Assembly (NCBI GenBank): GCA_900314495.1 | Contig: OMVJ01000021.1 | Location: 1-38,935, forward strand | DNA: 38,935 nucleotides | From: an uncultured Olsenella sp. | Lineage (GTDB): Bacteria; Actinomycetota; Coriobacteriia; Coriobacteriales; Atopobiaceae | Direction of reading: 5' to 3' | Part shown: positions 1 to 38,935 of the stretch, piece after piece | Position numbering within the stretch: the stretch's first letter is position 1 | Layout of the letters: the number at the start of each line of letters is the position of its first letter | Program-made: the position numbers and the translations under genes | The notes under the pieces: model-generated | Told to the model about the DNA's origin: nothing | Seen by the model: the letters and a program-made list of their open reading frames with translations, nothing else | Databases searched by the model: none

Positions 1-1530
<1,530 letters not shown>

Positions 1531-1532
1531 TC

Positions 1533-1560
1533 ATCATAGCGCAACACAGGCAGACTCTAA
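1533..1560 (-). promoter_or_regulatory. Candidate nifJ promoter
   Basis: On the minus strand TTAGAG and a good TATGAT box are separated by 16 bp. Transcription from here would give a leader of about 130 nt ahead of nifJ. The leader (1396-1525) is rich in short inverted GGCCGG-type arms; I do not recognise a known riboswitch in it. Confidence 0.35.
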
Positions 1561-1637
1561 GCCCTTCTGGACCCCTAAAGTATCCAAAGAACTAAACCGG
1601 TTTATCTCCACAGCGCCTACACGTTGGTTGGGGCTGG

Positions 1638-2294
1638 CTAGCCCTTCATTGAGGAGAGCAGCTTCTGGTAGGCACCCGCAAACTTGAGCGCCCGCTGACC
1701 ACCTGCATCCTCCGCCGGAACGACCCCAAACTCGTCCGAGACAAGAAAGAGCTCGTCAAAGCGCTCGTTGCCCTTCAACACGCGGGCAAGCAGGTTCTCG
1801 GACCTGCATACGGGCATGCCGATGGTCCGCGCCAGGTCGTCCACCAGAGTGGACGCCCCCGAGGGCATGGAATCCTTGGGCAAGTCAAACACCAGCTCGT
1901 CGCCCTTCACGGCCCAGAGGGTCTCTGGCGCCACCTTGGTGTGCGAGCACTCCCTTCGCGCCCCGCGCGCACGCGCAAGCAGGTTGCTCAGGTTCCTGCG
2001 CTTGAGCTCCTCGAACGGGCCAACCGTCATTGCGGCCTGCCCCTCGTCATCCACGATGATCATGAGCACGCCGTCTGGGTATTCGGTGGAGCCGTCCTCC
2101 AGCGTCCACTCAATATGCTGCTTGGCCCACGCAACGAGCCCCATGGACACGCGCTCCCCGCCCAGCTCCCGGGCCGCAAGCGCGCGCAGGTGCCGGTTGG
2201 CCATGGGCAATCGCTTGTTCGCCAGCCTCCAACGGCACACGAGCGCCGGCCGACCCAGCTTGAAGCCCTCTTGTATTGCGTAGTCCTCACCCAT
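1638..2294 (-). CDS. Aminotransferase class IV-like (fold-type IV PLP) protein
   Basis: 218 residues from an ATG at 2294; an open frame continues upstream but looks unlike protein and overlaps the gluQ promoter region. The layout matches branched-chain/D-amino acid aminotransferases and 4-amino-4-deoxychorismate lyase: Lys98 in LKRRNLSNLL sits three residues before the conserved Asn as the Schiff-base lysine does, Glu124 in VAPETLW fits the residue that contacts the pyridine nitrogen, and DSMPSGAS plus ELFLVSDEFGVVPAED match the C-terminal PLP-binding loops. It is shorter than typical members (about 270-300 residues), with a short N-terminal lobe. The substrate cannot be told. It lies divergent from gluQ and upstream of nifJ on the same strand, separated by about 240 bp. 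Confidence 0.7.
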   Translation of the reverse strand: MGEDYAIQEGFKLGRPALVCRWRLANKRLPMANRHLRALAARELGGERVSMGLVAWAKQHIEWTLEDGSTEYPDGVLMIIVDDEGQAAMTVGPFEELKRRNLSNLLARARGARRECSHTKVAPETLWAVKGDELVFDLPKDSMPSGASTLVDDLARTIGMPVCRSENLLARVLKGNERFDELFLVSDEFGVVPAEDAGGQRALKFAGAYQKLLSSMKG

Positions 2295-2523
2295 TTTGCC
2301 CCGACTTTCCCCGCGCAGGAGCGGCCCGCCCTTAGGCGCGGCAGCCGAACCCCCAATTCCAGACGTCCTTTGAATGTACCCTCGCGCCACCGACCATATA
2401 CCGCCCTTCCCCTGCAGACTCAGTGCGCCACCACTGCTAGAATCCGCGCTAGCGATTACTGGCCGCAGGCATGCTTCGCCCTGCGCGTCCGTTGCGCGCC
2501 ACTCAACGTCCCAAGGATGCCGA

Positions 2524-3492
2524 ATGAACAACCCCACCACAAAACAGCAGGTCGTAGGCAGGTTCGCCCCCACCCCATCAGGGCGGATGCACGCAGGCAA
2601 CCTGTTCTCCGCCCTCATGGCATGGCTCTCCGTCCGCTCCTCCGGCGGCAGGCTCGTCCTCAGAATCGAAGACCTTGACCCCCGCGCCCAGGATCGCCAC
2701 ACCGCACAGGTGCTCATGGACGACCTTGAGTGGCTGGGCCTCACCTGGGACGAGGGCCCCTACTACCAGAGCGAGCGCGGCGATATATACCTGGACGCCC
2801 TTGGCCGCCTGCGCCAGGAGGGCCTGACCTACCCCTGCTTCTGCACGCGCGCGGAGCTTCACGCTGCGACGGCGCCACATGCCTCCGACGGCACCTATAT
2901 ATACCAGGGCACGTGCCGCAACCTCACCCCAGAGGAAGTTGCGGAGAGGCTCAAGCGCCGGCCTCCAGCCACGCGCCTGCGTGTTCCCATGCCGGCAGAC
3001 CCACACAGCAGCTACTCTTTCGTGGACAAAGTCTATGGCCTGCAGAGCGAGGTCCTTGCCAGCGAATGCGGCGACTTCCTCGTCCAGAGGAGCGACGGCG
3101 TCATTGCCTACCAGCTTGCGGTGGTTGTGGATGATGGCCTCATGGGTGTTACCGAGGTGGTTCGCGGCCATGACCTTCTGGGCTCCTCCGCCCGGCAGAT
3201 GTACCTCCAAGACCTCCTTGGGTTCCCACACCCTGCGTACGCACATGTTCCCCTCCTCATTGCACCCGACGGGCGCCGCCTTTCCAAACGGGATGCCGAC
3301 CTTGACCTCGGGGCCCTGAAGGAGCGCTTCCGGCGCCCCGAAGCCATCATCGGAAGGCTCGCCTCACTCGTCGGCATGGCGGAGCCTGGCGAAGAGGTCT
3401 CCGCAGACCGGCTCGTCGGCCGCTTCTCGTGGGAAGCAGTGGCCGCGCATCGTGGAGACATCGTCGCGTCGGAAGAATTTCTCACCAAGTAA
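2524..3492 (+). CDS. gluQ: Glutamyl-Q tRNA(Asp) synthetase
   Basis: 322 residues. This truncated GluRS paralogue activates glutamate and attaches it to queuosine in the anticodon of tRNA-Asp, forming glutamyl-queuosine. Evidence: the HIGH-like motif in GRFAPTPSGRMHAGN (residues 12-26), RIEDLDPR, a Cys-x-Cys...Tyr-x3-Cys zinc site (C105, C107, Y127, C131) and the KMSKS-like RRLSKRD. The anticodon-binding half of GluRS is missing, as expected for this family, and the length is normal. The ATG at 2524 is chosen because AAGGA lies 7 nt upstream; the frame stays open further 5' but without family similarity. A discriminating GluRS is excluded by length. It is followed by tRNA-Ser. Confidence 0.9.
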   Translation: MNNPTTKQQVVGRFAPTPSGRMHAGNLFSALMAWLSVRSSGGRLVLRIEDLDPRAQDRHTAQVLMDDLEWLGLTWDEGPYYQSERGDIYLDALGRLRQEGLTYPCFCTRAELHAATAPHASDGTYIYQGTCRNLTPEEVAERLKRRPPATRLRVPMPADPHSSYSFVDKVYGLQSEVLASECGDFLVQRSDGVIAYQLAVVVDDGLMGVTEVVRGHDLLGSSARQMYLQDLLGFPHPAYAHVPLLIAPDGRRLSKRDADLDLGALKERFRRPEAIIGRLASLVGMAEPGEEVSADRLVGRFSWEAVAAHRGDIVASEEFLTK

Positions 3493-3495
3493 TCG

Positions 3496-3524
3496 TTGTG
3501 AGCTTCGCGGTTGTGGGGTATGAT
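3496..3524 (+). promoter_or_regulatory. Promoter of tRNA-Ser(GCT)
   Basis: TTGTGA and TATGAT are 17 bp apart, and the expected start point falls about 9 nt before the tRNA. The -35 box abuts the gluQ stop codon. Confidence 0.55.
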
Positions 3525-3539
3525 GCTTTGGCACGTGTT

Positions 3540-3631
3540 GGAGAGCTGACCGAGAGGCCGAAGGTGCCCGCCTGCTAAGCGGGTATAGGATGCAAATCCT
3601 ATCTGGGGTTCGAATCCCCAGCTCTCCGCCA
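3540..3631 (+). tRNA. tRNA-Ser(GCT)
   Basis: A 92-nt class II tRNA: acceptor GGAGAGC pairs with GCTCTCC, the anticodon loop CTGCTAA carries GCT, there is a long variable arm (ATAGGATGCAAATCCTAT), the T loop is GGTTCGAATCC, and CCA is encoded. Confidence 0.96.
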
Positions 3632-3640
3632 GAGCATCCG

Positions 3641-3671
3641 CCTGCCATCTCAAAGAGGTGGCAGGTTTTTT
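3641..3671 (+). terminator. Intrinsic terminator after tRNA-Ser
   Basis: Arms CCTGCCA and TGGCAGG, with an inner CTC/GAG pairing, are followed directly by six T. Confidence 0.85.
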
Positions 3672-3746
3672 GTTGCCCCGCCAGGCCTCCAACCGCGCCA
3701 TGACCCAGCCGCCAGCGCACGTCTCAAATTTTTTCAAAAAAAATTC

Positions 3747-3776
3747 TTGACGTGAGCTGGTTGCAGGAGCAATATA
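3747..3776 (+). promoter_or_regulatory. Promoter of tRNA-Arg(ACG)
   Basis: TTGACG, then 18 bp, then AATATA (TATAGG is an alternative shifted by 2 bp). The tRNA starts about 12 nt later. An A/T tract lies just upstream, as in strong stable-RNA promoters. Confidence 0.5.
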
Positions 3777-3787
3777 GGAAGTCGCAA

Positions 3788-3864
3788 GCGGCCTTACCTC
3801 AGCTGGATAGAGGAACTGACTACGAATCAGTCTGTCGCGGGTTCGAATCCCTCAGGCCGCACCA
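3788..3864 (+). tRNA. tRNA-Arg(ACG)
   Basis: 77 nt. Acceptor GCGGCCT pairs with AGGCCGC, the anticodon loop CTACGAA carries ACG (wobble A, decoded as inosine if TadA acts), the T loop is GGTTCGAATCC, and CCA is encoded. A protein-coding frame on the opposite strand runs into it. Confidence 0.96.
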
Positions 3865-4311
3865 CGAATTCTCGGAGCCCCGTTTGGGGCTCCTTTTTTT
3901 GTTCTGCTTCCTCTCGCAGCTGTCCCACGCATAGGGACGGTAGGAGACGCCTGCGCCCGGGCTGTCGCACAAGTACGAATAGGTGACGCCACACCCGTCA
4001 AACACGTCCATGAGCTCAGAGAGGAAGCAGCCGTCCACACGGAAGAAGTCCGTCAGCTGTTCCGCCAAGCGATACCTCCCCCCATATGCCTGCCCCAGGC
4101 TTTGAGCCACAGCGGGCAAAGCCCCCTTGCCAATGTAGAGGCGCTGCAGGCGCGCGCCGCCGCCAAAGAACTCCCGCGTGAGCTCCCCCTCCGTGAGCTC
4201 GCTCACGGAAATTCCACCGTTCCTCTCGAACTGGCACCATACGGTGCGAGCCTCGCTCCCGTCGTCGGTCTTGAGCATCAGCCTTCCCGCGTAATCCTGA
4301 ACCTGGGCCAT
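3820..4311 (-). CDS. Hypothetical protein whose 3' end is antisense to tRNA-Arg
   Basis: 163 residues from an ATG at 4311 with GGAGG 6 nt upstream. I do not recognise a family. Residues 1-135 look like a compact mixed alpha/beta soluble protein with five cysteines (C26, C95, C107, C115, C132) and no signal peptide or membrane segment. From about residue 138 the chain is encoded by the complement of the tRNA-Arg terminator hairpin, and residues 150-163 by the complement of the tRNA itself; the stop lies inside the anticodon stem. The tail (KQNKKRSPKRGS onwards) is therefore probably accidental extension rather than a selected domain. Its own transcript has no terminator before the tRNA. Confidence 0.6.
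   Translation of the reverse strand: MAQVQDYAGRLMLKTDDGSEARTVWCQFERNGGISVSELTEGELTREFFGGGARLQRLYIGKGALPAVAQSLGQAYGGRYRLAEQLTDFFRVDGCFLSELMDVFDGCGVTYSYLCDSPGAGVSYRPYAWDSCERKQNKKRSPKRGSENSWCGLRDSNPRQTDS
3874..3900 (+). terminator. Intrinsic terminator after tRNA-Arg(ACG)
   Basis: A perfect 8-bp stem GGAGCCCC/GGGGCTCC with loop GTTT is followed by seven T. It acts only rightward; read leftward it has no T tract. Confidence 0.9.
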
Positions 4312-4448
4312 TCCGTCCTCCGATCTTCGCCTTCCTCTCTGTCCTCCTTGTACCCAGACTCCCCAATGTTTAGAACATTTGTTCGGACTATTTTGAAAAA
4401 TTCTTCTCGCGTCGCCGCGGGGTGCCCAGCCGCCCCCACCCCAAGCAC

Positions 4449-4482
4449 AAAAGGGAGGGGCCACGCTGCCGTGACCCCTCCC
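4449..4482 (-). terminator. Intrinsic terminator of serS
   Basis: On the minus strand GGGAGGGG-T-CAC pairs with GTG-G-CCCCTCCC around a 6-nt loop, followed by TTTTGTG. It begins about 55 nt past the serS stop codon. Confidence 0.8.
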
Positions 4483-4538
4483 CAAGACTTATGCCGTTCA
4501 GGGCGCGCCATTCCCCGCGCGCCACCTTTTACCTGCGC

Positions 4539-5825
4539 CTATGCCAGAGGCTTGATGACCTCCATGTCGCGCATGTAGGGACGCAGGGCCTCGGGCACCG
4601 TGATGGAGCCGTCGGCATTCTGGTAGTTCTCCATGATGGCGGCCATGGTGCGGCCCACGGCCAGGCCGGAGCCGTTGAGGGTGTGCACCAGGCGCGTTCC
4701 CTTGAACTCCGTGGGGTCCTTGTAGCGAATGTTGGCGCGGCGAGCCTGGAAGTCCCAGCAGTTGGAGCAGGAGGAGATCTCCTTGTAGTTGTTGTAGCTG
4801 GGCAGCCAGACCTCAAGGTCGTAGCACTTGGTGGCGCTGAAGCCAATGTCACCGGTGCAGAGGGTGACCACGTGGTAGGGCAGACCCAGGACCTGCAGGC
4901 AGTGCTCGGCCTCCGCGACCATGGACTCAAGCTGGTTCATGGAGTCCTCGGGCTTGGCGAACTTGACCATCTCAACCTTGTCGAACTCGTGCACGCGAAT
5001 GATGCCGCGCGTGTCGCGACCGGCAGAGCCGGCCTCCTCGCGGAAGCAGGGGGTGAAGGCGGTGTACCAAAGCGGCAGGTCAGCGCCATCAAGAATCTCG
5101 TCGCGGTGGATGTTGGTCAGCATGACCTCGGCCGTGGGGATGAGGTACATGCCGCCGGACACGTGGTAGAGGTCCTCGTCGAACTTGGGCAGCTGGCCCG
5201 TGCCGAACAGGGAGTCGTAGTTGGTGATGACGGGCGGCCACCACTCCTTGAAGCCGGCCTTCACGTGCTCGTCAATGAAGAAGTTGATAAGCGCGCGCTC
5301 CATGAGGGCGCCGGTGCCGCCCAGCAGGTAGAAGCGGGTGCCGGCCAGCTTGATGCCGCGGTCGAAGTCGATCATGCCCGTGGAAGGGCCAAGGTCCCAG
5401 TGGGCCTTGGGCTCGAAGTCGAACTGCGTGGGCTCGCCCCAGCGGCGGACCTCCGGGTTGTCGGAGTCGTCCTTGCCGTAGGGCACGGACTCGTGGGGAA
5501 TGTTGGGGATGGCGGCAACCAGGTCAAAGAGGTCCTTCTCCACGGCGGAACGCTTCTCGTTGAGCTCGGAGATGCGGTCCTTGTTGGCCGTGACCTGGGC
5601 CTTTGCCGCCTGAGCCTCCTCCTTCTTGCCCTGCTTCATGAGCAGGCCAATCTGCTTGGAGGCGGCGTTGCGGTCTGCCTGCAGCTTCTCGACCTCGGCG
5701 ATGACGGAGCGGCGCTCCTCGTCCAGCTCGAAGAACCTCTCACGGTCCCAGTGGGCGTTCTGACGGGACGCGCAGGACTTGTCCACGACGTCAGGGTTCT
5801 CACGAACAAACTTGATATCGAGCAT
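4539..5825 (-). CDS. serS: Seryl-tRNA synthetase
   Basis: 428 residues, normal length. It charges tRNA-Ser with serine through seryl-adenylate. The N-terminal part (about 1-100) is the long antiparallel coiled-coil arm that grips the tRNA variable arm, rich in Lys/Glu/Ala. The class II core follows: motif 2 in CFREEAGSAGRDTRGIIRVHEF, the serine-binding CTGDIGFSATKCYDLEVW, SCSNCWDFQARR, and motif 3 in LNGSGLAVGRTMAAI. The ATG at 5825 has a GAGAGG site upstream. The tRNA-Ser(GCT) gene 2 kb away is one of its substrates. No T-box-type leader is visible in the 135 bp upstream. Confidence 0.97.
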   Translation of the reverse strand: MLDIKFVRENPDVVDKSCASRQNAHWDRERFFELDEERRSVIAEVEKLQADRNAASKQIGLLMKQGKKEEAQAAKAQVTANKDRISELNEKRSAVEKDLFDLVAAIPNIPHESVPYGKDDSDNPEVRRWGEPTQFDFEPKAHWDLGPSTGMIDFDRGIKLAGTRFYLLGGTGALMERALINFFIDEHVKAGFKEWWPPVITNYDSLFGTGQLPKFDEDLYHVSGGMYLIPTAEVMLTNIHRDEILDGADLPLWYTAFTPCFREEAGSAGRDTRGIIRVHEFDKVEMVKFAKPEDSMNQLESMVAEAEHCLQVLGLPYHVVTLCTGDIGFSATKCYDLEVWLPSYNNYKEISSCSNCWDFQARRANIRYKDPTEFKGTRLVHTLNGSGLAVGRTMAAIMENYQNADGSITVPEALRPYMRDMEVIKPLA

Positions 5826-5890
5826 GTGTCTACCTCTCTATTACCCATCGGCCGACGCGCGCCGGCCTCCAGCGTCAAGCTCGTGCTACT

Positions 5891-5919
5891 TTTCGCCATA
5901 CGCTTTGGGAGTATATACT
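5891..5919 (+). promoter_or_regulatory. Candidate promoter of the 62-residue membrane protein gene
   Basis: A perfect TATACT box lies 17 bp after a weak TTTCGC. The start point would be about 36 nt before the ATG at 5962. Confidence 0.4.
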
Positions 5920-5961
5920 TGTACCCGCTTTGAACGGCATGCAGAAAGAAAGGCGCACTTC

Positions 5962-6150
5962 ATGAGCGCAATCACCGGCTTCTTCTCTTGGCTCTTCGGC
6001 ACCAGGACGGGCGTCATCTGGCTTGTCCTTGGCGGCGTTGTCTTCTTCCTCGTTGTTGCCTTCGTCCTTGAGCGCCGCACCCGCGCTGAGTTCTACAACC
6101 ACGAGAAGACGGAGGACGACTGGGACCTCTTTGACGACGATGACGAATAG
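5962..6150 (+). CDS. Small single-pass membrane protein
   Basis: 62 residues. An AAAGG site lies upstream of the ATG, and an intrinsic terminator follows, so it is a complete monocistronic unit. There is one membrane helix at about residues 17-38 (GVIWLVLGGVVFFLVVAFVL), then a basic stop-transfer stretch ERRTR, and a very acidic C-terminus ending in WDLFDDDDE. By the positive-inside rule the acidic tail is likely cytoplasmic together with the RRTR patch. I do not recognise a family and assign no function. Codon use is like its neighbours. Confidence 0.75.
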   Translation: MSAITGFFSWLFGTRTGVIWLVLGGVVFFLVVAFVLERRTRAEFYNHEKTEDDWDLFDDDDE

Positions 6151-6200
6151 GCACTGAGCAGGCAGACCTCTACGAATGATGGGACCAAACGCGAGGCCAA

Positions 6201-6232
6201 GGCGCTGCACCGGCAGGTGCGGCGCCTTTTTT
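6201..6232 (+). terminator. Intrinsic terminator after the small membrane protein gene
   Basis: The GGCGC-T-GCAC / GTGC-G-GCGCC stem encloses a 6-nt loop and runs into six T. Confidence 0.88.
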
Positions 6233-6277
6233 GTCGCCTGAACCGGGGCCGCTACGCCACTGTGGGTCCGGGCTGAT

Positions 6278-6505
6278 ACCCTCAGTCGTGATTCTGTGAC
6301 TTATGCACCTCGACCCCGATTACGGAATACCGGTTCAAATTCCATACCGCTTTTGACCTGCAGTTTTCTCAGAGGAAGTGACGGCACGGAATGCGATTCC
6401 CTACGGTGGGGAATAGGCATTTTTTGACTAGGCCATTTAACTGGGATGATAGCATGTAACGAACAAGACGCTGGGTACAAAAGTCGTAGAATCACGACTG
6501 AGGGT
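6278..6505. repeat. MITE-like 228-bp inverted-repeat element
   Basis: The ends are inverted repeats: the outermost 18 bp (ACCCTCAGTCGTGATTCT at the left, its complement at 6488-6505) are identical, and similarity extends to about 32 bp (28 of 32 matches; arms 6278-6309 and 6474-6505). The ~160 bp between carry no credible reading frame. I see no clear target-site duplication. It is the size and shape of a non-autonomous transposon, or of the joined ends of a deleted insertion sequence. It covers about half of the otherwise gene-free stretch between 6233 and 6589. Confidence 0.6.
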
Positions 6506-6588
6506 CTTGCCCCCACTCCAACCAGCGCCCATGAACCAAAGGCGCAACACAAAAGCACCGAGCCTTCCCCGCCAGGCTGCACGCAATA

Positions 6589-6624
6589 CAAGAACTCCCC
6601 CGCAGGCTCTTACCTGCGGGGGAG
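6589..6624 (-). terminator. Displaced original terminator of tRNA-Leu(CAG)
   Basis: A perfect 12-bp stem CTCCCCCGCAGG/CCTGCGGGGGAG with a 6-nt loop sits just outside the left attachment site; on the minus strand it is followed by TTCTTG. Before integration it would have lain right behind the tRNA-Leu 3' end, now 7.7 kb away. Confidence 0.6.
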
Positions 6625-6636
6625 TCCCTAACATTC

Positions 6637-6669
6637 ATGGTGCGGGCGAAAGGACTTGAACCTTCATGA
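6637..6669 (-). repeat. Left attachment site (tRNA-Leu 3'-end remnant)
   Basis: 33 bp identical to 14336-14368. It corresponds to the tRNA-Leu(CAG) 3' end from the T arm to the CCA, with no 5' half of a tRNA beside it. Identity stops on both sides (C versus A before, CG versus GA after), which fixes the core. Confidence 0.9.
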
Positions 6670-6690
6670 CGTTACCCTGCACACATACCC

Positions 6691-6797
6691 TCGCGGAATC
6701 TCATACCCTTACACACCGTTTCACCTGCGCATTTGCGGAATCTCGCGGAATCTCGCGGACTATAAGATTCTGTCGTTCTGTACCAGATTTGTACCAG
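6691..6797. repeat. Direct repeats near the left attachment site (likely integrase arm sites)
   Basis: GCGGAATCTC occurs at about 6693, 6735 and 6745. At 6777-6797 a 21-bp block with two TGTACCAG copies 11 bp apart is repeated exactly at 14233-14253 near the other attachment site. Lambda-type integrases bind such paired arm sites; the role here is inferred. Confidence 0.6.
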
Positions 6798-7376
6798 CTA
6801 AACGGAAAACTCTTGATGTATACGGCTGGAGGGCATTCAGAGCCTGACGCTCAGGCGCTCCTCAATGGCCTTCGCTCTCGCCAATGGGCAAATACCCATG
6901 CGACCCTGCGCGCGGGCCTTAGGCGGGCTCTCAGGGGCTCAAATCCTGAGCGCCAGTACGTTTGAATCGGCTGAATGGCGTTCGGCACGACTGACTAGGT
7001 ACCCAACATGTTCCCTCTGGAGCATACGCGGCGGATTTGAGGGGCGGCGTTCCCCCCTGCTGATTCCGTTCGGACGGTGTTTGTAGTGGGGGCGGTGACA
7101 CTCAGACCGTGGATGTTGCGCGCTCAACAAATAAGAACGAAAGCGAGTCGGAATCCAATCCCTGTGCGCCGTTCGGGCTGGGCGATTCCAAAGTGGGGTT
7201 TTGGGCGTCTGGGGTACTCGAAGTGGGACTGGGTTCTCGAAGTGAGACGGAAACCTCAGGCGCTCCTGCCGTGGTCATGGTCGGATGAGGGCAACGGCCA
7301 CGATCTGGATGAGAAATGACTTGGGCGAAGATGGGCTGTGAGGTACGGCGCGATTCGTTTCACGCGGGGGGATAAG

Positions 7377-7500
7377 AGACTGCGGCCGGGGAGAAGCGTC
7401 GAGCTGCATCCGCTCCCAACTTCTCAACGCCCCTGCCGTCACGCCCCCCCTCCTTTTTTTCTAAATAGGGAAAGACTGCGGCCGGGTAAGAGCTTCGAGC
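7377..7500. repeat. Duplicated 28-bp unit in the element's non-coding end
   Basis: Two copies starting AGACTGCGGCCGGG lie at about 7377-7404 and 7473-7500, 24 of 28 bases alike, 96 bp apart. Close by are GCGGCTCTCA tandem units (about 7571-7597) and TCGAAGTG copies (about 7218-7243). No credible gene was found between 6670 and 8088. Confidence 0.5.
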
Positions 7501-7716
7501 GAAGACCTGCCGCAAGATTCTGACGCCCCTCCCGCTTTCAGTGGGACGCTTGCCCATGCAAAACATCTTCGCGGCTCTCAGCGGCTCTCAGCGGCTCGGT
7601 GACCTACGGTGCTCCTGACGCTCGCGGTGCTCCAGCTCGCGGCGCGAGTCGAGGTCAGCGGCGGCGCTGCCGAACGTCGAGCAACGGCCTGAGCACTCGC
7701 GGTCATGCGGTCCTGA

Positions 7717-8044
7717 CTACAGTTTGAGCTACGGATTGGCTACAGATGCGAGCTGGGCCACACGTGCGGTGACCTGCGATTACTACGGGTGACCACACCT
7801 CTACAGATGTTTCCGACTTCCCGCACATTCACGTTACGCACCCCCCACCCACCTACCCACTCCCCCTACCCTCCTATATATCTCTCCAAAGTAAAAGTAT
7901 TGTAGATGTGTAGTAATCGAGGGCAAACGCCATGCCTGACCTGCGCAAACGCACTACTACAGATTGAGCGGCAAAGTGTGGTAATCCGTGGTCAATCCGT
8001 AGTCAGACGCGGCACAAAGAAGGAGGACGCCCTGAGGACGCCCT
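7717..8044. other. Candidate replication origin of the element
   Basis: CTACAGAT occurs three times in the same orientation (7740, 7801, 7957), with related CTACAG (7717) and CTACGG (7729, 7783). There follow a C-rich tract (about 7840-7872), an A/T-rich stretch CTATATATCTC...AAAGTAAAAGTATTG (7874-7902), AATCCGT-G/A-GTC twice (about 7982-8003) and an 11-bp tandem GAGGACGCCCT (8023-8044). It lies directly behind the primase-helicase gene, where the origin lies in many satellites and plasmids. Function is inferred from repeats and position only. Confidence 0.45.
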
Positions 8045-8088
8045 CCCCCTATCATCGATACACCCTCAATCGTGTGGCGTCCACGCGA

Positions 8089-10302
8089 CTACTCCTCGCG
8101 CATGACGTACCTCCTGAATGACCTGCCGCTGCTGTCCTTGCGCGTGACTGTCTTCAGCTCAGGCATGGCGTCCGACATCTTCCTGCCGAAGGAGACGGCG
8201 CTCCTAGGCGTGAGTCCAGAGTTCTCGCACCACGTCTTGTACCTCTGGTACACATCGTTGGTCGGCAGTCCGTCGAGGTCTCCAGCGTCGAGGGCGGTAT
8301 CCTCCAGCCACGCTTCAACACTGTCGTTCTCGATGCGGAAACGCTCCTTCAGCTCCTCAGCGGCCACGTTCGGCGTGAGCTCGCCACGCTCCAGCACGCG
8401 CTGGAGTCCAGTCACGGCGCGGACGAGAAGACGCTCAGACGCCCTCTCGGTGGTCAGCTTGCGGACGACAAACGGGTCAAAGTCGGGCGAGGTCTTCTTG
8501 AATTCGTGCGTGAACGGAATCGGGCTCAGCCTGCGCATGAATCCGAAGTTGTTCGACGCCACGTGCGGCATGACGTTGAAGCTGAAGACCATCGTGCAGT
8601 ACGGCGTAAACGTGACGCCACTCCTCTGCTTCACGTCTGAGTACATGGCACCTCCTGAGCTGACCTTCTTCAGGACGCTCTCCAGCTTGCGCGAGATTGT
8701 GTCTGAGGTGGCGTCATCACCTATGTTGGCGAGCTTGCCCATGAGGTTCAGGGCGGCAAAGCGTTGCTCCAGCTCGTCAGGCATGATAGCGGTGATGTTG
8801 TCCCCACCCAACGCGGTGCGCATGGCGGTCATCAACGCGCTCTTGCCGTTCTTGCCCTTGCCAGTCAGCGCGAATATGAATGGGAAGTCGTTGGACCGGA
8901 AGAGACACAGACCAATCATCTCCTCGATATCAGCAAGTGTGGCCTTGTTCCCGTCCGCGATTCTCTCCAGAGCGCGGTCCAGCTCCTCGCATTCGGCGGA
9001 AGGATTCCAGTCGTGCGGTACGGTGTTCGGAATCCTCAGGCTCTGCGAGTGCGGGACAAACTCCCCACTCTCCACGTCGAGGACGCCATTCCTGAATGAG
9101 ACGTACCTGGGGGATGCCTGAGGGTAGCGCGGCGCGCTCAGGTTGAAGAGTGACGTTACCTCGGTCCTAAGCTGCCGCTTGGCGTTGCCGTCGAGGGAGA
9201 TCACCTCGCGCTCAACGGCGTCCCACCCCACCTGATACATTCCGCTCCTGCCGCACACGGCGGGCATGCCGTCTATGAAGCATCCGCCACGCTCTGAGGT
9301 CAGCTTGCGGACGAGCTTCACGTGCTCGGGCTCTTGCTCGCGCTTCTCAGCGTTCTTGCCGCTCAGGGCCTTCTCGATGGTCAGCTCTCCATAGGTCGAG
9401 CTGCCGTGGTACTCGTCCCACTTGGCACGGTATAGTCCGCTCTTGCGGAAAACCCTATCCATCTGGGCGGCGTCACCTGTGTACTTGGCAATGACGTTGC
9501 ACAGCACGAGGTCACCCTCAGAGTGGCTGGAATGGCCGTCGAGGTCTCCACGCCACAGCGCGGGCTCGTCCTCTTTTACCTTAGACACAATGGCATCATC
9601 GGTCATTGTGGCCTTGGGCTTGGTCTTGGGCTTGCTCGCCTGAGCTGTCTTCTTCTTGCCGGGCTTGCCCTCCTTGGCCTTGGGTTTGAGATACGTCTGG
9701 TAGACCCTCCTCAGCACGGCGGATTCTGAAGCCTTGGCGAGTTCTAGCCGACTGCCGTTGAAAAGGTTGGTGGTCACTGTGAAGAAGCGGCCTGAGTCGT
9801 AAATCTCGAAATCGCCACGCTTGCAGGCGGTGAAGTCGCTGGGCTTCTTGCCCTCGAAGTAAAGGTGGAGTCCAGTACCAGACGGCGATATCTCACAGTA
9901 CGTGTGGCTATTGTCGGTAATCCACTGGAGCTCCTGCGGCAGCTTGCCGTCAGTCAGCACGTGGTCAATGTCGAGCCCGCAGAATTTGCCGCCGAACACA
10001 AAGCCTATGCCGTCCGCGCGGTACCTGCCGCTCTGGAAGGCATCCAGCGCGGTCTCGAAGTCACTCCACGTTGCAGATGCTCGCCTATTGCCCTCCTCAA
10101 CCTCCTCGGTGGTGTACTTGCGGTGCTCGGCCTTGGCTAGCTCCTTCACGGCTGGAGGAATGTCGATTGACTTGGCGCGGCGTCCGCTCTTCGGGTCATA
10201 CAGAACTTTTGTCTTCTTTTCTTCTCGCACCTCATACTTCCAGATGACCCACGAACGGGTATCGCGCATGGCCTGAGGGATGAATTCGGGGACGATCTCC
10301 AC
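8089..10302 (-). CDS. Primase-polymerase fused to D5/P4-type helicase
   Basis: 737 residues from a GTG at 10302, chosen because AGGAGG lies 8 nt upstream; a GTG three codons earlier would sit on that site. The N-terminal archaeo-eukaryotic primase (AEP) domain shows GLDIDHV (D111, D113), SPSGTGLHLYF (H146) and FEIYDSGRFFTVT (R172). A basic linker (about 205-235) follows. The C-terminal half is a D5-type N-domain and superfamily 3 helicase: Walker A GKGKNGKS (481-488), Walker B LANIGDD (about 524-530), then SSGGAMYSDVKQRSGVTF. Such proteins synthesise primers and unwind the origin of phages, satellites and plasmids. Its start follows the excisionase stop by 1 nt, so the two are coupled. Confidence 0.9.
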   Translation of the reverse strand: MEIVPEFIPQAMRDTRSWVIWKYEVREEKKTKVLYDPKSGRRAKSIDIPPAVKELAKAEHRKYTTEEVEEGNRRASATWSDFETALDAFQSGRYRADGIGFVFGGKFCGLDIDHVLTDGKLPQELQWITDNSHTYCEISPSGTGLHLYFEGKKPSDFTACKRGDFEIYDSGRFFTVTTNLFNGSRLELAKASESAVLRRVYQTYLKPKAKEGKPGKKKTAQASKPKTKPKATMTDDAIVSKVKEDEPALWRGDLDGHSSHSEGDLVLCNVIAKYTGDAAQMDRVFRKSGLYRAKWDEYHGSSTYGELTIEKALSGKNAEKREQEPEHVKLVRKLTSERGGCFIDGMPAVCGRSGMYQVGWDAVEREVISLDGNAKRQLRTEVTSLFNLSAPRYPQASPRYVSFRNGVLDVESGEFVPHSQSLRIPNTVPHDWNPSAECEELDRALERIADGNKATLADIEEMIGLCLFRSNDFPFIFALTGKGKNGKSALMTAMRTALGGDNITAIMPDELEQRFAALNLMGKLANIGDDATSDTISRKLESVLKKVSSGGAMYSDVKQRSGVTFTPYCTMVFSFNVMPHVASNNFGFMRRLSPIPFTHEFKKTSPDFDPFVVRKLTTERASERLLVRAVTGLQRVLERGELTPNVAAEELKERFRIENDSVEAWLEDTALDAGDLDGLPTNDVYQRYKTWCENSGLTPRSAVSFGRKMSDAMPELKTVTRKDSSGRSFRRYVMREE

Positions 10303-10303
10303 G

Positions 10304-10555
10304 CTACTCACCTCCTATGAAGTCGATAAGGGATTTCTTCGGGACGCGGATGACGCGACCAACGCGCACGGCGTAAAGCTCGCCACGCTTTATCAGCTCA
10401 CGCACGGTCTTCTCGTCCACCTGAAGCGCCTGAGCTGCCTGAGCGGTCTTCAGGATATCCGGGTACTCTGCAAACGGTACGTAGGGCGAAAAGCCCTCCC
10501 CACCATTGGCGGCAGGGAGGGCAACCTCAGCCCTATCAGAGCTGGAGGTAATCAA
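10304..10555 (-). CDS. Excisionase/AlpA-like HTH protein (TTG start)
   Basis: 83 residues. The C-terminal half is a MerR-like winged helix-turn-helix of the excisionase family: LKTAQAAQALQVDEKTVRELIKRGELYAVRVGRVIRVPKKSLIDF (residues 35-79), with the typical turn RGELYAVRVGR. The first 30 residues are disordered-looking. The start is TTG at 10555 with GAGGAGG 6 nt upstream; no ATG or GTG in frame is better placed. Such proteins bind near attachment sites to direct excision, or activate satellite promoters as AlpA does. It overlaps the upstream gene by 20 nt. Confidence 0.82.
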   Translation of the reverse strand: MITSSSDRAEVALPAANGGEGFSPYVPFAEYPDILKTAQAAQALQVDEKTVRELIKRGELYAVRVGRVIRVPKKSLIDFIGGE

Positions 10556-11015
10556 TCAGGGCCTCCTCACGCTTGATGTAGCGGGATGCGGGCTCTACCT
10601 CAATGAGGTCGAACATCGACGGTTCGAGCTTGATTTCCCACTCTGGATGGTCGCAAAGGAGCATCCGCTCGATGCACGGGACGTAAGCGTTAGGCATCTT
10701 GGGATATGCGCCACTGCCGTCCGTCACCAGATAGAATGTGTCGCGTACGTCCTGAGCGTACTTGTAGGGAGCGACGCGCCTACCCTGACGATGTGCCTGA
10801 GCGCACGGGAATGCAAAGCCATACACCGTGGCATCTTCATTGTTGCCAATCCAGATACCAACTCGATAACTGGTGTGGCTCGCCTTCTTGGTCTCCTCGA
10901 TGACCTCCTCAGGCGTAAGATGGTTCTGGGCGATATACACAGACGCCCTCTCTGCCCTGCTGCCGTGCTGACCTGCGAAATCGTCACGGCGGCGGGGATT
11001 CTTCTTTCTAGTCAT
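10536..11015 (-). CDS. Hypothetical protein of the element (159 aa)
   Basis: Start ATG at 11015 with GGAGGTG 6 nt upstream. I do not recognise a family. The N-terminus is basic and possibly disordered (TRKKNPRRRDDF), followed by a helix (HLTPEEVIEETKKAS) and beta-rich stretches (YRVGIWIGNNEDATVYGFAF, DTFYLVTDGSG, WEIKLEPSMFDLIEVEP). There are three cysteines and no signal or membrane segment. It overlaps its upstream neighbour by 8 nt and the excisionase by 20 nt, so it belongs to the translationally coupled element operon. Confidence 0.75.
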   Translation of the reverse strand: MTRKKNPRRRDDFAGQHGSRAERASVYIAQNHLTPEEVIEETKKASHTSYRVGIWIGNNEDATVYGFAFPCAQAHRQGRRVAPYKYAQDVRDTFYLVTDGSGAYPKMPNAYVPCIERMLLCDHPEWEIKLEPSMFDLIEVEPASRYIKREEALIDYLQL

Positions 11016-11268
11016 CGTTGCACCTCCAACCTTTTCCTCCAACCTCCCACAGCGTCTCAACGATGTGGGAAACCGTTGTGTCGAGACACCAGAGCAACTG
11101 AGAAGCAACCTTCACGTCATCACGAAGGTCATCCATGCGCGCCATAGTTGCCAGTTGCTCAGCTCGCGTAAGTGCGGCGTCCAGTTCGTTGTAGTTAGCC
11201 AGGTTGACGATGTGGCCGATTCTGGAAGCGGCATCCTCCATCTGGGCAAGAGCTTCAACGCGCTTCAT
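11008..11268 (-). CDS. Small helical protein B of the element (86 aa)
   Basis: Start ATG at 11268, overlapping the previous stop as TAATG, with GGAGGTGAGC upstream. Predominantly helical: VEALAQMEDAASRIGHI, ELDAALTRAEQLATMARMDDLRDDVKVASQLL. It is visibly related to the 85-residue protein encoded just upstream: ALAQM-[NE]-DAA, then NELDAALTRAEQLATMARMDDL against DELYGALEWAEDLAEKAGMEDL. The pair is therefore a tandem duplication that has diverged. Function unknown. Confidence 0.78.
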   Translation of the reverse strand: MKRVEALAQMEDAASRIGHIVNLANYNELDAALTRAEQLATMARMDDLRDDVKVASQLLWCLDTTVSHIVETLWEVGGKGWRCNDD

Positions 11269-11525
11269 TACTCGCTCACCTCCTTGGCTCGCATGTGGAG
11301 CATCATCACGACACGCCACTTGGCGTTCTGGGTGCGCTGGGCGAGGAGGTGCGCCTTCTGGGCGGCGTCCGCTAGGTCTTCCATACCTGCCTTCTCTGCG
11401 AGGTCTTCGGCCCACTCCAGCGCCCCATAAAGCTCGTCATCGTTCGACGCCACACTGATTGAGTCGGCGGCGTCATTCATCTGTGCGAGCGCAACATTGA
11501 GTCCCTTCCAGTTGACATTGCGCAT
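11268..11525 (-). CDS. Small helical protein A of the element (85 aa)
   Basis: Start ATG at 11525. The protein is helical and acidic in the middle ([36 protein letters not shown]) and ends in a helix rich in Met and Arg (WRVVMMLHMRAKEVSE). It has no transmembrane segment or known motif. It is a diverged duplicate of the gene directly downstream. Spacing to the upstream Cys-rich gene is 3 nt. The two could form a heterodimer; this is inference. No function is assigned. Confidence 0.78.
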   Translation of the reverse strand: MRNVNWKGLNVALAQMNDAADSISVASNDDELYGALEWAEDLAEKAGMEDLADAAQKAHLLAQRTQNAKWRVVMMLHMRAKEVSE

Positions 11526-11528
11526 TGC

Positions 11529-11711
11529 TTACATCTCCTCTGTCTCGATGACCTGAGCATCCTCAGGGTCTACCTCGAACGGGATGCAGCACGTGTAGTG
11601 CGCCATGAGCCCCTGATGCTCGTCTCCGGTTACCTCGCTCATGAGCGACCACGCGCACTCGCTGCCCTTGCAGTCGCTACGGCTGAGCGGGCAATACTTA
11701 TACGTGTTCAC
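11529..11711 (-). CDS. Cysteine-rich mini-protein of the element (60 aa, GTG start)
   Basis: Start GTG at 11711 overlaps the Xre-gene stop as TAGTG, with GGAGGTGAACGAGTA upstream. Five cysteines (C7, C14, C19, C41, C42) in YCPLSRSDCKGSECAW and HYTCCIPFEV could bind a metal ion. This arrangement is like small phage proteins that sense or chelate metal, but no family is recognised. The C-terminus is acidic (DPEDAQVIETEEM). Confidence 0.72.
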   Translation of the reverse strand: MNTYKYCPLSRSDCKGSECAWSLMSEVTGDEHQGLMAHYTCCIPFEVDPEDAQVIETEEM

Positions 11712-11920
11712 TACTCGTTCACCTCCTCAAAGAGCTCGTTCGGGTCACCCTGCCAGTCCAGCGCGGCAGCAATGCGCTTGCCACGATTCGGGTATGCGGG
11801 TTCCTTGCCGTTGACGATTCGATTCAGGTTCACCTGATTCACGTCAGCCATTCGTGCGAGCTGGGACTGGGACATATGGCGCTCTTCCAGCTCCTTCTTG
11901 ATGCGTAGCATGTTCTTCAC
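11711..11920 (-). CDS. Xre/Cro-type HTH regulator
   Basis: 69 residues, start ATG at 11920 with a GGAGGTG site. The HTH is LEERHMSQSQLARMADVNQVNLNRIVNGK (about residues 11-39): helix 2 SQSQLARMA, turn, recognition helix NQVNLNRIVNG. The C-terminal YPNRGKRIAAALDWQGDPNELF is typical of short Cro/C1 proteins. It is the first gene of the leftward operon and faces the integrase operon. It probably represses one or both promoters, as the master switch of the element (inference from position). Confidence 0.85.
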   Translation of the reverse strand: MKNMLRIKKELEERHMSQSQLARMADVNQVNLNRIVNGKEPAYPNRGKRIAAALDWQGDPNELFEEVNE

Positions 11921-11928
11921 CTCCTCCT

Positions 11929-11949
11929 CTATAGGCTCTAGTGGTATAG
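11929..11949. promoter_or_regulatory. Candidate operator of the Xre regulator
   Basis: A 21-bp imperfect palindrome with outer arms CTATA/TATAG centred on CTAG, 8 bp upstream of the Xre start. It overlaps minus-strand TATA-like boxes, so a bound dimer would block the leftward promoter. Confidence 0.35.
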
Positions 11950-11959
11950 TGCTCCTCAG

Positions 11960-11988
11960 TTGGCGGATACACTAACCCACACTTTTAA
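11960..11988 (+). promoter_or_regulatory. Candidate promoter of the integrase operon
   Basis: TTGGCG, 17 bp, TTTTAA; the ATG at 12011 is 22 nt after the -10 box. Short arms TGGCGG/CCGCCA (11961-11966, about 11989-11994) bracket it and may be a second operator. Confidence 0.4.
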
Positions 11989-12010
11989 CCGCCACACGTG
12001 AGGAGGAATC

Positions 12011-12952
12011 ATGAAGCAAGAGAAACCGACTTGGCGATTGAGGCTAGTGGATAGGAGCTACCTGAGCTTTGACACGCTCAGTGTCTACCGATTCCCACTC
12101 GCCTATGACGAGGAGCTGGAAGCGGTGTTCCCCGCGTACAACCCATTTGGCACGTATACGAAGGAGATCACCCTCGATGCTGAGTTCTACCTGCGCGAGC
12201 TGATGAACCTCGATGCCACGAACGAGAAGGAGATTCTTCGTTTCATGGATACCTGGGGGATGCTGACTTCCCCGTTCAGGTCACCACTGATTCCGGGTCA
12301 GGTGCTCAACGCGTCCATTGCCACACCTGAGGTTGAGGAGGTAGATGGTAAGCCTGTTGGTTATCCCGTTTCTACACCTGAGGCGTTCAGGAAAGCGTGT
12401 GACCTGCGCGACAAAATCAACGCACGTCATAACGGCGTATTGGCGCATGCACAGTTTGACTTCCCGCTGGAAACGTACAAGTTCGCCCCCATGCGGGAGT
12501 GCGTCCAGTCGGTCGAGTGGCTTCAGCAGACGATTGACTTTCTGGTGAGGATGAAGCGGGAAGGCACCTACGAAACGGGCGCTTACCTCGATATCGATGT
12601 TCGCAACGCGCGCGAGCACGTCATCACCATCAACAGGCTCGTCACTCCCTACTTCCCCCTGTCGGAAATCGTCACTCCCTATGACGAGAAGACTGCATCC
12701 AGCACGTCACGCGCCGTCACCCTGCCGCTCAGTATCGCGGTCCTTGCTCAACTAATCATTGGCCTTCGCTCAGATGACGGTTACCGCGTATGCCCTGAGT
12801 GCGGTCAGGTCTTCATGTACAAGCGCAACTCGAATGGCATCTCCTCGCGTGACCCACGCGCGCGCTATTGCTCAGCAGAGTGTCAGCGCGCATTCAATCG
12901 GAAGAAGGATGTTCGCAGGAATCACGCAAAGAAGAAGGAGGACCAATCATGA
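12011..12952 (+). CDS. Unknown protein with C-terminal Cys4 zinc finger, coupled to integrase
   Basis: 313 residues with AGGAGGAATC before the ATG. Residues 1-250 are mixed alpha/beta without a recognised domain, including a long aromatic-rich N-terminus and a helical centre (SVEWLQQTIDFLVRMKREG). The C-terminus has CPECGQVF (C261, C264) and ARYCSAECQRAFNRKK (C287, C291), a treble-clef-like zinc site followed by a basic tail, the layout of CGNR/SEC-C-type nucleic-acid-binding fingers. The stop overlaps the integrase start (ATGA), so the two are made together. A role in recombination or regulation is plausible but unproven. Confidence 0.8.
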   Translation: MKQEKPTWRLRLVDRSYLSFDTLSVYRFPLAYDEELEAVFPAYNPFGTYTKEITLDAEFYLRELMNLDATNEKEILRFMDTWGMLTSPFRSPLIPGQVLNASIATPEVEEVDGKPVGYPVSTPEAFRKACDLRDKINARHNGVLAHAQFDFPLETYKFAPMRECVQSVEWLQQTIDFLVRMKREGTYETGAYLDIDVRNAREHVITINRLVTPYFPLSEIVTPYDEKTASSTSRAVTLPLSIAVLAQLIIGLRSDDGYRVCPECGQVFMYKRNSNGISSRDPRARYCSAECQRAFNRKKDVRRNHAKKKEDQS

Positions 12953-14223
12953 AAGTACTGGGCGAGGGTTCGATTGTGGCTCTGGAGAAGCCTGAGAAGA
13001 CGTGCAAGAAGTGGCAACTTCGCGTTGCCGTTGGTCTCGATGCCTTTTCGGACACGTACAAGGTGAAGACGAGGAGGGTACGCGGCAGCAAGAAGACGGC
13101 TCGCATACTCCTACGGGAATTCATCGAGGAGCTGGAGGATGACGGCGCGGTGAGTTTCGACGCCGACAAAATCACTCTCGGCACGTTCGCCAAAGAATGG
13201 CTGGAGGAGCGGCGCACGTCCGTCAATCCGCCACGCGCGGGTACTCTGAGGAATGACGAGGTGAGCGTGAGGACCATCGACAATGCCATTGGCGGCGTCC
13301 GTCTTGCTGACCTCAACGCGCAGCACATAGCAACCTTCTACCGTGGCTTGGTCAGCGGTGAGACCTCGCTCTCTCGTAAGCCACTCTCTGGAGCGTCCGC
13401 GCACAAGAAGGCGGCAACCCTCCAGCAAATCCTAGATGTGGCAGTCAGAAGGCGTCTCATTCCCTTCAACCCATGCTCTTTGCTGGAGAAGAGTGAGCGT
13501 CCGAAGGTTGACACGCCTGAGCGCATGCCGCTGACTGACGAGGACGCCATGAAACTGATTGATGCCCTCTACGCGGGCGAGCCTGAGTCGCACACGATAG
13601 GCGCTCTCTTGGCTATTGAGCTCGGTTGTAGGCGTGAGGAGCTTCTTGGTCTCTCTTGGGGAGACGTTGACCTCCAGCACGGCATAGTCCATATCCAGCG
13701 CGCATACACTCAGGACGAGCTCCAGTTGATGCCCACAAAGTCAAAGATGGGAGACCGATTCATACCCATCTACGGCAGTCCGGTTCACAAGCGCCTGATT
13801 GAGTGGCGCGAGGTCCAGTCGCTCAGGCTGGAGAAGCTTGGGATGGGTCAGGACAACGCCACACCTGTTGTGACGAGTCGAGTCGGCGGGCGGATTGTCC
13901 CCAACAACTTCTATCGATGGTGGAGGAAGTATTGCGAGAAGTGCGGAATCGCCCCTTGCGGGCTGCACACGCTACGCCACACATACGCAACGGCATTGGG
14001 GAGGAGCAAGGTGGACCTGAAGACCATCCAGAAGCTCCTCGGTGACTCAACTGGAGCGGTTGCCCTGAACATCTATCAGCACTACGTTGAGCAAAACGGC
14101 GCGGATGCCATGAGTCTGGTAAGCGGTCTGTATCATGGCGGGCTCGCAAGCGGCGGCAATGGCGGCGCGAGTGGCTTCACGGCACTGGAGGAGCAAGCAC
14201 GTTTGCAAGTTATCCGCAGGTAG
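12949..14223 (+). CDS. int: Tyrosine recombinase (phage-type integrase)
   Basis: 424 residues. Start ATG at 12949 overlaps the upstream stop; GGAGG lies 6 nt before it. The N-terminal arm-binding domain (about 1-65) is an AP2-like beta fold, the SAM-like core-binding domain runs about 75-180 (TLGTFAKEWLEERR), and the catalytic domain about 190-390. Active-site residues: R228 in GCRREELLGL, K264 in PTKSKMGDR, H340 and R343 in LHTLRHTYAT, and Tyr376 in LNIYQHY. The usual second His (GHSS) is Asp366 (LGDSTGA), an accepted variant. The gene ends 110 bp from the tRNA attachment site and would integrate and excise the element. Confidence 0.95.
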   Translation: MKVLGEGSIVALEKPEKTCKKWQLRVAVGLDAFSDTYKVKTRRVRGSKKTARILLREFIEELEDDGAVSFDADKITLGTFAKEWLEERRTSVNPPRAGTLRNDEVSVRTIDNAIGGVRLADLNAQHIATFYRGLVSGETSLSRKPLSGASAHKKAATLQQILDVAVRRRLIPFNPCSLLEKSERPKVDTPERMPLTDEDAMKLIDALYAGEPESHTIGALLAIELGCRREELLGLSWGDVDLQHGIVHIQRAYTQDELQLMPTKSKMGDRFIPIYGSPVHKRLIEWREVQSLRLEKLGMGQDNATPVVTSRVGGRIVPNNFYRWWRKYCEKCGIAPCGLHTLRHTYATALGRSKVDLKTIQKLLGDSTGAVALNIYQHYVEQNGADAMSLVSGLYHGGLASGGNGGASGFTALEEQARLQVIRR

Positions 14224-14232
14224 AAAACCGTC

Positions 14233-14253
14233 TCTGTACCAGATTTGTACCAG
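14233..14253. repeat. Right-end copy of the 21-bp direct repeat (arm-type site)
   Basis: Exactly equal and same orientation as 6777-6797; it contains TGTACCAG twice, 11 bp apart. It starts 9 bp after the integrase stop codon. Confidence 0.6.
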
Positions 14254-14273
14254 TACAACTTTTTATCTAACAG

Positions 14274-14327
14274 AAAGAGCGTTTCCGTAGGTTGGTTTAG
14301 CGGCCTGTACCTGCGGAAACGCTCTTT
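14274..14327 (-). terminator. Element-borne replacement terminator for tRNA-Leu
   Basis: An 18-bp stem (arms 14274-14291 and 14310-14327, one T/G pair) with an 18-nt loop starts 9 bp downstream of the tRNA 3' end. On the minus strand it ends in CTCTTTCTGTT. It sits inside the element, so integration would supply a new hairpin in place of the one displaced to 6589-6624. Confidence 0.6.
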
Positions 14328-14335
14328 AAGTATCA

Positions 14336-14368
14336 ATGGTGCGGGCGAAAGGACTTGAACCTTCATGA
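14336..14368 (-). repeat. Right attachment site within tRNA-Leu
   Basis: 33-bp core identical to 6637-6669. It covers the tRNA-Leu 3' end, so the tRNA remains intact after integration. Confidence 0.9.
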
Positions 14369-14423
14369 GATTGCTCTCATACGGACCTGAACCGTACGCG
14401 TCTGCCAATTCCGCCACGCCCGC
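14337..14423 (-). tRNA. tRNA-Leu(CAG)
   Basis: 87-nt class II tRNA. Acceptor GCGGGCG pairs with CGCCCGC, the anticodon loop TTCAGGT carries CAG, the long variable arm is TGAGAGCAATCTCA, the T loop is GGTTCAAGTCC, and CCA is encoded. It is the integration target of the element. Confidence 0.96.
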
Positions 14424-14434
14424 GTGCGGGAGCT

Positions 14435-14464
14435 ATAGTACTACGAACGCGCCAGTGTTTTCAA
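14435..14464 (-). promoter_or_regulatory. Promoter of tRNA-Leu(CAG)
   Basis: Minus-strand TTGAAA and TACTAT are 18 bp apart; the start would be about 5 nt before the tRNA. It overlaps the region upstream of the divergent kinase gene. Confidence 0.6.
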
Positions 14465-14483
14465 GCAGAATTTTCTGGGTAAA

Positions 14484-16301
14484 ATGAAGAAAACTCACTG
14501 CCGCCCTCCGGCGCGACTCAAACGCACCACAACCAGATCTGGAGTCGCCTTGCTCTACCCGTCATCCACACAGAACGGTGTCACCCCGCCGCGCCCCCAA
14601 CCCGCGGAACAGATGATCCTGAACCGCTACCGCGTGCTCAGCTCCAACACGGAGGGCGGCTTCGGCACGGTCAACGTTTGCTGGGACACGCGGCTGCAGC
14701 GGCGCGTGGCCATAAAGACCATCCCTTTGCGCGTGAGCGGTGGCCCGGCCGTGCCCGTCTCCACCCTGGACGAGGCCCTGAGCGAGGCGCGCACCTCCAG
14801 CCTCCTGGCCCACCCCAACATCGTCACCGTGTACGACTTCGAGACGGACGGCAATGACTCCTACCTGGTCATGGAGTACGTTGACGGCCTCAACTTGGCA
14901 GACCTGCTGGCCCGGGTGGAGGGCGGCGTGCTCACCTTTGACGAGACCGCCCACGTGCTGCGCAGCGTTGCCGCCGCCCTGGCCTTCGCGCACGAGAACG
15001 GCGTCCTGCACCTGGACATCAAGCCCGCCAACATAATGATCGACCGCTCCGGCACGGTTAAGCTGGGCGACTTCGGCATGGCCACGCTGGCCTCGGCCGC
15101 CGGCTACGGCGGGGCCCGGGGCGGCACCGTGGGCTACATGCCGCCAGAGCAGATCGTGGGCGACCTGGTAGACGAGCGCACGGACATTTTCTCGCTCGCG
15201 GTGGTGGTCTGGCAGTGCCTGACGGGGTCCTGCCCCTTCTCGGCCCCCACGGCGGACCTGTCACTGCAGAAGCTAGAGCGGGGGCCAATCCCCGCCCTCT
15301 CCAAGGTGGAGCCAGCGCTGGCCGGCATGGTGGAGGAGACCCTCCTCACTGCCCTTGAGCCCAAGGCCTCCCAGCGCATGGTTGCCGTGGAGGACCTGGC
15401 GGAGCCCGTCATTGCCTACCTGGGAGACCCCCAGGAGGGCAAGGAGTCCCTGCACGACCTGATTGACCAGCCAGCCCCCGGGGACGAGCCGGAGGAAGAT
15501 GGCGTGGACGCCCCGGGGCTTCTTGAGCGTGCCCCCTGGCTTCCAGCGGTTGTGGAACGCGGAATCTGCGCCGTATGCGCCGCTGCCGTGTGCTTGCCGG
15601 CGCTGCGCGTGGTGCTAGGCGCAGACGTCACGCCCACCCTTGTGGGCCTTGCCGCCGTTGCCGCGGCAACGTGCGCCTGGCCGCCCCTGGGCGCACCCCT
15701 GGCGGCGGTTGCCATGGCCCTTGCCCTGGCGGTGGCCGGCGGCGCAGAGGCCTTGGCCGCCTGCCTGGCGCTTCTCCTTATATATGGTGCGTGGTGGGTG
15801 TACGCGGGCCGGAAGGCCAAGCTGGCCTCCGCCGCCCTGCTCCTGCCCTGCCTGCTGCCAGCCCCCAGCTCCGGCCTGGCGGGCCTGTGCCTGACGCCGC
15901 TTGCGGCGGGGCTCACGGGTGCTTTGGCCTGGCTCTTCCGCCTTGCCTTCCGGGCCTGCCAGGCGGCGGCGTTTGAGCCGGGCGCCCTTGTCGGCCTGCT
16001 GGCCTCCGCCGCGGCCGAGCCCACAAGCTGGGTCACGCTTGCCACCTGCGGGCTGGCCGCCCTGGCCTGCAGCGCCCTCTGCCAGCGCGGCAGCGTCGCG
16101 GCGGGCGTGGCCGGGCAGGTCCTGTGCCTGCTGGTTTTGGCTTGCGGTCAGCTTGGCCCAACGCTGATGGAGAATGCCGATATCTGGACCGCTCTCGCAA
16201 CGCCGTATATGGCTCTTGCGATACTCTTTACCGTAATTCTGTGTATAGTGACCGTCCTTGCGGGCCCATCTTCGCAGGGCCAGGAGGGTGATGATTTCTG
16301 A
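14484..16301 (+). CDS. Ser/Thr protein kinase with polytopic membrane domain (PknA-like position)
   Basis: Up to 605 residues. The Hanks kinase domain spans about residues 46-315: Gly loop NTEGGFGTVN, K78 in VAIKTI, C-helix E101, catalytic loop HLDIKPANIM (D178; Leu replaces the usual Arg of HRD), DFG at 196-198 and PPEQ. A short acidic linker (ADEPEEDG-like, about 335-350) leads to roughly eight Ala/Leu-rich membrane helices (about 360-597). There is no PASTA or other external sensor domain. The start is uncertain: the ATG at 14484 has no ribosome-binding site, a TTG at 14550 has GGAG 5 nt upstream, and an ATG at 14613 (MILNRYRV) fits the family N-terminus best. It leads the envelope-signalling operon and overlaps fhaA as TGATG. 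Confidence 0.9.
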   Translation: MKKTHCRPPARLKRTTTRSGVALLYPSSTQNGVTPPRPQPAEQMILNRYRVLSSNTEGGFGTVNVCWDTRLQRRVAIKTIPLRVSGGPAVPVSTLDEALSEARTSSLLAHPNIVTVYDFETDGNDSYLVMEYVDGLNLADLLARVEGGVLTFDETAHVLRSVAAALAFAHENGVLHLDIKPANIMIDRSGTVKLGDFGMATLASAAGYGGARGGTVGYMPPEQIVGDLVDERTDIFSLAVVVWQCLTGSCPFSAPTADLSLQKLERGPIPALSKVEPALAGMVEETLLTALEPKASQRMVAVEDLAEPVIAYLGDPQEGKESLHDLIDQPAPGDEPEEDGVDAPGLLERAPWLPAVVERGICAVCAAAVCLPALRVVLGADVTPTLVGLAAVAAATCAWPPLGAPLAAVAMALALAVAGGAEALAACLALLLIYGAWWVYAGRKAKLASAALLLPCLLPAPSSGLAGLCLTPLAAGLTGALAWLFRLAFRACQAAAFEPGALVGLLASAAAEPTSWVTLATCGLAALACSALCQRGSVAAGVAGQVLCLLVLACGQLGPTLMENADIWTALATPYMALAILFTVILCIVTVLAGPSSQGQEGDDF

Positions 16302-17644
16302 TGAACGTTCTTTCTGTCTTCGAGCAGCGCGTTGGCACACTGTTCACCGAGAAGGATGCCGGCGTGCCGCCCCTGCCCTTCAAGAAGCTGGGCAAGAAGT
16401 CCGTGCGCGAGATGGAGAGCGAGACCTTCGTCATCGACGGCGTGGACACCGCCCCCGCCCTGTACACCATTCTGGTCTCCACGGAGGACGACCAGGCCAT
16501 GCGCCCGCTGTACGTTGACATTGCGGACGAGCTTTCCTCGCTCATCGAGGCGCAGGCCAAGAAGCGCAGCTACTCCTTTGTGGGCAAGCCCCTTGCGCGC
16601 TTCATGGTGGACCCCAGCCTCAAGCACGGCAAGTTCGCCGTCTTCGCCGAGAACATAGACGCCCGCACCCTTGCTCGCCTGCGGGACGAGGAGAACCAGT
16701 TCCTGGGCATTGCCGTGCCACAGCCGGTGGTTTACCCGGCCTACGACGCCGCACCCACCGGCGGGGCCCAGCCCACGGACGACGCGGATGCCGGCCTGGA
16801 CATCATTCCCGAGGACGCGGCCGACCTGGTTGAGGAGCCCCTGGCGGCAGAGGTGCCGGAGGTCGTTCCCGCGGCCGCGGAGCCGGAGCCCGTGGCAGAG
16901 GTCCCCGCGCCAGAGGCCGAGCCGGAGCCCGCACCCGCGGAGCCCGCGGTTGAGGCCGAGGCCGAGCAGGTTCCCGAGGTAGCACCGGAGCCCGAGGCCC
17001 CCGCAGTGCAGGTTCCCGAGGTCGCACCGGAGGCCGAGCCGGCGCCCGAGCCTGTTGCGGCACCCGCCGCTTCCTGGGACGTTGACGGCCAGGGCGCCAC
17101 ACCGGTGCCCGAGGCACCCGCAGCCGAGCCCGAGCCCGCGCCCCAGGTGCAGGAGGCTGCCACCCCAGACTTCCTGAAGGCCGCATCCGCCGCCGTGGCG
17201 GACGCCCCCATGGCCGTGGCGCCCGAGGCTCCGGTGGTTCCCGCGGCGCCGGCCGTTGCGGAAGCACCCGCGGCCCCCGCTGCCCCCGCCCCCAAGCCGG
17301 CCCACGCCGCGCCGCAGTCCGCGCACATGGCGTCCACGCCCGAAGAGCCCACCACGCCCGCGACCTGCCTCCTCACGGACCAGGCCAGCGGCAGGCAGTA
17401 CGTCGTCACCCGCCCCAAGGTCCTCATCGGCCGCGAGCGCACGCCCGGCGGCGTGGTCCTGCACGACCCCAACGTCTCGCGCCGGCACGCGGAGCTCGCC
17501 CACAACGGCACCAGCTGGACCATCACGGACCTGCACTCCACCAACGGCACGCTGGTCAACGACATAGACGTGGACCAGTGCTCCCTGCGAGACGGCGACG
17601 TCATCACCGTCGGCCTCATAAACCTCTCGTTCAAGGAGGGCTAG
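16301..17644 (+). CDS. fhaA: FhaA-like protein: DUF3662 domain plus C-terminal FHA domain
   Basis: 447 residues. Residues 1-130 match the DUF3662 domain of mycobacterial FhaA (start MNVLSVFEQRVGTLFTEKD). Residues about 140-350 form a low-complexity Ala/Pro/Glu/Val linker with near-repeats of VPEVAPEPE type. The C-terminal FHA domain (about 360-447) has GRERTPGG, SRRHAEL and HSTNGTLVND, the phosphothreonine-binding signature. In mycobacteria FhaA binds phosphorylated envelope proteins such as MviN and is a PknB substrate. It has no membrane segment and is probably cytoplasmic. Translation is coupled to the upstream kinase by a 1-nt overlap. Confidence 0.9.
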   Translation: MNVLSVFEQRVGTLFTEKDAGVPPLPFKKLGKKSVREMESETFVIDGVDTAPALYTILVSTEDDQAMRPLYVDIADELSSLIEAQAKKRSYSFVGKPLARFMVDPSLKHGKFAVFAENIDARTLARLRDEENQFLGIAVPQPVVYPAYDAAPTGGAQPTDDADAGLDIIPEDAADLVEEPLAAEVPEVVPAAAEPEPVAEVPAPEAEPEPAPAEPAVEAEAEQVPEVAPEPEAPAVQVPEVAPEAEPAPEPVAAPAASWDVDGQGATPVPEAPAAEPEPAPQVQEAATPDFLKAASAAVADAPMAVAPEAPVVPAAPAVAEAPAAPAAPAPKPAHAAPQSAHMASTPEEPTTPATCLLTDQASGRQYVVTRPKVLIGRERTPGGVVLHDPNVSRRHAELAHNGTSWTITDLHSTNGTLVNDIDVDQCSLRDGDVITVGLINLSFKEG

Positions 17645-17645
17645 C

Positions 17646-18059
17646 ATGATCGACCTGGTACTCTTTGCGGGTCGGATCATCCTCGTCATCTTCCTGTACG
17701 TGTTCCTGTTCGCGGCCATGCGCACGGGAATCGGCCTCGTTCGCGGCCAGCGCCGCGACGCCGCCATCTGGTCGGTAGACGTCGAGAAGGGCTCCAAGCA
17801 GCTCCGCGGCCTGCATGTTGACATGCTGGGCCCCGTCGTCGTGGGCCGCTCGCAGTCGTCCGACATCGTGATCGACGAGCCGTTCGTCTCGGCCAACCAC
17901 GCGCGCTTCACCCTGCAGGGCCCCGCCCTGGTGCTGGAGGACCTTGGCTCCACCAACGGCACCATGGTCAACGGGCACCTCATCGGACAGCCCGTCACCC
18001 TGCGCGACGGAGACGAGGTGCAGGTGGGCGACACCATCATGCGAGTGAGCCGTCGATGA
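17646..18059 (+). CDS. fhaB: FhaB-like FHA-domain protein with N-terminal membrane anchor
   Basis: 137 residues. One membrane helix at about residues 4-24 (LVLFAGRIILVIFLYVFLFAA), then a basic patch and an FHA domain (about 58-137) with GRSQSSDI, SANHARF and GSTNGTMVNG. This matches FhaB/FipA of actinobacteria, a small FHA adaptor at the septum or cell pole. The gene starts 1 nt after the fhaA stop and overlaps the phosphatase gene by 4 nt. Confidence 0.9.
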   Translation: MIDLVLFAGRIILVIFLYVFLFAAMRTGIGLVRGQRRDAAIWSVDVEKGSKQLRGLHVDMLGPVVVGRSQSSDIVIDEPFVSANHARFTLQGPALVLEDLGSTNGTMVNGHLIGQPVTLRDGDEVQVGDTIMRVSRR

Positions 18060-19396
18060 TCTGGCGCGGCAGGAAGAGACAGACAACCGAACCCGAGAGC
18101 TCCGTCGAGCCCGTCAACGTTCCCGGCCGCAACGAGATGCCGGTGGAGAACCGTGCCGGCGCGGACACGTCCACCGGCAGCTCCGAGTACCTCTCGTGGG
18201 GCGCCCGGTCCGACGTGGGCCTGGTGCGCGCCCACAACGAGGACGCCTTCCTGGTGCGCTCGCCCCTCTTTGCCGTGTGCGACGGCATGGGCGGCCACGC
18301 CGCAGGCGAGGTTGCCAGCAAGATAGCCGTGGACACCATTGGAGCCAACGCCCCGGACCACGCGGACGACGTGGTGCTTGGCGCCGCCGTGGAGGCGGCC
18401 AACGCGGCCGTGCTGGAAGGCGCGGCCGCCGGCCAGGGCAAGCCCGGCATGGGCTGCACGGCAACCTGCGTGCTCATAGAGAAGAACAAGATGGCCGTGG
18501 CCCACGTGGGCGACTCGCGCGTGTACCTGCTGCACGACGGCGCTCTCGTGCGCGTCACGCACGACCACTCCTACGTTGAGGAGCTGGTGGACGCCGGGGA
18601 GATCACGGCCGACGAGGCCCGCATACACCCCTCGCGCTCCATCATCACGCGCGCCCTGGGGTCTGACCCAGACATGTACGCAGACCACTTCACGCTGGAC
18701 GTCTCCGCAGGCGACCGCGTGGTCATATGCTCAGACGGCCTCTCCAGCATGGTGTCCGACAAGGACATAGAGGAGCTCTCCGTCTCCAGCGCCACGCCGC
18801 AGGCCGCGGCCAACAACCTGGTCTCCGCGGCCCTCACCGCCGGCGGCCACGACAACGTGACCGTGGTGGTGGTGGACATTGTGGAGGACGGCCTGGCGGA
18901 GGTGCACCGCGCCAGAAGGCGCCACGGCATCATCGCCTTTGCCGTGGCCGCGCTGGTTGCGCTGGTCGCCGTGGGCGCGGGTCTTGGCGCCATTTTGCGC
19001 AGCTCCTGGTACGTGGGCAACAACAACGGAACCGTGGGCGTGTACCGCGGCGTCAACGACACCCTGCTCGGCTTCCCCCTGTACGAGCTGTGCGACACCA
19101 GCTCCGTGGAGGTGCAGAACCTGCCCGAGGCCGTGCAGCACCAGCTGGACGAGGGCATTGGCGTGCCCAGCGAGGAGATTGCCCTCAACACCGTGGAGCA
19201 GTACCGCGACCAGATAACCGCCGAGCAGGACAAGGCGGCGCTGGCCGCCACGGAGGCGCAGAACAGCGCCGACACCTCGCAGGGCGACCAGGCCGGCTCC
19301 TCCGCCCCGGCCGAGGCAGCACCCGCGGTGGACGCGCAGGCGGCCGTGCCGCAGTCGGGACAGGCGGAGCAGGGCAAGCAAGGGGCAGGTGAGTAG
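18056..19396 (+). CDS. pstP: PP2C-family Ser/Thr phosphatase with C-terminal membrane anchor
   Basis: 446 residues. It reverses the kinases of this operon. The catalytic PP2C domain (about 45-280) shows [19 protein letters not shown] (Asp76 and Gly77 of the metal centre), [27 protein letters not shown] and [11 protein letters not shown] basic juxtamembrane stretch and one membrane helix (about 287-308) lead to an extracellular part of about 135 residues, ending in an Ala/Gln-rich disordered tail (about 395-446). Mycobacterial PstP has the same topology. The N-terminal 45 residues before the domain are extra. The start ATG overlaps the FhaB stop (ATGA). Confidence 0.94.
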
Positions 19397-19398
19397 CA

Positions 19399-22251
19399 AT
19401 GGGTAGGTTCTTGGTCACACGCAGAAACACCGAGCTGCTGCTGCTTTGCGCCGCGGCGGTGCCCGTCGTGCTCGTCTACGCAATGTACCTCTCCACCGTC
19501 AACCAGACCATGGCAATAGAGCCGTCCATGCTGGCGGTGCCCATCGCCCTGTTCGCGGCCTTCGCCGTGGCGCACGTGGCAATCCGCTTCCTAGCGCCCG
19601 GGGCGGACCCGGTCATACTTCCCGTGGTCTTCCTGCTGTCGGGCTTCGGCATCACCTTCGTGACCAGGCTCAAGCCGGCGCTGGCCGTGAACCAGGTAAT
19701 GTGGCTCTTCCTCTCCGTGGCGGCCATGGTGGTGACCCTGGCCCTCATCCGCAACCTGGACGACCTGGCCCAATACAAGTACTCGCTGGGCATAGCGGGC
19801 ATAGTCCTGCTCATGCTGCCCGCCGTCATTGGCACGGAGCGCGGCGGCTCCAAGCTCTGGCTCACCTTCGGGTCCTTCTCGTTCCAGCCGGGCGAGCTGG
19901 CAAAGATCCTGATCATCCTCTTCCTTGCCGCCTGGCTGGCAGAGAACCGGGAGCTTCTCTCGGCCTCCACGCGCAAGGTGGGGCCGGTCTCCTTCCCTGA
20001 GCCGCGCATGATGCTTCCCCTGCTGGGCATGTGGGGCATCAACCTGCTCATTGTCGTGCTGGAACGCGACCTGGGCTCGGCACTGCTCTTCTTCACCTTC
20101 TTCCTGGTCATGCTGTACGTGACAACCGGCCGCTGGAGCTACGTCATAGTGGCCGTCCTGCTGCTGGCCATTGGCGCCGTCTTCTGCTACAGCGCCTTCG
20201 GCCACGTGCGGACCCGCGTCCAGACCTGGATGGACCCCTTCGACAACCCCGACGGCGGCTACCAGCTGCGCCAGTCGCTCTACTCCATAGCCGACGGAGA
20301 CCTCTTCGGCACGGGCATCGGCAAGGGCCAGCCCACGCTCATCCCCGTGGTCGAGTCGGACTTCATCTTCTCGGCCATCGCGGAGGAGATGGGCCTTCTG
20401 GGCAGCTCGGCCATCCTCATTGCCTACATCATCTTCGCCGTGCGCGGCTTTGCCACCGCGGCGCGCGCCAAGTCCGACATCTCGGCCTTCACGGCCGTCG
20501 GCCTGACCACCTCCATCACCTTCCAGGCCTTCCTCATTGTGGCCGGCGTCACGCGCCTGCTGCCCCTGACGGGCGTCACCCTGCCCTTCATGAGCCAGGG
20601 CGGCAGCTCCCTGCTCTCAAGCTTCATCATCGTGGGCCTGCTGCTGCGCGCCGGCGACGAGGGCACGGGCCGCAGCACGCAGCTCTCCGCGGCGGCCACG
20701 GGCGCCGGCAACCCGCTCAACCGCAAGGTCGCGAGCGTGGCCCACGGCAGCCACGTGCGCGGCAGCTTCGGCCTCAACACGCCCGAGTCCGGCGTCCTGG
20801 GCCGCGTGGCCCTGGGCAACCGCCTCACGGTGCTGGTAACCGCCTTCTCGCTGCTGTTCGCGGCGCTCATCACCAACCTCACCTACATCCAGATCTTCCG
20901 CGCCCAGCACTACCAGGAGATGCCCAACAACAACCACACCATTGCCAAGACGGCCTACGTGCAGCGCGGCGCCATCATCACGTCCGACGGCCAGACCCTG
21001 GCGGAGAGCCTGCGCCAGGACGACGGCACCTACGTCCGCACCTACCCCAACGGGTCCGTGGCGGCACACACGGTGGGCTACGTCTCCAGCCAGTACGGCG
21101 CCACCGGCATAGAGGCCTCCATGAACGACGTGCTCACGGGCTCCTCCAACTACAGCAGCTGGGGCAACGCGCTGCAGTCCCTGGCCGGCGTGGAGACCCC
21201 CGGCTCCTCCGTGGTGCTGACCCTCAACTACCAGATGCAGGTGGCGGCCGAGCGCGCGCTGGACGGCTACGAGGGCGCCATAGTGGTCATTGACCCCTCC
21301 ACGGGTGCCATCCTGGCCAAGGCCTCCGCGCCAACCTACGACATCACCGACGTCTCCAGTGCCATAGAGACCTCCACCGGCGGCGGCACGGGTCTTCTGG
21401 ACCGCACGGTGCAGCTGTACACCCCGGGCTCCACCTTCAAGACGGTGACCCTCTCCGCCGCCCTGGACTCCGGCTCCCACACGCTGGACAGCACCTACGA
21501 CGCCCCTGCCTCCATGGACATTGGCGGCCAGGTGGTCACCAACGACCACGACGCGGACTACGGCAACATAGACCTGCGGACCGCCCTGGCCTACTCCTCC
21601 AACACGGTCTTCGGCCAGCTTGGGCGGGACCTTGGCGCCGACACCCTGGTGAGCTACGCCAGGAAGTTCGGCTACGGCCAGACCCTTGGGCAGGACTTCA
21701 CCTGCACCGCCTCGCTCATGCCCGAGCCCGGCGAGATGACCGAGTGGGAGACCGCCTGGGCCGCCTGCGGCCAGCCCGTGGGCGAGCACGCCAGCCCAGC
21801 CGGCCCGCAGACCACCGTCATGCAGAACGCCGTTGTGGCAGCCGCCATAGCCAACGGCGGCACCGTCATGAACCCCTACGTGGTGGACCACGTGCTCTCG
21901 CCCGAGGGCGCGACCACCTACACCACCACGCCCAAGTCTCTTGGCAAGGCCATCAGCTCCGACACCGCCAACGCGGTCAGGACCGCCATGCTGGATGTGG
22001 TGACCCGCGGAACCGGCACCGGGGCCCAGGTCAGCGGCTACAACATTGCGGGCAAGACCGGCACCGCCCAGGTTGCCAACGACTCCATCAACTCGCTCTT
22101 CATAGGCTTCGTGGACTCCGACACGCCCACGCTTGCCATCTCGGTCTGCATAGAGGGCAACGGCGAGGACGTCACCGGCGTCGCCGCGCAGGTTGCGGGC
22201 ACCGTGCTCGCGCAGTGCCTGCGGGTCCAGGCGATTGGAGCCGCATCATGA
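19399..22251 (+). CDS. Natural fusion of SEDS glycan polymerase (RodA/FtsW) and class B penicillin-binding protein
   Basis: 950 residues in one uninterrupted frame. Residues about 1-430 are a SEDS protein: multiple membrane helices, [42 protein letters not shown] and [15 protein letters not shown], covering the polymerase signatures. A cytoplasmic linker (about 430-470) leads to another helix (about 475-495) and a short class B PBP of the PbpA type (about 495-950), with transpeptidase motifs STFK (S678-K681), SSN (S733-N735) and KTG (K886-G888). In mycobacteria rodA and pbpA are separate neighbours at this exact place. The product should both polymerise and cross-link peptidoglycan. The start is 2 nt after the phosphatase stop. 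Confidence 0.95.
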
Positions 22252-22403
22252 TGCCAACACGCAACCAGCGCCGCGACCTCCTACGGCCACCACAAAGAAC
22301 CCGAGAAAAAACGCCAACCACACCACAGACACACAGCGCAATGGAACCAGAGACGATACGTGGCCTCGCCACGATGACGATAGGAGCTTCTCATGCCAGG
22401 TAG
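22248..22403 (+). CDS. Possible 51-residue coupled small ORF
   Basis: Starts with ATGATG overlapping the fusion-gene stop (ATGA) and ends 11 nt inside pknB. The product would be Pro/Thr/Arg-rich and basic ([17 protein letters not shown]...). Its codons (CTA, AGA, CCA, ACA, CGA) are unlike the GC-ending codons of neighbouring genes, which argues against coding. It is listed because it fills exactly the one large gap of an otherwise overlapping operon. Confidence 0.2.
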
Positions 22404-24408
22404 AGTACTCGGCGGCCGCTACACGGTCCAGGACAAGATAGGCACCGGCGGCATGGCCATCGTCTACCGTGGACTGGACAAGGTCCTCGGCAGGACGGTC
22501 GCCATCAAGACCATGCTGCCACAATACGCCGCAGACCCCTCCTTCGCCGCCCGCTTCAAGCAGGAGGCGCAGGCAGCCGCGGCACTGCAGAGCCCCTACA
22601 TCGTCTCGGTGTACGACTGGGGCAAGGACGGCGACACCTACTACATCATCATGGAGTACCTGCGCGGCACCGACCTCAAGAGCGGCATCCGCAAGCACGG
22701 CGCGTTGGACTGCCGCAAGGTGGCGCAGATTGGCTCGCAGATTGCCCAGGCCCTCTCCGTCGCCCACCGGCACGACATCATCCACCGCGACATCAAGCCG
22801 CAGAACATCATGGTGCAGCCCGACGGCAACATAAAGGTCATGGACTTCGGCATCGCGCGCGCCAAGAACAGCCACCTGACAACGGACAACTCCGTGCTGG
22901 GCACGGCGCACTACGTCAGCCCGGAGCAGACGCAGGGCAAGGAGCTTGGCCCCACCACGGACATCTACTCCCTGGGCATAGTCATGTACGAGGCGGCCAC
23001 GGGCCGCGTGCCCTTTGACGGGGACGATGCCATCTCCGTGGCGCTGAAGCAGGTGAAGGAGCAGCCCCTGCCGCCCAGCCAGATCAACCCCCGCGTTGAC
23101 CCGGCGCTGGAGTCCATCATCCTCAAGTGCATGCAGAAGGACCCCAAGGACCGCTTCCAGACGGCGGACGCCCTCTACCACGTGCTGCGCGACTACCTTG
23201 CTGGCCGCCTGCAGGCCGTGAACAACGCCACGGCCGTCATCGCGCCCGCGGTCGCCAACGTCATAGGCCCCGACCAGGGTGCCACCACGGCGCCCCTTCG
23301 CCCCGCGGTCCAGCCCATCAGGCCCATAACAACCCAGACCACCGGCCACCTGCAGACAACCACCACGGCCACGGAGCAGGCCCAGCAGCGCAAGCGGCAC
23401 CGCCGCCACGTCTTCCTGGGCGTCTTCCTTGCGCTGGTGGCCATTGCCGCCATCGCCGCCGCGCTCTACACCTCCAACCAGACAAAGACGCGCACGGTGC
23501 CCAACCTCATTGGCCTCACGCAGGAGGAGGCCCTCTCGCAGATTGACCAGACCGAGTACTTTGAGCAGGGCAACGTGAAGGAGTCCTACTCGGACAGCGC
23601 GGAGCAGGGCACTGTCATAGACCAGACGCCCAACGCCGGCAAGCAGGCCGAGGAGGGCACGGCCATAGACATCGTGGTCTCCAAGGGCAAGGCGCCGGCC
23701 GCGGACGTTACGGTGCCTGACCTCAAGAACATGGACGCATCCGCCGCCAACGAGGCCCTGGCCAAGGTGGGGCTCATAGGCCAGGCGGGCGACTCCGTAT
23801 ACTCCGCGGACGTCGAGACGGGCAAGGTGGCGCAGCAGAACCCCGCCGCCGGCAGCACCGCCAAGGCTGGCAGCACCGTCACGTACAACCTGAGCAAGGG
23901 CGTGGAGACCGTGCAGGTACCCAGCGTCATTGGCATGGGCGAGGAGAGGGCCACAGCCGCCCTGAAGGCTGCCGGCTTCACCGTGGTCACCAACTCCGAC
24001 ACCAGCGACCAGTACGACGCCGGCCTGGTCTGCGCCCAGTCCGTCACGGGCACGGCCGCCAAGGGCAGCCAGGTGGTGATCACCATCTCCACCGGCGTCA
24101 GCACCATCAGCGTTCCCAGCGTCGTGGGCATGTCGGAGTCCGCAGCGTCCAGCACGCTGGAGGCCAAGGGCTTCTACGTGGTGACGTACACCGACACCAC
24201 CAGCACCGAGGCCGCCGGCACCGTCACCAACCAGTCCCCCAGCAGCGGCAGCGTGGAGAAGGGCTCCACGATCACGATCTACGTCTCTGCGGGATCTTCC
24301 AGCCACACGGACGAGCCCTCCAGCGAAGACAACGGTGGCACCCACACCGACAGCGGCGGGGATTCCGCCGACACCACCGCAAGCAGCTCGGACGAGAGCG
24401 AGGGCTAG
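22393..24408 (+). CDS. pknB: Ser/Thr protein kinase PknB with four PASTA domains
   Basis: 671 residues with AGGAG before the ATG. Kinase domain about 8-270: GTGGMAIVYRG, K39 in VAIKTM, HRDIKPQNIM (D133), DFGIA (D151), activation segment with TDNSVLGTAHYVSPEQ. A Thr/Gln-rich juxtamembrane region (about 280-337) precedes one membrane helix (about 339-360). The outside part holds four PASTA repeats (about 367-432, 438-504, 508-574, 576-644), each opening with VP-[DSN]-[LV], which bind peptidoglycan fragments or lipid II. A Ser/Asp/Gly-rich tail ends the protein. It senses the cell wall and phosphorylates division and wall-synthesis proteins. The 141-nt gap before it is the largest in the operon. 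Confidence 0.97.
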   Translation: MPGRVLGGRYTVQDKIGTGGMAIVYRGLDKVLGRTVAIKTMLPQYAADPSFAARFKQEAQAAAALQSPYIVSVYDWGKDGDTYYIIMEYLRGTDLKSGIRKHGALDCRKVAQIGSQIAQALSVAHRHDIIHRDIKPQNIMVQPDGNIKVMDFGIARAKNSHLTTDNSVLGTAHYVSPEQTQGKELGPTTDIYSLGIVMYEAATGRVPFDGDDAISVALKQVKEQPLPPSQINPRVDPALESIILKCMQKDPKDRFQTADALYHVLRDYLAGRLQAVNNATAVIAPAVANVIGPDQGATTAPLRPAVQPIRPITTQTTGHLQTTTTATEQAQQRKRHRRHVFLGVFLALVAIAAIAAALYTSNQTKTRTVPNLIGLTQEEALSQIDQTEYFEQGNVKESYSDSAEQGTVIDQTPNAGKQAEEGTAIDIVVSKGKAPAADVTVPDLKNMDASAANEALAKVGLIGQAGDSVYSADVETGKVAQQNPAAGSTAKAGSTVTYNLSKGVETVQVPSVIGMGEERATAALKAAGFTVVTNSDTSDQYDAGLVCAQSVTGTAAKGSQVVITISTGVSTISVPSVVGMSESAASSTLEAKGFYVVTYTDTTSTEAAGTVTNQSPSSGSVEKGSTITIYVSAGSSSHTDEPSSEDNGGTHTDSGGDSADTTASSSDESEG

Positions 24409-24433
24409 GACCAAGAGGCCAACGGCAACGACG

Positions 24434-24467
24434 GCCGCCCCTGGGACCTACGGGTTCCGGGGGCGGC
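24434..24467 (+). terminator. Hairpin behind pknB
   Basis: A 15-bp stem (GCCGCCCC ... GGGGCGGC outer arms) with loop TACG starts 26 nt after the pknB stop codon. No T tract follows, so it may stabilise the 3' end rather than terminate by itself. Confidence 0.5.
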
Positions 24468-24621
24468 TTGCGTGTGGCGGCGGCCGGAGCCGAGGCGCGT
24501 CTCGCGCCGAGCGCCGTCCCCGGGCGGCGCCGCGCCACGCCACGTCGCACCACGCCGAATCAGTCCGCCGTTTCGCCCTTCTCTACAAGGACTAGACGGC
24601 GTTTCTGGACGAGGTCGTGCC

Positions 24622-24808
24622 TGATCAGTCCGCCGTTTGGATCATTCCGTCGAAATGCCAACTTCGTTACGTTCGTTCAACAATTGATAACGGCAATTTG
24701 CGCGCTAGGGGCGGGGAAACCAGACTCCTAGCGCGCAATTCGACGATATCAATATTTTCTCGAACGGATTGATCCGAACGGCGGACTGATCCGAACGGCG
24801 GATTGATT
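24622..24808. repeat. Long palindromic repeat, copy 1
   Basis: Imperfect palindrome related to copies at 27119-27353 and 28750-28967. The core is GATAACGGCAATTTGCGCGC-TAG ... CTAGCGCGC...GATATC around a GC-rich loop. It is flanked on the left by AACTTCGTTACGTTCGTTC and on the right by AATATTTTCTCGAACGGA and three near-copies of the 17-bp unit GGAATGATCCGAACGGC. It fills most of the gene-free stretch 24468-24847; fragments of the unit (AATCAGTCCGCCGTTT) also occur at about 24558. Confidence 0.8.
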
Positions 24809-24847
24809 GCCCCCTCGGCACCGCCGCTTGCGGCGCAACTCCCATGC

Positions 24848-25819
24848 CTAGCTCACTCGAGGAATCCCGTACGCATCGAGCAGCCTACTGAAGGCCTGCC
24901 GATCGTAGACCGTCGACAACGAGAACCTGCAGATCTTGCTCACGGAGAGCGACACGCGGGACTCGCGATGCCTCTCATCCTGTACTACCTCAGCCAGACT
25001 CCTGCCGCTCATGTAGTCCGGGTCATCGTACTTGATTGCGCCGTCCAGCTCGCCAACCACCCTCGTGACCTTGCCGTTACCAGCTGGTATTCGCCACAGG
25101 TAGTCCGCTCGGTAATCGTCACCGGAAAGGTCGTCGTGCAGCGGGTACTGCAACTCTGGAATCATATAGCCCAGCTCGATCATGGTGCCGCGAGCAAACG
25201 ACTCGCCTCCGTTCTCCGACCGCGGGTCAGCATAAGCAATGGTCTTCCTGGCCGTGCAGATGCCAGGGTAATGTGGGTGCGCCACAATGTAGCGCTCAAG
25301 CTCCTCTCGGGGAATCCGCCCGCTACGCAGCGCAGAGTCCGCAATTGCGAGCCCCGAGCAAAACGACTCCGCCCGCATGCAGTCGAACGCCGTGCGCGCA
25401 ATCGACGTTGCCCGCAGCCCGCCAATCTCCTCCGCGTCGTCATTCTCGACCAAATGCCTTGTTACCAGCCTCGAGCTCTCGGTGTGCGCCTTTCTGCTGG
25501 TGCAAATATGCACGCGACGCATGTTGGCCTTGGATACTTCCAGCCCATACAGCGCGGCGGCGGACTCGCGGCAGAAGACGCAGTCGGGAAGTGCTTCCGA
25601 AACGGCGCGCAGCAGGAACATGTACCGCGGGAGCAGCTTCATCTTTTGCCATGTCGATGTGCGCGCGAAGCACCCAACGGCCACCTCCTTCACGTCCCCG
25701 GCCTTGCACCGCCGTTTGAGCGCGCTGGCCAGCGCCTTGTCCTTCGTGTAGAGCCATGCGCCGCGCTCCTCCGCCGCGTTGAGCAGGTCGTCAATCTCGT
25801 TTTGCCTCCGAATTCCCAT
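24848..25819 (-). CDS. AbiEi-like / PD-(D/E)XK nuclease-like protein
   Basis: 323 residues from the ATG at 25819. The layout is that of actinobacterial proteins annotated as AbiEi-family antitoxin with a Vsr/DUF559-like C-terminus. The middle has LRATSIARTAFDCMRAESFCSGLAIADSALRSG (residues 135-167), a conserved stretch of that group. The C-terminal part has candidate nuclease residues E206, D239 (YRADYLWR), E257/D259 and K263 (VVGELDGAIKY), the spacing of a restriction-endonuclease fold. No cognate AbiEii toxin gene lies beside it. The product could be an orphan regulator or a defence nuclease; neither is proven. Confidence 0.6.
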   Translation of the reverse strand: MGIRRQNEIDDLLNAAEERGAWLYTKDKALASALKRRCKAGDVKEVAVGCFARTSTWQKMKLLPRYMFLLRAVSEALPDCVFCRESAAALYGLEVSKANMRRVHICTSRKAHTESSRLVTRHLVENDDAEEIGGLRATSIARTAFDCMRAESFCSGLAIADSALRSGRIPREELERYIVAHPHYPGICTARKTIAYADPRSENGGESFARGTMIELGYMIPELQYPLHDDLSGDDYRADYLWRIPAGNGKVTRVVGELDGAIKYDDPDYMSGRSLAEVVQDERHRESRVSLSVSKICRFSLSTVYDRQAFSRLLDAYGIPRVS

Positions 25820-26141
25820 GGCTTCTACCCCTCGCATGCAACAGTGAGCCGTACGAGGGAGCCTACGCGCCAAGCCATGCAACAAGATTGCGATTGACGT
25901 GCTGATAACTTGCATCGACGCGGCAGCAGAACCCGGTCAGCACAAAGCACGCCTGAAAACCGCTGGCAAGAGGGGATCCGATGAGCACGCTCCAGAGCCC
26001 CTTCCGTCTCGCAGTGTCCAAGCGGGAACGCGGGCGAGGCACAATCTCCACAATCGCCGCAGGGAAGTCGCCGCAGGACGACACGAGCCCGCGCCTGCGC
26101 ACCGCGCGCCTACGCAGGCCGCACGTCCACGTTCCAGCTCC

Positions 26142-26165
26142 CCAATTTGTTGCGCAACAAATTGG
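26142..26165. promoter_or_regulatory. Perfect 24-bp palindrome
   Basis: CCAATTTGTTGC is followed directly by its reverse complement, 94 bp before the zinc-ribbon gene, in the gene-free stretch 25820-26258. It is more A/T-rich than its surroundings. It is a strong candidate for a dimeric-repressor operator. I see no other feature in this stretch. Confidence 0.5.
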
Positions 26166-26258
26166 TGGCCAAGCCGCGTAACCTAGCAGCCAAGGAGCAC
26201 GACGGCGAGCGGCTTTCCGGCTGTGCCCCACACAACAGCCACCCGAGAGGAGAGCCTC

Positions 26259-27080
26259 ATGTTCTGTCCCAAGTGCGGCGCGCAGCTTCCAGACGGCGCG
26301 AAGTTCTGCGGCAAGTGCGGTGCCAGAATCACGCCCGCGGAGCCCGTGCCCGACGCCAACTCGGTAACGCCGACCACCGTGCCTGTGCCTGACACGACCC
26401 CGGCCCCCGGCATGACCGTACCCATGCCCGTCTCGGTCGCGTCTGGCCCGACGATCCACGCCAAGCCAAGGCCCAGGGCCAAGTCCTCCGGGCACGCGTC
26501 GGCGGGCGGCATCTCTGTGCCGAGGCTCATCGTGGCGGCAGTCGCCGCAGTGGCGCTGGTACTCTCGTTCTTCACCCCGGCCTTCAAGACCGACGCCGAC
26601 GTCGTGAGCTACTCCTCCTTTGCCAGCGACGCGGGCGGCTTCCTGGAGAGCCTGTCCGGCGAGTCCCTCGGCGCCAGCAGCCTGCAGTTCAAGGACAGCT
26701 ACTCCTGGGCGGCCCTGGGCGACTTCGACAACACCTACGAGCAGTACGCAGAGATGGCGGCGGAGGCCAGCAGGCTCGCTGCCTCCATGTCGGGCTCGCT
26801 CTCGCTCGACACCTCCGGCCGCACCGTTGGCCCGGGCACCATCCTGGTTCCCGTCATGTGGGTCGTGCTGCTGGTGGCCACGGTGGGCATCCTGCTTTAC
26901 CTGCTCAGGGGCAAGAAGGGCCTGCTCGTGGCAGGCATGATCCTCTTGGTGCTGGCAGACGCGGTCGGCCTTGCCATTGGCGGGATCTCCGACGGCGTTC
27001 TCACGGGCAGCGCCTACCTGGTCTTCGGCCTGATTCTTGCCATCGGCGCCGCCGCCGGCGGGGTCATGGTCAGGGAGTAG
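26259..27080 (+). CDS. Zinc-ribbon membrane protein
   Basis: 273 residues, GAGAGGAGAG upstream of the ATG. The N-terminus is a zinc ribbon (CPKCG and CGKCG; C3, C6, C17, C20), then a Pro/Thr/Val-rich linker (about 25-80). A membrane helix (about 88-107) is followed by an extracellular segment of about 95 residues rich in Ser, Ala and Gly, and three C-terminal helices (about 200-270). Such zinc-ribbon plus membrane proteins are common in Actinobacteria and Firmicutes, mostly without known function. It stands alone between two transcription units. Confidence 0.82.
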   Translation: MFCPKCGAQLPDGAKFCGKCGARITPAEPVPDANSVTPTTVPVPDTTPAPGMTVPMPVSVASGPTIHAKPRPRAKSSGHASAGGISVPRLIVAAVAAVALVLSFFTPAFKTDADVVSYSSFASDAGGFLESLSGESLGASSLQFKDSYSWAALGDFDNTYEQYAEMAAEASRLAASMSGSLSLDTSGRTVGPGTILVPVMWVVLLVATVGILLYLLRGKKGLLVAGMILLVLADAVGLAIGGISDGVLTGSAYLVFGLILAIGAAAGGVMVRE

Positions 27081-27118
27081 GGAGCGGGGTGGACCGCGTC
27101 GTCTGCCGCATTAGGTCT

Positions 27119-27353
27119 TTCCATAGCTTCCCCGATTGGCCCGCCCGAGTCATTCCGCCGTTCGGATCAATCCGCCGAAATACGAACTTCGTTACGTTCG
27201 TTCCATAATTGATAACGTCGAATTGCGAGCTAGTGGCCAAGAAAACGGCCCTCTAGCTCGCATTTTGACGTTATCAATATTTTCTCGAACGGAATGATCC
27301 GAACGGCGGAATGATCCGAACGGCGGAATAATCCGAACGACGGAATGATCGCG
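27119..27353. repeat. Long palindromic repeat, copy 2
   Basis: About 235 bp. The 23-bp stem GATAACGTCGAATTGCGAGC-TAG pairs with its right arm at 21 of 23 positions, with GGCC/GGCC inside the loop. Outside are left arm CATTCCGCCGTTCGGATCA and, inverted on the right, four units of the 17-bp GGAATGATCCGAACGGC. The first 30 bp (from TTCCATAGCTTCCCCG) are shared only with copy 3. It fills the gene-free stretch between the zinc-ribbon and Fic genes, downstream of both. Confidence 0.85.
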
Positions 27354-27423
27354 TGAAGCAGCGTCTGAGAAATGCCTTTCCCCTGGGCGCGTCTGCGAAG
27401 TCTCACGAACACGCATGTGGTGC

Positions 27424-28605
27424 TCACGCCCGACTGGAACTTAAGGGCTCGCTGCCGTCTCGGAGGATCGAGAGGTAATCCTCGTAGAGGAAGGTCCTGT
27501 AGCGTCTCTTTCCGTCCTCACGCTGCTGAAGGATGCCACATGCAACGAACTCCGCAACGAGGTTGCTTGCCGTGGGGCGGGAGACACCGAGTCGCTCGGT
27601 CACGAAGGCGATGTCTATGATGGGATGCTCCTCGAGCAGTGTTAGTAGCTGCTGCCCCTTTGCCGCGCTGCGACCGAGATGGGTGTTGATGGAGGCCACG
27701 GATCTGTTCCTCAGCTCCACCAGTCGCTCCAGGGAGCCGACGGCATCCTCCGCGCTGGCGAGCAGGCACTTGCAGAAGAATGCTACCCAGGGGAGGTACT
27801 CTCCACGCTCCCTTACGTCCATGAGGCGCCGGTAGTACTCCGCCCTGTTGAGTTTCAGCTGGTAGGAGGGGTAGAAGAGCGGTCCGCCGAGCACTCCGTC
27901 GTTCACCAGTGAAAGCGTGATCAGCATCCGTCCGAGCCTGCCGTTGCCGTCGAGGAAGGGGTGGATTATCTCGAACTGGTAGTGGATGAGCGCGGCCTTC
28001 ACGATGGCGTCCAAGTCGGCGCACTCATTCGCGAACCTCTCCAGATCGGAGAGGGCGTCCCACATGTCGTCGACGTTGGGCGGGACGTATGCTGCTTGCC
28101 TGAGCGTGCAGCCCGCTGGGCCAATCCAGTTCTGAGAGGTCCTAACCTCGCCGGGGTGCTTGTCGGATCCGCGTGTGCCGTCAAGAAGTGTGGTGTGAAC
28201 CTCGCGAAGGAGCCGGACGCAGAGGGGCATCTCTTTCATTCGCGCGAAGGCAAACTCCGTTGCCCTGACGTACGAGACCACCTCGGCAACGTCCTGCTTG
28301 ACAAGCTCGGTGTTGTCTGGGTCCAGTACGTCGTCGAAGGTGCATTGCGTTCCCTCGATCTGCGCCGAGAGCAGTGCCTCCTTGCGCACGTACATGGTGA
28401 GGTACATCTCTTTGTTGGGGACGAATCTGAGCATGCCCTCAAGCTCGCCGATCTTTCGCGAGCACATGCCTAAGAGCCTGATCGTTTCGGCGTCCAACTC
28501 CAGGGGTGTCAGCTGTGACAGTGGGGTTGGAACAAAAGACTGGTACTCTGAGATGCCAGAGAGGTTTCTCCGCAAGAATCCCTGCCCATTGTCCTTCCAC
28601 TGCAT
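27424..28605 (-). CDS. Fic-domain protein (AMPylase family) with N-terminal inhibitory motif
   Basis: 393 residues, AGGAGG 7 nt before the ATG. The Fic core has the complete motif HPFLDGNGRLGR (H215-R226); proteins with it usually transfer AMP to hydroxyl groups of target proteins. An upstream inhibitory motif SxxxEG (S80, E84, G85 in LLSAQIEGT) makes it a class II, self-inhibited Fic protein, so no separate antitoxin is required. The C-terminus (about 320-380) is a winged helix (LLEEHPIIDIAFVTERLGVSRPTASNLV), suggesting DNA binding and autoregulation. Its promoter carries four CTAACGA-type boxes. GC content is lower than in the core genes. Confidence 0.92.
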   Translation of the reverse strand: MQWKDNGQGFLRRNLSGISEYQSFVPTPLSQLTPLELDAETIRLLGMCSRKIGELEGMLRFVPNKEMYLTMYVRKEALLSAQIEGTQCTFDDVLDPDNTELVKQDVAEVVSYVRATEFAFARMKEMPLCVRLLREVHTTLLDGTRGSDKHPGEVRTSQNWIGPAGCTLRQAAYVPPNVDDMWDALSDLERFANECADLDAIVKAALIHYQFEIIHPFLDGNGRLGRMLITLSLVNDGVLGGPLFYPSYQLKLNRAEYYRRLMDVRERGEYLPWVAFFCKCLLASAEDAVGSLERLVELRNRSVASINTHLGRSAAKGQQLLTLLEEHPIIDIAFVTERLGVSRPTASNLVAEFVACGILQQREDGKRRYRTFLYEDYLSILRDGSEPLSSSRA

Positions 28606-28613
28606 GACGCCTC

Positions 28614-28688
28614 CTAACGATGAGAAACTTGCGTTAGGGCATTCTAGTCCAATCTAACGAAATTGTTTGCCAAGATTCTTTCGTTAGA
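28614..28688. promoter_or_regulatory. Candidate autoregulatory operator of the Fic gene
   Basis: Four CTAACGA/C boxes alternate in orientation: 28614-28620 (+), 28631-28637 (-), 28654-28660 (+), 28681-28687 (-). The last two form 10-bp inverted arms TCTAACGAAA / TTTCGTTAGA, 16 bp apart. Confidence 0.5.
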
Positions 28689-28749
28689 GAATTGGTTTGC
28701 AAGACTAGGAGAGCAGGCAATGTTACCCACCCCCCTACCGCGCAACCCC

Positions 28750-28967
28750 TTCCAAAGCTTCCCCGATTGGCCCGCCCGAGTCATTCCGCCGTTTGGATCA
28801 ATCCGCCGAAATACGAACTTCGTTACGTTCGTTTCATAAGTGATAACGTCGAATTGCGAACCAGTGGCCAAGAAAACGGCTTTCTAGCTCGCACTTTGAC
28901 GTTATCAATATTTTCTCGAACGGAATGATCCGAACGGCGGAATGATCCGAACGGCGGATTGATCGCG
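28750..28967. repeat. Long palindromic repeat, copy 3
   Basis: Very close to copy 2 over its whole length (left flank, stem, TGGCCAAGAAAACGGC loop, right arm), but with three 17-bp units instead of four. The left stem reads GCGAACCAG where copy 2 has GCGAGCTAG, so the stem is weakened there. It lies between the Fic promoter and the tRNA-Arg(CCT) terminator. Confidence 0.85.
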
Positions 28968-28994
28968 CGATCTCACCGTCCGCCCGCTCAACGC

Positions 28995-29029
28995 AAAGCA
29001 GCCCAGCGGCCACCCGGCCACTGGGCTGC
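28995..29029 (-). terminator. Terminator of tRNA-Arg(CCT)
   Basis: Strong stem GCAGCCCAG-T-GGCC / GGCC-G-CTGGGCTGC with a 4-nt loop, 9 nt after the tRNA 3' end on the minus strand, with only TTTG behind. Confidence 0.7.
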
Positions 29030-29037
29030 GAAGTCTC

Positions 29038-29113
29038 TGGTGCCCCCGGACCGATTCGAACGGTCGACACCTGCTTTAGGAGAGCAGTGCTCTATCCCCT
29101 GAGCTACGAGGGC
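29038..29113 (-). tRNA. tRNA-Arg(CCT)
   Basis: 76 nt. Acceptor GCCCTCG pairs with CGGGGGC (one G-T pair), the anticodon loop CTCCTAA carries CCT, the T loop is CGTTCGAATCG, and CCA is encoded. A TACAAT -10 box lies on the minus strand at 29127-29132. Confidence 0.96.
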
Positions 29114-29172
29114 ATGCGCGAAGGGTATTGTAGCATCCCCGCGGCCACAGCGCGAGCGCAGCCGCGCAACAG

Positions 29173-29871
29173 CTACTTCTTGCCCTTCGCCGCCTTGGCG
29201 GCATCCTTCTGGGCCTTGGCCGCCGCGCGCTCCTGACGGTCGCGGTCCAGCACGGCCTGCAGGCGCTTCACCGTCATGCCGGACGCCTCGGCCGTGTGCA
29301 CCTTGCGCAGGGGGCGAATCTTGCGCCAGTCGAACACGAAGGACCAGATGATGAAGACGTATGCCAGCACCATGAACACGATGGAGACGAAGCCGGCCGG
29401 CGTGGAGTAGTCCGCGGAGGCATTGCCCGCAACGGCCAGCGGAATGAAGGAGAGGACCAGGCAGCCAAAGCCGACGCCCATGATGATCCACCACTTCTTG
29501 CGCAGCTCCTTGTAGGCGGGGTCCTCGTCCAGCAGGATCTGGGCAACCGTGTCAACGCGGTCCTCAGCCTCGCGCTGGCGGCGACGCTCCTCCTTCTGCT
29601 CGTCCTTGCTCATGGTGGCCATGTTCTTCTTGGACTTGGTCTTGCCAGAGGCAGAGACCACCGTCACGGACGAGGCGGCCTGGCGGGCGGGCTTGGCGCG
29701 GGTGACGGACTTCTTGGCAAAGCCCGTGGGCTTGGCCTCGGGGTCGTCCTTGGGGAGGTCTGCGCTGGCAGCGGCCTTGCCCTTGCCTGCAGCCTTGTCG
29801 TCCTCGGCGGCGGGCTTGCTGTTGGCGGCAACCTCTGCGCGGGCGCCCTGAATCGTATCCTTCAGTGACAT
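29173..29871 (-). CDS. Small two-helix membrane protein coupled to purC
   Basis: 232 residues, start ATG at 29871 overlapping the purC stop as TAATG. Residues 1-90 are a disordered Ala/Lys-rich cytoplasmic region, followed by a charged coiled-coil-like stretch (DEQKEERRRQREAEDRVD), two membrane helices (about 128-148 and 160-180) and a basic Lys/Ala-rich C-terminus (QKDAAKAAKGKK). Both ends should face the cytoplasm. I do not recognise a family. Coupling to purC may be only genomic convenience. Confidence 0.8.
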   Translation of the reverse strand: MSLKDTIQGARAEVAANSKPAAEDDKAAGKGKAAASADLPKDDPEAKPTGFAKKSVTRAKPARQAASSVTVVSASGKTKSKKNMATMSKDEQKEERRRQREAEDRVDTVAQILLDEDPAYKELRKKWWIIMGVGFGCLVLSFIPLAVAGNASADYSTPAGFVSIVFMVLAYVFIIWSFVFDWRKIRPLRKVHTAEASGMTVKRLQAVLDRDRQERAAAKAQKDAAKAAKGKK

Positions 29872-30755
29872 TAGCTTTCCTTCATGGGTTTGAACTCTTC
29901 GCCGGTGATGATCTGGAAGGCCTCCTGGTAGCGCTTGGACGTGCCTTCGATGATCTCCTGCGGCAGGTGGGGCGGCTGGCCCTGCATGTCCCAGTTGGCC
30001 TTCAGCCAGTCGCGCACGAACTGCTTGTCGTAGCTGGGCTGCACGTGGCCGGGGACGTAGCCCTCCGCGGGCCAGAAGCGGCTGGAGTCGGGCGTCAGGC
30101 ACTCGTCGATGAGCGAAAACTTGCCGTCAATGAAGCCGAACTCGAACTTGGTGTCCGCGATGATGATGCCGCGCGTGGCCGCGTACTCCGCCGCGGCGTT
30201 GTAGATCTTGAGCGAGTTGTCGCGCAGGAGCTGAGCCGTCTCCTCGCCCACAATCTCTGCGCAGCGCTCGTAGGAGATGTTCTCGTCGTGGTCGCCCAAG
30301 GCTGCCTTGGTGGACGGGGTGAAGATGGCCTCCGGAATCTTGGACGCCTCCACCAGACCGTCCGGCAGCTTGATACCGCAGACGGTGCCGTTCTGGTCGT
30401 AGGTCTTCTTGCCGGAGCCGGTAAGGTAGCCGCGCACGATGGCCTCGATGGGGATGGTGGTGGCCTTCTTCACCAGCATGGAACGGCCGGTAAGGTAGTC
30501 CGCGTACTGCTGGTACTCCGCCGGGTAGTCCGCCACGTCGGTGGAGATGATGTGGTTGGGAATGAGGTCCGCGAACTTGTTGAACCAGAACGCGGAGATG
30601 CGGGTCAGGATCTCGCCCTTGTAGGGAATCTCGTCGGGCAGGATGAAGTCAAAGGCGCTCACGCGGTCGCTTGCAACCATGAGCAGGCTGTCACCGCAAT
30701 CGTAGATATCACGCACCTTGCCGTGAGAGTCAGGGCGCAATTCAATCGTTGCCAT
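29871..30755 (-). CDS. purC: Phosphoribosylaminoimidazole-succinocarboxamide synthase
   Basis: 294 residues. It joins CAIR and aspartate with ATP hydrolysis in step 8 of IMP synthesis. Visible: GKVRDIYDCGDSLLMVASDRVSAFDF (ATP-binding N-terminus), the family signature IPIEAIVRGYLTGSG, DTKFEFGF and LIDECLTPDSSRFWP. Length fits the longer form (about 290-300) found in yeast and many Actinobacteria. The ATG at 30755 has GGGAG upstream; a longer frame begins at 30836 without a site. CCGAACGG lies about 50 nt upstream, also found before purB. Confidence 0.97.
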   Translation of the reverse strand: MATIELRPDSHGKVRDIYDCGDSLLMVASDRVSAFDFILPDEIPYKGEILTRISAFWFNKFADLIPNHIISTDVADYPAEYQQYADYLTGRSMLVKKATTIPIEAIVRGYLTGSGKKTYDQNGTVCGIKLPDGLVEASKIPEAIFTPSTKAALGDHDENISYERCAEIVGEETAQLLRDNSLKIYNAAAEYAATRGIIIADTKFEFGFIDGKFSLIDECLTPDSSRFWPAEGYVPGHVQPSYDKQFVRDWLKANWDMQGQPPHLPQEIIEGTSKRYQEAFQIITGEEFKPMKES

Positions 30756-30805
30756 GGGGCATTCTCCCTTCAGACACAAACGTAATTGGCATTGTAGTAG
30801 ATATG

Positions 30806-30817
30806 GCCGTTCGGGGC
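30806..30817 (-). promoter_or_regulatory. CCGAACG motif upstream of purC
   Basis: Minus strand GCCCCGAACGGC. It resembles the core CCGAAC of PurBox sites known from Firmicutes. The match to the purB upstream site is short, and the same 7-mer occurs in the palindromic repeats, so it may be chance. Confidence 0.25.
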
Positions 30818-30820
30818 ATG

Positions 30821-30852
30821 AAAAAGCCCCGCTCATCCAAGATGCGCGGGGC
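30821..30852 (-). terminator. Terminator of the two-component operon
   Basis: Stem GCCCCGC/GCGGGGC with a 13-nt loop followed by TTTTTC on the minus strand, 12 nt past the histidine kinase stop. Confidence 0.85.
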
Positions 30853-30863
30853 CAGAATGCCAG

Positions 30864-32369
30864 CTACTTGCCGGCGTTGGGCCCGTGAGACGAGCGGCGC
30901 TCCCGGTAGGCCAGCGGAATGTGCAGCGTGAAGGTGGTTCCCTTGCCCAGCTCTGAGTCCACGGAGATGGTGCCGTTGTGGCGGTCCACTATCTCCTTGG
31001 TTAGCGAGAGGCCCACGCCCAGGCCGCCGGCCACGCGCTCCCGGCTGGCGTCGCTTCTCCAGAAGCGACTGAACACGCGCGGAATGTCCTCTTTGGCAAT
31101 GCCAATGCCCGTGTCTGAGACTGAGATGAGCACGTCCTGCTTCTTCCGCGCCACCGCCAGCACGACCTTGCCACCCTCTGGCGTGTAGCGCATGGCGTTG
31201 GAGAGCAGGTTGACCGTGGCCTCGCGAATGAGGTCCGGGTCCAGCTCCGCAATGAGCTCCGCCCTGCCCGTGTTGTTCTGGAAGGTGAGCTCCAGGCCGT
31301 TGTCCTGGAAGAGCTGTGCCTGGTAGGTCACCAGGCCGGCTGCCAGCTCCACCACGTCGCATTTCTCAATGTGCAGGGGCGTCTTGCCGTTCTCCATGCG
31401 CGAGAGCTTGAGCATGGCGTCCACCAGGCGGGACAGGCGGCGCACCTCAATGGCCACCGTGGCCAGGTGCTCCTGGTCCGCCGGCAGCACGCCGTCCTGC
31501 ATGGCCTCCACCGTTGCCTGCATGGCCATGAGCGGCGTGCGCAGCTCGTGAGCGACGTCGCTGGTCAGGCGGTGCTCCAGCTTTATGTCCTTCTCCAGCG
31601 TGGTGGCCATGTCGTCAAAGGTCTCGCCCAGCTGGCCCATCTCGTCGCTGCCGCGCAGGCCGGTGCGGGCGCTCAGGTCACCGTTGCGAATCTGGTTGGC
31701 CGTGCTGGTAATGCGCCGCAGCGGCCTGATGAGGCTCCTTGACCAAAGGTACCCAATTATCCACGCCAGGACTATGGCCAGCATGGCCGCCGTCACAATG
31801 GCGCTGTAGGAGTTGCGCTGGAAGGAGGAGTCGCTCTTGGTCAGCAGGGCCTCAGACCCCGTGATCCACAGGCGCACCTCGCCAATCTGCACGTGGGAGG
31901 CGTCGTACACCGCGGAGGAGACCACGCGCCCGTCGTTCAGGGCCGCGGTGTCGCGCACGGTTGCGGGGCCCACGTCGTTGTAGAGCACCTTGCCGCTTGT
32001 GTCCAAGAGCTGCAAGCCCACGTCGTCCATGGAGTCCCCGGTGTCCTGCACGTAGCCCATGACGTCAGCGGTCCAGCCGCCCGCGTTGCCGTACTGCAGT
32101 GACAGGGTGTCTGCCAGCTGGTCTGCCGTGCGCTGCAGGTTCTCGCGCGTGTAGCTTTGGAACTGGCCCTGCCACACGTACGCCAGCACGGCGGCAAAGA
32201 TCACTGCCGTCATGACCGCGATCATGGCAAAGGAGAGCGTCACCCGCGTGGAGTAGGAGATGGAGGCCTTGGCGGTGCGCCTTATTGTGTTGTAGGACGA
32301 GCGGCTACCCGGCTGATCGTCCGGCCTCTCCTTGGAGGGGCCGCGATTGGCCATGCCTATGGAACCCAT
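30864..32369 (-). CDS. Sensor histidine kinase (EnvZ/OmpR class)
   Basis: 501 residues. Two membrane helices (about 43-65 and 188-209) enclose an extracellular sensor of about 120 residues. A HAMP domain (about 210-262), HisKA with phospho-acceptor H274 (SDVAHELRTPL) and HATPase_c (N-box NLLSNAMRYTPEGG, G1 DTGIGIA, G2 GGLGVGLSL) follow. The N-terminal 40 residues are basic and may start instead at an internal Met6. The start is 2 nt after the response-regulator stop, so both are co-translated. The stimulus is unknown. Confidence 0.95.
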   Translation of the reverse strand: MGSIGMANRGPSKERPDDQPGSRSSYNTIRRTAKASISYSTRVTLSFAMIAVMTAVIFAAVLAYVWQGQFQSYTRENLQRTADQLADTLSLQYGNAGGWTADVMGYVQDTGDSMDDVGLQLLDTSGKVLYNDVGPATVRDTAALNDGRVVSSAVYDASHVQIGEVRLWITGSEALLTKSDSSFQRNSYSAIVTAAMLAIVLAWIIGYLWSRSLIRPLRRITSTANQIRNGDLSARTGLRGSDEMGQLGETFDDMATTLEKDIKLEHRLTSDVAHELRTPLMAMQATVEAMQDGVLPADQEHLATVAIEVRRLSRLVDAMLKLSRMENGKTPLHIEKCDVVELAAGLVTYQAQLFQDNGLELTFQNNTGRAELIAELDPDLIREATVNLLSNAMRYTPEGGKVVLAVARKKQDVLISVSDTGIGIAKEDIPRVFSRFWRSDASRERVAGGLGVGLSLTKEIVDRHNGTISVDSELGKGTTFTLHIPLAYRERRSSHGPNAGK

Positions 32370-32371
32370 CC

Positions 32372-33094
32372 CTACTTCTTTGGCTTGTCGGCCGGCTTCT
32401 CGGGCGCCTCAAAGCGGTAGCCAACGCCGTGCACGGTGTAGAGCCAGCGCGGGTTGCGCGGGTCGTCGCCCAGCTTGGCGCGCAGGTTCTTCACGTGGGA
32501 GTCAATGGTGCGCTCGTAGCCCTCAAAGTCGTAGCCCAAGACCTTCTCCACCAGCTCCATGCGGGTGTACACGCGGCCCGGGAAGCGGGCAAGGGTGGTG
32601 AGGAGCTTGAACTCTGAGGCGGTGAGGTCAATCTCCTTGCCGTCAATGGTGACCTTGTGGCCCGAGATGTCTATGACAAGGTCCCCGAAGTCCAGAATCT
32701 CCAGCTGGGGCTCGGACTCCGCGTGGGCGCGGCGCAGCAGGGCGCGCACGCGGGCCACAAGCTCGCGCGGGCTGAAGGGCTTGATCAAGTAGTCGTCCGC
32801 ACCGAGCTCCAGGCCAATGATGCGGTCCTCCACCTCGCCCTTGGCGGTGAGCATGATGATGGGCACGTTGGACGTCTCGCGGATGGCGCGGCACACGCGC
32901 TCGCCGGAAAGCTTGGGGAGCATGAGGTCAAGGATGATGAGGTCAAAGGAGTGCTTCTCGAACTCCTCCACGGCGGACTGGCCGTCGCCGACGCCGCGCA
33001 CGATGTAGTTCTCGCGCTCCAGATAGGCGGCCACCGCGTCACGGATGACCTTCTCGTCCTCAACCAGCAGGATTCTCTTCTCATCAGACGCCAT
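32372..33094 (-). CDS. OmpR/PhoB-family response regulator
   Basis: 240 residues. Receiver domain (about 5-120): acidic pocket E12/D13, phospho-acceptor D56 (IILDLMLPK), T in MLTAKG and K in LIKPFSP. Winged-helix DNA-binding domain (about 130-230): LTASEFKLLTTLARFPGRVYTR and RTIDSHVKNLRAKLGDD with VHGVGYRFE. The C-terminus is Lys/Pro-rich. It precedes the histidine kinase and follows, on the same strand and 81 bp away, the secreted-protein gene, which is a candidate target or accessory sensor. Confidence 0.96.
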   Translation of the reverse strand: MASDEKRILLVEDEKVIRDAVAAYLERENYIVRGVGDGQSAVEEFEKHSFDLIILDLMLPKLSGERVCRAIRETSNVPIIMLTAKGEVEDRIIGLELGADDYLIKPFSPRELVARVRALLRRAHAESEPQLEILDFGDLVIDISGHKVTIDGKEIDLTASEFKLLTTLARFPGRVYTRMELVEKVLGYDFEGYERTIDSHVKNLRAKLGDDPRNPRWLYTVHGVGYRFEAPEKPADKPKK

Positions 33095-33175
33095 AGCAGA
33101 CCCCTATCACCTGAGGCCACCGCAGTGCCGCGGAGGCCGGACTTGCTCATCATAAGCTCTCTTAGTTTAGCGCTC

Positions 33176-34531
33176 CTACGTGTTTGAGGTCGATTCCTCT
33201 CCATCGGTGGATGCGCTGTCCTGCTCTGCGGCATCGGTGGATGAGCCTTCGTTCGTTCCGTCGTCCGTTGCGCTCGTTCCGTCCTCCGAGTCCTCGTCCT
33301 CGGTCTTCAGGTCCGCCAGCTCCATGGAGAAGCTCCGCACCGTCACGGAGTCCGGGTAGCCCGTGTCCGCCGTCTTGACCGTGGCAAAGGTCACGAAGTC
33401 GTCCGACGTGCCCACGCGCGCGGGGAACTCGCCGTAGTCAATGCAGCGGTTGGAGGCCACCAGGATGTTGTACTTGCTGCTCGTGGTGTCAACCACAAAG
33501 TAGGACGCCGTGCTCTTGATGACGAAAAGGCCATCCTTGCCCGCCACGCCCGCGGCTGGCTCGCGCGCGAGCGTGATGAAGGGGCCCGCGCTGGGACCGA
33601 TGTAGGTGCCCATGTTGCCGAAGAGTCCGCCGGAGTTGTAGTTGGCCTCAACCGAGAAGCAGAACTTGTCGCCAATGCGCACGGCGCGGAAGGGGCGCAC
33701 CGTCTGCGGCATGACCAGCTGGTCCACCGTGGTCTTGAGGCCGTCGCCCAGGGAGTAAGCCGTGATGCCGTAGAAGACTCCCTCGTCGGCGCGGACGCGC
33801 GGGGCCAGCGTAACGGTGCCGTCCGGCGCGGAGACCGCGGGCGCCGTGGCAAAGCGGCCCGGCGACTCCACCACCGCCTGCGCGTTGGCACTGCCCACCG
33901 TCCACAGGTAGCAGAAGGAGTGCTCCGTGGTCTTGCTGCCGGAGGTCGCCGGCATTACCTCCCAAATGACGGAGCTGCCCGTGCAGGCAAAGAGGGGCGG
34001 GTCATAGTTGGCGTCCGCCTGCCACAGCGTGGTCGTGCTGCCCGTGAGCGCGCCGTCTGAGAAGGCCGAGGCGTAGAAGGACCAGGCGTGCGTGAGGTAG
34101 TCCAGCTCCACCCAGGCGTAGACGGAGTCAGAGCAGCGCACGTCGTAGATGATGATGGTTTGGCTGGAGGTGACGGGCTTGGGTACAACGTCCGCCAGCT
34201 TGCCCGTCTTCACCGAGAAGGCGCAGCCGCGCACCACGGGGCTGGCGGAGGCGCCCGTGCGGGTAACCGGAATCCAGGTGCCCTCCGCCTCGTGCAGGAC
34301 GCAGCCCAAGGGGATGGTCCAGGTGGACCCCTCCTTGATGTTGCGGTCCTCCATCTGCTCGTACGAATCCGTGATGCTGGTCGCGTCGCCGGAATCCACC
34401 ACCATGGGCTCGCCCACGGGCTCCGTCTGGTCGTGCGAGCAGCCGCCCAGGACGCCGATGGCCGCGGCGGCAGCACCCGTGACGACGGCCCCCTTGAAGA
34501 GCCCCCGCCTGGTCATGCTGTGTCTTGCCAT
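33176..34531 (-). CDS. Secreted Tat-type lipoprotein, beta-rich
   Basis: 451 residues. GGAGGTG lies upstream of the ATG at 34531. The signal peptide has a twin-arginine motif TRRGLFKG (RR at 8-9), a hydrophobic stretch and a lipobox LGGC with Cys31. The mature part is beta-rich with many aromatic residues and repeating DGTV/GDK turns (about 60-415), like a beta-propeller, and ends in an acidic Ser/Thr/Asp tail (about 420-451). Motifs such as WTIPLGCVLHEAEGTWIPVTR are not assigned to a family. The unrelated N-terminal extension that the frame would allow lies in the palindromic repeat at 34542-34624. Probably on the outer face of the membrane. Confidence 0.8.
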   Translation of the reverse strand: MARHSMTRRGLFKGAVVTGAAAAAIGVLGGCSHDQTEPVGEPMVVDSGDATSITDSYEQMEDRNIKEGSTWTIPLGCVLHEAEGTWIPVTRTGASASPVVRGCAFSVKTGKLADVVPKPVTSSQTIIIYDVRCSDSVYAWVELDYLTHAWSFYASAFSDGALTGSTTTLWQADANYDPPLFACTGSSVIWEVMPATSGSKTTEHSFCYLWTVGSANAQAVVESPGRFATAPAVSAPDGTVTLAPRVRADEGVFYGITAYSLGDGLKTTVDQLVMPQTVRPFRAVRIGDKFCFSVEANYNSGGLFGNMGTYIGPSAGPFITLAREPAAGVAGKDGLFVIKSTASYFVVDTTSSKYNILVASNRCIDYGEFPARVGTSDDFVTFATVKTADTGYPDSVTVRSFSMELADLKTEDEDSEDGTSATDDGTNEGSSTDAAEQDSASTDGEESTSNT

Positions 34532-34541
34532 ACGCACCTCC

Positions 34542-34624
34542 GTGACAAAAGGGGATGTCAAAAGGGGACGTTTCCCTTTTGTCATGTCAAAAGGGAAACG
34601 TCCCCTTTTGACACGCTTTGTCAC
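34542..34624. repeat. GTGACAAAAGGG palindrome, double copy
   Basis: Nested palindrome. The inner arms begin TGTCAAAAGGGGACGTTTCC at 34556 and end at 34613; outer arms are GTGACAAA (34542) and TTTGTCAC (34617-34624). It lies between the secreted-protein gene start and the purB stop. Confidence 0.88.
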
Positions 34625-34626
34625 AT

Positions 34627-35973
34627 CTAGTCGAACTGGAGGGTCTCCAAGCGGTCGAAGACCACGTCAATACGGGTGAGGAAGGACCAGGGGTCAAAGA
34701 TGCGGTCCAGCTCCTCGCTGGTGAGGGTGCAGGCCGGGTCCGCCTCAAGCCGCTCGCGGAAGGTGGGGCCGCTCACGCACTGCTGAATGTCGTGCCAGGT
34801 GGCCATGGCGTTGGACTGCACGATCTTGTAGGCGTCCTCGCGCGTGATGCCCGTCTCCACCAGGGCCAGCAGCACCTTGGAGCTGAAGAGCATGCCGCGC
34901 GTCTTGTTGAGGTTGGCCTTCATCTGCTCCGGGTACAGCACCAGGCCGTCCACCACGCGGATCAGGCACTGGAACATGTGGTCCAGGCCGATGAAGGTGT
35001 CCGGCAGGGCGATGCGCTCCGTGGAGCTGTGGCTGATGTCGCGCTCGTGCCACAGGGCCACGTTGTCGTAGGCCACCTGGGCGTTGGCCTTGCAGATGCG
35101 CGCCAGGCCGCAGACCTTCTCCATGGTGATGGGGTTGCGCTTGTGGGGCATGGCGGAGCTGCCCTTCTGGCCCTTGCGGAAGGGCTCCTCGGCCTCAAGG
35201 GTGTCAGTCTTCTGCAGGGAGCGGATCTCCGTTGCAATGCGCTCGCAGGTGCATGCCGTGGTGGCAAGCACGCTTGCCAGGTAGGCGTGGTGGTCGCGGC
35301 TGATGACCTGGGTGGACAGCGGGTCGTGCTTCAGGCCCAGGTGCTCGCACACGTACTCCTCAATGAAGGGGTCAATGGAGGAGTAGGTGCCCACCGCGCC
35401 GGAGATTGCGCCGTAGCTAATGTTGTCCAGGGCGTCCTTCAGGCGGTCGTAGTCGCGCTTGAGCTCCCAGGCCCAGGAGCCGAACTTCATGCCAAAGGTC
35501 ATGGGCTCGGCGTGGATGCCGTGGGTGCGGCCCACGCAGAGGGTCTTGCGCTCCTCGAAGGCACGGCGCTTGCAGATCTCTCCCAGCTGCTTGCAGTCTG
35601 CCAGGATTATCTCCGTCGCCTGCTTCAGCTGGTAGCACAGGGCGGTGTCGCCCAGGTCCGTGGAGGTCATGCCAAAGTGGACCCAGCGGCTGGGCTTGGG
35701 GTCGCCCTCCGGCACGTCCGCGTCAATGTAGCTGCCCATGTTGGTGAGGAAGGCGATGACGTCGTGGTTGGTCACGGCCTCGATGGCGTCGACCTCCTCC
35801 TTCTTGAAGGCTGCGTGGTTGCGAATCCACTGCGCCTCCTCCTTGGTGATGCCAATCTTGCCGAGCTCGGCCTGCGCCTCGCAAGCCAGCACCTCGATCT
35901 CCTGCCAGATGGCGTACTTGTTCTCAAGCGTGAAGATGTGACCAATCTCGGGGCGGGTATAGCGATCGATCAT
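34627..35973 (-). CDS. purB: Adenylosuccinate lyase
   Basis: 448 residues. It cleaves SAICAR to AICAR and adenylosuccinate to AMP. Signature GSSAMPHKRNP, plus RTHGIHAEPMTFG and FGMTSTDLGDTALCY of the three conserved regions in this lyase superfamily; length is normal. The ATG at 35973 has AAGGA 8 nt upstream. It acts two steps around the product of purC, 4 kb away on the same strand but in a separate transcription unit. Confidence 0.97.
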   Translation of the reverse strand: MIDRYTRPEIGHIFTLENKYAIWQEIEVLACEAQAELGKIGITKEEAQWIRNHAAFKKEEVDAIEAVTNHDVIAFLTNMGSYIDADVPEGDPKPSRWVHFGMTSTDLGDTALCYQLKQATEIILADCKQLGEICKRRAFEERKTLCVGRTHGIHAEPMTFGMKFGSWAWELKRDYDRLKDALDNISYGAISGAVGTYSSIDPFIEEYVCEHLGLKHDPLSTQVISRDHHAYLASVLATTACTCERIATEIRSLQKTDTLEAEEPFRKGQKGSSAMPHKRNPITMEKVCGLARICKANAQVAYDNVALWHERDISHSSTERIALPDTFIGLDHMFQCLIRVVDGLVLYPEQMKANLNKTRGMLFSSKVLLALVETGITREDAYKIVQSNAMATWHDIQQCVSGPTFRERLEADPACTLTSEELDRIFDPWSFLTRIDVVFDRLETLQFD

Positions 35974-35988
35974 GCGAATTCCTTTCGG

Positions 35989-36003
35989 CCGAACGTTCGT
36001 CGG
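35989..36003. promoter_or_regulatory. CCGAACGTTCG palindrome upstream of purB
   Basis: CGAACGTTCG is a perfect 10-bp palindrome, preceded by GGC and followed by TCGG, 16 nt before the purB start. It shares CCGAACG with the site upstream of purC. Confidence 0.3.
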
Positions 36004-36049
36004 TCACAATTCTAGCGCGAGCGGGCGGTGGTGTATCACTATAGGGGCA

Positions 36050-36113
36050 CGTGTCAAAGGGGGACGTTTCCCTTCTGACACATGACAAAAGGGAAACGTC
36101 CCCCTTTGTCACG
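36050..36113. repeat. GTGACAAAAGGG palindrome, double copy
   Basis: Arms start CGTGTCAAAGGGGGACGTTT and end CCCCCTTTGTCACG; the central part is CTTCTGACACATGACAAAAGG. It lies between divergent purB and tetR, ending 16 bp before the tetR start. Confidence 0.88.
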
Positions 36114-36129
36114 TTTACCAGGAGAGCCC

Positions 36130-36699
36130 ATGACGCGCACCGACCACACCAAGCAGGACATTGCCGACGCCTTCAAGCGGCTGCTGGCCCACATGCCGCT
36201 GGACAAGGTCACAGTGACGGCCCTTGCCGAGGAGAGTGGCATCACGCGGCAGACGTTCTACTATCACTTCTCTGACCTGTACGACCTCATTTCCTGGATC
36301 TACTCCACGGAGTCAGAGCGCGTCTTGGGCAGCGAACGCACCTATGACACCTGGCAGATGGGCCTTCTCGCCATCATGGACTGGCTGCTGCAGAGCCGCA
36401 ACTTCGTGATTCGCACCATTCACTCCGTGGACGCCGCCTATGCCCAGCGCTACCTCAACGACCGCGTGCGCGGCCTGGTGTACGGCGTGGTCTCCGAGGA
36501 AGCCGCTGGTCACCGCGTGTCCCAGCAGGACCAGGCCTTCATTGCCAGCTTCTATGCCGCCGGGCTCATAACCGTGGTCATGGGTTGGATCGACGAAGGC
36601 ATGCGCGAGAACCCTTCCGCCGTGGTGGAGAAGGTCAGCCTAACCGTGTACGGGGACATCCCGGCGGCGGTGGCCCGCTTCGAAGCGGCCGGCCGGTAG
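36130..36699 (+). CDS. TetR-family transcriptional regulator
   Basis: 189 residues, AGGAG 6 nt before the ATG. N-terminal HTH (about 5-55): DIADAFKRLLAHMPLDKVTVTALAEESGITRQTFYYHFSDLYDL, the typical TetR block. The C-terminal helical ligand/dimer domain (about 60-185) resembles the DhaS/TetR_C_8 subgroup. The gene directly precedes oleate hydratase on the same strand, and an inverted repeat overlaps the promoter between them, so it probably controls the hydratase in response to fatty acids. The effector is inference. Confidence 0.9.
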   Translation: MTRTDHTKQDIADAFKRLLAHMPLDKVTVTALAEESGITRQTFYYHFSDLYDLISWIYSTESERVLGSERTYDTWQMGLLAIMDWLLQSRNFVIRTIHSVDAAYAQRYLNDRVRGLVYGVVSEEAAGHRVSQQDQAFIASFYAAGLITVVMGWIDEGMRENPSAVVEKVSLTVYGDIPAAVARFEAAGR

Positions 36700-36708
36700 C
36701 TTGGCCAC

Positions 36709-36740
36709 GCCTGCGGCATGCCCGGCAGGCGGTCTTTTTT
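36709..36740 (+). terminator. Terminator of tetR
   Basis: GCCTGC/GCAGGC stem with a 10-nt loop, followed after GGTC by six T. Confidence 0.7.
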
Positions 36741-36766
36741 ACGAACGCAGCCATCTGTAAAGTTCT

Positions 36767-36799
36767 TTGACACGTGCCAACACATGTCTGGTTTTAAAC
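36767..36799 (+). promoter_or_regulatory. Promoter and TetR-type operator of oleate hydratase
   Basis: Inverted repeat GACACGTG (36769-36776) and CACATGTC (36781-36788), 4-bp spacer, 7 of 8 pairs. It contains a consensus -35 TTGACA (36767-36772); TTTTAA or TTAAAC at 36792-36799 may be the -10 box. Confidence 0.5.
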
Positions 36800-36871
36800 A
36801 TACGTCTGCGTGGAATCTTCTCCGTAAGCAGCCCCGCGGGACCTCGCGGGCCCAATCTGGAGGAGGTCACC

Positions 36872-38674
36872 ATGTACTACAGCTCTGGCAACTACGAGGC
36901 GTTCGCCCGTCCGCGCAAGCCCGAAGGCATCGAGAAGAAGTCCGCCTACGTGGTGGGCACGGGCCTGGCGGGCCTCACCGCCGCCTGCTACCTGGTGCGC
37001 GACGCCCAGATGCCCGGCGACCACATCCATGTGCTGGAGGCGCGCGAGCTGCCCGGCGGCGCCTGCGACGGCGAGGACCAGCCCATCGGCTTCACCATGC
37101 GCGGCGGCCGCGAGATGGACAATCACTTCGAGGTCATGTGGGACCTCTACCGCTCCATCCCCTCCATCGAGGACCCCAGCGTGAGCGTGCTGGACGAGTA
37201 CTACTGGCTCAACAAGGACGACCCCAACTACTCCCTCTGCCGCGCCACGCAGAACCGCGGCCAGGACGCCCACACAGACAAGAAGTTCGCCCTCTCCGAC
37301 AAGGGCCAGCTGGAGGTCATGAAGCTCTTCTTCACCCCCGACGAGCAGCTCTTTGACAAGCGCATAAACGAGATCTGGGACGATGAGGTCTTTGGCTCCA
37401 ACTTCTGGATGTACTGGCGCACCATGTTCGCATTCGAGAACTGGCACTCCGCGCTGGAGGTCAAGCGCTACGTGCAGCGCTACATCCACCACATTGGCGG
37501 TCTGCCCGACTTCACGGCCCTGCGCTTCACCCGCTACAACCAGTACGACTCCATGATCCTGCCCATGGTGCGCTACCTGGAGGCGGCCGGCGTGAGCTTC
37601 GAGTACGGCTGCAAGGTCGTGAACGTTGAGTTCGACTTTGTGCCCGCTGCGGCCCACGCCCCGGCCAAGAAGGTGGCCCGCGCCATCGTGGTGGAGCGCG
37701 CCGGCAAGGAAGACCGCATCCCCCTCACCGAGGACGACCAGGTCTACATCACGGACGGCGGCTGCGTGGAGAACTCCAGCTGGGGCAGCCAGAACACCGT
37801 TGCCAAGGTCGACACGGAGCTGCGCCCCGGCGGCGGCTGGGACATGTGGCGCCGCATTGCCGCGCAGGCGCCCGACGGCTCCTTCGGCAACCCGGACAAG
37901 TTCTGCTCCAACCCCGAGGAGTCCAACTGGATGTCCGCCACCGTGGATACCGCGGACCCCACCATCATCTCCGCCATCCAGCGCATCTGCCGGCGCGACC
38001 CGCTGAGCGGCCGCGTGGTCACGGGCGGGATCGTGACGGCGCGCGACTCCAAATGGCTGCTCAGCTGGACCATCAACCGCCAGCCGCAGTTCAAGAACCA
38101 GCCCCAGGGCCACGTGCTGGTGTGGGTGTACGCCCTGTTCACTAACAAGGAGGGCGACTTCGTGAAGAAGCCCATGCGCGAGTGCACCGGCGCGGAGATA
38201 TGCCAGGAGTGGCTGTACCACATCGGCATCCCGGAGGACCAGATCGTGAGCCTGGCGCAGGAGGGGGCCAACACCACCACCTGCTACATGCCCTACATCA
38301 CGGCCTTCTTCATGCCCCGCACCGACACCGACAGGCCCAAGGTCGTGCCCGACGGCGCCGTTAACTTTGCCTTCCTGGGGCAGTTCGCCGAGGTGGCGCG
38401 TGACACCATCTTCACCACGGAGTACAGCATGCGCACGGGCATGGAGGCCGTCTACACCCTGTGCAACGTGGACCGCGGCGTGCCCGAGGTCTGGGGCTCC
38501 GTGTACGATGTGCGCTGCCTGCTGGACGCCACCACCAAGCTGCGCGACGGCCACCCCGTGACGGAGATGATCAACAAGATGCCGCTGGTGCAGCGCAAGG
38601 CCGCCCAGGCCGCGCTTGGCAAGGCCAAGGGCACCGACCTGGAGAAGCTCCTGAAGGAGTACGGCATCATCTAG
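36872..38674 (+). CDS. ohyA: Oleate hydratase (myosin-cross-reactive antigen family)
   Basis: 600 residues, normal length. It adds water to the cis-9 double bond of oleic acid (10-hydroxystearate) using FAD as a cofactor; in gut bacteria it detoxifies unsaturated fatty acids. Visible: N-terminal FAD fold VVGTGLAGLTAACYLVRD (residues 28-45), HVLEARELPGGA, the conserved GGREMDNHFEVMWDLY with the catalytic glutamate, TRYNQYDSMILPM and VYITDGGCVENSSWG. The ATG at 36872 has AGGAGG upstream; the frame extends 5' without similarity. It is probably regulated by the TetR protein encoded before it. Confidence 0.96.
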   Translation: MYYSSGNYEAFARPRKPEGIEKKSAYVVGTGLAGLTAACYLVRDAQMPGDHIHVLEARELPGGACDGEDQPIGFTMRGGREMDNHFEVMWDLYRSIPSIEDPSVSVLDEYYWLNKDDPNYSLCRATQNRGQDAHTDKKFALSDKGQLEVMKLFFTPDEQLFDKRINEIWDDEVFGSNFWMYWRTMFAFENWHSALEVKRYVQRYIHHIGGLPDFTALRFTRYNQYDSMILPMVRYLEAAGVSFEYGCKVVNVEFDFVPAAAHAPAKKVARAIVVERAGKEDRIPLTEDDQVYITDGGCVENSSWGSQNTVAKVDTELRPGGGWDMWRRIAAQAPDGSFGNPDKFCSNPEESNWMSATVDTADPTIISAIQRICRRDPLSGRVVTGGIVTARDSKWLLSWTINRQPQFKNQPQGHVLVWVYALFTNKEGDFVKKPMRECTGAEICQEWLYHIGIPEDQIVSLAQEGANTTTCYMPYITAFFMPRTDTDRPKVVPDGAVNFAFLGQFAEVARDTIFTTEYSMRTGMEAVYTLCNVDRGVPEVWGSVYDVRCLLDATTKLRDGHPVTEMINKMPLVQRKAAQAALGKAKGTDLEKLLKEYGII

Positions 38675-38675
38675 C

Positions 38676-38724
38676 GTGTCAGGGGTGACAAGGGGGACAA
38701 AGGGGGACGTTTCCCTTTTGACAC
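38676..38724. repeat. GTGACAAAAGGG-family repeat, half palindrome
   Basis: GTGTCAGGGG... followed by two AGGGGGACAAA/ACG units and TTTCCCTTTTGACAC. It starts immediately behind the oleate hydratase stop and may act as its 3' hairpin. Confidence 0.7.
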
Positions 38725-38762
38725 TCCCCAGGCGAGGCGCCGTACGAGGCTTCACCCCTCGT

Positions 38763-38880
38763 AGCTACCCCACAACCGAAGGCGTTCGGTTGTGGGGTAA
38801 TAGCTCACAAGTCATTTAACTGCGACTATAGCAGGTAAGAGCGCTACCCCACAAGCGGAGCCCTCCGCTTGTGGGGTAGC
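38763..38880. repeat. Pair of strong hairpins built on TACCCCACAA
   Basis: Hairpin 1 (38763-38804) has arms AGCTACCCCACAACCGA and TCGGTTGTGGGGTA plus TAGCT. Hairpin 2 (38843-38880) is an 18-bp perfect stem with a CC loop. Between them is a 26-bp block starting CATTTAACTG (38813-38837) that recurs at 6434-6459. CGGTTGTGGGGTA also occurs at 3508-3520. Confidence 0.75.
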
Positions 38881-38902
38881 TTCTTCCTGGCACACCGGCC
38901 GT

Positions 38903-38933
38903 GTGACAAAAGGGAAACGTCCCCTTTTGTCAC
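38903..38933. repeat. GTGACAAAAGGG palindrome, single copy
   Basis: GTGACAAAAGGG and CCCCTTTTGTCAC around AAACGT. It is near the window edge, so a further copy beyond cannot be excluded. Confidence 0.85.
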
Positions 38934-38935
38934 GC

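Follow-up and report, generated by a model that had tools for sequence, protein, structure and literature searches.

A compact satellite-like integrative island in a tRNA-Leu(CAG) gene of an uncultured Olsenella sp. and its relatives among tRNA islands of Coriobacteriia

The element and its integration site

The stretch of DNA analysed here, termed the window, comprises 38,935 nucleotides of an uncultured Olsenella sp. (contig OMVJ01000021.1 of assembly GCA_900314495.1). It contains a mobile element of 7,699 bp, which is inserted in a tRNA-Leu(CAG) gene and bounded by exact 33-bp direct repeats. The left copy (attL, 6637-6669), detected by a repeat search, marks the distal end of the element and duplicates the 3' end of the tRNA gene. 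The right copy (attR, 14336-14368) is the intact tRNA 3' end, since the target gene was called at 14337-14423 on the minus strand (Rfam RF00005). The two copies agree in 33 of 33 bases and in 90% of the positions over 42 nt, and they are spaced by 7,699 bp. These repeats had already been named in a preliminary description of this DNA, which stated as a possible refutation an unoccupied site in relatives that deviates from the predicted junction. Such unoccupied sites exist and match the prediction in seven relatives, of which G001 and G002 belong to the same genus and G018, G032, G239, G211 and G026 to the same family. There, the element is absent, and only a single copy of the tRNA 3' end separates the serS-side flank from that with the Ser/Thr-kinase gene. 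Because the site is uninterrupted and carries one copy in all seven, the 33-bp repeat is an attachment site and not a chance similarity; the element was precisely inserted into tRNA-Leu(CAG).

Two observations concern the neighborhood of this site. Outside the element, the segment from serS to the repeat is about 300 bp longer in the window than in congeners. The extra DNA contains, just outside attL, a 32-nt imperfect inverted repeat (88%, 164 nt apart; 6278-6505), possibly a small MITE-like insertion. In another genome, an element with a different integrase occupies this tRNA-Leu(CAG) site, again beside the kinase gene (L082, G017:C113:1-12000, positions 1-3719); it carries the small core protein family introduced below and is cut by the end of the contig.

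Genes, control regions and putative origin

The gene content is limited to functions for insertion, excision and self-copying, plus regulators and small proteins. The plus-strand operon consists of two genes, which overlap by the four letters ATGA (12949-12952), i. e. the stop codon of the first and the start codon of the second. The second gene (12949-14223) encodes the tyrosine integrase expected from the preliminary description (PF00589, E-value 9.5e-19). Its catalytic residues R228, K264, H340, R343 and Y376 are retained; at position 366, also a catalytic position, it possesses an aspartate, where 12 of 13 sister proteins have a histidine, and judged from the sequence this exchange could lower the activity of the enzyme. 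The first gene (12011-12952), not singled out before, encodes a 313-residue protein with a C-terminal zinc-finger-like motif of four cysteines, which are invariant in the alignment of its sisters. In the following, this integrase partner is named Zn-ORF. Its AlphaFold model has a mean pLDDT of 48, which is low and makes it unfit for a fold comparison, and a profile search against the sequences of solved structures gave weak zinc-finger matches only.

About 100 bp inside either end of the element, at 6777-6797 and 14233-14253, lies the 21-bp sequence TCTGTACCAGATTTGTACCAG, in which a short motif is doubled; the window contains no further exact copy. Given this arrangement, the two copies presumably are the left and right arm-type sites that are expected for tyrosine integrases.

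The minus-strand operon begins with an Xre/Cro-type regulator (11711-11920, HTH_3), transcribed divergently from the Zn-ORF/integrase operon, which bears out the divergent switch proposed previously. It is followed by a cysteine-rich protein of 60 residues (11529-11711, an ORF call), two paralogous proteins of 85 (11268-11525) and 86 residues (11008-11268) with 47% identity over 53 residues, a small protein with the C-terminus PSMFD (10536-11012; its start codon is uncertain), an HTH_17 protein of the excisionase/AlpA type (10304-10555; PF12728, 3.8e-12; TIGR01764), again as anticipated, and the primase-helicase. The whole region 10536-11711 had been regarded as cargo. This does not hold for the gene at 10536-11012: a profile built from sister proteins, with the focal protein left out, recognized it among the ORFs of the window with an E-value of 1.2e-8 (next ORF 0.81), so it belongs to a shared core. 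Cargo is thus confined to 11008-11711 at most, where the 60-, 85- and 86-residue proteins are possible accessory genes. For the 60-residue protein, no family match was found in Pfam, PHROGs, NCBIfam or models of anti-phage defence; the defence models matched the ORFs of the element only weakly, via HTH domains. Scans for sigma-70 promoters and terminators performed no better than on shuffled sequence.

The largest gene (8089-10311, minus strand) encodes the predicted primase-polymerase with an SF3 helicase, 740 residues in length. Searches of Pfam, PHROGs and NCBIfam assigned to it an NrS-1-type HBD (PF22763), D5_N, DUF5906 (PF19263) and Pox_D5 as well as TIGR01613, and the motifs GLDIDH, GKGKNGKS and NIGDDA are present. 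Downstream of its 3' end, the region 6670-8088 contains no convincing gene; at 7713-8006, iterons of the form (A/G)CTAC(A/G)GATTG are arranged in inverted clusters, which flank a pyrimidine-rich/AT stretch. Four ACTACRGATTG-like iterons lie within 7716-8003, a number that none of 100 shuffled versions of the whole window reached. Their number and arrangement support the earlier proposal of an origin, and the region is likely the replication origin.

The absence of capsid, terminase and conjugation genes, stated in the preliminary description, was confirmed: in Pfam, PHROGs, NCBIfam and the defence models, no ORF of the element matched a capsid, terminase, relaxase or conjugation/transfer domain. 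For TerS in particular, Pfam, PHROGs and NCBIfam gave no match, and neither a cos or pac site nor a capsid-remodelling gene was found in the element; note that recognition of cos would require the sequence of a helper. A conjugative element was rejected, as no Mob or T4SS genes were found.

Relatives among prophages and tRNA islands

The closest relatives of integrase and primase within the class share roughly 33-45% identity. Most of the respective loci are full prophages, in which TerL is located about 4-5 kb from the primase, followed by the portal gene where the contig permits. In siphophage prophages of Coriobacteriia (e. g. in G319, G254 and G245), the integrase is related at about 33% and the N-terminal domain of the primase at about 45%; TerL and portal are present there, whereas the focal element is devoid of structural genes. 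Three loci from the genome searches with integrase and primase, L075, L084 and L085, were rejected as sister satellites, since TerL and portal identify them as prophages; the contig of a fourth, L069, is short and resembles part of a phage. On a further contig of 66.6 kb (L072, G315:C138), the primase match occurs twice in identical form, at a distance of 47,043 bp, as would result if the assembly ran around a phage genome more than once.

As the nearest relatives are mostly prophages, the replication and integration genes have to be considered common to phages, which raises the question whether the element is a remnant prophage, i. e. a Coriobacteriia siphophage reduced to its early half (integrase, regulators, primase), whose late genes between primase and attL were lost and left 1.4 kb of non-coding DNA behind. 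The spacing of primase and TerL in the related prophages, the lack of a convincing gene in exactly this region and the altered catalytic position of the integrase are in line with such a decay. On the other hand, every ORF of the element is intact and tightly packed, the non-coding region possesses ordered iterons, and Zn-ORF, Xre and the small core protein have their counterparts in compact islands, not in the prophages related by integrase and primase. Moreover, a tblastn search with Zn-ORF among 50,697 phage records found no match. We therefore consider a remnant prophage unlikely. Further searches returned no viral relative: primase, integrase and Zn-ORF as queries found no close relative in viral contigs, primase as a direct query found none in viral and genome contigs, and no close copy of the element was found in viral contigs or in phage or plasmid records. 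In the host genome, neither an HK97 capsid nor a phrog_2 terminase was found, so no resident helper was seen with respect to these two families.

The compact islands came into view via Zn-ORF. A profile search detected homologues in 26 of 398 genomes of the class; many of them are located directly upstream of a related integrase and adjoin a tRNA gene. Most of these tRNA islands also possess a divergent Xre regulator and/or an excisionase, and the conserved small protein recurs as well. Profiles that excluded the focal proteins (14 sisters in the case of Zn-ORF) retrieved from the window Zn-ORF with 5.4e-33, Xre with 3.1e-25 and the small protein with the E-value given above, the next best ORF reaching no better than 0.5. 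Ten sister islands were delimited across Coriobacteriia, which span 4.8-11.2 kb and are bounded by repeats of 37-65 bp. Five are inserted in tRNA-Thr: G243 (5,964 bp), G258 (6,700 bp), G074 (7,456 bp), G280 (6,761 bp) and G385 (4,840 bp), the last with a split integrase. G407 (8,604 bp) occupies tRNA-Leu(CAG), G130 (8,283 bp; L156, G130:C6:9000-28999, positions 2276-10613) tRNA-Leu(CAA), G346 (11,203 bp; L160, G346:C5:4000-23999, positions 1327-12594) tRNA-Val, G270 (6,249 bp) tRNA-Pro and G150 (5,433 bp) tRNA-Met. Arm-type repeats of the same design and at the same place as in the focal element, with differing sequences of 20-23 bp, were found in six of the ten; those of the remaining four are shorter. 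The focal element shares with these islands a zinc-finger ORF directly upstream of the integrase, attachment repeats at a tRNA 3' end, and arm doublets that lie within the element near each repeat. By their control and integration genes, these compact tRNA islands form a recurring family. Zn-ORF adjoins a related integrase also in a few other Actinomycetota (G469, G529, G611); in some genomes of the class, it occurs without an adjacent integrase and next to mobilisation genes.

The replication modules of these islands vary. The primase-helicase of the focal element is replaced by a DnaD-like loader in G270 and by a DnaG-like primase in G158; AAA_25 ATPases are encoded in G407 and G158. The island of G270 harbors a TerS-like gene (phrog_2538, 3.1e-4), and that of G130 an HK97 capsid gene (PF05065, 5.8e-34) as its only recognized structural gene. 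Among the 61 proteins of the focal element and its ten sisters, there is one capsid and no portal or large-terminase family, considering the 25 PHROG families with the most matches, out of 85, and all Pfam matches. The phage-type character of the modules (primase, DnaD-like and DnaG-like proteins), together with the TerS-like gene and the capsid gene, supports the interpretation as a satellite.

The preliminary description had suggested a search for sister elements with the same integrase and primase, and had stated that sisters with relaxase or capsid genes would refute it. This condition applies in part. By integrase and primase, the nearest loci are mostly the full prophages described above; it is via Zn-ORF and integrase that compact sisters without phage structural clusters were found, and of these G130 has a lone capsid gene and G346 has mobilisation genes. 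In detail, the island of G346 encodes MobC/NikA, a C5 methylase, an EcoRII-type restriction system, Vsr and DUF6119, and some further islands with the Zn-ORF/integrase pair contain large restriction-like genes. As these carriers demonstrate, the cassette is not specific to satellites. They also fit an alternative in which the element is an autonomous or mobilizable integrative island that is transferred by conjugation in trans (as an IME with oriT only) or by generalised transduction, and the lack of a packaging gene in the focal element agrees with this. However, the focal element possesses no relaxase, MobC or other Mob protein, its primase-helicase and regulators are of the phage type, and TerS-like and capsid genes occur among its sisters, which makes this alternative improbable.

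Comparison with known satellites and interpretation

In gene content, the element resembles the PICMI of Vibrionaceae, whose model core consists of an integrase, an HTH_17/AlpA protein and a DUF5906 primase (PMC10803314). All three (PF00589, PF12728, PF19263) are co-located in the focal element, which is similarly small (7.7 kb versus 6.1 kb of the prototype), has a large non-coding region and is free of capsid genes. In many PICMI subfamilies, a gene overlaps the integrase gene, most often by ATGA (PMC10803314); Zn-ORF occupies the same place as this gene (iolg), a likeness of position. In contrast to PICMI, for which integration at fis was termed a hallmark, the element uses tRNA-Leu(CAG), its primase is devoid of DUF3987, it has an Xre-type divergent switch and it resides in an actinomycetotal host.

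PICIs are defined by an integrase, a replication module and a master regulator in conserved order (PMC6092414); the core of Gram-negative PICIs comprises integrase, AlpA and primase with the origin downstream (PMC10111431, PMC6092414). With SaPI-type and Gram-negative PICIs, the element has in common the integrase, the divergent regulator, the excisionase and the primase module with a downstream origin, the conserved order of integrase, replication module and regulator, and the absence of phage structural and lytic genes. It could therefore be a true PICI, a narrower form of our interpretation, whose TerS or cos site escaped recognition; TerS is also missing in some PICIs such as EcCICFT073 (PMC10111431, PMC6092414). 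However, with 7,699 bp (4.8-11.2 kb in the sisters) it has about half the usual size of 12-15 kb, and neither a recognized terS or cos, nor a known interference gene or other PICI-specific gene, nor a known helper was found, so we regard this assignment as quite improbable. According to a further PICI criterion, the attachment sites are never occupied by prophages; tRNA-Leu(CAG) is also used by the G407 island and by the truncated element in G017. Of the phage-inducible layout claimed in the preliminary description, the satellite-like gene order, the precise integration and the sisters without structural clusters stand; membership in the PICIs is not supported by the size, and neither TerS or cos nor a helper was found.

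Two further groups were rejected. P4-like satellites likewise integrate into tRNA genes and possess a P4-family primase-helicase (TIGR01613), the only component that matched; in Pfam, PHROGs and NCBIfam, the element showed no homologue of psu, delta, sid or ogr. With cfPICIs, it shares the combination of integrase and primase, but not portal, capsid, protease, TerS and TerL. A cfPICI candidate was noticed in the same bacterial family: it covers 14.1 kb at tRNA-Val (L078, G273:C13:5000-24999, positions 4645-18754), is bounded by 45-bp repeats and encodes, as read from its ORFs, int, xis, primase, portal, protease, capsid, connector, TerS-like and TerL-like proteins and no tail genes. Because each set of criteria describes the element only in part, we assign it neither to the PICIs nor to the PICMI and name it a satellite-like integrative island.

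Taken together, we favor the interpretation that the element is a small integrative mobile island, which probably works like a minimal phage satellite. Several results speak against it: the prophage context of most of the closest integrase and primase relatives, Asp366 of the integrase, the lack of matches to TerS, cos/pac and capsid-remodelling genes in the element and to the two helper families searched in the host genome, the searches of viral contigs, which gave no close relative, and the occurrence of the Zn-ORF/integrase cassette together with mobilisation or restriction-like genes. Integration is documented by the empty sites; the steps from induction onward are a proposal. Xre would repress the operon of xis and primase and possibly also control the divergent Zn-ORF/integrase operon, until an external signal, probably from a helper phage, induces the element. 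The HTH_17 protein and the integrase, with the zinc-finger protein as its likely partner, would then excise the element as a circle by recombining the 33-bp core with the aid of the two arm-site doublets. According to deletion data from PICMI, excision depends on the integrase, the overlapping gene and alpA, and replication on the primase (PMC10803314); by analogy, the same roles may apply here. The primase-helicase would initiate replication at the iteron region, and the DNA would leave the cell inside particles of the helper phage.

For the family as a whole, the islands constitute a widespread and apparently undescribed group of minimal elements, some members resembling virus parasites. More tentatively, and with somewhat less than even confidence, they could be a minimal-satellite family at the level of the phylum, present in Coriobacteriia and other Actinomycetota, in which the integrase has a dedicated zinc-finger partner, the replication module is exchangeable and some members also carry a TerS-like or lone capsid gene. 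Most known satellites come from Firmicutes, Proteobacteria and marine bacteria, and full-text literature searches found no report of satellites in Coriobacteriia, a common class of gut bacteria with few genetic tools. A family with empty sites, attachment sequences and a conserved integrase partner offers testable elements for this class; it may be a reservoir of phage defence and supply tools for site-specific integration in these hosts. Finally, the uncharacterised zinc-finger partner of the integrase poses a concrete question, namely how the direction of excision is controlled in minimal satellites.
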